Below, piece by piece: positions 1 to 64,000 of a stretch of DNA of 64,000 nt (position 1 is the first letter of the stretch; each line of letters opens with the position of its first letter). The stretch is taken from positions 14,328,187 through 14,392,186 of the forward strand of contig OZ020525.1 in the NCBI GenBank assembly GCA_963971425.1, in the 5' to 3' direction. The position numbers and the translations under genes are program-made. Source of the stretch: Bryoerythrophyllum caledonicum. Taxonomy: Eukaryota > Streptophyta > Bryopsida > Pottiales > Pottiaceae. Under the pieces are notes generated by a model. That model made no database searches, was not told where the DNA came from, and saw only the letters and a program-made list of their open reading frames with translations.

Positions 1-18
1 TTGGGCCTATAGGGGTAA

Positions 19-142
19 ACCCTTCAAGGCCGAGCTGGCTATGGTTGAAGCTCCAATCTACGAACGTAATAGATTCTACAGAATATCATCTCCTACACAC
101 GTAGATTTTCCATCCGCCAAAGCCAGCCTGGCCTTGAAGGGT
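19..142. repeat. 22-bp imperfect inverted repeat with ~78-bp loop
   Basis: Positions 19-40 and 121-142 are reverse complements with two mismatches (arm core ACCCTTCAAGGCC). The pair could be a small foldback element, a MITE remnant or a stem-loop RNA. No target duplication is visible. Confidence 0.5.
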
Positions 143-1281
143 GAATCATGTACAAGAGTGAGTGGAACTCTCAAAGAAACATAGGAAAAGTAAAAAAAAA
201 ACCAAATTCAACTGGAATATTCCCAGAAGTAAAGATGCACCATCCAACAAAAACAGAAACGGAACCAACAGAAAAAAAAAATCCCATGATCCTGTACAAA
301 GAGGTGGTGCAGTTGCAGTGACGCTCCAAGAGGCAAGCAAACACCATTTCCGCCTGGCATGAAAGCAGGCATTAATGGCACATCCCACGAAAGGCCAGAC
401 ACTCGTGCCAAGCTGCAGCTCCTCTCACACCGAGTCTGCAAATCCCCTCTCAGTCTACTGCAAAAGCCAGCATTTCTCTTCCACCGTGACCGTCTCTTGC
501 ATGCCTCATCAACGCCATGAAAGGCTATGGATAGCCAATCTCCAGCTTCTTCTTCTTCTTCAAAAAGAGAGAGAGAGAGCAAGAGCAAGCGCCTCATGAT
601 CACGCCGTCCACTTTTGCTATCATCACAGTGAGCTTGAATTTTCACAGGAGAAAGCTACGTTACCTTAGCTGCCATTGAGTAGTCGTGGGGGTGGTCGTC
701 TTCTGTCACCGCATCTTCTCATGCTCTTGAGAGGTTTTTTTCATGTTTGACCGTGACGTGATCCTGTTGTTGTGAGTTGGTTGGAGATGAGCTCATGAGG
801 AGATCGGTCGGTAGGGTAGAGTAGAGTGGGGGTGGATATGTTGGTGTCAACGAACTCATCATAATTACGCCTCGAGCTGGAAAAGAGAGGTGTTGTGGAC
901 GTCCACCGTTGGAGGCGCTGGTTTCTCATGCACCTGGAGCTGTAAGTTGGCACACGATCCGTTTTTTCTCACGTTGGAATCTTGTGTGGTGTTGGTAGTC
1001 GTCGTGAGTGACGTTGAAGGTGTGGTGACGTGAGTGGGAAGAGACATGATTAATTTTGTGGATTGAGAGATACGGAGAGGAGGGCCGAATCGCACCCCGG
1101 GCTCTCAGTACAGTACCACTCTGTAGCAGGTGACACATGTAGAGCAATCTTGTGTGTGACTACTTCTCACATAGAGAACTAGTACTACAATGATCTGCAC
1201 TTGATATGGTACTTACATTCGTGGTTTCGTTTCTGCAGACGATGGATTAGGAGGTGGTTGAGGTAGTTTTCGGCTGCAACC
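143..1281. other. Upstream region of the EMS1-like gene
   Basis: No convincing gene. The stretch holds AG-rich and TC-rich low-complexity DNA (for example the CTTCTTCTT run near 547) and presumably the promoter and 5' leader of the receptor kinase. I see no clear TATA box. Confidence 0.5.
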
Positions 1282-4200
1282 ATGGCGCTGCGAGTTCTCT
1301 CATGGGCGCTGGTCGTCTTCGTGACGTGCGTTGACGCGCTCACTCCCGACATGGCGGCGCTTCTGGAGTTGAAGAGTGGGCTCGCGTTTCCTGGTGGGAG
1401 TCTCGCGGACTGGACGCCCGCGGATCCCACGCCGTGCGCGTGGAGCGGGGTGCAATGCAACCAGGAGAGCCAAGTGACGCGCCTCTCGCTGCCGAATCTC
1501 AGCCTCTCCGGTGCGCTCCCGGCCCACTTCGCCATCCCCACGCTGCAGCACCTGGACCTGAGCACGAACCTGTTCACAGGCGCGCTCCCGCTCTCCCTCT
1601 TCACGCCGGACCTCGTCTACCTGGACCTCAGCTTCAACGCGTTCTCAGGGCGGCTCCCGTTTGAGGTTCAGAACCTGAGAAAGCTCCAGGTGTTGAACCT
1701 CACCGCGAACTCATTCTCAGGCACCATCCCCCAGCAGCTCGGCAGCGCGGCGTCACTCGTGGAGCTTCGCCTGGGGACGAACTCCTTCAGCGGCGTGATC
1801 CCACCTCAGGTGGCGGATTTGGTGAACCTGGTGTGCCTTGATCTCAGCGACAACTCGCTCACGGGGGAGATTCCGGGGATTGCCTCGCTCTCGAAGCTGG
1901 AGCGGCTCATACTCTCCGGGAACCTCTTGTCTGGGATCATTTCTCCCTCTTTGGCCAATTTGAGGAGCCTCTCGGTGGTGGACCTCAGCAACAACTCGCT
2001 CTCGGGGACGATTCCCGTGGAGATCTTCAAGATGGCATCGCTGGTGGAGCTGGACTTGGGCGTGAACGCGCTCACGGGCGTGCTGCCGAGGGAGATTGGC
2101 AACCTGGTGAATGTAAGGAATGTGTTCCTGGGGCTGACCAAGCTCACTGGCGGCATTCCTGTGGAGATCGCGCAGATGGTCAGCTTGGAGAAGCTGGATC
2201 TCGGCGGGACCACGCTCTCCGGGCCCATCCCGGACAGCATTGGCAGGCTGGCGAATCTCGCCACGCTCAACTTGCCGCGGACGGGGCTCAACGGCTCCAT
2301 TCCTGCTTCTCTCGCTCAGTGCCGCAGCATACAGGTGCGTTCACCTTCACTACCACCTTCATCGTCACCTTCACCTTCACCTTCTCATCACCTTCAATAC
2401 ACATCCTGTTTCATGTCTTTGATGTCCATGGCTGGCCACTGCATGTAGCATTGACAGAGTCTCACATGAATCATTTGCGATGTGTGTATACTCTTCTTGA
2501 TTGAATCTTCTTCTTCTCTCAATGGTGTCTTCCAGGATGCACGTGTGGAGACAAAATACTGTAAATCACATTATATCTCAACATTGTTTCCTGTTCGATG
2601 TTGGTCTGGCGTCAATAAGTGGTTCTTAGGAACGTTGTCGAGTCGCACATGAACTGATATTATGTGGTGTGCTCTGAGTGGTTTTTATTGATCTTCACCA
2701 TAAACTCTTGTGGATGGATTCTTCCGAGATCACCGTAACACCAAAAAACAGGAAAGAACGCACACCATCATCAACATGTACTCTTGTTTCATGTGGTGTG
2801 CTTTTGCAGGTGATTGATATTGCATTCAACTACCTGAGCGGAACGATTCCAGAAGAGCTGGCCGCGCTGGAGAACGTGATGTCGTTCTCCGTGGAGGGAA
2901 ACCAGCTGACAGGCGCCATCCCCACCTGGTTCAACAAGTGGCGCAACCTGTCCTCGCTCCTGATGGGCAGCAACCGCTTCAGCGGCGGCATTCCGGCGCA
3001 GCTGGGGGACTGCCCGAGCTTACGAAACCTGGGACTCGACAGCAACTTGTTGACAGGCCCCATCCCAACGGAGCTTTGCCGAGCGCCTCTGGAGACACTG
3101 TCATTGAACAACCTGAAGCTGACAGGTGACATAACTCACGCCCTGGCGGCCTGCACAAGCATGCAGGAGCTGGACCTCAACACGAACCTGCTCACAGGAG
3201 CGATCCCCCCTTACTTCGGCGGCTTTCCCAACTTGGTGATGCTGTCGTTGGGGCAGAACTTCTTCTCAGGAGGGTTGCCTGACGCGCTCTGGAACTCCAA
3301 GTCCCTGTTGCAGCTGCAGGTGGACAAGAATAACTTGACTGGGACGCTCTCTTCTTCAGTGGGCAAGCTGCTCTCGCTCACTTATTTCATGCTGGCGGAT
3401 AACTTCTTTGAGGGCCAGCTGCCGCCTCAGATTGGGCAGCTTGCGAATCTCAACGTGTTGGACGCGCAGGGGAACCGCTTTAGTGGCACCATCCCGGTGG
3501 AGATCTTCAAGTGCACCAAGCTCACCACGCTCAACTTGGGCAACAATGCGTTCACGGGGGTGATTCCCAGGGAGATTGGAGAGCTTGTCAATCTGGATAA
3601 CCTTGTGTTGCGCGCTAATCAGCTCACTGGCAGCATCCCTCTTGAGATCCAAAACGTCTTCCAGGTATGCCTAACATTCTAGGCAATTTCATGGCGAGAA
3701 ATTTTAGAATAGTAAATTCCTTTCATTGGTGGTTTTCACTACTTGTTTGCGTAAAACGTACTTTCTAGATGCAATTTAAGTTGTTTCAGCATGATCAAGA
3801 TGTTTGTACGTTTTTGGACGCGTTTCACAAACTTTGGAATCTGTGAACGCTGTGGATGTTAGTTTGATTGTTTGACAAAAGTTTGTGAAATGCTGGCGAC
3901 TGTGGTTGCGTATGGTGTTGCATGTTAGATGAGTTGAGGAAAAACTCATAGATTACTGGTCAAAGAGAGATAAACACAATTGGCCAATCTGATTGATCAC
4001 CTGTTTCGCGTTCTGTTGTGACAGATACTTTCCATGCCGGAGACTTCCTTCCTGCAGCACCGCGGCACGTTGGACCTCTCCTGGAACCGCCTGAACGGCA
4101 GCATTCCCGCGTCCCTGGCGCACTGCGCGGTGCTGGTGGAGCTCATCCTGACGGGCAACGCGCTCACGGGCGCCATCCCTCGCGAGCTGGCCCGCCTGGA

Positions 4201-6344
4201 GAATCTCACCGCCGTGGACCTCTCCCTCAACGCCCTGAGCGGCGCCATCCCGCCTGAGCTGGGCGCCTCCCCCAAGCTCCAGGGCCTGAGCCTAGCCTAC
4301 AACCGCCTCACAGGAGCTATCCCGGACGATCTCGGCAACCTAACCCGCCTGGCGCTTCTGAATCTGACCGGCAACCTGCTCACGGGGCCGATTCCCGCGA
4401 CGCTGGGCAACTTGACGGGGCTGGCGCGCTTGGACGTGAGCCAAAACCGTCTCAGCGGCGAGATCCCTCCCGCGCTGGCGAATCTCGTCTCCATTGTGGG
4501 GCTCAACATGGCGGAGAATCATCTCACTGGTGGCATCACGGGGCTGCTCTCGGAGAGCACGGTGTGGCATCAGGCGCAGAGCCTCAACCTCAGCTGGAAC
4601 GCGCTCTCCGGCGCGCTAACTCCTGATCTCGGCGCCTTGACAGGCCTCGCGTCACTGGATCTCAGTCATAACAATTTCACCGGTCAAATCCCGGAGGTTC
4701 TCTCGGGGCTCACCCAGATGAGCTACCTAGATCTGTCTAATAACCACCTGGGTGGCGTGTTTCCTGCCTCCCTCTGCGAGCTCCGGGAACTCAAGTTTCT
4801 GAATCTGAGCTCCAACTGCGACCTCAGAGGGCAGAAAGGCGGCTGCGCGGCCGCGGCGTTCCTGGGAAATGAGAACATGTGCGGTGACGGAGAGTGTCTA
4901 TATCACCCGGGGCGGACGTTCACCACGGGCGCGATCTCGGGGCTGACGATCGGCTGCACGGTGGCGATCCTTGTGGTCGTCATGATGGTGTCGCGTAGGT
5001 TGCGTAGGAAGCAGGAATCAGCTGTGACGACGGACCTGGAGCGTGTGAAGCTCACCATGGTGATGGAGCCCAAGGAGGCGCTCAGTATCAACATTGCTAT
5101 GTTTGAGCGCCCCCTGATGCGTTTGACCTTGGCGGATATTCTGCACGCGACCAACAGTTTCTGCAAGACGAATATCATCGGGGACGGTGGGTTCGGGACG
5201 GTGTACAAGGCGACGCTCGGCGACGGCCGCGTCGTGGCCATCAAAAAGCTGGGCGCGTCCACCACGCAAGGCCCACGGGAGTTTCTGGCGGAGATGGAGA
5301 CTCTGGGGAAGGTGAAGCACCAGAACTTGGTGCCGCTGCTCGGATACTGCTCCTTCGCCGGCGAAAAGCTGCTCGTTTACGAGTACATGGCCAACGGGTC
5401 GCTGGATCTCTGGCTGCGCAACCGCGCGGACGCCGTAGAGGTAAGGCAACTTCATTCTACCAATTGTGCTATCTTTTCCTTATGAAAGTTTTCCTTGGGC
5501 ACCAAAAACTGATTGAATCCCAAACTTCCAGGTTCTAGACTGGAGCAAGCGGTTCAAGATTGCGACGGGCTCCGCGAAGGGCCTGTCGTTCCTGCACCAC
5601 GGGTTCATCCCGCACATCATTCACCGCGACATCAAGGCGAGCAACATCCTGCTGGACGCGTCGTTCGAGCCGCGCGTGGCGGACTTCGGGCTGGCGCGGC
5701 TGATCAGCGCGTACGAGACGCACGTCTCGACGGACATCGCGGGCACGTTCGGGTACATCCCGCCGGAGTACGGGCAGTGCGCGCGCTCCACCACGCGCGG
5801 CGACGTCTACAGCTTCGGCATCATCCTGCTGGAGCTCCTCACGGGCAAAGAGCCCACGGGCAAGGAGTACGAGACCGTGCAGGGCGGCAACCTCGTCGGC
5901 TGTGTGCGCCAGATGATCCGCCGCGGCGACGCACCCGCCGTGCTTGACCCCGTCATCGCCGACGGCCCGTGGCAGACCCAGATGCTGCAGGTATGAACCC
6001 AAACTCACAAGCCTATCCAGAGTGATACATGCGCTCCCTGCTCCTTAAGCTTTCTGTTTTATGCAATAGTCCTCGAGAACACGAAACGTTGCTCTCTTTC
6101 AGAAAAAAACGGCTTGTTCGCATTTTTCAGTCGATGAATTCCCTGGGCAGATGTTGGTTCTCAGACGTTGTTCAGCCCCCGATTTTCTTGTAGTGTGACG
6201 CTCACCTTTGGATGCACCCAGGTGTTGCACGTCGCGAACCTGTGCACCGCGGAGGAGCCCGCGCGGCGGCCCACCATGTTGCACGTCGTGAAGATGCTCA
6301 AGGACATCGAAGCCGGGATTGAGGTCTCCAGCTCCCTCGTGTAA
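1282..6344 (+). CDS. EMS1: EMS1/EXS-type leucine-rich-repeat receptor kinase
   Basis: Five exons fit GT..AG junctions and stay in frame: 1282-2334, 2810-3664, 4025-5440, 5532-5990 and 6222-6344, giving 1301 residues and a TAA stop. The start has a good context (AACCATGG) and is followed by a signal peptide (about residues 1-19). An N-terminal LRR cap with paired cysteines comes next, then a long run of LxxLxLxxNxLxGxIP repeats, a transmembrane helix at about 937-960 and a kinase domain from about 1015. Kinase motifs visible are GDGGFGTVYKA, VAIKK, HRDIKASNILL (catalytic Asp near 1141) and DFGLARL (near 1159), so it is an RD kinase. The juxtamembrane and kinase sequence (TNIIGDGGFG, GFIPHIIHRDIKASN, GTFGYIPPEYGQ) is characteristic of EMS1, the plasma-membrane receptor that in flowering plants senses the TPD1 peptide during anther development. 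Four introns and about 100 residues more than angiosperm EMS1 are notable. The function in this organism is inferred. Confidence 0.93.
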
Positions 6345-7733
6345 GGTGAGCTCCTTGTGTTCTGATACTATGCTGATAATTCCCTGGTAGTGTTCTGACA
6401 GTGTTGTGGTTCAGTCACACACTTCTAATTGTCTTCACTTCTGGAACATCACTTGAGTTTGATGGAGTCTTATTTCATGACACTTATTTCATGTTGCTTG
6501 TGTGGGTATCACTTCAGGGTTGCCATTCATTGAGAGGATATCAGCGGCAGTGTCAAGAAAAGGAGCAAGGTCTGCAGCATTCAATTGATGTAAGCTACTG
6601 GCTACACCCTTCTCTCTAACTAGTTTTGGCGAAAATCATATCAAACAAGTAGCGTCAAGTTAATGTCAAGAATCATGATATTTACGTTAAGTTAATGTCA
6701 ATTTTCGTCAAGAATCATGATATTGAATAAGCCATCAATTTGTAAAATTTATCATCAAATTTAGAGTAGCTTTTGTTTTATCAGGACGTTGTGACACTAA
6801 ACTAGGAGTAGAACTGTGAATGGCTATATTTGTTTGTTACATTGGTGGTTTTCACATTAGCTCTCTTTCACCAATTTATATTTATGTTTTTGTTACTTGT
6901 GTGACAAAGTATGAGAGTGATGCTGAAGTTTTGCTTGCAGGGATTGTACGTCGAGCTGGTGGTGAGCTATTTTTGGTGGCAGGTTTCACCAGTGCCTAGA
7001 CTCACCATTTCATTAGCAGAGGCCATTCTTTATTGTATCCATTTTAGTATGTATGATGTGTGTATCATCAATCTCAGATCAAGGACAGGTTTGATTCAAT
7101 GTCCTTGATGTATGTGACATTTGTATATAAAGTGAAATTGAAAGTTGTAATCCTTTGCACTCACCATTTCAAAATTGTACGCGGATGTTATGTTGGTGGC
7201 CATAGTGGGAGGAGCATGATATTTCTGGCAATTTTTTTATTTTTTTATTTTTGCACAAGAAAATCAAACTTTCTGGTATGCTTTGGTGCAGCCCTTATTT
7301 ATTTATTTATTTACTTATTTATTTATTTATAGATCTGGAGCCAAATTGCAAAAAAAATCCTCAAGAAAGAATATTCCCCGAAAAAGTGGAAAATTTATGA
7401 TTTCATGTTGCCAAAATTTCATTAATGGCCATTGCTATATTGCCATATTGCCACTAATGAACAGCCCAGACTCCATCCTATCGCCAAAGAGGTGTACAAT
7501 TCTATGTTTCTGGAGATGAATTCTCCAAAATGGATATTTATGGAGAAAATTTGGTTTTGTATGGTTTCAAGAGAAAGCCAGAAGTGCTTACAGAAGTGAT
7601 AGGCTATCCTACTAAAACAAAAATTAAGGGCTGCTTTGGAGTGTCTTGAAGAGGGAAGGAATCTGATTTTGTGTGTATCCATGAGGGAGGTCTATACAAA
7701 TACAAACACAAAACACTACTCAAAAAATGTTGT
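6345..7733. other. AT-rich intergenic region
   Basis: No gene recognised. It starts with the probable 3' UTR of the receptor kinase. Short open frames here have no recognisable protein character. Confidence 0.5.
7295..7330. repeat. (TTTA)n microsatellite
   Basis: About nine TTTA/ATTT units, interrupted once by TTAC. Confidence 0.9.
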
Positions 7734-7919
7734 TTAGTGTATCCACACTGATTGATTTATGAATGCTATAAATTTGACTCTTGATGAATATTTTTATCAG
7801 CTATATCTACAATGATCCGCCTCTATGAGTGGTACAAAGAGTTGTGCTTCCCGTAAAATTTTTTTTACCAAAAGTAAAAAACTACAGCATATCTAAATTA
7901 TCTAGTGTGGATACACTAA
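7734..7919. mobile_element. MITE with 16-bp terminal inverted repeats
   Basis: The ends TTAGTGTATCCACACT (7734-7749) and AGTGTGGATACACTAA (7904-7919) are perfect inverted repeats. The interior (GCTATAAATTTGACTCTTGATGAATATTTTTA, described here as the core from about 7763, and its partner near 7873) resembles the cores of the elements at 52412 and 55400. No coding capacity. The transposase superfamily is not assigned. Confidence 0.75.
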
Positions 7920-9496
7920 CCATCATTTTCAGCGCTGCTCATATCAACACTGCAAACAAGCATTCATTCAAAGATTCAGATGACCATTAGTTACTACCAA
8001 TAACTGCCATCCCAACTTGAATCCCATCATATATTTGACAATTTTTTTTGTACAATGACTTACTGGTTGGAATGAGGCCACCAATTCATAAACACTGGAC
8101 TTGATATTCAAAGGATTCTTAATCCTTTAAACCTTTACTACCCAGCTATGTTTATGGAAAAACCAAGATTTCTGCTGAATTTTTTCTTTATACTAGATTT
8201 GATGGACATATAATGCCTTATTTTAGTATCTAACCTTACAAAATTGAACTCAAACCATGACCTAAACTTTGGGGAGAATTTGCACAACATCCAACGGTTG
8301 ATGGAATAGATTATAGTGTTTAAAGTTACCGTGTATTGGTACTGAAAACAATGGATTTTGGAGGGTGTACTACTTTAACCATCAACAAATTGTTGCAATA
8401 ATTTTTTTACTTTGAATAAAATCAGTTCATATGTGCACTAGGTTGATAGCTTTGCATTGACATATCATACATGAAGAAAAAATTTATAAATGATTATTGA
8501 TGATTTTTTTTACCTTTGTCTACTTGATTATATACAAAAATGTTCCAAACTAACACAAATTAAAACACAACTTTGGTACGCAATGAGAGAGATCAACAAT
8601 CACAAAACTATGAAGAATCTTTGGAAGACAAATTTCAATCAAAATTTAAGACCAAAATCATTTTGCATGTGTATGAAATACAACATAGCATGCGGCATGG
8701 TATTCATTGTATTTTGGTGTATTTGATGTATTTTGTGTTGTATTCCTTGCTTTTCCAGGAGTTCTATGACTCCTAATCATAATTTGATTTTGGCAAAATG
8801 TTCACATAATGTGTGCGCAAATCTGTACTTCACATTTCATAACCTATTTCTATATGGATTTCATGCAAATTGAGTTTCATGACCTCTAGAGTCTCATTTT
8901 GGGTCTCTTGGGCACTTAAGGGTTAAGGTCAGGATTGCTATCTTGTGAGCGGCGAGCGGTGAGCAAAGAGCACTGAAATTTTGAAATTTTTTTGGTAGTG
9001 TTTTTTTGATGAAATTGGAAAGGGTTGCCTATGGCCGTGGGTTCTATTTAAACTGTGTTGACATATGAAAAAGTAACAGAAATTTACGACGACAATGGGC
9101 TTGGACATAGGAATTATGAGTAGTTTAGGATTGATTGCAACAATTCAATTGAAATTGGAAGGGACGCTTATGGGTGAGGATTTAGAGTTCAGGGTACTGC
9201 GACAAGGTAATAGACTAGGAAATACAATGGAAAAAACCGAAATTATATGGTTTAGGGTGGCACGCAGTATCCATGTGATACGTAGTTCATACCCTTATAA
9301 TACCTTGATGATATCCATGTAATACCTAGGGGATAAAAAATAGATACCATGGAGATATCCGTTGTGTACGAACCACTCTAAATTGAAACATTCCAATTCT
9401 TCGACTTCGGTTGTTTAAAAAAAAGCAATGCCTAACATACAAAGCATGTAAACTCAGAGGACATGCAACTTGGTTACAAAGGATATTTATAATTAA
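7920..9496. other. AT-rich intergenic region with a transposon end
   Basis: No gene. At 8911-8926 the sequence GGCACTTAAGGG followed by TTAA looks like one end of a TTAA-type element; I could not find its partner. At 8946-8964 there is a GAGCGG/GAGCGGTGAGC cluster that recurs in reverse near 31276. Confidence 0.4.
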
Positions 9497-10860
9497 TCAT
9501 ATATTCAATCGTAGATAGAACGAAATCTTTTCATCGCGCAGCATGACATACGATGTTTTTTGATAGACATACGTGAAAAGAATGGGATTTTGACATGAAT
9601 GAAGATGACTCACGATGGGACATGTAGAAGGTCGGCAGCTAGTTGAGGGTGAAACGCCCATCGTCAGTGTCACCGCTGGAGGGACTGCAAATCCTCTAAA
9701 TCCCCCTAGTTGAGTAAACAACTTTTGAGGCCCCTCCTTTGCCGCCAAGGCCGCAAACTCCCTCTACCTCTCCTTCGTCTTTTTCTTCTCCTTCTTAGAA
9801 CTCTCCTTCTCCAGCCTAGCAGCCTCCCTCTCATGTTCCTTAACTACTGCCTTAGCCGTTTTCTCAACAGCCTTGGCTTTGGCCTTCTCGGATTGCTCCT
9901 CAGACGCTGCCAACGGAGCCGCCAACAAGGAAGTATGCTGCTGGAAACAGGAGGGACTGCAATGGATTCGCAGGCCACTTGTAGCTGAACCTCGTCTCCA
10001 GGGGTGGGATTCACCTCCCGCATCTCCAAGTACCACGGGCATTGGAGGAGGTGGTGCACAAAAAACCGACGCCTCTAAGTAAAGATCTGTGAAGATACAT
10101 TCGGGAGCAGAAGTATCTATCCAATTTGTGAAACGGATGGGTAGATCTCCGACTAACAAGGCTCCATGGGCCACGAGCACTCTCCAAAAATATCGCATCA
10201 CTGCTCGCTTCAGGACCTTCTCGCAATCGTCATGCGCCATAAACTCCTCGTTCTTCGTGTAAGAGCCCCCATTTCTGATGTGAGTAGAAAATACTTTAGT
10301 CCACAACGTCATGCTCTTTGCCTCAATCTATTTTCCAATGGAGGGGATGGGATTTGGAAGCCCTTCAGTCTTAAGGACAATGTTGTCCTCAAGGAGAATC
10401 TCTGCGTAGAGCTTCTGAGACTCTTCTTCCAGCTGTAAAACGAAATCCACATAGTTAGGAAATTATCATAGACCAATCATACGAAAAAGCTGTGAATGTC
10501 AAGAAAGATTGGACCTTACCTCAGCCTAGAACGTTGCATTGTCAATCCCGCCACAAAGAACCTTATCCGATGCTGGCGACGCGGGGAAGTTATACTCCAT
10601 CATGCTGCCCTTGTTCATGTTCCACCACTTGCACCAGCACGACTTGAACTTCGCAGCTACCCTAGCCGTGGCGATGAGCTGGAGTTTTTCGGGAGTCATC
10701 TCGGGCCGCACCTGGTAAACATCAAAGTGACGATTCACCTACATCACAATATCAAGAATTAGAGTGGAATTTACAAGAGCAGAAGTTAGAAATTCAATAT
10801 GAAAAGGAATGGAAAAAAAACATTTACCCTACCTCTTTGAAGAAATCCTCCCCATTAGTC
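9497..10860 (-). pseudogene. Decayed multi-exon gene of unknown family
   Basis: Read on the minus strand, coding-like exons join in frame. One ends near 10830 (NGEDFFKE), one is 10738-10520 (VNRHFDVYQV onwards) and one starts at 10432 (LEEESQKLYAE). The last runs through a conserved-looking segment (HDDCEKVLKRAVMRYFWRVL) into a Lys/Glu-rich coiled tail ending AARLEKESSKKEKK. The frame is interrupted by TAG at 10528-10526, 10330-10328 and 9766-9764, each time with coding-like sequence continuing in the same frame. Between about 9950 and 10040 another frame looks more protein-like, so a frameshift is possible. I do not recognise the family. It looks like an inactive member of a repeated gene family or mobile element rather than a working gene. 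Confidence 0.5.
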
Positions 10861-11570
10861 AGATTGGCAATTCATTAGAACTAGATTCGGGTCATGGGAG
10901 GGCCCTTTGAATTCGATCCATTCTGGACACAAGGACATTGCCCGGGTCAAATTGGGGTACACTGGTTGCTGGCACCAATGGTGCCGACATGGACTGCTAC
11001 GAAGGAAATATGGAGGGTGAAGCCAATCACCGGCTCCTGTGTACAGTATACGTGGAAGAGAGGATGGATGCTCGGTACACTGCGTACTCAGCTTGAACTC
11101 ATAAAGAATTCTATTCAGAGGAGTGGTGCGAGTATTGAAATGTATTTGAATGTCCCTGGTTATCTCACAACACTTGGTACCTTGTACCGTTGGCCGTCAA
11201 CGTTCTGTTTGTTTAATCTATAACTACGATTTTAAATGTGGTTCAGCCTGGCCACGGCAGATGACATGTAGGACGAGGGATATAAAATGTGAGAAAATTT
11301 GGCCACGGTGGATGAGGCAGAGGGACGAGGGCGACACCGCAGCATTGGAAACGGCGGGAAGGTTGACTTCGTGGCATCATAGATCAAAGTGACGTCGTTG
11401 GCCGGTTGCTGGCGGGGAGTTGTGGATGCGGCAGCATGGTTATGTGCAAGTAAGTAGTTGTTAGTTGACTGCTTTTTTGGAGGTGAGCTTTTGAGAAGCA
11501 ACCGACTTTATGCTTGCAGAGTTCTAGATATCGGCTGTTGTGTGACAACATTGGTAGAACAGTTAGTAGA
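10861..11570 (+). other. Fragment related to the 26.1-kb locus, then upstream sequence
   Basis: On the plus strand 10868-10905 encodes IRT..GSWEGP. It matches at DNA level (CATTAGAAC..., ...TCGGGTCATGGGAGGGCCC) a segment read on the minus strand at about 26100-26140. A ~109-codon open frame continues to 11223 but has no recognisable domain. The rest is the upstream region of the next gene. An acceptor-like TTGCAG ends at 11519, so that gene could have an earlier exon here. Confidence 0.4.
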
Positions 11571-12921
11571 ATGCTGCGACGACGTGTGCCAAGGCCCGAA
11601 GTATGTACAGTGGTGGTTTACAATGACCAGGATGTTGATGGAAGATGGATACCGATGCGGTTGGAGATGGATTCGTGGGTGACTCTTCGAGCAGCAACCA
11701 GAGGACATTGGGGAAGGGACGCTCGGGCACATGGCGAGGAATCTGCCGTGGGAGCGTGGAAGGCTCAGATCAAACAGTTTCGATGGAGCACTCAGGATGC
11801 TACTAGTACCCGCACACCTAAGCTGGAGGCAGTCTTAGTTAGGCATGCTTACCTTCGTCAGCAAATCCACTTAGATCCTGAGGTTGCACACAGCGAGCCG
11901 CGTTGTGCTAACTATTTGTATGCATCGTTTTGGGAAGACTGGGTGCATCCTTCTTCGATACTGGACATTATTCTAGTGGTGCATCACGAAGTAGGGGAGG
12001 CTACTAGAAACGAGAGACGACATCGGGATTTGATGCAGAATGGCACCTTTTATTTGAGGGCGGTGTATGTGCCACCAGCAGGAATTGAACTCTTTGGACA
12101 TCTAGAGCCGATCCCGTTGCCAACCTTCGATGACCTTGCTTGGCCAGTACCCGACATGCAAACCTCGGAGGCATTCCGTTCTAGACTGACCAATGATTTT
12201 GCGGCCGCAATGAAACCCACCACTGGAAGCAAGGTGGCTCATATCCAGTGGTTCTTGCCCATGCATGTTATGGTCGACCTCTTTGCGACAGCAGGGGAGA
12301 ATGTGCGGCGGACAACAACCATGTACGTGTTTAAGGATCCCAGCCAAACACTGTTAAGCGACCTCATGGACCCTGGTTGGGACGAGAAGATTGTGATTGG
12401 CCAAGACATTACAAAGTGCGTGGTCAATAGAGAATCCATCGTCTTTAGGTATCACGTTGGTAGGCAGGTTCTATACGCCAATTTCCAGTACGCAAGGTTC
12501 AGGTCCGGTCCAAGACAGACATGGATTGCCATAGATCAAGCGGAGGTCCCAGACATGATCAACATGACGGTCAAGTTTGGTGATATGGAATTGCCATCGT
12601 TCGAGGTTGGTAAGACGTGGCCAGTGAGTCACATTCGATACGAAATTGCCATTGTATTGGGCAGAGACCGAGTTCCAGATGAGTACGATCTCTTCGTTGA
12701 GCGACCAGGTATTCCAGGTGTCAAGGTAATGACTCCGTAGAACTCTAGCACCCTGATGGCAATCGAGTTTAGCGAATATTGTCTTTGAAGTGGCAATGGG
12801 TGTACACTGACATCGATGAACCTACTTGTGTCTCTTTCAGATTAATGCAAGGAGCGAGCGAATTATGGAAATACAGCAAGTGCTACCGGCAGATGGGATT
12901 ATGAGAATGATTTCGGCATAA
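11571..12921 (+). CDS. Uncharacterised protein, possible ubiquitin-like C-terminus
   Basis: The first exon opens with ATG at 11571 (MLRRRVPRPEV) and ends at 12725. A clean GTAATG..TTTCAG intron (12726-12840) joins it in frame to 12841-12921, giving 411 residues with a TAA stop. The same frame is open back to about 11514 beside an acceptor-like TTGCAG, so an upstream exon is possible. The sequence is globular with no transmembrane helix or signal peptide. The last ~80 residues (MTVKFGDMELPSFEVG, then GIPGVKINARSERIMEIQQV, ending DGIMRMISA) have the rhythm of a beta-grasp fold, but this is inference only. I do not recognise the family. Unlike the neighbouring decayed loci, this frame is uninterrupted. 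Confidence 0.6.
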
Positions 12922-13489
12922 TACAAGTAGTATTGTGACATATGAGAAGATTTAGTCGTACCTCATATGTCATTTCAGTGTTTGGAAATATTAGTCGGCT
13001 GTAGCCCCATACAGAGTCCGGATGTAGCAATGTCAAATCAATCCAGCAAGTTCTGCGCAGGATGGTCTCAGCAAACAGTATGAGCATGATTTGTAACTAA
13101 AAAAATTGTTTTTTCCTAATTATATGTTTCTTGAATCAGTAACAACATTTGAACGCTGTAACGTCTGCACCTACAAAAAGGTCCATTTCAGCATATTCTT
13201 TTCTCATTTGACAAACATCGACCAAGGAGGCAATCTTCTGAAGACTCATGCAATTTCAGCTCCGAAGCTTAATGCACGTGAAGAATGAGCACTTGGTTCA
13301 AAATTAGCTAGTTCTAGTTGCAGGGATGTAGCGGTATGGATAAGGGTGAATTCATCACTTACCATCGAGAGTTATCGCCTGTGTTTATGGCTTCATTGGT
13401 TGCTTAAAGCATTCACTGGTTTTGCAAAAGCAAGAGAAATTAAAAATATATGAAATTAAAAAGCAAAAGAGTGTGTAGCAGAATACCGA
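12922..13489. other. Intergenic, with an imperfect palindrome
   Basis: No gene. TGACATATGAG (12939-12949) and CTCATATGTCA (about 12963-12973) form a short hairpin just after the preceding gene, perhaps in its 3' UTR. Confidence 0.4.
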
Positions 13490-14480
13490 AAGGAAAAGGG
13501 AAATCGAAAAAGGGTTCAGTCGAGGGTGGAAAAAAACGAAATCCTCAAAATTGAACTTGAACGAGCCAGAGAGTTGACTAATCCTTTCTTCTAAAGATTG
13601 CACAGAAATTAGGGAAGAACTTGAAAGCATAATGATACGGTTAATTTAGATTCGCTCCCTTGCTTCAGCAGGGAGAGGGATCACGTAAAAGAGTTATGCA
13701 TGTATATGTTTTGTTAGGAGTCTGAAATCACCACTTAAGCTGTCTGGGATAAAAGAATATTAAATACTGGAGTTCACGATTTCATTCGAAAATTGGAAAA
13801 AAGAAGAGTTTAAATTAGAGAAGACGGTCAAGCAGAAAATTAGAACAAAAAATGGAAAGAAAGGGATTGGGTTTAAGGTGGGTTAAAACAGAATTCATGG
13901 AATATAAAATTAAAACAAAACCAAAAAGTGGACTACTCCTTCCGTAGAGAGTGTGCACAGAACTCGGGGAAACAGTACTTCTTCCATTAATTTGATCACG
14001 AATTGAAATAAATAATGCCACTGAAAATTACCGAAGCAGAGTTCTGGGAGGAAGGAGCTACTCAGTTGGCAGTGCTTGAAATCTTGAGCCAGCAGCCTGA
14101 TCCTGTATTGAAAAAATTGAAGATATGTAAGACATATTAAGAGAAGAGGTAGTGGTAAATAACCGAAAAACAAAGAAGAAAGGAAAAATAAAAAGGATTC
14201 AAGTAAGGGTGGATTCAAGCAAAATCCGAAAAAAAAAACTTGAAGATATCAGAAAGTAAGCTAATCCATTCTTCAAAAGTGTGCATAGAACTTCCCCAAG
14301 AACTTGAAAACAGAACTTTGGGTTAACGTAGCTTCTCTTGCTTGCTTCAGCAAGTAATAAAGAAAGAAAACGATTAATGCATATATGTGTTTAAAACAGG
14401 AGTCAGAAATCACGAAAGCAGCGGCCTGAGATAGGAGCATAATACAATTGGAGTTCACGTTGTCATAGAAAATAAACAAA
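13490..14480. repeat. Degenerate tandem repeat, ~330-350 bp, about three copies
   Basis: Equivalent segments such as CTAATCC..TTCTTC..AAAG followed by TGCACAGAA occur at about 13578, 13931 and 14260. The GCTTGCTTCAGCA..., GGAGTC.GAAATCAC and GGAGTTCACG segments near 13660-13780 recur at 14335-14460. The copies are strongly diverged and A-rich. No coding sequence is recognised. Confidence 0.6.
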
Positions 14481-15714
14481 TGTGCGAGTAGAAAGTTGAG
14501 AGACTTTAAGAAGTTAACAAGCCATGAAAAGAGCGAAGTAGGAAAAAAAAAAACTAAAAAAATTTAAACCAGTAGGCTATCACTAGAACCAATTATCTGG
14601 GGTCATTGCTATGGCATGTAACTTAATTTGGTGCATGCTACCAATCTCCCCTCCAGGCGACCATACTACAGCATTGGCACAGAGCTACCTATATATATTG
14701 CTACTAGCGTACTGTTGGTATTCGGGTTATCAAAACGGCTGCTTACATGACCACTCGTTTTCAAGTTATCAAAAGGGAAGTTAAACAGATGCATGCATTA
14801 TATATGAGTGGAGTACTACATTATCATACAAGATGAACGAATATGTTGGTTGCTTTAGCAGTCGATCTCATGTACTCTTGCGGTAAGCTCTGGAATTGAT
14901 AATACTAAAGCGCTTCAGTGCACATCTGATTCCAGTCTTCTCTTTTTATTCGAATTTAATATATTGTAAACTCATGCATCCTTTAAGTCGATGCAGGATT
15001 ATATTTTCAGCTCAGATCACAGATCGGGTGGTTACTCTGTAAACATTAATCCATTTTTTTGTAGAACTTGTGCACTTAAACAGACAACCGTAGTACATAT
15101 TATAAATTTTGGAAGTAGGTATTTACTGAAAATGTCGATGCCCAGTGAGGTATTTGTCCATGGCGTGGAATTCAGTATCAAGTACCATCTCTCATGCTAA
15201 TGGCTCGATGCATTTGGCAAGAAACTAAGTATAGCCGTGCATCCGCTAAGAGCTTCATCCTGGAGAAAAAAATTGCAAAGACCTACGTTGCTTGTATTCT
15301 ATACTAAGACACTACATAGCCAGAGACAAAAGGGAGAAAACATCTGGGTTTGATACATAATTTCAATCACACGACGGTGGAGACGATCAAGCCGCAGCGG
15401 CCCTGAATTGGCATTGACGATACAGTGATACTAGCAACTGCATCCTAAAAGAGTCACCATTACCATGGATTGATTATTGTACCATTCATACCATCGACTT
15501 AGAGATACACAACATTCACGAAGTTTTGAGTCGATGTTGTCAAAAAAGCAGCGTTTCAAGTTCCATTGAAGTGGAGCGGATACATACTTATCACACGGTG
15601 GTGTTATAAGGAGCCACAGACTCTGGTGTTTTTTCATCTTCTAGCTGCACCAAACCCCCCAGGTTTGTTAAGACTATCCCTCTACGTTGTACTAAACAAC
15701 GCTCACTCTTATGA
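14481..15714. other. Intergenic region
   Basis: No gene or clear repeat recognised. AT-rich sequence lies between the tandem repeat and the 3' end of the next minus-strand gene. Confidence 0.4.
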
Positions 15715-17941
15715 TCATGATGGTGTAGTTGGAATTGCTTCTGCTGCCGCGGCACTTGCGATGTTGAGAATATCCCCATACTCTATACGAGTTGTTTCAT
15801 CTACAGTTCCGTCCCGCGAGGTTTCCTGTGCATCCGTGGGTTCAGTGCGGCCAGATGATACAGCGCATTGGCTTGCGTGTATTACAGTGTCACTTCCTAT
15901 TCCCTTTGCTGTAATTGTACACGGTGCATGGTGCGGGCTGGCACTTGCTACTTCCTCTCCCACTTCAACCTGTACCTTGCTATGAAGGGTAAGATCGCAT
16001 GTCACAGCATCAGTGTTGACACCTCCCACGGCAGCACGTGGAGGGATATCAAGTGCCAAGGCGATGTGCGTGTCCTCTTCAACGTCGGGCTGCTTTGTGA
16101 ACATGCTTGCATGGCAGAGTCGTTTGGGGGAGGAAAGTCTGCTGGGCGATGCGTCAACGATCTTCCGCTTAGTAGTGATAGCCATGGCCTTGATGCGAGT
16201 CAAAGGAGGCGCCCAGCCTGATCTGTTAACGGCCGATGATGTTGCCTCCGCTGTAGCAAGGTTCGATTTAAAGCCCCATTGGCCCATCCAGCCTACAGAA
16301 GGCTTAGTGTTGCATCCAGGACAACAAGGTTTGGAGGATAAAGCAACTTGGAACAGGCAGCTCGGGTGAAAAAGACAGCCGCAAGGTAGGTTCACTAGAG
16401 CCATATCAGCCCAGTAGCGACCGCATTCTGCACATGGGAGGTTCATCTTCAGCGGCACCATTTCATCAAGGTTTACTGGGAATGCTGAATAGAATTGTTG
16501 TGGGCGTATGCAGCTCTCTTGAACCACGAGGACATCAATTCTGGCGCTGAGATCGTTAACGGACTCCTGAAGCGAGGTCAACTGCGATCGCAAGTTTGCA
16601 GCTTCTAAAGTCCAATGCGATATCTCGGGGACCAAGGTTGAGAGCTTTGTTGAGACAGCAACTGCATCCTCCATGAGAGATCGCAGGCGTGTATCAACCA
16701 CCTTCTTTGAGGCGTCGTCCAGTACCATGCCATGCTTGGATTGCTGGATCCCGGCAAATTCCTCCCATTTTGATTGCTCCAAGCGCAACAACTCCTGGCG
16801 GTTGGTCTCCCGCATAGCGAGCGAGATTTCAGCATGCTCTAGCTCGTCTTTGACCTTGACTAATGCGGCTTCTTTTATGAAACGTTGCTTACGCAGTTGT
16901 TCAGATTCCTGACCTGAAGGCTTCTCCAGCGAAGCATCTACACTCCTCTCCGTGAGCTTCCTCTCACGTGGTTGCGCTAGTGATGTTGGGGGAGTCTGAT
17001 GTGTTGCTTCGGTGGGACCCTTCACCACCACATTTATTCGGCCCAGCGGGGACTTGCGACGTGCTTCCTCCAACGGCGCTGCACTACGTGGTTGTCGTTG
17101 TATGCCTACGGGTCGCGGCACACCTCCCTCGGAAATGGCCTTCGCTGCCGCATTCTTCTTGCGGACCATCTTGTCGACCACCGCCCTGAACAACTTCAAC
17201 ATGGCCTGGATCTGCTCACGTAAGCACGGTGGGGTCAGCTTCCCTGGATTCAGGACAGGGCTCTTGAGGCGGCTCTGCTTCAGGAAAACTCGCAGTTAGT
17301 AAATGGTTATGTTGACCAGACGTCAAGGCTCACATGAAATCAAAATGAACAAGACGAAAATCATGAATATGCATCGACGGCTGAGGTACTGGTTGGAATG
17401 TATGCGAAACTGTATGCAAGAAACATATCTTTGCTATCTCTGCCGCACCTTCAGCCCAGTTGATCTTCCACCGTTTTGCATCAAGCATCAAGCCCCTAAC
17501 GAAGGCAGTCCCGAATACTCCATTGTCCGGAGCAGTCCCGCCATAGACACGCTGGTACATTCGAAGAGCTCTCGCGGCTACATCATCAGTCATGTGGCGG
17601 AGAGGGTGCCGATTCTCGTTTTTGTTGAGGGGATAAGTCCCAACCATTGCTTCTAGCGGGAGGTTGTGTTCCTCCTTCAGACGCTTGAAGGGTACGCCAC
17701 TCATGGACAGTCCGCCTACGTCATGGAAAAAGTCCACGTTGTAGTGAGCTGCGTCCCCAAGCAAAAACGGTGCAACGGTGGTCAAATGCTTCCTCAAATT
17801 CTCTCCTATCCCTGTAAGGTCAAATGCCTCTGCCCAGATAGACGGATTCATGAAGTCGGATGTGGGAGGCGCTTCAAAACTACTAGTCTCTGAAGAACTC
17901 GCCTGGACAACTACTCTCTGTTGTTTCTTCGACTTCTCCAT
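15715..17941 (-). CDS. Uncharacterised protein with coiled coil and RING-like cysteines
   Basis: Two exons on the minus strand: 17941-17390 and 17274-15715, joined by a GTACCT..AAGCAG intron that keeps the frame. They give 703 residues and a TGA stop. Residues ~30-184 are a globular segment (WAEAFDLTGIGENLRKHL, DVGGLSMSGVPFKRLKEE, AARALRMYQRVYGG). A basic, proline-rich linker follows, then a long Glu/Leu/Arg-rich coiled coil. A Cys/His cluster (about 16435-16300) reads CAEC, then CLFHPSC, then CCPGC, resembling a RING finger lacking one cysteine pair. The C-terminus is low complexity. Possible roles such as an E3-ligase-like or element-encoded accessory protein are not shown. No premature stops were found, in contrast to the damaged loci either side. 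Confidence 0.6.
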
Positions 17942-18904
17942 CGGAGATAGCTACAGCCAGGTTGCGGAAGACTCTTGAAGTGAGAAGCGGAGTTGCGGCG
18001 TCTAATTCTTCGAGGCACTACTATGAATGAAAATTGAAAGTGTGAGGTATTGATCTCATGGATTGAATTCCTTGGCCCGTCATATTGAGATGTCATGTAA
18101 AGACATAAACAATGAAGGAGGGTCCTGGACTGTACTCTTGATGTTGTAAGTTCAATCGATGAATTAGAGTGGTGAATTTCGTACACTCTCCTGTCCAGTC
18201 AGTATTTTCGGTACACATCCTTCAACCATCATGATTTGGTGTGTCTAAAAAACCTAGCCCATGCTTGTGTACAGCAACATGTACAAGTTGATTCAGAAGG
18301 TCCTTGTTAGTGGAGCCTAGAAAATGCACTCGAAATGTGGGTTCCGCCCTTGCTAGTTGGGCTCCAGCATTATTAAACTTTTTAAGTATGTTGGACTGAT
18401 TCGCGAATCCCGTTTTGAAAGTCGGCTCTCCCCTTGGAAAGGACATGAAGTATTGCTGCTTGATGGGAACGCCCCAATCAATCGGTCTCATGTGTCCTGA
18501 ACTTGATCTCCTACCCCACTTTCTGGTTTATGCTTATCACATTAGTCAACCCTTGTACTACGTGATAAAAGGAATTTGACTCAAAGAAGCGTAGTGGATA
18601 ATTTGCAACCATTATCACCTCAATCTTGAAGCCGCCTTTATGATGCTGACACTAGGAAGCTCTGACGTTTAGTAAAATTTGACAACGTCCTCGAGATTGT
18701 ATTTTATAATTCTCTGGTAGTAGTGGATTATGTATTGGAGAAGCCGCTGTACACAATGGTATTTTTCAAGGTAATTAGCATGGTTATGAGATTGGAATGT
18801 CGGAGGTTGAAAATTTAAAAGTGACATTGCCATTGATGTATAGATGAGATGCACTTGAAGTTCAGATACTCCTTCCTTGCAGGTTTGGTATTCTCAATTG
18901 TCAT
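17942..18904. other. Intergenic region
   Basis: Contains the probable promoter of the minus-strand gene ending at 17941. A ~90-codon open frame at 18222-18491 has no recognisable features. Nothing else seen. Confidence 0.4.
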
Positions 18905-19830
18905 GCACTATCGATACTGCAAATTCCTAATGTGAAAGTTCTCCAGTTGCTTGAAAAAATTGCATCCATCCATTTTTCATCAATCCATTTTTGAATTGGG
19001 AGAAGTTGATGATTCATTTAAATTTCAATAAATGTGGACATTGTTATTCAGCTTGCCTAGCTTCAATCCTTTTTTTTTATTTGATTTTTATTGGGTTTAT
19101 TTCTATGCACACTAGTGCATGGAAAGATTACTTCACCTTGATGTTTCATTGAAACTTTATTTTTCATCCATGTTTCACTGAAACTATCCACCAAAGGATT
19201 AGTTCACTTTTAAGTTTCTTTTAAATTTCAATAATTAAAGTAATTGTTTTGACCCACTCTGACTTCATTTTTTTATTCTTTCTTATATCATCCCTCTCCC
19301 TCTCCCTTTTTCTTGATGACGTGGAATTAGCAACATATTAAAAAATAAAAAATCGCATAATTGTCAGGCACTGTCGATACTGCAAATTCCTAATGTGAAA
19401 GTTCTCCAGTTGCTTGAAACCCTTGCATCCATCCATTTTTCATCCATCCATTTTTCATCCATCCATTTTTAAATTGGGAGAAGTTGATGATTCATTTAAA
19501 TTTCAATAAATATGGATATTGTTATTCAGCTTGCCTAGCTTCAATCCTTTTTTTTATTTGATTCTTATTGGGTTTATTTCTATGCACACTAGTGCATGGA
19601 AAGATTACTTCACCTTGATGTTTCATTGAAACTTTATTTTTCATCCATGTTTCACTGAAACTATCCACCAAAAGGATTAGTTCACTTTTAAGTTTCTTTT
19701 AAATTTCAATAATTAAAGTAATTTTTTTGACCCACTCTGACTTCATTTTTTTATTCTTTCTTATATCATCCCTCTCCCTCTCCCTTTTTCTTGATGACGT
19801 TGAATTAGCAACATATCATAAAATTAAAAA
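18905..19830. repeat. 463-bp direct tandem duplication
   Basis: The block starting GCACTATCGATACTGC at 18905 is repeated from 19368 (GCACTGTCGATACTGC) with few differences to about 19830. Differences include a CATCCATCCATTTTT microsatellite expansion in the second copy. There are no LTR-like termini or coding sequence, so it is a local duplication. Confidence 0.85.
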
Positions 19831-20580
19831 AATTAAAGAAGATATATTGGCTTTTCTATTTTGGCTTCTCTACTTTTGGTTATTTAATTTTTTAGTTTTT
19901 TACCCGCATCTTCATGACATGGAATTTGCACCATGTTAAAAAAATTAAAAGAATTAAAGAAGGGATATATAGCTATAGAACATATTTTATTTATTTTCAT
20001 TATTCTTTATTTTTATTATCCTTTATTTTTATTCCTTTCTTCTACCTCACATTCCCCTTCATCTTTCTTTATTCCCTTTCTCTCTCTTTATTCCCTTTAT
20101 CTTTCTTTATTCCCTTCATCATTCTTTATTTTATTTTTATTTTTATTTTTTCTTATCGTCTTCTTTTCCCCATTTTCCTTCACCTTTCTTTATTCCCTTC
20201 ATCTTTCTTCTTCTCTCTCTCTCCCTCTTCCTCCCCTTCATCTTTCTTCTTCTATCTCCCTCTCTCTCCCTTGTCCTTGATGATGTGGAATTTGCATCGT
20301 ATTAAAAAATGAAAAAATAAAAGTGAGATATATAGTTTTTTTATTTGTTTTGGGTTTTTTTTTTTATCCCTTCTTCTTTCCCATTTTCCTTCATCTTTCT
20401 TTATTCCCTTCATTTTCCTTTATTCCCTCCATCTTTCTCCTTCCTTTCATTTTTTTCCCTTTATTCTCTTCATCTTTCTTCTACTCTCCCTCTTCCTCTC
20501 CCTCCCCTTCATCTTCCTTCTTCTATCTCCCTCTCTCTCCGTTGTCTTTGATGACGTGGAATTTGCTAATATTAAAAATA
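19831..20580. repeat. Pyrimidine-rich modular repeat array
   Basis: Long CTTTCTTTATTCCC and CTCCCTCTCTCTCCC tracts alternate with a conserved spacer of the form TTGATGACGTGGAATTTGC near 19909, 20275 and 20547. The same spacer ends both copies of the preceding duplication (19312, 19790). The open frames here encode only Phe/Leu/Ser low complexity. Confidence 0.7.
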
Positions 20581-20599
20581 ACCCATGACCATTGCTATC

Positions 20600-20720
20600 A
20601 GTGCATGACCGTTCCCTTGAGCCCTAGACCGCCGCTTTTGGCCCCACGACTGTTGCATTCGGCCCCATGACCACCGCATTGGGTCCCATGGCCGCAACCT
20701 CCTGCCCCATGGACGTCGGT
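20600..20720. repeat. GC-rich minisatellite
   Basis: About five degenerate 20-25 bp units of the type GGCCCCATGACCACCGCATT. The unit is markedly more GC-rich than its surroundings. Confidence 0.6.
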
Positions 20721-20825
20721 TTCTGTATTTCTAACCGTCAGTCCGAGCCCAATGCCCGTCTCTTTGGGCCCGCAACCGTGAACAGCAAACGAATTGGGCT
20801 TCATCCCTTAGACTGTATCATTTGG

Positions 20826-20905
20826 GATGAATGTAACTGGCCTTTAAGATACATGAAACAGAAATACATTTTCATTTCAATATTCCAAGTTACATTCTGT
20901 TGAAT
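20826..20905. repeat. Small inverted repeat
   Basis: GAATGTAACTGG near 20829 faces CCAAGTTACATTC near 20885. The intervening sequence is AT-rich. It may be a short MITE; no target duplication was identified. Confidence 0.35.
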
Positions 20906-21043
20906 CCTGGAACGTTTTATCAACGCATAATTATTGAAATTTATTTAAAAGTAAATAAATTGTATTTTCCAGATGTCTTACCTTGTACTTTCCAGTTCCC
21001 CTGTTCCTCATTATCTTCATAAGTACCATTTACATTGGCATAA

Positions 21044-21320
21044 CTAATTAGCATTTCTGAACTCTGAATCTCTAATTGCATAATCTACTCCATTCTAAGT
21101 GAAACTGTGGACGCCAAATTAAACAAGGTCAGTAAATCAGATTCCAAGCAAATCAGGCTTCAAGCTTAATCTTACGTTTGCAGAACTAATAAGCATTTCC
21201 ATATTCCAAATCCGGAATTGCATAATGTACTCCATTCTAAATTAAGTAGTGGACACCAAATTGAACATAGTAAGCAAATCAGATTCCAAGCAAATTGTAC
21301 AAATTGGACAGCAAGCTTAA
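21044..21320. repeat. ~140-bp tandem duplication
   Basis: ACTAATTAGCATTTC... (about 21044) and ACTAATAAGCATTTCC (about 21184) start two similar blocks. Both contain TGCATAATCTACTCCATTCTA-like and CAAATCAGATTCCAAGCAAAT segments. Non-coding. Confidence 0.65.
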
Positions 21321-21419
21321 GCAAATGAAACAAATCAAATTGAAATTACACATGCAATTGAAATATTTGGAACCATAGAAGTTTTTCAACACATCATGCT
21401 CTTTGAAGTCCCGGGAGAG

Positions 21420-21447
21420 GTAAGCTCCACTGACTCAGTGGAGTTAC
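21420..21447. repeat. Palindrome centred on TGACTCA
   Basis: CTCCACTGACTCAGTGGAG (21425-21443) has perfect 9-bp arms, extended outward by GTAA/TTAC. The centre is a GCN4/bZIP-type site. Whether it has a role is unknown. Confidence 0.5.
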
Positions 21448-22052
21448 CGAATCACTTGTCACCAAAATTAAAGCAGAGAAAATAGTAAAGCAGAGGAAAA
21501 ATGAAACAGAATAAAAATACATCTACATCATCTGTAAATATCCACATCTTTTTTTCGTAAAGAATATCTACATAGATATATTCGTCGCGGGAGCTCCCAC
21601 CTGGGAACAGTAACTACGAAACTCAAGTAGCCGCCTGCTAGAGCGTCTATGCTGGCTGATGAAGTACATAATAATCTATGCATGTATTTATGATTTCAGG
21701 AGTGTTAATTTACCGAAGTCCAGTCCCAAGACAATTTGGTTATAGAATTGCAGTTAACGATTCGACCTTAATTAGAACAATCAGAATAAGAAATAACAGG
21801 GTAAAGCTAATCAAAAGTTTCAAATGCAATGGCTACTTGTCTTGAAAAGTATTGTCTCCTCAATTTTAAAAAAAAAAAAAAAACAAATACTACAAGTCTT
21901 CTGTTACATGTTCACAACGGTGACGCCCATGCAAACTAATGTCTGTTCACAATTTGACACCATTTTTTAAAAAAATTCCACCGTTTCTGAATTTCTATAC
22001 CATGCACGTTAAAGTAAGGGAAAATTATGTGCACATTGAAAATATAGACCAG

Positions 22053-25000
22053 CTAATTAATATTCGTAACATGGTCTTCACCGTACTCTGTTTCTTGACT
22101 CTCTTCTGTACTCCCCGCATACTCTACTGTCCTACTTGGACCAACTTCATCCTTCCATTGTGATGCAAGATGATCTTCCGTCGAAGCCGCAGGTGTTGTA
22201 TCAATAGTGTCACCTGTGTCTAGGTCCTCTTGCCGGATATTTGTTTCAACAATCCGCACCCACCTCCGTCCTTGCCGCACACGTCCTTCGCGCCACTCAC
22301 TGAGCCTTGCTGCAGCTCCAGAACTGGTCCACGCCCTATGTCGACGTTGCGCCTCCTCCGCAACGTGGCTGGCTTCCGCAGCAGAACAGGCACTTCCCGT
22401 CGACTGCTGTGCGATCTTCCTAGCATATCTATGCTGAATATTCCTGTACCAATGTTGATATTGTTGCACTATAATACTTGTTCGATCCTTCGTACCTCCA
22501 TGCTGTGTATGTGCTTGACTGGCCGCCTTTGCAGCATGATGCGACTTCTCCATACCTTGGCAGCTCCAGACCGACAAGGATCCATATTTTTCCACAAACC
22601 ATGTTCCATGCCGCACAATTACGTGCTGCAAAACAAATCAACATAGCAAGTAACGCCGTCACATGTTTAACCATAGCCTTGCTTCAAACAAAACTTGACT
22701 GGGACCCTTCGCAGATTAGTACATAGTAGAAAGAAATCACGACGTTCACATCAAGCTCCAACTCACCATGTAGTGTGTAACATGGTTTTCTCCAAATGCT
22801 TTTAAGAAAGCCTTTCCGAATTGATCCAGCTTAGCCTTGCAAGCTCCTCGTTGCTCCGCTGTCAGCACAAGCCCAGTGAGGTATGGTTGTAGTTCTTCCA
22901 AGGCTTCCCACACCTGAAAACGGTTCCTTCGTGCTTGACCATTCTCGAGGTGGTTATTCTCGGACATAACCACATCTTTCCATGCCCTATCCTGATTTGA
23001 CCAAGAGCTAGGCTGGAAAAGCCTGCTTGCTACTACTCCGCTCAAGCTCGGCTTCATCACGACGTTACCTGCTTTACCAGACAGTTTTTCGTCCTTCTTC
23101 AGTTGGCAATTCCCTCCTTCCACCCCAATGGCAGACAGAGACTTCTCCATAGACTCGATCGCCACGGCCCTCCTTTCTTCATTCTGCATGTTCCATACAA
23201 AAATGAAATGGAGATGAAGTAATTTCTCTACCATGCGAACCTGCGCATGCAAGGTACACATGTGTGTTCTTGATAGAGGAATTGGCAGCACCATTTTCCA
23301 CCGAGGGTGAGTGGCGGCATCACATGGTTCTCCTTCGATTCCGCTTGCAAATAGTCCACCCTGCCACTTACCTTTTTCTCGACTTGCATGCTCACGATGT
23401 GCTGCTGAAGCATTGGCACACTTCTTCGGTTGCTCTCTAACTTGTTTACAATAAATGCAGTTCATCTTGCTGGAAGGGCCATGCTGAAGCCCGTGCATGC
23501 ACTTGATAGTTTTCATGTCTGCACTCATGTGCCATTCCACGGTGAAAGATCCAACACCATCCACGCACAGCTCCTGACCATTGCTCTGTGCTTCTATTAC
23601 CTCTGGGAACTTGGTTTTTTTAAAAACCCAGTCAAGCACATCAAATGACTCCTTACCGACTTGGAAGCATGCAATTGGCCATATCTCCTGCTCTGACTGC
23701 ACCGAGAAATATCTTTCATCATTCTTCTGGATCACTGGATCGAGTGCCCGGTTCATCAACGTTAAGCTGACACGCTCATATTTCTTGCCCTGTTGTACTT
23801 CCGCTTCGTCCAGCTTCAACACAAAGATAAGCGGTCCACCATTGCACTCTGCAACACTCCGAAGCACTATCAGAAGTTTACATTACAATTTTTTCATTTC
23901 ACTTTTTCAATAGTAATGCAAAAGTGTGATTACAAAGTAATTGAATAATCTAATATTTAAATTTTAAATGTTGTTTATATTCCTTTACACACACTGAATA
24001 TGCATTTTATAATCACATATTTTATAAATCATAAAATTAGGACAACAAGACCCTCTCTACTGTTGGTAAGTCAACTTCTACTTATCCACAACTGGGCAGC
24101 ACTGTGAATATGGAAATGGCAGAACTTATACGTTGAAATGAATGAACAGCGAAGTCGAGTTGACGCAGCAAAGTACCTTCAACAGTGATGTTGTAAAACA
24201 GAACCATAGATCGTTGAACAACTTCGAGGTCCACAAACAAATTATTCTTGCTATGAAGGATGACCTCCTTTGCTGCCGTTATCTCCTTCTTACCTTGACG
24301 AACTGCTGGAATCACACGTCTACCCTCAATACTATAGTAGTTACCGATAAACTGAGGCAACTTAGCATTCATATCTTGTCGCAAACTAGCTAGTCGATGT
24401 GGAGCAGGCAAAATGCTTGCGGTCATACCAGGACCAATCAACCCAATCCGGTTTTTCAGTGTTCGATAGATCGCCTTGTATCCTCGATGAGTCACACCTG
24501 CTCCATCACATGCGTCCAGCATTGCATCAGGCCCCACACTGTCGCCAATCTTCTGGAGAACCTTCTTCGCTACACCGGCGGTTGCTTGGCTCATTCTGGG
24601 TTGGTCGATAAGCGCATTGGCTTCACCTTGAGATAAGATGCTCGCAACTGCTGCAGCAGTTATACCTTGAGCAAATGAATCTCCCATCAGCCGTTTCCTT
24701 GACCCGCCAAGTCTATTACTCGTTTGCACGCTCTCAACGATAGATGGTTGCAATTGTGCTCTTACCATGGTCCTGCGACGCTTAGCATGTCCTGACCCAC
24801 TCGCAAGCTCGTGTAGACTCTTCATTCTCTTCCGAATCCGTTCGCGATAACCTAGAGGGGTCTTCACCATCTACCTAAATTTTTTTTCGACCCTATCATA
24901 ATCAGCTTGGCACTTTTTAAGTTTCTCTTCGAGCACCCGCACCTCCTCCTGGCATTGTAAGCCCTCTGCCCCCATAGTACTTTCTGCTTGAGTTAGCAAC

Positions 25001-25551
25001 ACCTTTAACTCTAAGCATGCGGACTCCAGTGTTTTCACATCACTTTCTAGCTGCTGACGTTCCTCTATGTGACATGCTTCAGCAGTAGACATGGTCCTCA
25101 CTTCTTCGTGGAGTTGATGACATTGACTTCGCAGCTGCTGTATCTCATTCTCGTAGCCTCTCACTCTTTCTTCTAAGGACCTGACGATACTCTGCAATGA
25201 TTCAGCCATTGGCCTCCACCGCATGCTTCCATCACTGTCCGAACCAGTAATCTTCAAGCGCTTTGTATAACCCAGCATCCCACTCTCACCATGGCACAGG
25301 AACTCTAAATACTGTTTGGTAGTCTTGAATTCTGGCGGAGAATCAGTCGCAGGATCCGGCGGGTACAAGCTCCCATCAATCCATAGATCAATGTGTGTTT
25401 CGCCTGCTGCTCTCCGTGTAGGGAAACTTGAACGGCTCGCTTGTTCTTCAATAATCCTCCCCTTCCGAATGGCCGGAGCATACTTGTTGTCCATCGAAAT
25501 CTGCACTGCATAACTACCTGGCACTCCATTCGTGACATCTCTCAAGGCCAT
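22053..25551 (-). CDS. RAG1/Transib-like DDE recombinase, one in-frame TAG
   Basis: Three exons on the minus strand: 25551-24177, 23866-22767 and 22625-22053, with GT..AG introns that keep frame. They give 1015 codons plus a TAG stop. ATG 25551 has a good context (AGGATGG). Residues 1-226 include a coiled coil. An in-frame TAG (24873-24871, codon 227) is followed at once by ATG, leaving an unbroken 788-residue frame with the whole catalytic part. Candidate active-site residues are Asp478 (IFVLKLDE), Asp575 (HMSAD) and Glu851 (SCQGMEK). Zinc ligands would be Cys595 and Cys598 (CIYC) and His826 and His831 (HVIVRH). The spacings D-97-D, D-20-C, C-3-C, H-5-H and H-25-E nearly match mouse RAG1 (600/708/727/730/937/942/962); the last three are identical. 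The order and fold context (beta strand then Asp, LHxxxR helix) also agree. A DNA-cleaving transposase role is inferred. Element ends were not found. Confidence 0.72.
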
Positions 25552-25971
25552 CCTTCTAGATCCACTACTAATCACACACAGAGCTCTAAACAAGAAATAG
25601 TCACCCTGCCGCAGGGTCCCGCGGGCGCCTGCAGCCTGCTGAAGGAAGTGTAAACCAGCCTACAACCTCGCTTCATGCAGAACTCATGCAATGAACTGGA
25701 GCCGCATTACCTCAACCGCCGTTCATAACGGTCTGAAGTCCACGCGGGCTACTACATCGCAGCTCATCTACACGCTCTCCCGCCTAAATCGCTCCGAGGT
25801 GGCTCATACATGTGGACTTTGGCGCGAATCTGGTCACCCCGCCTCCGCATTAAATATTCTCTGTACAAGTTATTTTTAAATGCGAACACCATCATGATAA
25901 GTCACCCAGGGTCCTCGGTTGCCATGGAAGCGTTGGCCACGAGGCTCCACGCGTCAGCCCACGGCCCATGT
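25552..25971. promoter_or_regulatory. Putative promoter region of the recombinase gene
   Basis: A GC-rich stretch lies between two minus-strand genes. An ATATTTAA box (read on minus, about 25857-25850) lies some 300 bp before the proposed ATG. Assignment is tentative. Confidence 0.3.
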
Positions 25972-27461
25972 TCACCCATTCATCATGCCATCAGAGGCAT
26001 GCGGATGGTGACTACCAGGGAGCTGCCCACACTCCCTGGTCCTTGTTGGCGCACTACCCGCCCCGAAAATTCCACTTAAAGGTGCTGCCCGGACCTGCCT
26101 TATAGGGCCCTCCCATGACCCGACATTGGTTCTAATGGCCAACATCCGAGTGAGCACGGTCTGGGAAGTCGTCTTCTTCTTTTGCACAGCTTCAATGCAA
26201 CGGCTCACCAACTCTGCAGCACTTCCACGCCGATCTTCACTAACACCCATGACCAAGTTGTCCTTAAATTTTCGGATCTACTCCTCTTGAACAGCAATCA
26301 GGTCCCGCTGTGGACAACATAAGATCGTGATCAGTTTTAATATTTTGAATTGGAATATTAAAAGGAGAGGAATGGCAAGTGCTACCTGGACAAAGGGATC
26401 ATTACATACCTCATACATGAGCTTCACAAATGCTTCGAGAGTCATATAATACCACTTTCGTTGTCCCTTCTTTGACCACTCAAGGACACTCAGTTCGTAA
26501 TCTTCATCGCTGATGAGCCCCTTCAACTGCTCAAACTCTAAGAGGCCGAAATGTTGAACACGCTTTATGTCGTGTGTGAGGTGTTGCACAATGTGATCTG
26601 ATTCTTTTTGCCTACGACAAAAGAAAATTTCAGTGTCATTAAATGAAGTACAATAGTAAAAGCAACTAAAACAAACAAACTTCAGAGTATCTAAGTTCAA
26701 GCGCACCTGTTTATGTAGGTCATTACGTTGAGCAAGATGTGTCGGTTCTCGATAGTTGGCTCAATAACCACGGCTCTAACGGGCACGTGAAAGGTGACAT
26801 CGGATGGGTGTAGTTGGGAAATCACCTCGGTCCAAGCCATATGGCGATGATTGCCATACGGCTCAAAGAAGAACTTCTCTGAAAACGCCGAGTACTCCGG
26901 TCGAGTCTTCAACAACTCCTCGAACTTCCGGTCCTCTTCAATCCAAAGCTTAGACCACGTTGACCTATCTAGTGGTTGCACCCGCTTCTCGACAAGGGAT
27001 AAACTCTTCACGGACACATAAAAACATGCAGAACCAGGCCGATACCCATTGACAAACTCCCCCTTCAATTTCTCGACATCACTTCTAAGAGGTGACCTCA
27101 CTTCACTCATGGTTGCACCCGCTTCTCGACAAGGGAGAAACTCTTCACCGACACATAAAAACGTGCAGAACCAGGCTGATACCCATTGACGAACTCCCCC
27201 TTCAATTTCTTGACATCACTTCTAAGAGGTGACCTCACTTCACTCATGGGCACCATCCGGCAGAGAGGAATTGGGAGATCACCAGCGAAAGAGCACATGC
27301 TGCTATGTAGGATGTCGTATGAGGTCCCACGGATGGACCTCCGCAAAGATTGAAGTGTAGGAGCCAGCCCATGCTCATCAAGTTCAGTGACGCGTGCTTT
27401 GTCCTCCATAATTTCAAGGTCCTCACGTGAAGAAGTTGTTGTAGGTCCTAAACTCTCAACC
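25972..27461 (-). pseudogene. Broken companion gene of unknown family
   Basis: Minus-strand exons follow an acceptor at 27462 (TTGCAG|GTTGAG). The coding sequence runs VESLGPTTTSSREDL... through a 137-bp tandem duplication that shifts the frame, then continues to 26707. It splices to 26611-26410 (RQKESDHIVQHL ... FVKLMYE) and to 26307 onward (RDLIAVQEE). At 26280-26278 an in-frame TAG interrupts, yet coding-like sequence continues in the same frame (IRKFKDNLVMGVSEDRRGSAAEL ... RTNVGSWEGP) to 25972. No domain is recognised. The gene lies upstream of the recombinase gene in the same orientation and could be an accessory gene of the same element, but that is inference. One part of it recurs at 10.87 kb, which supports a repeated, mobile family. 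Confidence 0.5.
26974..27247. repeat. 137-bp perfect-period tandem duplication inside an exon
   Basis: GGTTGCACCCGCTTCTCGAC starts copies at 26974 and 27111, with period 137. The copies differ at several positions, so it is not simply a read-assembly echo. Because 137 is not a multiple of three, the duplication shifts the reading frame of the surrounding gene. Confidence 0.9.
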
Positions 27462-27901
27462 TGCAATAAGTATGCATGAGAAACCGAAGCAACAAATTGC
27501 ATCCACCTGAACTAGAAACTTGAAATGAATTAAGAATTAAATCTAGAATAGACGAGTACACTAAAGTCCTGCTCATGCAATCCAACAAGTATGGCCAAAA
27601 TGGTCATGAAAAAAACTTCGGGCGAAATAAAGCAATGTCCCTCCCCCACCCCAGCCTAGCCCTCTTAAGCCACTCACTCACTACTTCCCACCCCACCCAC
27701 TCTCCCCAGCCTCCCACCCACACTCCCCACCCTCCCACCCACACTCCCCACCCTCACGACCTCTCGCATTTGGACTCCCTCAGCACTCTCACGAGGATCA
27801 GGCAGAGAGAAATATAGAAATCGTGAACACAATCTCATGATCGTGACCGTTAACGGAAGAAGAAATATGCGCGCGCGTCGAAGAACTCTCTAGTTGGAAG
27901 A
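27462..27901. other. Intergenic, with a C-rich minisatellite
   Basis: CTCCCCACCCTCCCACCCACA-type units repeat about three times between 27690 and 27755. An open frame across it is proline/histidine low complexity. No gene. Confidence 0.6.
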
Positions 27902-28350
27902 GGATTCTCAATTTTTTATCAAAATCAGTGACCCCTGAAAATGGCTTTCGGATCCGAAAGCCAAAATCAGGGGTCACTGATTTTGGTAGAAATTCACGAT
28001 TCTCCCCCCCTCTGGATGGGATCCTTGAATTTTTACCAAAATCAGTGACCCCTTAAAATGGCTTTCGGATCCGAAAGCCAAATCAGGGGTCACTGATTCT
28101 GGTAAAAATTCACGATTCTCCCCCCCTTTGGATGAGATCCTTGAATTTTTACCAAAATCAGTGACCCCTGAAAATGGCTTTCGGATCCGAAAGCCAAAAT
28201 CAGGGGTCACTGATTTTGGTAAAAATTCACGATTCTCCCCCCTCTAGATGAGATCCTTGAATTTTTACCAAAACCAGTGACCCCTGAAAATGGCTTTCGG
28301 ATCCGAAAGCCAAAATCAGGGGTCACTGATTTTGGTAAAAATTCACGATC
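27902..28350. repeat. Tandem array of four 116-117 bp hairpin units
   Basis: Each unit carries the perfect palindrome GGCTTTCGGATCCGAAAGCC (starting at 27943, 28060, 28176 and 28292). Around it are inverted arms CAGTGACCCCTG / CAGGGGTCACTG, extended by ACCAAAAT / ATTTTGGT and GAATTTTT / AAAAATTC. One unit could form an ~86-nt cruciform. Units are separated by a C-rich linker (ATTCTCCCCCCCT). There is no coding sequence, and the units do not resemble CRISPR repeats. Confidence 0.9.
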
Positions 28351-30573
28351 CCCCCCCCCTGCACACACTCCCTCACCATTCACTCAGTACTCCTTCCCAA
28401 TTCACGAGCACACACTTAACATACATCACCCCACCCTCCAAACAGCCTGGTTCATGACATGCACTCCCTCACCATTCACTCGGACGTGCTCCTCACCTCC
28501 CTCATCTCGACCACCAACCCTCCCTCCCGACAACACCTGACCTCGGTCTAACCTAACTAGACCACCCTACGGATGATGAAAACAAGAATCAAATTATGAG
28601 GTTGACTTATTTACTTGAAAAGAAACAACAAGAGAAGCAAGACAAACTCTATGTTTTCTATTTTCTATTTTTTTAAATTATTTTTTGAAAATCAAGGCAT
28701 GATTTTTAACTTTTGAAAAGTTTTGGAGTGCCCCAAATATGGCTTTCAGATCCGAAAGCCATTTTGGAGGCCCTCAAAAGTTCACAAAAAACTTGAAAGA
28801 TCTCAATCTAGCAACAAAAGAAAATCCCAAAATATAATTTATATTTAACAAAGAAAATTTACTTGATGGTTGAAGGTAAGAAAGTGAAGATGAATATTAT
28901 TTTTGAAGAATTTTTTGGATTTATTTTCATATTCATTTTTGTTTATCAAACAATGTTTCTAAAGTTTCCAAGTTTTTCACTAGCTCAAAGGGGAGTTTTG
29001 GATCCAAAGGCTTTCTTTGGGCCACTTAAAAGGTTGAAAAGAGTTAAAAATACATTTATACTCTTATGGGAAAAAGAAATTCAAAAAATGAAATTGATAA
29101 ATTGACTCAGATTATCTGAACAGAGCAACAACAGAGGCAAACAAATTTTGTGTCTTGATGATAACTATGATAGTTGATATTTTTGATTAAATTTTTGGGT
29201 TTAATTTCATATTTAAGGCTTCTTAGCTAGCAGGCCATCTAGCAGTTTGATGGTAGTAGCAATAAGAACGTGCCTATAGAATATAAAAAATGGACATTTT
29301 TATTCCATTGAACTATATGCCTGCAACAAGGCACCAACAATAACATTCTCTCAAGTACCCAGGGTCAACACATTCCCATGTACAAGGTATGGAAAGAGTC
29401 CAAGACACAAGAGGAGGCTGAAGCACAATACTAAGTCATATAAAAGTGGTGGTTATCTTTGGGTGCTACTGCCGAGAGCAAGTGTCTTGCTCTTGAGGAT
29501 TGGATGGCAATATAGACAATGGGACTGCACAATGCAACTTGTAAGTACTCTTAATGCCTTGTACATTTTGGAATTAAAAACTATTTAGAAATCTAATTAG
29601 AATTTACATAAGAATTGTTGTGTCCTTGCATGATCTCACGCTTGATGAAAGAGCAGGCATGCCATCTTTCAGCCTTTTAGATACATTCTATTATCATTGC
29701 CTCGTAAAATTTGAAACCACCATGAGGTGTTTGTATGCGGCTACCATGGACAATATCATCCGAGCTTTCACAAAAATCACTTCATATTGAGCCTGGTTAA
29801 AACATGGCACGATGAAAAAGGTCACAACATAGGTACGCTTTGGTAGCAATCCATACAATTTAGGTGACTCCAGATTTATTGCAAAAGTTGTTCAACACTT
29901 TCCTAGGCCCTTCCAAGACATGCAGACTAAAACGTGCGGAGATCTTTAAGTCTACCAAAACCAAGCTTGACATGCCACTCATGTCAGGCCACAATTTTCA
30001 TTAATTGGATACGGTGAATTTCTCTAATCCACAAGATGGAACAAGAGTGACTCGAACAAGTACAGAAGAGGCCTTCAATGGACTAGATTCAACAGTTCTA
30101 CATACAACTTGAGTGTGGAATTGGTATGTGATCCATCAAAGTGGTTTATTGTTCGCGTGCCGAAGAAATTGACGCAAATATGCCAAACATTGTATGCTCA
30201 CATTGATGAGAAATGCGCCACTCGCCACTTGTCGCTCACCGTTCACGAGATAGCGTCGCTCCCATCACGGACTACCCCGCATGTAGTGCCAAGATTTCTT
30301 GAAGATGTCAGCTGAGGCGTTGGGAAAGAAGGGGCAATGGAAATATTGTAAGCATGTGTACTACATCTTACGTTACTTGTGTAAACTGGACTACAAAAAA
30401 GACCTGTTCATGCATGCTCCAAGCTACAGCTTCAATGAAGTTATACGCATACTAGAGCTTGCTAATATTGCAGAAATCGCATGATGATGTGCATCACGGC
30501 ATAAATTTTAATATTCTTTCTATATCTAGATAGCTAATGTGGTGTCAATATTCCAACTACGTGACTGTAGGTG
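28351..30573. other. Intergenic, repeat relics
   Basis: No gene recognised. A lone relative of the array palindrome (GGCTTTCAGATCCGAAAGCC) lies at about 28741. A weaker one (TTTTGGATCCAAAGGCTTTC) lies near 28994. At 30210-30265 there is a CTCACCGTTCACGAGATAGCGTCGCT-like motif shared with 31300. Short open frames at 30109-30484 have no recognisable identity. Confidence 0.45.
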
Positions 30574-30581
30574 GTAGTTTA

Positions 30582-30730
30582 TTTATTTTTGTTTTTTTTT
30601 CAAAGCGCAGAGGAGTTGTTTTGTTGGCAACTTCCAATAGTTCTGTTAGATAGAGCCAGCATACCACAGCGGGGATTTGAACCCTACACCTTTCCATTTG
30701 GAGAAGTTGGAAAACTCTCACCATCACCCA
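30582..30730 (-). mobile_element. tRNA-derived SINE
   Basis: On the minus strand the element starts TGGGTGATGGTGAGAG (A-box-like). It carries a perfect Pol III B box GGTTCAAATCC about 40 bp further on and ends in an A-rich tail (GAAAAAAAAACAAAAATAAA). It is flanked by 8-bp direct repeats GTAGTTTA at 30574-30581 and 30731-30738. Size (~149 bp), promoter, tail and target duplication together fit a tRNA-related SINE that moved by L1-type target-primed insertion. Confidence 0.8.
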
Positions 30731-30738
30731 GTAGTTTA

Positions 30739-31269
30739 AGGTTTTCATAGACCGTTGATATTTCTATAGAAACATCTTATCTTATTGCTTCAAAAAATAA
30801 ATTATCTTACTCCACATCTAGTACTTTAGCTCTTCATTAGAAGGTTATGTTTTATAAATTGCCATCCTATATAAAAGTACAAATGTAATCCTCAAAAGAA
30901 AAAAAAGCACAAAGATTAAAATTCCATGACATGTATAAGAACATGGAAAAAAAACTATCAATTGTCAATGTATCCACAACTATAGGGTACTTTCTTAATT
31001 TAGTAAATTTTGCAACATTTAAGGCCAAACTTCATAGTTGTACCACTTATCGAAAAAAAATGTGACACACCTTTAAACTAAAATAGGGAACTCTAAAAGA
31101 CCGAAACAAAGGAAAAACACGCAATTTCGCAGTATACCACGGCTATAGGGTATTTTCTAAAATTAGAAGTTTATGAAAAATATGTCACCAAAATTTGATG
31201 ATCTGCTGAAAAAACCTCGAATTTCACTTTTTTCCCAAAAAAATGACAAAAAAATTCAAGATTTTAGGA
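30739..31269. other. AT-rich intergenic region
   Basis: Nothing recognised beyond AT-rich sequence. Confidence 0.4.
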
Positions 31270-31330
31270 TTTTTTATGCTCACCGCTCGCCGCTCGCTGC
31301 TCACCGCTCACAGATAGCGTCGCTGGGGTT
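31270..31330. repeat. GCTCACC/GCTCGCC cluster
   Basis: Seven-base units GCTCACC, GCTCGCC, GCTCGCT, GCTCACC and GCTCACA are followed by GATAGCGTCGCT. A reverse-oriented version occurs at 8946-8964 and a partial one at 30220. It probably marks the end of a dispersed repeat, since TTAA lies close by at 31328 and 8923. Confidence 0.5.
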
Positions 31331-32536
31331 AAGGCCAAGTGACCATATATGGGTTGTTTTGGCACAAGAATCTTTACAGAAAGTACTACGTGCCACCTCT
31401 AAGGAAAAAATAGACCATGACTTAGAGGTGGAGGAAGATCGACATCTGTAGAGACCATCGCCACAACGATCAGTGTAAGCATCGGCGAGCTACATTGATT
31501 TCTGTGAAATGAGTTTGTAGATTTCCGTGCTAAAATACACCCATTGCGTAAATGTCATTCTGCATGATCTAGAACACTCATAGATCCTCACAAGCCAAAA
31601 AAGCTCATCAGCCTTAAAGGGTTAAAGGATCATCCGCCTTAAAGGGTCACTTTTTGAGCTTTTGGTGTTGTAACTTCCACCATATTTGCCTATTGTTGTT
31701 TCATCACAAATGCACTTGGAGCTCTAAGAGAGCTTTTCAACACATACCTCTAATGTCCAGTCGATGCACGCATTGATGAAGTACAATGATTTATGTGAAA
31801 TGAGGTTGCGATGAAATGTACCTACTCTTTAGATGATGTTTTGCATAATCTAATACCCTAGATTCTTCGGGTGCCTCATAGTTCACTCTAGTGTTCAAGG
31901 GTTAAATACAAGTTTTCTAGGGGCTCTCTTACAATGACCATGCTCACTGATTTTGTAATTGTAGGCTTTCCAAAATGAGAGTTTGAGACTCAAAATAGGT
32001 TCAGTGCTGAGAGAGGGCTTTTGGCCTTCCAAACAGAGTAAAAACTCAGCTCTGGATCTTATTCATGAAGAAGAAGAAGAATGCCGGTCCTTGAAGGGGG
32101 GCCGGCCTGAATAAAGTGTCCGTTCATTCCACAACTAAGTCCATGCCGACCGGACATGGGTTAGTAGTATGTCTTATTCATAACATAAGGGGTTGTGTGG
32201 ACATGGCTAGCAAAATTGAAGAATATGGATACAACTTTCCTTCAAGCCACGGTCCCATCTAAGTGGATAGTGTCCAATTTTTTTTCCCCCAAGGATTATA
32301 GAAAACATCATTTACAGAACGGATACATTTCATTGCGACCCCAATTCACGGAAATGAATGTAGTTGACCAATGTGTGCATCAATTTTCGTGGCACCAGCC
32401 CCACTAGATGTTAATCTAGCTCCGCCTCTACATTTTCCTCAATTGTTTTTTTGGAGGTGATTAATAGCGCTTGCTACAAATGTCATCATGCCCAAATGAC
32501 CCAAAAATAGACATTAGGTCCTCAAGGGTTAATTAA
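31331..32536. other. Intergenic, transposon-end relics
   Basis: No gene. AAGGGTTAA-type termini at about 31615-31622 and 31905-31912 suggest remnants of TTAA-ended elements. Boundaries could not be paired. Confidence 0.4.
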
Positions 32537-33169
32537 GGGGCGGTTTACACTACAGACCAAGAGCCGTGACCAAGGAAAATGGATTAATTCCATGGTCACA
32601 CTTCATGGTCACACTTCTATGGTCACACTTCATGGTCACACTTCTATGGTCACACTTTATAAAAATGTAATTTTTAAGGCCCTTGGGCCTCTGACTAAGT
32701 GTAAACCAAACTTGGACCAGGAGGAATGACCATGTACTAAAAAGTAGGCGTGCTCATTTTTTTAATGAATGCCTAAAAAGGGCAGTATTGCCTAAAATAA
32801 CAAAGAAAATAAAACAAGCCAAAAATACAAAAGGGTGGCCGCCATTGTATCTACAATAACATTGGGCCCCCTCCCTCCCTCCAAAAAAGAAACAATTTAA
32901 AAATAATAAAACAACATTTCAGGCCCATGGTCTCCTTGTTTCAGCAATGAGAGAACCCTTTTAGTCTCTCTCACGGCAAAATCCAGGGGACCCTCCAACA
33001 TTATCCATTAGGCCTATTTCTAGGCCTTTTGAGGACCTCAACTCCTTTGGTCACTTTTATTTTTTCCTCGTAGTTTAAACCCAAGTCATCCCGGGACGAG
33101 TTGATGGAGCCAATCACAGATTTTAGAGGGTCATGGGACGAGTTCTTGGTCCATAGTGTAAATTGCCCC
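32537..33169. mobile_element. PIF/Harbinger-like non-autonomous element
   Basis: The ends GGGGCGGTTTACACTACAG (32537) and its inverted partner ending ATAGTGTAAATTGCCCC (33169) extend into ACCAAGA..C arms. Both sides carry TAA (32534-32536 and 33170-33172), the 3-bp target size of PIF/Harbinger elements. Inside, 32589-32660 is a tandem run of ATGGTCACACTTC(T). No transposase. Confidence 0.75.
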
Positions 33170-33172
33170 TAA

Positions 33173-34671
33173 ACTTGATGTTCTTATTCAAAGGATCTCA
33201 AAGCCTCAAACCAAACCGTAATCATTGTGAAATGAAGACAAATATGTTATTAGAGCCCCCCAACTATCGGCATACCCGATTGATGGCGTAGGATCTTTAC
33301 CTTGGAATAGACCGACCAGTTTGCAATTGAGTCCACAGGAGGGCTCTAGGAGGGCCTCTAGCTGCCCTCTGCCCACTCCTCTGTTGAGAGGCCAACAAGT
33401 CGAGATTGGCTCCATGGTTGTATGTGGTTGGTGGTTTTTTTTAATTCTCTTTTATGTGCAGGTCTCATGTCAACAACGATGGAAATTTTTTTTGAAGTTC
33501 ACCATGTGCAAGTTTGCAACTCCGCAACCAGGTAGGGGTGAGACAAGTTTCAGGATCATTAGCGGGCCTTCTAATTTTATCTTTGCCACACCGTGACTAA
33601 GGTCAGGTAGGGTGGGGATGCTCTTAATAGTCTTGATGCGACTTCACAACAATGCGGACGGACGAAACAACGAAGCTTATGCGCAATTTAGAAGGGAGTT
33701 CTGTTGAGCGGTTGGCATCATATAGAGGTGACAGGGATATTGCAACTTTGAGATATTCTGACAAGCTCCTTTGGAAGTATTGTACGCACTATTAGAAACC
33801 GTGACGCTCCTTTCTCAAAAAGTGTTGCCCTTCACTCAAGTAGAATGTAGAAAAGGGTTTTTTTTCTTGTCTTTTGAGACCCAACTGACTCACCAACTTC
33901 TAATTTAAATGCTTGAAATTGTGAGTGATAAGCAACAAGGTTGTTTATAGGGCGAGTGATGAACATCTGATGGATTTACTAATTGGTTATGCAACAATCA
34001 CCCTATATATTAAGTAGAGAAGGGCACCCCAAGTTGTGGTGTGAGGCCACATGAGCAATTTGTCTTGAGCGGGTGATGCCATCTTAACGGAGAGCTCATA
34101 TGTCAATGGAAGAGAAGAAGGGCTGCGGGCAACCCAAAGCTAGGAGATCCACTCAACGGCCCCGGTCTCGGATCCACTTACCGCCCTTGCCCACGATCCA
34201 CTCAACACCCTCGCCCACAATCGAGATATCCTCGCAAATACCCTTGTAACAGCCTAAAAGAGGATCTAAGAGGATTTTTTTTACTTTGAGGGTAAAACAA
34301 TGGGTTTTGTTTACTGCAAAGAGTAAACATGAGAGCACCCGTAGAAAGGATGGGATTTTTTTTAATAGCAAGGAGTTAATCAAATTAAATTCAACTAAAT
34401 TAAAACTTATATTAAGTAGAGAAGGGCCACCCAAAACCGTGGGGTGAAGACACAACCTCCTCTAGAAGCGAGGAGGTGAAGGCTCGAGTGAACTTTGAAG
34501 CAAGCACGCTACGACAAGTGGCGGATGATTTCTACGGGTGATTTCTGTTGATGATTTTTGCCGATCTTGACTCATGTGCATGATTTACACGATTTACTAC
34601 TACCAGGATGATCAAAACAATCCATACCACTAAATTCACAAAATTTTGGGGACATGGACATATGAAAGAAG
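33173..34671. other. Intergenic region with a dispersed direct repeat
   Basis: No gene. ATTAAGTAGAGAAGGGC..CCC segments near 34010 and 34410 are two copies of a short repeat (GTAGAGAAGGG followed by a GTGGxGTGA motif). Confidence 0.45.
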
Positions 34672-34790
34672 GGGACCGGGATGGGGACGAGTAAAGGACG
34701 GGGATGGAGACGGAGACAGGGACCGAGGGTTTGGGATGGGGACCAAGGGTTGGAGATGAGGACCAGGGGTTGGAGATGGGGACCGAAAAA
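34672..34790. repeat. G-rich minisatellite
   Basis: Degenerate units of the form GGGGACCAAGGGTTGGAGAT, strongly strand-asymmetric (G-rich on +). Confidence 0.7.
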
Positions 34791-34843
34791 AAAAAGAAAA
34801 AAAGGTGCTAGGTTGCCCCATTAAGGGCAACGAGTTAGTATTC

Positions 34844-35025
34844 TAAGCAAATGCACATGAGTGCGGTGGGGGTGGCTTTCGACCACCATCTGGTCCCTAG
34901 AATCCCGGATCAGAACCTAAATGACTAGATCGGTTCAACATGATAGACTGAAGGGGTCCAGGTCCAGGTCCATGCCTAAATGGGGGTTGTAAGCCACCTC
35001 TACCGCACTCATGTGCATTTGCTTA
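34844..35025. mobile_element. 182-bp MITE
   Basis: TAAGCAAATGCACATGAGTG (34844) and its reverse complement (ending 35025) begin inverted repeats that stay matched for ~34 bp with two mismatches. Non-coding. A clear target duplication was not identified. Confidence 0.8.
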
Positions 35026-35294
35026 CTAGTTTGGCATAAGATAAGGAGTGCTGCAAATGCACAAGAGCAGCAAGGCAACTGACCATATGATCGGTTGTTA
35101 CAAATTCTTGTCCATTCATTGCAACAAAACGTTTCGTCCATCACATTTCGTACTTCAATACCGCATTTTCGAACAGCCAGTTGTTAATTTCCATATAAAC
35201 TTCCGCTTGCGGAGATAAGCAGACCAGGTTCGGTGAATGAGCTGCAGCGCCGATCATGAGCAGTCTCCGCAATCCTAAAAGCGCTGATGAGAGC

Positions 35295-35305
35295 GTCCCA
35301 TACAC
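35295..35305 (+). promoter_or_regulatory. USE-like element of the U2 snRNA gene
   Basis: GTCCCATACAC lies 70 bp before the U2 start and resembles the plant snRNA upstream sequence element RTCCCACATCG. Its distance to the degenerate TATA-like GATACACA (35332-35339) fits the Pol II class of plant snRNA promoters. Confidence 0.6.
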
Positions 35306-35331
35306 TTTGCCCAGCTTCCACCTAAGCTTGC

Positions 35332-35339
35332 GATACACA
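35332..35339 (+). promoter_or_regulatory. Degenerate TATA-like box of U2
   Basis: GATACACA lies about 26-33 bp before the U2 5' end, the expected place for a plant snRNA TATA box. The match is weak. Confidence 0.35.
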
Positions 35340-35364
35340 TGAGCCGGGGTTGGAAGGTAGAAGC

Positions 35365-35560
35365 ATACCGTTCTCGGCCTTTTGGCTAAGATCAAGTGTA
35401 GTATCTGTTCTTATCAGCTTAATATCTGATACGAGGGGCATCGCTCCTCACGATATTAACCTCATTTTTCTCGGGTGCGGGTCCATTCGGTAGCTTGCTA
35501 CCCGGACTCGCGAGCGTCGCCTTGGTCTTGCACTACCTCCTTGGCCGGCGCAGCCCTCAC
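35365..35560 (+). ncRNA. U2: U2 spliceosomal snRNA
   Basis: The sequence starts ATACCGTTCTCGGCCTTTTG and continues with the near-invariant stem I and branch-point region (GTAGTA at 35398-35403, GATCAAGTGTAGTATCTG). Stem IIa/b follows, then a U-rich Sm-site region (ATTTTTC, 35464-35470) and stems III and IV ending GGCGCAGCCC. The length of ~196 nt is typical. Stem IIb (GAGGGGC/GCTCCTC) differs from the common plant version but keeps pairing through compensatory changes. U2 base-pairs with the intron branch point during splicing. Differences from the usual form are G at position 6 and a C rather than G after the Sm-site U run, so it may be a minor variant copy. The exact 3' end is approximate. 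Confidence 0.93.
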
Positions 35561-36467
35561 CCTGACCCAAATCAAGACCAAACTGGAAAAACTGGTGATT
35601 CCGGAATGAGAGACTGGAAGAGGAACTTGGGGTTGTTTTCTGAACGAACACGACGACGCACTACTGAAAGTAAGGCAGAGTTGTGGGGAACTGGCTCACC
35701 ACATACATCAAATCATCCGCTTCACTCATGAACAATAACTTGTCGTTAAAACGACGTCAAGATCCAGCCTGCCGCATCATTTTTGTTGAAAGAAACCAGG
35801 GCCATCCGGAGAAACTGCAGGAAAACTCATCTGCATCCCAATCAGAAAAACTCATAACTTCTAGCTGTTTCAGAATTTTCTTCAACATGTTTGTACTCCA
35901 GCAGTTCAGAAATACAGGTTCAGGATTAAGTCCATGTGTACCAGGTTTAGGGTTTAGTTTATGTGTTTCAGGTAAATCCTATGATCTCATTGCTTGGAGC
36001 CTGTGAAGTGGATCCTGTGCTTGATATCACGTGCTAAGTTGGTGTTTTTTTAAGAGCTAGCCAGATGAAAACGATCGCAGTTCGACGTGAATGAAACCGA
36101 TGAACGGAGCATCGACAGAGCCGTCAGAGTGAACGCCTATTCCAGTCTTGACCGTTGCAGAGCCTGTGCACTATATTGCCCTCCGTCACCGCATCCTCTC
36201 CACACACTTCAGTGTTCCTTCTAACACCCTCTGTACGCTCGAGTTGACCACCATGCGCTCACATTCTTCGCTCACTGTACTAGCGCTGAATATCATTTTT
36301 TTCGCTTTTTGACTTGTGGCTGTCGATACTACTTGTGTTGATTTCTAGTGTTTGTTACAACTCTGTACATGTATATTGCTGTGTCGTTGCTGAGATCCAA
36401 GCTATCGAAGTACTGGTTTGGGGCCGCTCTAGGTAAGGGACCCAAGCCATAACATTTTGTTGCAGAC
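35561..36467. other. Intergenic region and CDC20 promoter
   Basis: No gene recognised. The right half is the upstream region of CDC20, described separately for its MSA-like site. An AG|GTAAG-like site at 36431-36437 could be a 5' UTR intron donor. Confidence 0.4.
36149..36159 (-). promoter_or_regulatory. MSA-like G2/M element
   Basis: Read on the minus strand, TGCAACGGTCA matches the mitosis-specific activator consensus YCYAACGGYYA at 10 of 11 positions. It lies about 310 bp before the CDC20 start. R1R2R3-MYB proteins bind such sites in plant G2/M genes. Confidence 0.45.
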
Positions 36468-38055
36468 ATGGCGCAGGCCAAGGGATCGTTCCACACCCCG
36501 ACCAAGAGCGCTAACAGCGGCCGATGGGACCGGTTTCCACTGAGAGAGCGCACGAGCCCGGAGCCTGTGAGCAAGGCCAAGACGCCGAAAGCCAAGACTC
36601 CAGGGAAATCTGTAAATCATCAAACCTGTGCTTAGTTGTCTGAAATTATGTGGATCCTGTTTCTGATTGTTGGATCTGATTTTCAGACTGATCGTTTTAT
36701 CACCGACCGAAGCGCGATGGACTTCGAGGTTGCCAACTACTTGCTGTCAAAGGAGTCAGCCTCCGCGGCGGTTTCTCCATCCAAGGAAGTGTATAGACAG
36801 CAGCTCGCCGAGAGTCTGCTGAACGGGGAGAAGCAGAGCCGCATTCTGGCGTTCAAGAGCAAGCCGCCGCCTCCGCCTGAGGGGTTCGCGAACGGGCGCC
36901 AGAGTCTGTTCTCTCAGAACGTCGCGGCCATGGCGAAGCCGAAGAAGATGTTCCGGCACATCCCACAGGCGCCAGAGCGCACCCTGGACGCGCCGGACCT
37001 TTTGGACGACTACTACCTTAATCTTCTGGACTGGAGCTCGGGGAATGTTCTGGCGATTGCTCTGGGTACTACTGTGTACCTGTGGGACGCCGCGACGAGC
37101 TCCATTGAGGAGCTGATGACGGTGGAGGAGGAGGGTCCCGTGACGAGCGTCTCGTGGGCGCCGGACGGGCAGTATCTTGCGGTGGGGCTGAACAACAGCA
37201 CTGTGCAGCTCTGGGATTCCGCTTCTCTTCGCCAGGTAACACCAGCACCAGCTACCTCATCTCATGAATCCATCATCTAATTCCTCGTCACTTGATCGGC
37301 AATATAACCTGAGCGTTTTCTTGCAGTTGAGGACGTTACGTGGTCACTCGGCTCGCGTGGGAGCCCTCGCATGGAACGGCCCGACGCTCGCAACCGGCAG
37401 CCGCGACGGCTCAATTCTGAACCACGACGTGCGCATCCGCGACCACGTGATCGGCAATATGACGGGCCACGACCAGGAGGTTTGTGGGCTGAAGTGGTCG
37501 CCCTCGGGGCAACAGCTCGCTAGCGGCGGCAATGACAACCTTCTCAATATCTGGGACTCTTCCTCGACCTCGACGCGCACCTCCAGCTCGCTCCACCGGC
37601 TGGACGAGCACCAGGCCGCGGTGAAGGCGCTGGCGTGGTGCCCCTTCCAGAGCAACCTGCTGGCCTCTGGCGGCGGCACAGCGGACCGCTGCATCAAGTT
37701 CTGGAACACACACACTGGCGCCTGCGTGAACAGCATCGACACGGAGTCGCAGGTGTGCGCGCTGCAGTGGAGCAAACACGAGCGCGAGATCCTGAGCTCG
37801 CACGGGTTCAGCAAGAACCAGCTGTGCCTGTGGAAGTACCCGTCGATGGTGAAGATGGCGGAGTTCACAGGGCACACGTCTCGCGTGCTGCATCTCGCGC
37901 AGAGCCCAGACGGGTACACAGTCGCGTCCGCGGCGGGCGACGAGACTCTGCGGTTCTGGCAGGTGTTCGGCGCGCCGGAGACCAAGAGTGTGAGTTCCGT
38001 GAAGCAGACCAAGGAGGTCGGAAGCGCCTTGACGTCCCTCAACCGGATCAGGTAA
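36468..38055 (+). CDS. CDC20: CDC20 activator of the anaphase-promoting complex
   Basis: Three exons: 36468-36611, 36687-37235 and 37327-38055, all in phase, encoding 473 residues with a TAA stop. CDC20 brings substrates such as cyclin B and securin to the APC/C ubiquitin ligase and is the target of the spindle checkpoint. Visible features are an N-terminal basic leader ([17 protein letters not shown]), the C-box ([19 protein letters not shown], start of exon 2) and the conserved [16 protein letters not shown] segment. Seven WD40 repeats follow from about residue 150, and a C-terminal Ile-Arg tail (LNRIR) docks on the APC/C. The length is usual for plant CDC20. The C-box and the TDRSAMDF context favour CDC20 over the related CDH1/FZR. 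Expression in G2/M is suggested by an MSA-like upstream site. Confidence 0.95.
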
Positions 38056-39127
38056 GAAATCCAAGGTACGTTTTTTTGTACATGTTGTAAATATGTTTTT
38101 ATCGTTTGGTAGGCGGGGTGGACTTGTGATGGTCTTGCTTGAGTGTGAGGAGGTTCTTGCTCTTCGGTACTGACCCACATGCCCATCAAGGGTTGACCCA
38201 CGGTGTTCTATTAACGCCGACATAACTATGGAATGTTCATCACTCTATCCACGACGGAAATTTGCTTTTCCACACTGCTGGCGGTCTAGTGTCATTCTGG
38301 TCAGACTCTTACCGTACAGCAGAACTGGCGTGGCCTTGCGAGGATTGTAAACCGCGAGCTGCACCGTCCACGTTCCGAAGCTCGACTGATTATCGTATCT
38401 AGTCACATTGCTGTTACACGAATAATGCCAGCAAGGTTAGCAAAAGAAAGTCGAACAATTCAATGACAGCCATGACGTGAAAATGTAGTATTTCTTCCTA
38501 GTAATTTTCAACTAAGAAATAATTTTTTTTCACCATCCTCGGATTTGCGTGAAGTGCCGACAGTTGCGACACCCGGAGAGTCATCTCAAAGTAGACATTG
38601 CCCTGCAAGCAGCCTAGACGCTGCTCGTACAGGTTTTCGACCTTCACTTTTATCTCCACCGTTGCTAGACGACGATCGTTGCAAGCAGGATCAGCACAAT
38701 GACTATGATCAACATTGTGTCTGAGAATATCACCAGACCGAGCATGATAACTTCATTGCGTCGAAGGAAATAACACTGATGGTAGTGATGATTGACAGAA
38801 TCGTCGACAGATATATCTTACGATGCGGTAATTAATGCAACCCTGAGAGGGTTGGAAGCTGAAAGTGACAGCTTACGCAACTCATCATGATTCGATACTT
38901 TCTCCTTTTAACGCCATGGTTTCGGCGATGTCACTCTGGTGTGGATGCGCTCGTAATCAAATGATTTCCAGGTAAAGTCATTTGATTCTTCGTAGAACTT
39001 GGTTGATACTGTTCCGGGCTACAATTCTGAAATTTTCAGTGTCATTTACATTGAAACTATTCAGTTTAAAGTGAGCCATCTAGTTTTCGGTGTCTCCGAT
39101 TCTAACTCAAAGAAAATATCCGAACCC
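38056..39127. other. Convergent intergenic region
   Basis: Lies between the 3' ends of CDC20 (+) and the B3 gene (-). No gene or clear repeat seen. Confidence 0.4.
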
Positions 39128-40658
39128 TTACACTTCTCTGACTTCAAAATAAGAATCGGCAGTAAGAGTGAAACAAATACGTTGCCCTGACTGCAGCATA
39201 TTCTCTCTCACGAAGTCACGCCAACCTCTCTTCTGAAAGTAGCATCTAGATTGCCCTCCACATGTGCTGAAGTAGAGAGTAGCATCTCTCACTGGAGAGT
39301 CTCGGAGAGTTCCCTGAAGCTGAACATGCGCTCGTATCCGACTGCCATGTTTCTTTAGGAAAGCTGCAGGAATTTCCTGCCTCGTCAAAAAAACCACAGG
39401 TCATTCTCGAAGACATTGAACTTCTTCTCAGAATAGAGACCAACTCTGTCTAGAGAAGGTCCTGATGTTCGAGTTCATTCTCCACAGCTCCAATTTGAAT
39501 GAACTTAGATTTGAGAGCTTACCAATGTGTGGGACATGGGGTTTAGGCTTGACAATCGTTTATCGAAGCTCGCATGGATCTTCGGCTTCAAGTTTCTACC
39601 AGAGACTTCAGCCTTTTTCTTGTTCCTGGTGAGGCGCATCACACTTGGTGCTTCTTGCTCAGCCTCTTTCACAAGCTCCTCTTCATCGGAAAAATCTATA
39701 CAATGGCAGGTCCTCGCGGGAGAGTATCCCGTCGTTTTCTGCTCGAGATTCAGAGCACCACAAAGGCCACGAGTAACATCGTTTGAAGTCACGAAGGATT
39801 TAATGAACATGATTAACAATTCAGCTACTTACCGCTTTCGTGGAGCGCGCGTCGCAGCGGAATGTGGATTGGCGAGCTGCATTGGAAGCCAGATCTGCGC
39901 TTTCATCGTCTGATTTAGCTTTCGTCTTTGAACGCGACTTCTTCTCAGTCTCTTCAGCAGTGACTTCTTCGCGCTTGTTTCCGAGGGACTCGAGCACTCT
40001 CTGGATCCGCTGCGAAACCTTGAGTTCGGTTACGGAGCTCTTCGACGCTTGCAGCGTTGGAGGTGGCTTAGGGAGTCCCTGGCTGTCGAATATGTAGACT
40101 CGAAACTCGGATATGGCCGTCAAGGCGAAGACGAGTATGTCGCCTTTCAGGACGCCATTATCAGTGACGAATCCCCTCCATCCGCTGATAAAAGCAAATT
40201 TTCCTTGGGCAGGATAGTGTGCAAGAGGCAGCCTCCACGCTCTGTCGAGCATACAAGAATGAAGGACGACGTCGTTCGATTTTATCTTCATTCTGTTTGC
40301 GGCGACGAAAGGTTTTGGCAGAAACTAGAAACACAGGAATTCAGAAGGCTTGTCAGAAAATAGTACATTGTACTGAATATATTTATCTAGAGGATTGTGT
40401 GCAACGCACCAGCTGACACGAACGAGAAGGTCGGAATTCGCCTTCTGGATTCAATGGCTGCACATTCGTGGCAGTCATTTCTTTTACGAAACAGATCTCA
40501 GCTTGCAGTTCATTCAGCACTTGCAACAAATTCTTGCTCACTCCTGGTTCCGCCTTCTCCATTATAATTTCCCGACAGTCTATGGACACCTCCAGAAAGA
40601 GCCTACACCTTAGCACGGAGCTCGCCACCTCAAACCTTACGGTAGCATCGATCTCTTC
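39128..40658 (-). CDS. Two-domain B3 DNA-binding protein (REM-like), 5' end unresolved
   Basis: Four in-phase exons on the minus strand: 40658-40410, 40324-39833, 39738-39523 and 39376-39128 (402 codons with the TAA stop). B3 domains are plant-specific DNA-binding folds of nuclear transcription factors. The first B3 spans the first junction: SRSCQL|FLPKPFVAANRM, then RAWRLPLAHYP, FISGWRGFVTDNGVLKGD and the closing strand SEFRVYIF. The linker is acidic and basic with many Lys/Glu/Ser (EETEKKSRSKTKAKSDDE). The second B3 is formed by SHTL|EIPAAFLKKHGSR, then CYFQKRGWRDFVRENML and GQRICFTLT. The arrangement of two spaced B3 domains without an auxin-response or AP2 domain suggests the REM subgroup. 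The first listed exon begins at a splice acceptor, so the start codon lies upstream. A possible first exon with ATG near 41355 was not supported well enough to join. Confidence 0.82.
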
Positions 40659-41891
40659 CTGAATTCACTGAGATGATGATCGGCGCATAGTGGATACAGA
40701 AATTCTATCAACTTGCAAAGAGTAAGCAAGTCGACGTACAGGGTAGCATCAATTACTTTGATGGTTTGCACACCAAGTTATTAATCCACCTTGCAAAGAA
40801 GAAACGATTTCTTGCTGTAGCTGTTCCTACTATATCGCCATTCAAGGCGTTGATGTGACTCGGCTGTGAAAAAGTATGACACAATGATGAAGAAGTTGTA
40901 ACGTTCTACAATCAGTCTTCAGGTTCACATGTCATTGTTCTCAGATTGATCCGAGTATGACATTCTGCAAACCCGGCAATCAAGAGAGAAGTGACAATTT
41001 CTGACAAGCGACTAATCATGTACACTATAAATTGCGACCAGGTCAATTAATTTGTACAAAGTTATTACAAGTGCCAACGAAAAAGTGCAACTTTGAACAG
41101 ATGAGAGAAGGATTATGGCGCACGAGGTTCACCGTTACAGTACTGTAGTACAACTGGACCACTGTGTGTGCAACAGTATGTCTCAATTATGACAGGCGCT
41201 GGAGTTATTGGTGAGTACCAGAGAGTTCGAGTTAGAAGAAGAGAAAGAGAAAGCTGCGTTTGATCATTCATCACCCTGCTCTTTCCATCGCCTTCTTCAG
41301 TTTGCTCATCACGTTTTGATGAGCTTAGTTTTTGGAAGCCGAGCATCCATGGCAACGTTTGTGGAAGTCGAGCGCGAGGTTGGTCTAATTTTTATGCATG
41401 CATGCATGCAGCGACTTTATGGAACTGTTAAAAACCTGCCAGCTTCTCTCAAACTCTTGATTTGTCAGGTAAAGAAGTTACTGCCGCTTTTTGTGATTTG
41501 AACATGATCTCTATCTTTGATTTGTATGTAGCAGTGATGATATATGTTGACTTCACATAGAGATTGAAGCTTTAAAAGTTGTGCATGCGGCAGTCCAAAC
41601 CACGGATGCATGATTATGGACACCACTGCAATTGTCATGAACGATGATGCTCAAAAGATCACGCCAAACCCAAGTTGTGGGCGATGAGTCGACGTGAAAA
41701 TCTTTGTAAGTGTGGCATAAAACCTTCACTAAATAATGGTGATGCAGCTCCAGTTCTCGCTATATATACAACAACATGCTTATAGCAAGAACAACATATG
41801 GCAGGAGCCCGCGCCGAAGCTTAGAAATGTAAATGAAATGATTGAAGTTGCGGAGGAGCGCCCGGTTGTCGTCGCTGCTGCGGCCGAAGCG
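40659..41891. other. 5' region of the B3 gene and intergenic DNA
   Basis: Probably holds the missing 5' exon(s) and promoter of the B3 gene. A short (GCAT)n run lies at 41396-41411. No other gene recognised. Confidence 0.4.
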
Positions 41892-43480
41892 GCATTTGGG
41901 TCATGCTGTGTGCAATTTTGGGTTGCTCCACCTCGATTGAGCTCTCATTGGTGGCATTGCCTCAAAAGTCGAACAAGGCCGATCAGTATCGGGTACCCTC
42001 CATGAGTTGGCTATCCATGGCATGTCTTATCTCTTTTACTCATTCTCACTTATTGGCATTGGGTGAAGGAGGGCACCAAATCTCACCTACAACTAGAGTT
42101 TGATTATGGGCTCCGGTGGTTTTTGGGCTTTCAGATTCTATATCAATTTCAAATCTTTGTGATTAAATTTGAAAAAATATTTGTTGAGTTTCATTCCTAA
42201 TTCCGCATCTTTCTACATAAATGGTCTTGACATACAATGTCATTTGAGTCCCCAACTGGCTTAAGTGATCGGAATTGGGTTCCTCTACCTTAGTTGTGTC
42301 CTTGAACAACCAGCAAATGTGCTTTCACATGCGCCCAGGGTTGGCATTTGGATGCAACCCACGGGCGCATGTCGCGTCAACAACACCACTTGTTTCTCGC
42401 CATGCTCTTCCTGCAGCTCCCCATGTTCTTGTTACCCTCTACTCCATCAACAACCAACAAGAATCAGGATTTAATCATCCGTCCCAACACGTGGAAATTG
42501 ACCATGATTGTTGACCTCTTTCCTCATTTTTGAACATACCAAAATCAGCCCTAAATAAAACCTAAAATCATATCAAACAGGAAAAAAGGCGGCTGAGATT
42601 CATAACCTCTCCATCTTCCTTCTCAAAGGCAACAAAAACAACAACATTCATATTAAATTATACCTCCGATAAGTTACATTGCCACTAACTAATAGCCTCG
42701 GCTAACTTTTAACAACCACTCTAGTCTCCGTGTCAACCTCCGGCCTCCACTTCGCAAGTAGGATGACAGTTGTGCATCTGAACGGCTATGTGGATGGAGG
42801 TGTAATTGGGCTGAAGTTACTAAGCCCTCTACTAAACCCATTGTTAACTTGTAACCTATACTAAGATCTTACCGCCTTCATCCACCGGTGCCATGCATGT
42901 GGTTATAACTTATGGGAGGAATGAGTGTACTTTAGAGACCATCCAAGAGTTCTTCCATAAAGAGGATAGACAGTGAAACTAGTAGCAATGAAGAGTGGGA
43001 AATCATAGTGTAAAAGACTTGGGATATCCTGTTGAAAAGTTGGGTGATTGTACCTTTGGAGTGTTAAGAAGGGAGTGAAGAATACTAAGGTAGAGGCACC
43101 CAATTCCGATCACTTAAGCTAGTTGGTGACTCAAATGACATTGTATGTCAAAAACATTTATGTAAAAAGATGCGGGAATTAGGAATGATACTCAACAAAT
43201 ATTTTTTCAAATTTAATCACAAAGATTTGGAATTGATATAGAATCTAAAAGCCCAAAAACCACCGAAGCCCATAATCAAACTCTAGAGTAGGTGAGATTT
43301 GGTGCCCTCCTTCACCCAATGCCAATAAGTGAGAATGAGTAAAAGAGAGAAGACATGCCATGGATAACCAACTCATGGAGGGTACCCAATGCCGATCGGC
43401 CTTGTTCGACTTTCAATGCTACCAATGAGAGCTCAATTGAGGTGGAGCAACCCAAAATTGCACACATCATGACCCAATGC
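41892..43480. mobile_element. Foldback-type element with ~400-bp terminal inverted repeats
   Basis: The left arm 41892-42293 and right arm 43085-43480 are reverse complements over about 400 bp (outer ends GCATTTGGGTCATG and CATGACCCAATGC) with scattered differences. The 790-bp interior has no transposase. Part of it (about 42671-42926) is related to 54735-55395. Long arms and lack of coding sequence suggest a foldback or Mutator-like derivative. No target duplication is clear. Confidence 0.85.
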
Positions 43481-43687
43481 TGATAATGACTCTTGTTTTC
43501 AGGTTTTGGGTCACTTGATGCACCATTTCAAGCATTTGCCATTTTCATGCACCATGCCATGCACACTCTATTGATTGGAATTGGGTGCCTCTACCTTAGC
43601 AAATCTGACCACGAAACCAAAGGTAAACATTTCTAGGCATCCATGGCAAAGGTTAACATCCCTGGCCATCCACAGCACAATCTTTAA

Positions 43688-43915
43688 CCCTTAAGCATCA
43701 TAAGTGCCACCGGTGGCCGCAATATTCTACATGTACGGTGTTGTATTTGAACATGATAAGGTTCACATATTGAAATGACCTCCAAACAAAAGATGTTAGT
43801 TGAAGAATCTTTTATCCAAAGGTGTAAGACTTCAAGCTAAACTTTGATACATTTATTATATTCTACAGAGTAAAATACGTGCCGGTGTATACGATTCCCA
43901 AATGACGTTTAAGGG
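43688..43915. mobile_element. piggyBac-like MITE
   Basis: TTAA (43684-43687) is followed by CCCTTAAGCATCATAAG. The other end reads ATGACGTTTAAGGG followed by TTAA (43916-43919). The ends are imperfect inverted repeats, and TTAA duplication is the hallmark of piggyBac transposition. A diverged reverse copy lies at 63289-63596. 228 bp, non-coding. Confidence 0.8.
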
Positions 43916-43919
43916 TTAA

Positions 43920-45370
43920 ATCTAGAGCCACCCCAATATTTCAGGTATTTGTAAAGTTACCTGAAGTTACCCCTCTAATTCTCCTCTACATTTTGAGGTA
44001 TTTGTAGGGTCACCCAAAGTTTCCAATAGAAATGACATTCACACTTAGGAACCTGTGATTTGCAGTATGATGTTGTAGAGCGAGTGATCCACATAAACAA
44101 CATTGATCTCACAGCTTGTGGATGTATGTACGCCGTCCTACCCTAATTTGGTGCTAGATGGTGGACGACGTGGCCAGCAACAACAGCTTGCCCTGAATGA
44201 TCAACATGTGAATAATCACTCGCGGAACATTGGCATGTGCAGAGTTTGGAGAAGAAGAAGTGTTCCAAACTATCCTAGACGAGCTTCCCACATACTCTTC
44301 TCCAAGCTACTCGTGTAACTTCAAATCTCCTCTCTCTTGTTAAAAAGTTTTCATCATATTTTGAATACCCACAAACTTAGTCAAAGACCCTGGTTTTCAC
44401 ATCCTCCCTCTCTTTCGTTAACTCTTTAAGGCCTAACGTCCATGTTTGGGACGTTTGGGCATGTTAATCCCTACAGAAAGCGTTACAATCCACCTCCTTG
44501 AAAACTTTGAAATGTGACTTAGAGGGGGAGCAAGATGAGCATCTACCTCGATCAGCCCACCAAAATTGATGCAAGCATTGACGAGCTGTAATGATTTCTG
44601 AGAAGTGGGGTAGCAATAAAATGTATCCGTCGTGTAGATGATATTCCGCTCTATTACGCTCATAGATTCTCCGACGTCTTGTGAGCTTCTCTCTTGGATT
44701 GACACTGAGAAATTTTGCTCAGACCTCAAGAGGCATTGGAGCGTGCCTTGTGAACTTACTGCAACGTGGTTATTTGAGCATGGCAGGTACGTCGATCATG
44801 GGCAAGGTCGTGTGAGTCGACGTTTAGAGAAGATTGTCCTTGCAAGGGATGGTTGCAACCTTGCAAACCTCGTAGAGCAACCCCGCCTTCCCGGTTTGTA
44901 ACCAACACCATTCATGTATTGGTTCGAGCGAATGGAAATGATGATGTGTACGAGAAAACATATAGTATTGGATGTGGAATGACAACTATTGTAATTATTC
45001 TACATGTACAACCACATGCATGCTCTACAGTAGAATGGGGGTGAATAAAGCGTATTTTGGATGTTTTGTGATGTAGTGGAGGTTGGCCGTTGCTTTACTG
45101 TACTATGGGCACACATGTTGTGAGTGTGGGTGAGTTTTTTGTGAGGGAAACCCTTAACGGCAATTCTCGGTTTCTTTTGTGCGGTGATTGCATTCGGCTT
45201 CCCTATGTCCATGACCAGCTAGTCCAATACTCCATTGATTTGTATGGCTTCACAGGCAAGCTTTTGGTCCCTAGCATCAAGATGTCAAGAAACGGCACCT
45301 AGAGCTCTCACACTTCTCTCTCGTCATTTTGAGAATAAAGTTTGGTTCTAAAGTAACATCCAAAGTTGTA
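43920..45370. other. Intergenic region
   Basis: No convincing gene. Short open frames at 44433-44729 and 44638-45302 lack recognisable features. Scattered TTAA-type ends (for example near 44418) suggest old repeats. Confidence 0.35.
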
Positions 45371-45374
45371 TTAA

Positions 45375-47144
45375 CCCTTTGACTCCTAATGGACCAATTG
45401 ACCCTTTGGGAACAATTTTGATTTAGGGTAGGTTCCTAAAATTCGGAAAAAAATCTCTTTCTTTTGAAATTTTTATACTAGATTGTCCCCGGTAAGATCA
45501 TCCTTGAGGTATTTTTGTTACTTTCTTTGGATTCATGGTTTGAAAGTTAGTACCACTCAAAGTTAGGAATGCGGACTCCGAGCAGATCCAAAATTTTGCT
45601 AGAAGTTTCTGTTGACATTGAGATTTTCATGCATATAGAGAATATTACCTTCTAGGTAAACGTCAAAAAATTTCTTGTCCTAGTGTTAAAAAAATATTTT
45701 AACTAAAGTCAAACATTTTTACACATTTGGGCAAGTGGCAAAAAAATTCCTCTTTAATATATAAAACCCTAGATATCTACATATTTTTCACTTTTTATTT
45801 TTTCAACAACAATGTGTGGTGAATTTTTTTTATTGTTTGTTTGGATTATTATTCTAAAACATTCTAAATTCACAATAAAATAAAACATGGCTTGACAATT
45901 TTTGAACCTCCACTCTTTGCACACTTGTTTTGAATATGCTACACCCCTACTCTACCTCTAAAATTTGTGTATAGGAACCTAACATCATGCTTAACCCCTA
46001 AAGGATCGGGCCTTGTGCTCTACCAAAACCACTTCAAAACTGCCACTTTGAGATGAAATATTATTAGACTTATTCAAACTCCTTTTACTATTTTCAAACA
46101 TTCGATCTTCAAGCTTACTACTACAAAAAAACACCCTAAATTTTTTGTAAACTTTGACCATACGATCAAAAGATAAATGCATTTGAAGCGTAAAAAATTG
46201 TTTTTTCTACTGTGCCCAAACTAGTTCACTATAGTTTAACTCAAGACAATGGCATATTTTTCCGTTCCACATTGCATGAACTCAATGGATCTATGATCTA
46301 CCTTGTGTTAAGTCATTGCATGCCAAAAATCACAAGTATTGGAGGTGTTTACAAAAAGAAAATGGGCATGCAACAACTAGGGGTATAGAAAGTGGTCCTT
46401 TACTTAGGAAAGCAATTTTATTTTTAAACAAATAAATAATTGTTGGATCTAATATCCAAATGGTGAATAGAATTAATATGTCATCTTTAACAGTAGAAAA
46501 ATATATTTCAAAAAAATAAATCCTTAATTTCTATATGTTTATAAGTGAGAACAATGAAGGTAGCCAAGAACTTTCCTTCACTCCTACCCGCCTCAAAAGT
46601 GCAATTGTCAACTTTATTGCAGCATTATTTATCTTTATAATACCATGCCCAACTCCTAAAAGAGTCGAGCTTTTTATGTTTGAAGCACCACAACTTATTC
46701 CCTGTAAGTCGGGATTTTTTTTATAAAAATCCCCATATTTCTATTTGCAGTAAAGATTTCAGGAAGTAATCTTCAAAAATGGATTTTTAGAAACTGTCCA
46801 AAATCAATTTGTCCTCTGTAGTTACAAATTTTCCTTTAGGGGTTAACACAATGGCAAAAGTTTTAGACCTTGTGCACTGCAAAAATTTGTACCAATTAAA
46901 ATCAAAGTCTCTTGATCCACTCAACGCAGTGAAGAAAATGAAAAAAATTCTTGACTTCAAACACTATAATCTTTCATGTGCGGTCAAAGTTTTTGAAATT
47001 TTGTAAGTATGTTATTTAGTAAGTCTTAAATGAGATCCCACGGTCAAAACTATAAATATAAGGTTTGATTTCCTTCCTTACTCATTGCACTAGAATCAAC
47101 AATTTTGAAGTGTTTTTGGTGTGAAATTGTGAGTCCTTTAGGAG
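45375..47144. mobile_element. TTAA-ended non-autonomous element interrupted by another
   Basis: The left end is TTAA (45371-45374) then CCCTTTGACTCCTAATGGACC. The right end is GAGTCCTTTAGGAG near 47144, with a mutated terminus. It is a reverse-orientation relative of the element at 52704-53950: shared segments include AATTTGTGTATA, CAAAGTCT.TTGATCCACTCAAC and AAACTATAAATATAAGG. It is split by the element at 45995-46842. Confidence 0.75.
45995..46842. mobile_element. 848-bp TTAA element nested inside another TTAA element
   Basis: Its ends are CCCCTAAAGGATC (45995) and CCTTTAGGGG (46842), flanked on both sides by TTAA (45991-45994, 46843-46846). The related element at 52704 gives the uninterrupted site: there the CATCAT..CTAACACAATGG sequence runs through. 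A reverse copy lies at 47434-48264. Non-coding. Confidence 0.85.
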
Positions 47145-47433
47145 TGAAGGACAAGAGGCCCACACGTGGTCACTTTTGGAGTAATTTGCAAACTGGTGGA
47201 CCGATACATCACCTTTATATAATCTGCGGCCTAATTTAAGTTCCTTGGATCCTTGCACTTCCAACAAATGCGGTAAGAATGTGCGTTGGAGTCTGACGGG
47301 CAAACTATAGTGATGTTTGTAGTGACCAACCGCGATGAAATGTACCCACGGTATAGATGGTGAAGTGACCAGTCACGGTGAAATGTACCTACTCGTTGCA
47401 TCTCCTAGGCCTGGTCACAACTGTTGTCCTTAG

Positions 47434-48264
47434 CCCCTAAAGGACCATTTGTACCCGTGCGGTACCAATCAATTTTGGGCACGAACTTAAAAATCCATTT
47501 TTGAAAATAACTTCTTGAAATTTTTAGTGAGAATAGAAATACCGGTTATCTTTGTGGGGAATTTTTTCTTTCTTGTTTTGTAGGAAAAAAGTATGGTGCT
47601 TCAAATATAAGAAGAATGTTCACTTTGGCTGTTGAGTAGGGTACTATAGAGATGAATAGTATTGTTGTAGAGTTGACAATTGCACTTTTTTTGAGGCGGG
47701 TAGTAGTAGAAGAAAGTTCTTGGCAACCTTCATTGTTTCACTAAAAAAAACCCATAGAAATTAAGGGTTTACTTTTTTATTTTTTAATATTATTAGAATA
47801 AGTCATGATGATTCTATTCACCGTTTGGATTTTAAATTCAACAATTATTTCTCTAATCAAAAAATAAAATTGCTTTCCTAAGTAAAGGACCACTTTCTAT
47901 ACCCCTAGTTGTTACATGTCCATTTTTCTTTCTGTAAACACCTCCATTACTTATGATTTTTGGAGTGCAATGACCTAACACAAAGCAGAACATAAATCCA
48001 TTGAGCTTATGCAATGTGTAGTGGGAAAAAATGCTATTATCTTGAGTCAAAGTACATTGGCCTTGTCTGGGCACTATGCATGTACATTACAATCCGCACG
48101 ATCAACTTTTTGGAAATATTTTGGGTGTCTTCTTGTAGCAGTTAGCTTGAAGATCCCATGGTTTCAAATAGCAACGGATGATTTAAGTAGTCTAATAATA
48201 TCTCATGCCAAAGTAGCAGTTTTGGGGTGATTTCGGTGAAGCACAAGGTCCGGTACTTTAGGTG
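47434..48264. mobile_element. Inverted copy of the 848-bp TTAA element
   Basis: It begins CCCCTAAAGGACC after TTAG (a mutated TTAA, 47430-47433) and ends GGTACTTTAGGTG before TTAA (48265-48268). It matches 45995-46842 in reverse, including the AAAAATCCATTTTTGAA and GACCACTTTCTATACCCCTAG segments. The pair could form a large stem in RNA. Confidence 0.8.
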
Positions 48265-48268
48265 TTAA

Positions 48269-49060
48269 AAGATAAATGGTTGTACAAAGTCATCTTCTCT
48301 CAAATGATAAAAATATGGTCAAAATGGGTCATCCCGATGTTTCTAACCAGCAAAAGTAAAAGTGCTCTTAAGTTTCTCTAATCGGGAAGTCGTCCAAATT
48401 ATTGTACCTAAGGAACATGCACCATTGCTCTCCTTCCAGACCGTACTAGCCTATGAAAGTAGCATGGTTTGGGACTGAAGGCTATGGTCAATTATTTGGG
48501 TATGATTAGTGAAAGTTCAATTCTCTTCTAGTGGAGATATTGGGCTCGACACAAATTATAATGAGGTATCCCCAAAAAATCACGTAGATGATTGAGTGAT
48601 AGAATCAGCCTTTTCCTCTATGATGGCAACAACAGACCATTACTTGGTCTCCTGGCACTGAATTTTTGTTCTTTCAGACAAACGTACACTGTATCAAGCA
48701 TTTGAGTCTTCGACTTTGTCGTTGACATTTTCCTTTCATTTGATAGTATAAATTCAAATGTACAAACACTCATCCCCATGAGAATCCAATGTAAGGCATT
48801 TCCACAACTATATACTGTATTTTGCCTGAGTTTCAAATTTTATATTTAAAAATCACTGGCACTAAGCGGCAACAGAATTGGTTGTTTAAAATTTGGGGAT
48901 TCCTTGATTCTACTGTTATTGCTGAAATTCTCTTGTTTACCATTCCAGGTGTGCTATTTCAATCATGTAACACTGGCACTGATCATGTACTCAAGGGAAC
49001 AACAATAATGACTGTACTGTAGCAATTTTTCTACCACCGTCCTACATCAAAGGACCACCT
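48269..49060. other. Intergenic region
   Basis: No gene or repeat recognised with confidence. Confidence 0.35.
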
Positions 49061-49414
49061 AAGGTAAGCCCCCCTATAACCGACAAGTTAAGGAATGTGC
49101 ATATGTGGAGAGAGGAAATAATGATACTATTATTTTTCAGTGGTAGCCAATAGAATTACAATTCCAACCCAAGTGATTTCATATTTTTTCGATGAAAATT
49201 GAATTAGTTATGAATTTTCAAGTTGTGCAGCCATGTTTAGTGGGTGGCCAGCAGTAGGTAACCCCCATAACCAACGACCAGAAGTAAGGGTCTTGACTAA
49301 CAGCAAACCTCCATTTGGAACTAAGTTGGTGGTAATGGGATGGAAGAGGGTTGGATATACCTCAATTATATAGGCGTTGGCTATGGGTTTTTGTTGGTTA
49401 TGGGGAGCTTACCT
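49061..49414. mobile_element. ~354-bp TIR element, copy 1
   Basis: The ends AAGGTAAGCCCCCCTATAACC and GGTTATGGGGAGCTTACCT are inverted repeats. Copies 2 (50761-51114) and 3 (55001-55354, inverted) share the whole interior, for example AATTCCAACCCAAGTGATTT and GGGTGGCCAGCAGTAGGTA. Non-coding. Target duplication is unclear for this copy. Confidence 0.85.
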
Positions 49415-50029
49415 GAATTGCTTTATACTCTACTGATAAAGAAAAACTATAAAGATGAACTTCTTGAGAATGCAACCTTAGGATCTTCTTCTAAACTTTT
49501 GTGAGATGATGTGGTGAAAATTTGTGAATCTTGAGTGTCCAGATTGGATGATAATTGAAATCAAAGTGAAACGTTTGTCCCCCCAACAAACATTTTATCT
49601 TTTACGGGTTAGAAGAAGTTTTTGCCACATTTGAGATAGAAAAAGAGAGCTCCACAAATCATAACTATTATTTTCCTCTTCGACCCAATCATAGAAATGT
49701 ATATCTATACTAGCAATTGGCGCTTGCTTTGCAACGCAGAAGTCCAACCATTTTAATGTAGTTTTTATATTACAAATTTTTTATATAAAAATGTAACATG
49801 ATTCACTACATGGTTGATTGCACGGTTGACTGCAGCGTTTATATAGTTCACTGCACAATTGACTCTACGATTGATTGATGCATGGTTTAGTGCGCAAATT
49901 ATGATTATGATAGGACTACTTTTAGCAGTTAAAAAAGAGAAAATAGGTCAAACCCCTTGATATTTCTAGTGTGGTTATCTAAATTTCTTTAGAAGCCCAA
50001 TTGTTTTCATTCTATTTTCATCACTACTC
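49415..50029. other. Intergenic, with a repeat fragment
   Basis: 49460-49540 is a reverse-oriented fragment of the family seen at 50530-50655 and 51716-51938 (TTGAGAATGCAACC, GATCTTCTTCTAAAC). Nothing else recognised. Confidence 0.4.
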
Positions 50030-50464
50030 TTGCCTTGTGGTGGTGGCTCTCAAGGGACCCCACAAAAACTACGCGTTGAAAATCAAGCCCCACAAGCCAC
50101 CTTGGCGCCTAAGAAAAATCATAGTCCAAGTACACTCACAATTGTTGTGTTTGATATTGCAAACCCTCCAACTGATACTGAAATCAAACGGATATGCACA
50201 CACATTTCACACATAGCAAGTAGATCCTTTTCAAAAGTCCGGGAATTACCGGAAGTCTTCAAAACCTTCGATATTTGCACTTGTAGTGGTGGAAGCATGA
50301 TCCCTTTCGGACGTTGGATGTACCACTTTCTGTATGTCTCATCATCATCTTATGCTACTCTCATTTTTGGAAAGTCAAATTTCACCTGCAAGGAAATCTC
50401 TAGACCTCACAATCGCCAAGGTTGTGACAGGGATCCTTGTCGTAGGGACTGTGGTGTGTACTGA
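50030..50464 (+). CDS. Possible small Cys-rich protein or exon, low confidence
   Basis: An uninterrupted frame of 144 codons lies in AT-rich DNA. It contains IVVFDIANPPTDTEIKRICT and a C-terminus with several cysteines (FTCKEISRPHNRQGCDRDPC, RRDCGVY). There is no ATG at its beginning. The upstream in-frame stretch (FILFSSLLLPCGGG) could be an exon of a secreted protein. No family recognised; it may be a captured fragment or chance. Confidence 0.25.
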   Translation: MPCGGGSQGTPQKLRVENQAPQATLAPKKNHSPSTLTIVVFDIANPPTDTEIKRICTHISHIASRSFSKVRELPEVFKTFDICTCSGGSMIPFGRWMYHFLYVSSSSYATLIFGKSNFTCKEISRPHNRQGCDRDPCRRDCGVY

Positions 50465-50760
50465 ACTTTGAAGACTGTCTTTCCTGCGTGACCTATGAGT
50501 AGGAATTGTATCAGTGTGAATATACACTATGTTTACCACATCACCTCATGTAAGTGTAGAAGAAAATCCTATGGTTACATTCTCAAGAAGTTGATCCCAA
50601 TAGTTTTTAATCAATGGAGCAGAGATTCCTCTAAAATGCCTCGGTGCTTTAGACGTTAAATGAAAAAAACAAAACAAAACAAAACAACATATTTGAATGT
50701 TTAGTCCCTACACCTAAAGATCCATAGCACTAATAGCATAAATGTTATGGACATGGCATT
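50465..50760. repeat. Fragment of the 51.7-kb TTAA family
   Basis: 50530-50655 (ACATCACCTCATGTAAGTGT ... CCTCGGTGCTTTAGACG then TTAA) is a diverged copy of the right part of 51716-51938. An (AAAAC)n run lies at about 50669-50690. Confidence 0.55.
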
Positions 50761-51114
50761 AAGGTAAGCCCCCCTAAAACCAACAAGTTAAGGAATGTGC
50801 ATATATGGAGAGAGGAGATAATTATGCTATTATTTTTGAGTGATAGCCAATAGAATTACAATTCCAACCCAAGTGATTTCATATTTTTTCAATGAAAACT
50901 GAATTAGTTATGAATTTTCAAAGTGTGCAGCCATGTTTAGTGGGTGGCCAGCAGTAGGTACCCCCCATAACCAACGACCAAAAGTAAGGGTCTCGACTAA
51001 AGCAAACCTCCATTTCGAGGTGAGTTGGTGGTTATGGGATGGAAGGGGGTTGGATATACCCCAATTTTATAGGCGTTGGCTATGGATTTTTGTTGGTTAT
51101 GGGAGGGCTTACCT
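50761..51114. mobile_element. ~354-bp TIR element, copy 2
   Basis: The ends AAGGTAAGCCCCCCTAAAACC and GGTTATGGGAGGGCTTACCTT are flanked by ATT on both sides, a possible 3-bp target duplication. Very similar to copy 1 at 49061. Confidence 0.85.
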
Positions 51115-51715
51115 TATTAGTACATGAACATTTGGTACCTCATTGCACTCATGGCACCAGCCTACAATAACTTAGGTTCATAGCATTGCTGCAGAATTGC
51201 AGAGTTAACCTAATTGTCTTGTACCAGGAGCTGCATTGCACTGAGGCCGGGAACCTTATTGACCAAATCTCGCCTCCAGTGCCAGAGCCACTCACTATGA
51301 GACAGTGTTGTTACTTCATCGGTTTTCATGTGACCGTCCTTCCATCACCGTGCACAATGTCTTCATTGAAGTTGCTGGTAAACCATGTGGATGTGGAACT
51401 TGAAAGGACTCCCTAGTGTACGACAAGTTATTTTTAAAGATTTTTTTCAATATATAAGAAATAATAATAAGAATCATGTATTTACACAAACATTTGTAAT
51501 TGTCATTTCCATCCAATTTGATATGAATTTTAATCTATAAATGGCTAAATTGTATGCAGCCACAATTCAATTCACCCGGCCAACACCAATTGGGGAAAGG
51601 CAAATGTGGACACACAAGGATTGCAAGATAAATTTAGTTTGCTCTACGGTGAGGCATCTACTGCTACTCTCTAAAAATAGCTATAGCCATTCAGTTTGAG
51701 TTAGCTTGTCATTAA

Positions 51716-51938
51716 CCCCTGAAGAACTAAGTGTTCATTTGGGGAACATACTCATTCATTTTTATGGCGATTTTCATTCAATCCATACATTCAAAATTCA
51801 CAAAATGTTGACCACATCATCTCGTATAAGTTTAGAAGAAGATCTTACGGTTACATTCTCAAGAATTGCATCTTGGCAGATTTTAATCAATGAAGTAGAG
51901 TTGCTCTAAAATGCCTTGGTCCTTTAGGGGGTATGAGG
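51716..51938. mobile_element. piggyBac-like MITE
   Basis: TTAA (51712-51715) precedes CCCCTGAAGAACTAAGTG. The right part CTTGGTCCTTTAGGGGG is followed by TATGAGG and TTAA (51939-51942). The ends are inverted repeats apart from the short right extension. Confidence 0.65.
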
Positions 51939-51942
51939 TTAA

Positions 51943-52411
51943 AAGGGTGTGAGTCCAAGATTTCTATTTCAAAATGAAGGAAGAACTTGGTAATTCCTGA
52001 TGCTTACATTGGGAAAGTCAAACGAGCAATCTTATTTTTAGTATTTTTGTAACTTTCTACAACCATGTTCCGTAGTGATGCAATTCAAGCCAAAAGAAGC
52101 AGCAGCAATTTCAGCACATATATAATTAGAATATGCTAATAAAAAACAAATCATGCGGGGATGTGCCGAATCACACAAAAACACCTCTTACAATGGTGGG
52201 TCATGTTTCATTGGGCACATTCTTTCAAAAAGCCCACATCAACTTCCAGAAGACTTGCCCATGATCAGGAACTGCAGTTTCCCGGCTGCCCGCAACCCGA
52301 GGCTCCTAATCCCGGCATCCCCACATTGTCCTCATGATGCACAAAATCGAACAGTCAACCCCCGCCCTCATTGAATGCCCCCTCCCATCTTTGGATACCA
52401 TGTCACTAACC
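51943..52411. other. Intergenic region
   Basis: No gene or repeat recognised. Confidence 0.35.
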
Positions 52412-52651
52412 CTACTGCACTGATTTTGATGTTTAGTGTCATGTTTAGTGTCATGGGCAGTAAAGGACTTGTAAATGCTATAAGTTTTCATTCTTGATGA
52501 ATATTTTTACCAACCATGTCCACTATGATCCCCCACTCTGAGTAGTATAGATTGTTGTGCTCTTAGTAAAAATTTATATCAAAAGTAAAAACTTATAGCA
52601 TTTACAAGACATTTAGTGCCCATGACAGTAAACATCAAAATCAGTGTAGTA
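52412..52651. mobile_element. 240-bp MITE, core shared with 7734 and 55400
   Basis: Terminal inverted repeats of ~31 bp: CTACTGCACTGATTTTGATG (52412) and its partner ending CATCAAAATCAGTGTAGTA (52651). Subterminal inverted segments TTGTAAATGCTATAAG and CTTATAGCATTTACAAG are shared with the element at 55400. Confidence 0.85.
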
Positions 52652-52703
52652 CTTTCATCCCACCGAGTTATAATAAACAGAGTACCTGTATTTGTATTCT
52701 TAA

Positions 52704-53950
52704 CCCCTAAAGGACCATGACAATTTCACACGAAAAACACTTTGAAATTGTTGATTCTAGTGCAATTAGTAAGGAAGGAAACAAAACCTTATATTTGTAG
52801 TTTTGACCGTAGGATCTCAATTCAGACTTACTAAGGACCGCTTTGCACTGGGCCAAGTCGAGAGGCAACCGTCAAAATTTCAGCCCAAACAATGACAAGA
52901 GGCCAAATCCTTGGCTAAAAACATACATTAAATTGAAGGAAGTTGACGGCCTCTTGAAAGAAGTTTTGGTCAGCCAAAACGGCGACCCAAGTTTTGAAAG
53001 GCCGTCGCTTTGGTGCCAAAACTCTCTAAAAGTGCTGCCAAATAGGGTCAATGGAGGGCTTTGGCCTTTGGTGTGAAGGCCAAGAGGCCAAACTTTGGCC
53101 ATTCTTGCAATCTCATTGGTGGAAACCAACAGCCTCTTGACCTTGGTAACATACTCACAAAATTTCAAAAACTTTGACCACAAGGATTGAAAAATTACAG
53201 TGTTTGAAGTCAAGACAATGGTTCATTTTCTTTCCTACGTTGAGTGGATCAATAGACTTTGACTTCACTTGATATCAAATTTTTGCACTATACAAAGTCT
53301 AAATCTTTTACCATTGTGTTAGGAATGATGTTAGTTTTGTTATACACAAATTTTTAGAGGTAGAAAAGGGATGTAGCATATTCAAAACAAGTGTGCAAGG
53401 AGTGGAGGTACAATAATTGTAAATTCACGTTTTATATTATTGTGAATTTAGTATGTTTTAGAATGATAATCTAAACGGTTAATAAGAAGGTTTACACCAC
53501 ATATTGTTGTTGAGAAAATAAAAGTGAAAAATATGAAGATCTCTAGGTTTTATGTAGAAAAGATGAAGATTTTTCCCTACTTGCCCGAAATGTGTAAAAA
53601 TGTTTGACTTGAGTTAAAATGTTTTTCTCACACTAGAGACAAGAATTTTCTTACAAGAATTTTTCTTGACATCTTCAAAGAAGGTGATATTCTCCATATG
53701 TTTGAAAAATCTCAATGTCATTAGAAACTTCTAGCAATATTTTGAAGTTGCCCAAAGTCCCCATTTCTAACTTCAAGTGGTACTAGCTTTCAAACCATGA
53801 ATTCAAAAAATAATAATAAAAATACTTCCACACAATTCTTATTAGAGACAATCTAGTATAAAGCTTCTCCAAAAACGTAATAAAATTGAATTTTAGGAAC
53901 CTACCCAAAATCAAAATCATCCCTCCAAGGAACACTTGGTCCTTTAGGGG
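52704..53950. mobile_element. 1.25-kb piggyBac-like non-autonomous element
   Basis: TTAA (52700-52703) then CCCCTAAAGGACCATGAC at the left; CACTTGGTCCTTTAGGGG then TTAA (53951-53954) at the right. The termini match over at least 13 bp. No transposase frame. It carries a ~312-bp insertion at 52835-53146. Confidence 0.85.
52835..53146. mobile_element. ~312-bp insertion with TAA at both flanks
   Basis: Comparison with the inverted relative around 47010-47040 shows extra DNA here. Its ends hold CCAAGTCGAGAGGC and the inverted GCCTCTTGACCTTGG. TAA precedes and follows, as in PIF/Harbinger insertions. Confidence 0.55.
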
Positions 53951-53954
53951 TTAA

Positions 53955-54734
53955 TACACATACATGCATTTAGTCGTATTTTTTATTTTTAAATATGCCC
54001 AAATACATGATTGAGAGGCACATAATAGCGGCAATCAGCAAGAAATGCGGCGTCAACAACAACGTGTACTAACACATCTAAATACATGTATTCAGTTGTC
54101 CAAATGTATATATTTGATAACCATAGTTCCAGTGAACCTTCTTCATATTCACCAACATCGTCCAAAAATCAAAGAAATTATTGGATGGCCATCCACATGG
54201 ATTGGCCCACAATCCTTAATTTCCTCCAACCTCTCTTATATCTAAACTAACAAGTGTTGTGTGTCCTGTCTTTTCCTCTCTCAAATACTGCATTTGACTT
54301 TCAGCTCAAATTATCAATTCCATGATACATGGTTAAATTTGAGGCCACTACCTTCTGCACTTTTTGGAAAACTCTATTAGCGTAGTAATCCTACATTTTC
54401 TAAAGTCAACCAATCTTAAACACCAAGTTTTTTATTTATAAGAAGAAAACTCCTATTAGTAAGACCTACGTGAGTAAAGAGTCTTTTGGAGATTATACAT
54501 TTATGACATAGGCCATCATAACCTAATTATGTATAGTACATCTAGCACATAAACTTGCTTAAGTTCCACAAAATTCATTCAAATTTCAGCCAAATCCTTA
54601 AAATTTCAACCAATCTAAGGTAGGACAACCTAAAACTAACTTGCGACCTAGTACGGCTTGTTTCAATACCATTTCTAGATTTTAGGGAGGAAATGTAGCA
54701 TGTCTTTACATGATTTGTGCATTGATCAATGAAT
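53955..54734. other. AT-rich intergenic region
   Basis: No gene or repeat recognised. Confidence 0.35.
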
Positions 54735-55395
54735 TTATAAGTGGTGTAACTTAGAGAGACTACTAACTTATAACCTCAGCTAACTAGTTACCACTATTGA
54801 CAGCTCCGCCTTTTGTCACCAGTGCTCCGCCTTTTGTCTCAACCTCACTGCACCTCTAAAGTAGGATGACGGCTACGCCTCTAGATGGTGCAAGTGGATG
54901 GAGGGGCAATCGGGCTGAAGTTACCAACTCCAAGCTACTAAACCCACTATTAACTATATGACCTCTACCAAATTCTTATCACCTCCATCCATCAGCATAT
55001 AAGGTAAGCCTCCCCATAACCAACAAAAACCCATAGCCAACGCCTACAAAATTGGGGTAAATCCAACCCTCTTCGATCCCATTACCACGAACTGAGCTCC
55101 AAATGGAGGTTTGCTATTAGTCAAGACCCTTACTTACAGTCATTGGTCATGGAGGTACCTACTGCTGGCCACCCACTAAACATGGCTGCACAGTTTGAAA
55201 ATTCATAACTAATTCAGTTTTCATCGAAAAAATATGAAATCACTTGGGTTGGAATAATAATTCTATTCGCTATCACCGAAAAATAATAGTATAAAAATCT
55301 CCTCTCTCTATATATGCACATTCCTTAACTTGTCGGTTTTAGGGGGCCTACCTTATTTGGCAATAACTTATGGGAGGAAGGAGTATATAAACCAA
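54735..55395. repeat. Dispersed repeat related to the 42.7-kb interior, split by an insertion
   Basis: 54760-55000 and 55355-55385 together match 42671-42926 (AAGTAGGATGAC.G, TGGATGGAGG.G.AAT.GGGCTGAAGTTAC, ATAACTTATGGGAGGAA.GAGT). The 55001-55354 TIR element sits in the middle. Confidence 0.75.
55001..55354. mobile_element. ~354-bp TIR element, copy 3 (inverted), nested
   Basis: Ends AAGGTAAGCCTCCCCATAACC and GGGGGCCTACCTT. It lies in reverse orientation to copies 1 and 2 and interrupts the repeat described at 54735-55395 within a GCATAT..ATTTGG context. Confidence 0.85.
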
Positions 55396-55399
55396 CTAC

Positions 55400-55624
55400 G
55401 GTACACTAAATATCACTTTTAGCGTAGTGCCTAGTAAATGACTTGTAAATGCAATAAGTTTTTACTCTTGATGCCAATTTTTACCAAGAGCATAACTCTC
55501 TATAGTATTCAAATAAAAGGATCATTATAAACATAGTTGGTATAAATATTCACTTAAAGTAAAAACCTATGGCATTTACAAGTCATTTACTGGGCGCTAC
55601 ACTAAAAGTGGTATTTAGTGTACC
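55400..55624. mobile_element. 225-bp MITE, core shared with 52412
   Basis: 32-bp terminal inverted repeats with three mismatches start GGTACACTAAATATCACTTT (55400) and end AGTGGTATTTAGTGTACC (55624, approximate). The core ACTTGTAAATGCAATAAG...CATTTACAAGTCATTTAC is shared with 52412-52651, while the outer termini differ. Confidence 0.85.
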
Positions 55625-56565
55625 AATCCTCACATCATCCATCCATCCATAAATCCATCCATGGATGGGGAGCTGAGAATGTGGGGGCAGTGACGCCGTC
55701 GCATCTAGACATGTCCTGCGCAGCTAGCGCCGCTAACAGTGAATAAGCACAGCACAGTAGTCACACACAGTCCACTCTCAAAAGCCGGCGCATCATCTCC
55801 ATCAGAAAAGCAGCAGCATTCACCAAAGGCTCAGGCATCTCCTCACACGACTAACTTAACTTAGCACTTGTACATCCTAGTATTTCTAGGCGCAGGCATG
55901 AAGAGATCCAACTTATTAACTAGCAGTAGGCGCCACTCAGCTTATTCTGGCAACAGTGATCACCGAGGTTTGTAGAGATATATAGAGATATGAAAGCTCA
56001 GTGGGGCTCAAAGGTCAGCTGGTGAGGAGCTTGCTCTCTGGAATCCCCTCCAAAGGTGCCACCCTTGGGAGGAGTGGTTGTCATCTCTCTAAGCTGAATT
56101 TGACATTGATGGGGGAAAAGTAGGGTGAGTTTGGTGGAAGTTGTTGGTTTTTGGTGGTGATGATCATCGCCTGAGTGTGTATATATCTGATGAAGCAGGT
56201 TCAGTGTGGCCAGGCTCACTAGGTCATCTTTGAGGTGATCTACTCTTGCACAGGCTTTTTGGAATGGTGCAAGTTTTATGGTGGACCAGAGGAATTGTGT
56301 TCGGTTCGGGTCCAGTAAGGTCATCTTCTTCAATTGGTAGCTTGTTTTGATCATTCGTTTGCAATTTCTACGGGGAAGAGGTACATGTTTTCTTAGCTTG
56401 TTTTGATGGATTAGGACAGGCGTGCTTCTTTGCCTTCGCTTTGCAGATTAGATTGGATCATCTCTTGGTTAGTGACTGGCATTTCTCAGCTGGCTGCAGG
56501 ATGGATTGATTGTTACATGATTTCTGAGAGGTGCAGAATCATGGAGGTGACCTGAGTCAAGTGGG
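55625..56565. other. Upstream region of the SOSEKI gene
   Basis: A CATCCATCC microsatellite lies at 55635-55665. The rest is probably promoter and 5' leader. One short upstream ATG at 56541 (followed quickly by TGA) may be an upstream open frame. Confidence 0.45.
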
Positions 56566-59500
56566 ATGCCGAGTCTGAGGGCGGGGAGGCCGCGTCCGGG
56601 GGCCGTCGCCGCCGCGGCCGCCATGGAGTCTCCGCCATTGATCTCCCGCACCGCCCCCGAGGTGCTCATCTCCCGCACCGCCCAGGAGGTGGTCATCTCC
56701 CGCACCGCCGAGGTGCTGTACATGCTCAGCCATGGTGCGCAGCTGGAGCATCCGCACATGATCAACGTCCACTACTCCGCTCGTCAACTAGGCCCCACCT
56801 TGAGAGGTTCGTCAGCCAATTCCTCTTCCACCTCAACGTCGGCGGTTTTCTCATTCCCAGTTGTGCTCCTCCTCATGTGATAAACTCTAATTCTAGTGTC
56901 TATTGAGGCTAAAGAAATGATAACAAACAAAAAAAACCTTGCACTTTAAAAGTTCCGTCACAAACCTGCCATTCAATAGCTATCTTGTTTCTAAATTCCA
57001 TTATAAATCTAAACTTGTTTCAAACTTGGGATGTTTTCACAATGCCAGTGGTACTCTCTTTGACTCATATTTTCTACTCATAAAGTAGTGCCTCGTTTAC
57101 AAATGACAGAAAGATACTTTCAAATGTTAGAATTTTCAAGCTGTCAACATAAGAAGTGTAGCCCTCTTGGGATCATTGATTTGGTGCTTGATTTTCAGAT
57201 GTGAAGGCTCGTCTGGTTGCATTGCGAGGCAAAGGAATGCCGGACTCGTTTTCCTGGTCATACAAAAGGTATGCACTCATATGCAGTCTTTGAATTGAGA
57301 CATCCTCTTTTTTTGAAGGACTGATGGTACATTCTCTTGGTGTGTCGATCAGAAAGTATAGGAACACCTTCATCTGGTGTGACTTGTTCGACGACGACCT
57401 CATCGTGCCTCTTCCTGGAAGCGAAGAGTACGTGCTCAAAGCCGTGAAGCTCTTCGACGTCAAGGTTGCAGCGTCAAAAGGTGTGACTGAATCCTGTCAA
57501 GTGAGTTGGAATTGATAAATAATCAATTAACCTAGTGCCTATATTTGTGTTTCTGATATCGGTTCTATATTCTAGATTGTGTAGGTTCATGAATACAAAA
57601 AGAATGGCAGTAATTTTCAGTATCATGGGCACCTTTCTAGATGCAACTTCTGAGATCAATTCTGTATTCCAGATAGTTTCTACTTAGGATTTTGAATTCA
57701 TTACATGAGCAGACAATTTGGTACAACTAGCAATGTGAGAACCTCTGACGTTGACAAAGTTTGTGTGATGATTTGGTTGCATGATCAGACGACAAAGCGG
57801 TGGCAGTGGCGCCCGAAGAGCTGCCGCGCCTGAAGTCTCCTCGAGCCTCCAGCCCGTGCCCGAGGCCAAGCTCACGGCATCTCGCATCAAAGCCAGAGCG
57901 CCTTCACGTGGAGGACGACGTGTCCGCGGCGATCAAGAAGAGCCTGCTGCTCATCAACATCCCGCCATCGCCCGCCGACATCACCCCGTCGTCGACAAAC
58001 CTCCTGATGAGCAACCTCAAAGGCGGAGGCGCAGCCACCGAAGCCTTCAGCACCTTAGAGCACAGCGACGTCTCCACCCAGAGGTCACACACGAATGCAG
58101 CCTCGCAAACTGCACACGTGAGGGAGCTCCACAAGGACGTCACCACAGACTGCAACTTCGGCACCATGAGCAAAAAGGACGAGACGACGTCCGTTTCACC
58201 GCCTCGTTTGAGGAGAAAGGCGACGAGGGAGGGGAAGGACGTTGGCAAGTCTAGCAGTGGCATCTACGAAGAGACCGTGTCAACTTCTGGACCCGATGAC
58301 CCTTTTCTCTATGGCGTGTTGCGGAAGGCGACCAGGCTGGGGAGCAGTTTCCGGCCGCGGCTGTGCCGAGGCGTGGACGTGATCGAGTCGACGCGCATCA
58401 AAACCAAGCTGTACTACCGAAGCAAGGCTGCTGCCAAGGATCAATCATCATCAGCACCAGCACCAGCACCAGCGGTGCCAGAACTGAATCCTTGTGAAGA
58501 AGAAGAAGAAGAATCGAAGCCTTTGCAGGGCTTTGCCAGCCTTAAGGAGTATTTCGAATCCAAGGAACTATCAACTCGAACCGCCTCAACACCCGCAGTT
58601 CAAGACAACGAAGACTCGGCAACTCCTCTTCCAAGGCGCCAGGCTTTCGGGAACGAGGCTTTGGACGCTTCATACAGGAAAACCATGGAAGTTTTGGCGA
58701 AGCTGCCGAATTCTCGCGGCGCGTCCAGAGTGCACACCGATCATGATCATGTCACGCCGCAAAGGAGAGAATCCAAGGGCAACAAGCAGCAGGAGATGAT
58801 GATCATGTCTTTGCAGAACTCCAAATTACATGATCCACATGACGATTTCCTTTCCCGTTTTTGCGCTATCCATGGACTGGACGATGATGTTGATGATATT
58901 CCAGTACCTGTGGCGGAAGCGAGGGACCGGGATTTGAAGCCGAGGTCACGGAGCGTGATGAAGAAAGCCACCATGGCCAGCTTTGAGGCTTCCACTGTCA
59001 GGTGTGGTCAATATACTGAATATGGCGGTTTTCTTTGCTGTTTTTTTTTATATGAAATATTGACCTCTAGATCATCAGTTGTAGGGCGAAGGCGACAGTG
59101 AAGACACCATCTGAGGAGAGGAGGATAAAAGCAGCGCCCAGAAACAAAGTGGAGGATTCCACCAAGTTGCAGTGTTCAGAGATGGATTCTCGCGCCATGC
59201 ACAATGGGAATAAACAAGGGTTGAAGCCTGTGGCACCTGCAACTAATAGCTTGGTAGAAGCTGCTGCTGCTGAGGTTGTCACTCGTCGGTGGCCCCTTGA
59301 GCCTACTGTCAGACCAAGAGACTTCAAAAGCAGAGAAGACAGGTGAGTTGTGTGTACCTGAATTCTTTGTAAAGTCGCTCAAACTTTTTTCATCGAAGAT
59401 TTCACCTCTTTTTTCACTCTCAGATTAAGTATAATATTTTATTATAGTTAATGGAAGAGCTAGTTTTAGCTACCTTTAAGAATGAAAGGAAGGTCATGAA

Positions 59501-59706
59501 TCTTAGCCACTTTTTTCCTATTTGATCTGTATTTAGCTATTGAGGGCTGAGGAAAGAGGTGAAAACTCATGGTATCTATTCGCCTTGTTTCCTTTGTTAG
59601 GCCATTGATTCCAGGGTTAACCACCACGGATTGGGAGAAGTCGCTTCAGGAAGCTTGTCTGCACAGCGAGCCCCCTGCAAACTTGGTCCTCCATGAATGC
59701 TTGTAA
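56566..59706 (+). CDS. SOK: SOSEKI polarity protein (DIX-like domain)
   Basis: Six exons fit in frame: 56566-56806, 57199-57268, 57353-57480, 57789-59001, 59085-59342 and 59601-59706. They total 671 residues and a TAA stop. SOSEKI proteins are plant polarity proteins that polymerise through a DIX-like domain and sit at cell edges or corners. The domain is at about residues 49-138: EVLYMLSHGAQLEHPHMINV, then DVKARLVALRGKGMPDSFSW, SYKRKYRNTFIWCDLFDDDL and EYVLKAVKLFD. These match the SOSEKI signatures (GQLEHPHF, LRGKGM, SWSxKRxYKNxFVWxDL). The remainder is long, Ser/Lys-rich and likely disordered, with a short conserved-looking stretch (DPFLYGVLRKATRLGSSFRP). The second in-frame ATG (56623) has a stronger context (GCCGCCATGG) and may be the real start. 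The N-terminus carries three ISRTA-type repeats before the domain. Confidence 0.93.
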
Positions 59707-60859
59707 GCGTACTAACTACTTTCTCTCGATTTCCCACTCAAATTATGGCCTAAATTCTGTAGATAACTATGTCTAAATCAATGAAGCTAAAAAAAATGAA
59801 TTCATGGCATGCTTGACACAACTAGTGCAGCAGCGCCATGAGAGGGAGCCATGTGATTGCTGCCACAGCTGGGTACTGCAAGAGCGAAATTCATATCGAA
59901 TGATCAACTTTATTGTACATGGTTTATTGCTCAGTACTTATATTAAGCTTATGAAAGAGTGGATATTACAAAACCCAAGGTCTCCACTATCAAACGCCAA
60001 CCAATTGAGAAGACATTACAACAAAGGACCAATTTTGAGCTAATTCAGAACTTCCATGGCTATGAGGATATGCTTTGGTGGTACGCAGAAAGCTCTTTCT
60101 TATCACTAGCTCAAGAAGATGTAGTATCCTGATTTTGAGGAAGTATGTGTTTCTAACGACAGAGAAAGGTGACATAAAAGATGGAGTTGAGAGTGTGACA
60201 TTATAAGCAAGAGTTGAAGAACAGGCTCAATTGATATTTTGAAATATCATGGGCGTAGCTACGAGAGAGGATATGTTGTCGTTATGCTAGTCTGAAAAAG
60301 AAGATGGAGGAAGTTGTAATTTGATTGAGGTGTGCACAGGCAATGTGGGAGGACGTTCAAGCCGGAGTCATTGCAGGTGCATATGCGCGGCTGTCGTGGC
60401 CCGGGCAATAAGCCAAAACAAAGAAGTAGAGCCACTCATTATTAGTCATAATCGGCCTGTCGGTAGCGTATTATACTCCAATCAATCTGTAGGAAAATTA
60501 TGATTGTAAGATGGGTCACTCTGGACCTGTTAAAATCTCTACTCTTTCATCACCAGGGAAAGAAAATCCTATTTCATGGGAATTGAGAAGTGATAATAGA
60601 GTTTTTGGTAAAGACAACCTAAGTGTTGATATGAAAAACCTCCCTTTTTCGCTTGTTACACGCACGGTTTTTCTGTAGATGCAACGGCGACACTTTAGAT
60701 TAATCGGAACATCAATAGAGTCTGATTATATACAAACTGATCGAAGAATAAAAAAATGCGACATCACAATCAGCAATCGGTGAAAATTACACCGACGTAA
60801 TCCATGCTAACGTGGTAATCGCGGAGATGGACGTGAACATCACCACGATGTCCATCTGA
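59707..60859. other. Intergenic region
   Basis: Between SOSEKI (+) and the glycosyltransferase-like gene (-), which converge. No gene or clear repeat recognised. Confidence 0.4.
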
Positions 60860-62059
60860 TCACGTTGACGTGAATGCACAGATTTGCTTCGCAGGCGGTG
60901 CGTCCCAATCCTTCCACTGCCGCCCGAAGTTCGAGACATCTCTCATGCACTCCTCCCGTGGCCTCGCCATAATGGTGCTCGGATTGTAACTCCCTCCCGG
61001 CACAGTTGCCGCGTAAATCTTTTCCCAGTCGTGCTCCCAGTCGCCAGATCCATCACAGAGCGCCAGGCCCGCGACGCGCCCCGGCCACCCCCACTGCTTG
61101 CTCATCCTGGTCACGGCGCGCGCCGCGTCACGTCCTGTGACTGCAGGCGTGCAGGGCCGGCACTTGGCTCCGTTCAGTGTGCCCGGGGTGAGGATCGACG
61201 CCACCGGGACGTTTCCAGGCCAACGGTACTTGCGCTTCGAGAGCACACAAAAGGGGACGGGAATGGTAGCGACCGGGACCTGCAGCGCCTGCAGCTGCGC
61301 CTGGAACGCGGACTCGGAGTTGAGGGCGCGCAGCCCTCGCTTGTGCAGGAGCGGCAGGAGCGCCAGCCGCGACATCGCCGCGACGGCCGCGCTCCGGTTG
61401 CCCAGCCCGAACCTGTCGTTAAGCCCGCCGAAATGCGACCCGGCGGGCACGTAGTACCGCGCCGCGTCCAGCGACGCGAGGCGTGCGGGCGGCGCGCTCC
61501 AGAACCCGTCCACGCGCGTGCGCGCCACCCAGTCGTACCGGAACCCCCACTTCTCCTCGTGCCGCGTGATCATCGCCAAACATCCCTCCACGAGACGGAA
61601 GTACTGCAGCAGCCCCTGAACCCCGCGGGGTGAAGTCGCGCCCAAGAGCAGCTCGCGGTGGAGATCCGTCTCAGGCAGCACCTCAGGGTGGAAAATCCGC
61701 GCCGCGGCAAGGTTGCTCACGTTCTGGAGCAGCGTGAACTTGTGGGCGTTGGAATCTAGCGGCGCGTGCAGGAACACGTCGGGGCGCCATCCCGAGCCGT
61801 CGATCACGTGACGCCGGATGCTGGCCGCAGTGAGCTCGAACGCGCGCGCGCCTCCCACCAGACACAGCGCCACCCGCGGCGACATCGTGAGGTTGCCATG
61901 ACCAACTTCAGAAGACGTTACCTGCAGCGCTTGGTGAGGCTCCTTGTGAAGATGCGAGCTAATGTAGAGGCTGGGCGATGCCTTGGAGTCGTGGTCGCGG
62001 ATCAGCAACACGGTTGCAAAGAGCACGAGGACCATGAGGACCTCAGCGTTGTGGCCCAT
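60860..62059 (-). CDS. Type II membrane protein, plant glycosyltransferase-like (DUF7796-type)
   Basis: A single GC-rich exon of 399 residues with a TGA stop. Residues ~8-21 (LMVLVLFATVLLIRD) form a signal anchor, typical of Golgi type II enzymes. The luminal part opens with a beta strand and glycine loop (RVALCLVGGARAFELTA). It carries YDWVARTRVDGFWSAP (about 175-190), with an Arg/Asp pair of the kind seen in nucleotide-sugar-binding folds, followed by YYVPAGSHFGGLNDRFGLGN (about 202-221). A C-terminal region with conserved-looking cysteines follows. The RTRVDGxW and GGLNDRFG pattern is what I know from an uncharacterised plant family annotated as DUF7796; that label is from memory and no reaction is known to me. 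No intron is needed. Confidence 0.75.
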   Translation of the reverse strand: MGHNAEVLMVLVLFATVLLIRDHDSKASPSLYISSHLHKEPHQALQVTSSEVGHGNLTMSPRVALCLVGGARAFELTAASIRRHVIDGSGWRPDVFLHAPLDSNAHKFTLLQNVSNLAAARIFHPEVLPETDLHRELLLGATSPRGVQGLLQYFRLVEGCLAMITRHEEKWGFRYDWVARTRVDGFWSAPPARLASLDAARYYVPAGSHFGGLNDRFGLGNRSAAVAAMSRLALLPLLHKRGLRALNSESAFQAQLQALQVPVATIPVPFCVLSKRKYRWPGNVPVASILTPGTLNGAKCRPCTPAVTGRDAARAVTRMSKQWGWPGRVAGLALCDGSGDWEHDWEKIYAATVPGGSYNPSTIMARPREECMRDVSNFGRQWKDWDAPPAKQICAFTST

Positions 62060-63288
62060 GTTGATGATGAAATTGTTGTAGGAGCACGGCGTAATGAGAA
62101 CAAGGCGAGTCGTCGTTCGAGGGTGTGTTTCTGTGTGTGTTGGACTGTAGTTTATGTGGACTGCGACCCATAGTGTGAGATTCTATGAATCATTCTTTTC
62201 TGGTGAAAGTAATAGTACACTCGCCGTTCACAACCTCCTTCGCCGTGTAATTCACACAAGGACCAGTTCCGGGTGAAGTACGGCGACGACCCGAAGAGCG
62301 AGGATTTGTTGATTCAGAAGCCGAAGCGATCCAACAACGCTGAGCATGTTAGTGATTCCTTGCCTGAAACATACATTGTGCAACTTCGTTCCTATTTGTG
62401 TTTTGTAACGGTTTCCAGGTTTTATCAACTAATTCTTGGCTTGGGAAGAGTCTACAGACCATGTAATCTGTTATTTAAGTTGTGTTTTGTGATGGTTTCC
62501 AGATTATTGTGTTCAGGAAAAGAAGACTCTGCTGGTGAAGGTTCTTTCAGTCATTTTTCGCATTCGCTCCCTATTCTGTTGTAAAAGGTCCCCTACTCTG
62601 CGTTGGTATAGACATAAATACCGTTGCGTTCCTGTCAGAAACATGGATCCCTCTTCTTGGCGATACAGATTTCTCTTGATATAGAAATGTTGTGTTGTTT
62701 TGGAGGCTGCACAACGGTCTTTCGAACCTCGTCTGATTTGCGCTCGTGTTAGAAACATGAATTTCTCTTCAGAGAACGTCACTACCAAGAAGCCCCAAAA
62801 AACTACAGAGTGCACCGTTTTGGGGTGTAAAGACAGTTGTTGGTTCTCTCTTTCTTGGTATTCTTTTGTATTCCGTTTTCTCATGAGACTCGTTGTGACT
62901 GCTACTGCAGCTCCCTCGGATGCAAGAAAACGACCCAAATTACGCATGATGTATTTGGAAATGTGTTCCTGTGTATTCTGATATGATCTTTGCAAGGAAT
63001 GAGAAAAAAGGAATGGCTCTTGAGGTGCTCGGTACATCCGTAGATCAGATATAAGGGAAGCAGGTCGCTCCCGATCGCACCTTGTTGAAGTCACTGCCAT
63101 TCATGCACAACAGGTCACCAAGGAACATTATATACTTTCATCGCAATCCTTGCCGAACCATATGGTTCATGAGGCAATCTTCTCTTGACTCTTGATGGAA
63201 ACCCGATGAATGTTTCATGGAATGTACACACAAGTAGTGCAGTGTTTTGCAATAAGAGTGTGTTTCACATATCATATGTCAATGTCGA
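62060..63288. other. Intergenic, with one possible orphan exon
   Basis: The promoter of the minus-strand gene lies at the left. 62261-62348 reads on + as DQFRVKYGDDPKSEDLLIQK then PKRSNNAEH after an acceptor-like ACACAAG. It is GC-rich and coding-like, but I cannot connect it to a gene. Two related TTTTGTRAYGGTTTCCAG segments occur at 62400 and 62487. Confidence 0.35.
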
Positions 63289-63596
63289 CCCTTGAAGGTC
63301 TGTTGGGAACGATATATACGGTCACATATTTTACTGTCAGAATCTAAAAGTTTAGCAAGACATACACCTCTGGAGTGAAGATTCTTCAATTAACATCCTT
63401 CGTTTGGAGGTCATTTCAATTAATCTCAGGTGCAGTAATGATCTCAATTTGAAATGCCATGTATTATCATTGGATTGGGCTCAACACAAATACAGGTTTT
63501 GTTGCTAATGTATACATTAATTCTTACACCTTGTATGTCAAATGCACAGAAAACATCGTGTTGCAACCTTATTCGGGCTTCTCGAACCTTTAAGGG
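63289..63596. mobile_element. Diverged piggyBac-like MITE, copy of 43688
   Basis: It starts CCCTTGAAGGTCTGTTGGGA and ends CGAACCTTTAAGGG, with the internal stretch GGAGGTCATTTCAATT matching the 43.7-kb element in reverse. The flanks TCGA and CTAA are mutated TTAA sites. Confidence 0.65.
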
Positions 63597-63819
63597 CTAA
63601 GAGATCAGCAAAAAGTACTATTACATTCATGTTACAGAGCTCAAAATAAGTTCAAATACCGTAAAATTTCTCAACAGCGGTGCTCGTTCTGTTCGCTTCA
63701 AAATACCAACATGTCCATGCACAAACTTAACAACTATTTTGTAAAGAGAGCCTCGTGAAGAACAACTAATATGTACTATTATCTGCAAAGGATTCATCAA
63801 AGCACTTTTAGGAGTTGAC

Positions 63820-63903
63820 CTAAAACTTGGGAGTGTTCCGTATCCACTTTGTGGCGACCCATTTCTCGCCTTTGATCACTGGGCAGCTTCCGTGCAAGGC
63901 AGT
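63820..63903 (-). CDS. Prolyl 4-hydroxylase, terminal exon (partial)
   Basis: On the minus strand an acceptor (ATACCACAG) precedes 28 codons, TALHGSCPVIKGEKWVATKW then IRNTPKF, and a TAG stop. LHGSCPVIKGEKWxATKWI is the conserved C-terminal signature of plant prolyl 4-hydroxylases, 2-oxoglutarate/Fe(II) enzymes of the ER and Golgi that hydroxylate proline in cell-wall glycoproteins. Within the signature are the His and the basic residue (Lys of PVIKGEK) typical of the iron and 2-oxoglutarate site. The rest of the gene lies beyond the right edge of the window; 63904-64000 is intron. Confidence 0.88.
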   Translation of the reverse strand, partial: TALHGSCPVIKGEKWVATKWIRNTPKF

Positions 63904-64000
63904 CTGTGGTATAGAACAACAAAATTAGAACCAGAATTTTTTTTTAAAAGTAAAAAAAAAGGTAGAGATTCATGAAAGAGTTATTTGTAAAGCAAGGCAG

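Follow-up and report, generated by a model that had tools for sequence, protein, structure and literature searches.

V(D)J recombination has its origin in RAG1, the enzyme that rearranges antibody genes. Both RAG1 and Transib act by nick and hairpin and attack the target at positions 5 bases apart; RAG-like and Transib elements produce a 5-bp target-site duplication. Vertebrate RAG1 carries a RING in its own N terminus, and it is still debated how RAG came to lose open-ended transposition. The RAG-like (RAGL) transposons have ends of the consensus CACTWMC... and a RAG2L partner gene of kelch-PHD type that is convergent to RAG1L, tail to tail (PMC7204232, available text); the two genes of the algal RAGL of Aureococcus run in one direction (PMC9435367). 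According to the available text of PMC12730594, C(2)C and H(3-4)H motifs occur throughout the EnSpm/Mirage/Chapaev/Transib (CMCT) group, which has CA..TG ends in most cases and makes 2-5 bp target-site duplications, and fungal ESTA is also RAG1-like in HHpred. Spy transposons of the PHIS group are DDE cut-and-paste elements that prefer AAATTT and make no target-site duplication (PMC4482050, available text). In plants, Tao et al. 2022 reported 39 potential Transib-like proteins, and gave an average identity among Transibs of 34% (PMC9435367).

The gene analyzed here, from the moss Bryoerythrophyllum caledonicum, very probably encodes a transposase with a RAG1/Transib-like core and belongs to a three-gene, cut-and-paste DNA transposon with 34-bp inverted ends. 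The element has defined ends, further genomic copies and empty sites, and its core aligns collinearly with RAG1 and Transib. On sequence grounds it is a new lineage of RAG1/Transib-type transposon and not Transib proper, with Plavaka, ESTA, Lanisha, Chapaev and Mirage compared by description. The initial annotation held that no land-plant member had been described, which is too strong in view of the proteins of Tao et al., with which the moss family shares host kingdom and superfamily; the novelty therefore lies in the lineage and its anatomy.

The element, its copies and its insertion sites

The window, the whole stretch of DNA that was analyzed, comprises 64,000 nt of contig OZ020525.1 (14,328,187–14,392,186, forward strand; assembly GCA_963971425.1). 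Its features are as follows.

10873..26137, no strand: whole mobile element, 15,265 bp, bounded by identity to five other genomic copies
10873..10906, plus strand: left terminal inverted repeat, CATTAGAACTAGATTCGGGTCATGGGAGGGCCCT
11487..12740, plus strand: gene A, the element's third gene, a 417-aa frame
15715..17295, minus strand: partner gene, second ORF, with a coiled coil and a RING-type zinc finger
17330..17950, minus strand: partner gene, first ORF (the B2 part), neighbor of the RING ORF and in the same orientation
18896..19831, no strand: tandem duplication of about 478 bp, internal to the element
25551..22053, minus strand: transposase gene, three exons
24177..25551, minus strand: transposase exon 1, with an N-terminal domain, a coiled coil and a region weakly aligning with the RAG1/Transib DNA-binding and dimerization region
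24871..24873, minus strand: in-frame TAG at residue 227 of the window copy
23849..24176, minus strand: intron 1, GT..AG; relatives P0001, P0003 and P0044 read through the join
22767..23848, minus strand: transposase exon 2, with Asp 23810 (D472), Asp 23519 (D569), Cys 23459/23450 and the H795-like His
22626..22766, minus strand: intron 2, GTGAGT..TTTTGCAG; relatives P0044 and P0072 read through the join
22053..22625, minus strand: transposase exon 3, with the zinc His 22625/22610 (H820, H825) and the catalytic Glu 22550 (E845)
26104..26137, minus strand: right terminal inverted repeat, CATTAGAACCAATGTCGGGTCATGGGAGGGCCCT, 30/34 identical to the left

The interval 22053..25551, to which the initial annotation was confined, is the transposase gene alone; the element as a whole is 10873..26137. 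In one other copy the match runs 3-4 chance bases past the element boundary. The element does not include the palindromic repeats at 27913-28360. Both terminal repeats start with CATTAG, giving the outer form CA..TG, and the 34-bp end pattern has 12 exact matches in the 437-Mb host genome, corresponding to the two ends of six elements (none with the reversed pattern). Exon 2 of the transposase has 113 matches in this genome, six of them at 98-99%; there are six copies that are about 99% identical, all with the same ends, and about 75 older loci. The element was recently mobile.

No adjacent target-site duplication was found in the flanks of the six young copies. Two empty sites equal the joined flanks exactly, with zero duplication, and a third shows a loss of about 3 bases. 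Across these six insertions and three empty sites, neither the 5-bp duplication of Transib and RAGL nor the 2-5 bp duplication of the CMCT group was observed, and no common target motif is evident at the six sites. The moss element resembles Spy as a DDE cut-and-paste type that inserts without duplication, but differs in its transposase family and in having no evident shared motif (n=6) where Spy prefers AAATTT. Nor do its ends start with the heptamer-like CAC of Transib and RAGL; a scan of the window for CAC-type ends gave nothing above chance (32 found vs 36 expected). A blind search near the transposase gene for inverted ends flanked by a target-site duplication returned mostly A-rich matches, none starting with CAC; the length of the element (15 kb) and its lack of a duplication explain this failure.

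The three-exon model proposed initially holds, both introns being GT..AG and closed in the relatives listed above, and every catalytic and zinc residue named then is at its place in the window sequence. The spliced frame gives D472, D569, C589, C592, H820, H825 and E845; the steps of 97, 20, 3, 228, 5 and 20 residues are confirmed, with the earlier numbering offset by 6. The proposal that an N-terminal coiled-coil extension replaces the zinc region of RAG1 is likewise supported. The window copy is interrupted in exon 1 by the TAG at residue 227, which the initial annotation does not mention, a codon that is TCG in the other four of the five young copies examined there; the frame is open to residue 1009 in four of the six young copies.

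How the core compares with RAG1 and Transib

The core alignments comprise 59 rows (58 relatives and the window) or 61 rows (plus two older copies) and omit 14 relatives in which the core is absent or odd; the A3 alignment holds 62 of 72 relatives. In the 59-row alignment, gaps omitted, the named residues are conserved beyond chance. The first Asp (D1) is Asp in 46/46 rows, the second (D2) in 54/54; the first Cys is kept in 55/55 and the second in 54/55, the H795-like His in 57/57, and the Arg of the AR motif in 14/55 only. At the level of sequence comparison, selection is shown to act on the transposase protein, with differences of 0.57-0.59 at third codon positions and 0.16-0.25 at first and second positions. 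The DDE residues follow the order found in RAG1 and Transib, and C(2)C and H(4)H lie between the second D and the E.

The initial annotation listed CxxC and HxxxxH among the residues that parallel mouse RAG1. Both are present, but these motifs are common to the whole CMCT group in the available text of PMC12730594, and so do not by themselves indicate RAG1; that assignment is carried by the wider alignment. In hhalign at default settings, nine of ten hallmark residues of the family profile coincide exactly with mouse RAG1, including both zinc pairs, H795, the second Asp and the Glu, and D1 is two residues off. With the two older copies added, RAG1 scores 34.2, whereas 200 shuffled RAG1 sequences reach 24.3 at best and the reversed one 16.2; before their addition the margin was slim (30.2 vs 29.4, the best of 300 shuffles). 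The corresponding Transib score is 43.9; 120 column shuffles gave 30.1 and the reversed control 31.6. In the comparison of hallmark residues with Transib, the second Asp is 3 residues off and D1 and E are unpaired. The C-terminal half alone matches Transib at E 2.1e-5 over 156 columns with a probability of 77%, the best of generally modest values (40-47% for the long Transib alignment, 13% for the single RAG1 sequence). Run in global mode, hhalign did not produce a sensible alignment, and without realignment the RAG1 match is limited to the last 33 columns. A single CACTA sequence reached 28.0 out of order, and the best of 200 shuffles 27.4; a score near 30 from one sequence is therefore no proof.

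Database searches agree in part. Relative P0072 matched RAG1 alone in the PDB (15/15 rows, best 0.0041) and in Pfam (0.0032; 16.1 bits, below the curated cut-off of 25). As a yardstick, mouse RAG1 matches Transib at 0.0028 and an insect Transib matches RAG1 at 0.042. Profile-level similarity extends across the core, though the N-terminal catalytic half alone (A6) was negative, with E 0.58 against Transib and no PDB match. Profiles A2, A3 and A5 (the last without its exon-3 columns) did not reach RAG1 in the PDB, and the HMMER family profile returned no row against 120 Transibs, RAG1 and CACTA (log not inspected). In the scanned members no Pfam model was above cut-off for the core (in one scan, among the 25 of 45 families listed). 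The region before the catalytic domain gave weak collinear matches only to the DNA-binding region of RAG1 (0.31) and Transib (0.03). No relatives were found in viral contigs (queries P0044, P0060), prokaryote genomes (query A2) or phage records.

Like Transib (HzTransib, PDB 6pqn; insect relatives among P0073-P0192), the family has the LHA..R..E helix, the G..A(R) stretch, C-x2-C, H-x4-H-G and the same order of parts. The distance from the second Cys to the H795-like His is 60 residues in relative P0044 vs 31 in Transib and 65 in RAG1. Unlike Transib, the moss element has CATTAG ends, no target-site duplication, a length of 15 kb with partner genes, and an N-terminal coiled coil. Taken at profile level, the alignments support the view that this plant nuclear genome holds a transposase core of RAG1/Transib type.

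Alternative readings and a putative mechanism

The family could instead be a broad CMCT lineage, no nearer to RAG1 and Transib than to CACTA, Plavaka or ESTA, its RAG1 likeness being group-wide. The C(2)C, H(3-4)H and CA..TG features shared with CACTA/EnSpm and the CMCT group favor this, as does the RAG1 resemblance of ESTA (PMC12730594, available text). However, a CACTA sequence has no RAG1 match in Pfam up to E 10, which P0072 has, and its alignment with the moss family is out of order; the H(4)H spacing, the LHA..R helix and the G..A(R) stretch align with RAG1 and Transib; neither P0044 nor P0072 matches Pfam Transposase_21, expected of CACTA/EnSpm, with E as high as 10 allowed; and the 2-5 bp duplications described for the group are not seen. 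We regard this reading as rather unlikely. Still less probable is a diverged Transib proper that lacks the duplication by decay or chance. Transib does give the best profile score among those tested, yet the six young copies (about 99% identical) have no adjacent duplication, two empty sites are exact and a third shows loss, the ends are CATTAG, and blastp finds marginal similarity to the insect Transibs (1.3e-5 at best, among 122 sequences). That similarity contrasts with the 34% average identity described among Transibs by Tao et al.

Gene A or a host enzyme might also move the element, with the RAG1-like protein as a passenger. Zero duplication is usual for recombinases other than DDE enzymes, and gene A has no known relative and 83 loci. 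Against this, inverted CA..TG ends are those of DDE elements, the catalytic residues are invariant wherever readable, and gene A has a transposase within 20 kb at only 34/83 loci; we consider this reading very improbable. The initial annotation, right in its RAG1/Transib-type transposase core, had allowed for a domesticated derivative. Six copies that are about 99% identical and have common ends settle that the RAG1-like gene is a transposon gene and not a domesticated host gene. For the window copy, domestication is refuted by its multiple copies, ends, empty sites and nonsense codon, and its probability is negligible.

For the preferred reading, a cut-and-paste transposon with a RAG1/Transib-like core, the Asp/Asp/Glu triad would bind metal, and the Cys and His pairs would together hold one zinc. 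By analogy with RAG1 and Transib, the transposase may process its CA..TG ends through a nick and a hairpin. That no target-site duplication was seen points to joining of both ends at directly or nearly opposed phosphates, which would set the element apart from RAG1 and Transib. A recently mobile plant lineage with a RAG1-type core but different end sequences, joining geometry and partner protein may serve as an outgroup for asking what partner genes contribute and where in RAG1 the 5-base stagger is determined. The family also shows that plant genomes can harbor a large, unlabeled family of RAG1/Transib type.

Partner genes

Gene A has no relatives in Pfam, NCBIfam or the PDB, and its candidacy as a RAG2-like protein was rejected for want of PDB or Pfam support. 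A RAG2L-type partner was not found among gene A and the RING ORF searched against the PDB, and the three larger ORFs matched no kelch or PHD Pfam model up to E 10. The moss partner is instead a RING protein, unlike in RAGL. Its zinc finger follows the pattern C-x2-C-x13-C-x-C-x2-H-x2-C-x11-C-x2-C, with all eight ligands kept in two older copies; it matches RING ligases in the PDB (AMFR 0.007, RNF126 0.32) and Pfam zf-RING_2 at 0.22, below cut-off. In an older copy the B2 part and the RING ORF share a frame and are separated by two stops, from which we infer that they encode one joined protein.

The moss transposase, unlike RAG1, has no RING of its own. The product of the neighboring, retained RING gene is probably an E3 ligase acting as a regulator of the transposase or of the host; in RAG1 this role belongs to the N-terminal RING. 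Tentatively, and with somewhat more doubt than confidence, the family may be a plant RAG1-type lineage of superfamily level, with blunt insertion and a RING E3 supplied in trans from a convergent partner in the place of RAG2L. If so, RAG1-type elements would have the pairing of a transposase with a convergent helper gene as a recurrent or ancestral layout.

For the co-occurrence counts, 113 (transposase exon 2), 94 and 109 matches were merged into 81, 59 and 83 loci, omitting short remnants and any second fragment of a locus that had been counted; the random control, with positions shifted within 30 Mb, is rough. The RING gene lies downstream of the transposase and convergent to it, tail to tail, in 33 of 34 pairs within 5 kb. 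Within 20 kb, 35 are convergent and 9 on the same strand (n=44). Most older copies with a partner gene nearby thus share the arrangement of RAGL (ProtoRAG). In the window's own subfamily, the RING gene is on the same strand as the transposase.

The element, its copies and its transposase gene

The element spans 15,265 bp (10873–26137) and is a genuine plant transposon that has been mobile recently; its transposase is of the RAG1/Transib type. Assignment of the host to the plants rests on its gene content, including a B3 domain and LRR genes. A search of the 437-Mb genome with exon 2 of the transposase returned at least 113 matches, fragments included, six of which have 98–99% identity and lie on six contigs; exon 3 returned 85. 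The six loci compared are 98.9–99.5% identical and share the borders 10873 and 26137, and in one copy the match extends beyond the border by 3–4 chance bases. The ends are 34-bp inverted repeats, identical at 30 of the 34 positions, with CA at the start and TG at the finish. Searching the genome for this end pattern gave 12 occurrences, two for each element, and none for its reversed control. Segment 11975–15068 is absent from one copy. A 478-bp tandem duplication lies inside the element at 18896–19831, of which the copy on contig C3 seemingly has one unit fewer. Two older copies, L025+L026 (position 14763) and L027+L028 (position 15684), have related candidate right ends, CATTAGAAGTAATGTGAGG... 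and CATTAGAAGCACTTTCGG..., respectively; their left ends were looked for and not found.

The transposase gene comprises the following features:

25551–24177, minus strand, exon 1
24873–24871, minus strand, in-frame TAG in exon 1 (residue 227)
23848–22767, minus strand, exon 2
22625–22053, minus strand, exon 3

The seven residues on which the initial annotation based a RAG1/Transib-like core are all present in the sequence, with the spacing it gave; the TAG had escaped it. Because the close relatives P0004 and P0005 and four other genomic copies have a serine codon at this site, the TAG of the window copy is a nonsense change. The spliced frame stops there at residue 227, and is open to residue 1009 in four of the six copies, a count that leaves out the C3 copy, whose acceptor motif differs from the one searched. 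The exon-2 stretch of the C3 copy contains a TAG absent from the other copies. Exon 2 of the young subfamily differs from that of two older ones by 0.22–0.25, 0.16–0.19 and 0.57–0.59 at first, second and third codon positions, and the far larger difference at third positions indicates selection on the protein.

Relationship of the transposase to RAG1 and Transib

A first protein search found nine relatives; when a four-sequence alignment served as the query, 70 proteins were listed, nearly all from metagenome or sequencing-run assemblies. P0066 comes from the fern Adiantum nelumboides; its gene model fuses a degraded transposase piece (KLDK in place of KLDE) to unrelated sequence. The majority of members stop at the second intron; P0044 (898 aa) and P0072 read through it and include the Glu and the paired His. 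Over the 59 rows of the family alignment (gaps excluded from counts), the first Asp is conserved in 46/46, the second in 54/54, the Lys two residues on in 55/55, the Cys pair in 55/55 and 54/55, and the His aligned to H795 of mouse RAG1 in 57/57. A Trp six residues ahead of the Glu is found in 4/4 sequences.

The C-terminal half of the family matched a profile of 16 Transibs in hhalign over 156 columns (E 2.1e-5, probability 77%), which run from the LHA..R..E helix through GGAKARRF/DGNTARRF to H-x4-HG. The long family alignment gave 3e-4 and 40%, and the N-terminal half alone had no match (0.58). The default alignment to mouse RAG1 covers 329 columns and pairs exactly the second Asp, the Lys, both Cys, H795, the Ala of the AR motif, both His and the Glu, and the first Asp is two residues off; against Transib, the second Asp is three residues off. 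The RAG1 score of 30.2 barely exceeded the best of 300 shuffles (29.4). With two older copies added it rose to 34.2 over 345 columns (best of 200 shuffles, 24.3), and the Transib score reached 43.9 (best of 120 column shuffles, 30.1; reversed profile, 31.6). The region around G-V-T/S..Y..IY gave further matches, weak but correctly ordered, to the DNA-binding region of RAG1 (0.31) and of Transib (0.03). Searching with a HMMER profile of the family recovered no Transib, and global hhalign runs gave no sensible alignment.

Across 62 members, Pfam matches at E up to 0.1 were for the most part to coiled-coil models, with a scattering of others; RAG1 was matched by one member, and none of the 25 of 45 Pfam families listed is another transposase family. 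A CACTA sequence scored 28.0 against the family, slightly over its own shuffles (27.4), in an out-of-order match; in Pfam, a CACTA transposase hits Transposase_21 at 1e-92 and leaves the RAG1 model unmatched. P0072, by contrast, has RAG1 as its sole Pfam match (0.0032; 16.1 bits, under the cut-off of 25) and retrieves only RAG1 from the PDB (15 rows, lowest E 0.0041), and these matches cover the part of the protein that contains the His pair and the Glu. A match in one of 62 members is, taken alone, weak evidence. As yardsticks, mouse RAG1 retrieves Transib from the PDB at 0.0028, the Sipha flava Transib P0085 retrieves RAG1 at 0.042, and the RAG1 Pfam model is matched by four of six insect Transibs (3.6e-7 to 0.0024; one above cut-off) and not by the other two. 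Judged by this search test and against these values, the plant family and Transib lie at a roughly equal distance from RAG1.

No description of this transposase family was found in open-licence full-text literature. The remark in the initial annotation that no described land-plant member was known goes too far, as Tao et al. (2022) report 39 potential Transib-like proteins in plants (PMC9435367); species in their tree legend include Juglans sigillata, Capsicum chinense, Hordeum vulgare and Silene latifolia, and they describe a RAGL transposon of the alga Aureococcus as active. Some of these plant proteins may belong to the same family. Transibs average 34% identity among themselves (PMC9435367), and identity between the plant family and insect Transibs is far lower. 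The transposon is new in its end sequences, in the geometry of joining and in its partner gene.

Insertion sites and joining geometry

No target-site duplication adjoins any of the six copies; the C8 copy is flanked by an imperfect repeat, AGTGGTCTCTT/AGTGGCCTCTT, set one base away from each end. The window copy sits in a host repeat (26138–27511 and 10678–10872) present in at least 40 genome copies, whose reading frame, read by eye, continues through the empty site. The joined flanks match six empty copies of this repeat, GGCAATT|GCCAAC (a substitution in one of the six), with no base gained or lost. At the C3 insertion, four empty copies read CAGGGGA|TATAGC, again as the joined flanks, and a 5-base difference is located elsewhere. 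At C7, the junction is about 3 bases longer in three empty copies than in the joined flanks, from either a small loss or variation in that repeat. Thus, duplication is found at none of the three sites and an exact join at two. Protostome RAGL elements, by contrast, are described as invariably making 5-bp duplications (PMC7204232), and a precedent for duplication-free DDE insertion is reported for Spy elements (PMC4482050).

The conserved triad, the zinc ligands and the Trp six residues before the Glu point to RAG-type chemistry, in which a nick at the element border would lead to a hairpin on the flank and blunt excised ends. Because duplication is zero, both ends would be joined to the target at opposed phosphates.

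Partner genes and neighbouring features

The element contains two further genes. The RING gene encodes a coiled coil and a RING-type finger, C-x2-C-x13-C-x-C-x2-H-x2-C-x11-C-x2-C, whose eight ligands are kept in two older copies sharing only ~30% identity. Its PDB matches are PEP3 (0.0038, across coiled coil and finger) and the RING ligases AMFR (0.007), RNF126 and BRE1 (both ~0.3). It probably supplies an E3 ligase; in RAG1 this activity resides in its own N terminus, according to a reference title in PMC4411706.

The RING gene lies within 5 kb of the transposase at 34 of 81 loci, downstream and convergent in 33 of the 34, and within 20 kb at 44 (35 convergent, nine same strand), against a mean of 0.3 and a maximum of 2 in 200 trials of a rough random control. 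The convergent order recalls animal RAG1L-RAG2L, described as invariably tail to tail (PMC7204232), unlike the genes of the algal RAGL (PMC9435367). In the young subfamily of the window, the RING gene (15718–17950) and the transposase share a strand, whereas most older copies are convergent; this difference is an inversion inside the element.

Gene A (417 aa) has no known relative and lies within 20 kb of the transposase at 34 of 81 loci. Gene A loci with no transposase within 20 kb (49 of 83) outnumber those with one. Several lie near contig ends (for example, C7:31500731 of 31.7 Mb, C12:23498339 of 23.5 Mb, C1:192145 and C15:454658–645927), a placement suggestive of accumulation there or of a second life. 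Outside the element, the window also contains a tandem array of ~116-bp palindromic units (27913–28360) and a full-length U2 spliceosomal RNA gene (35365–35558).
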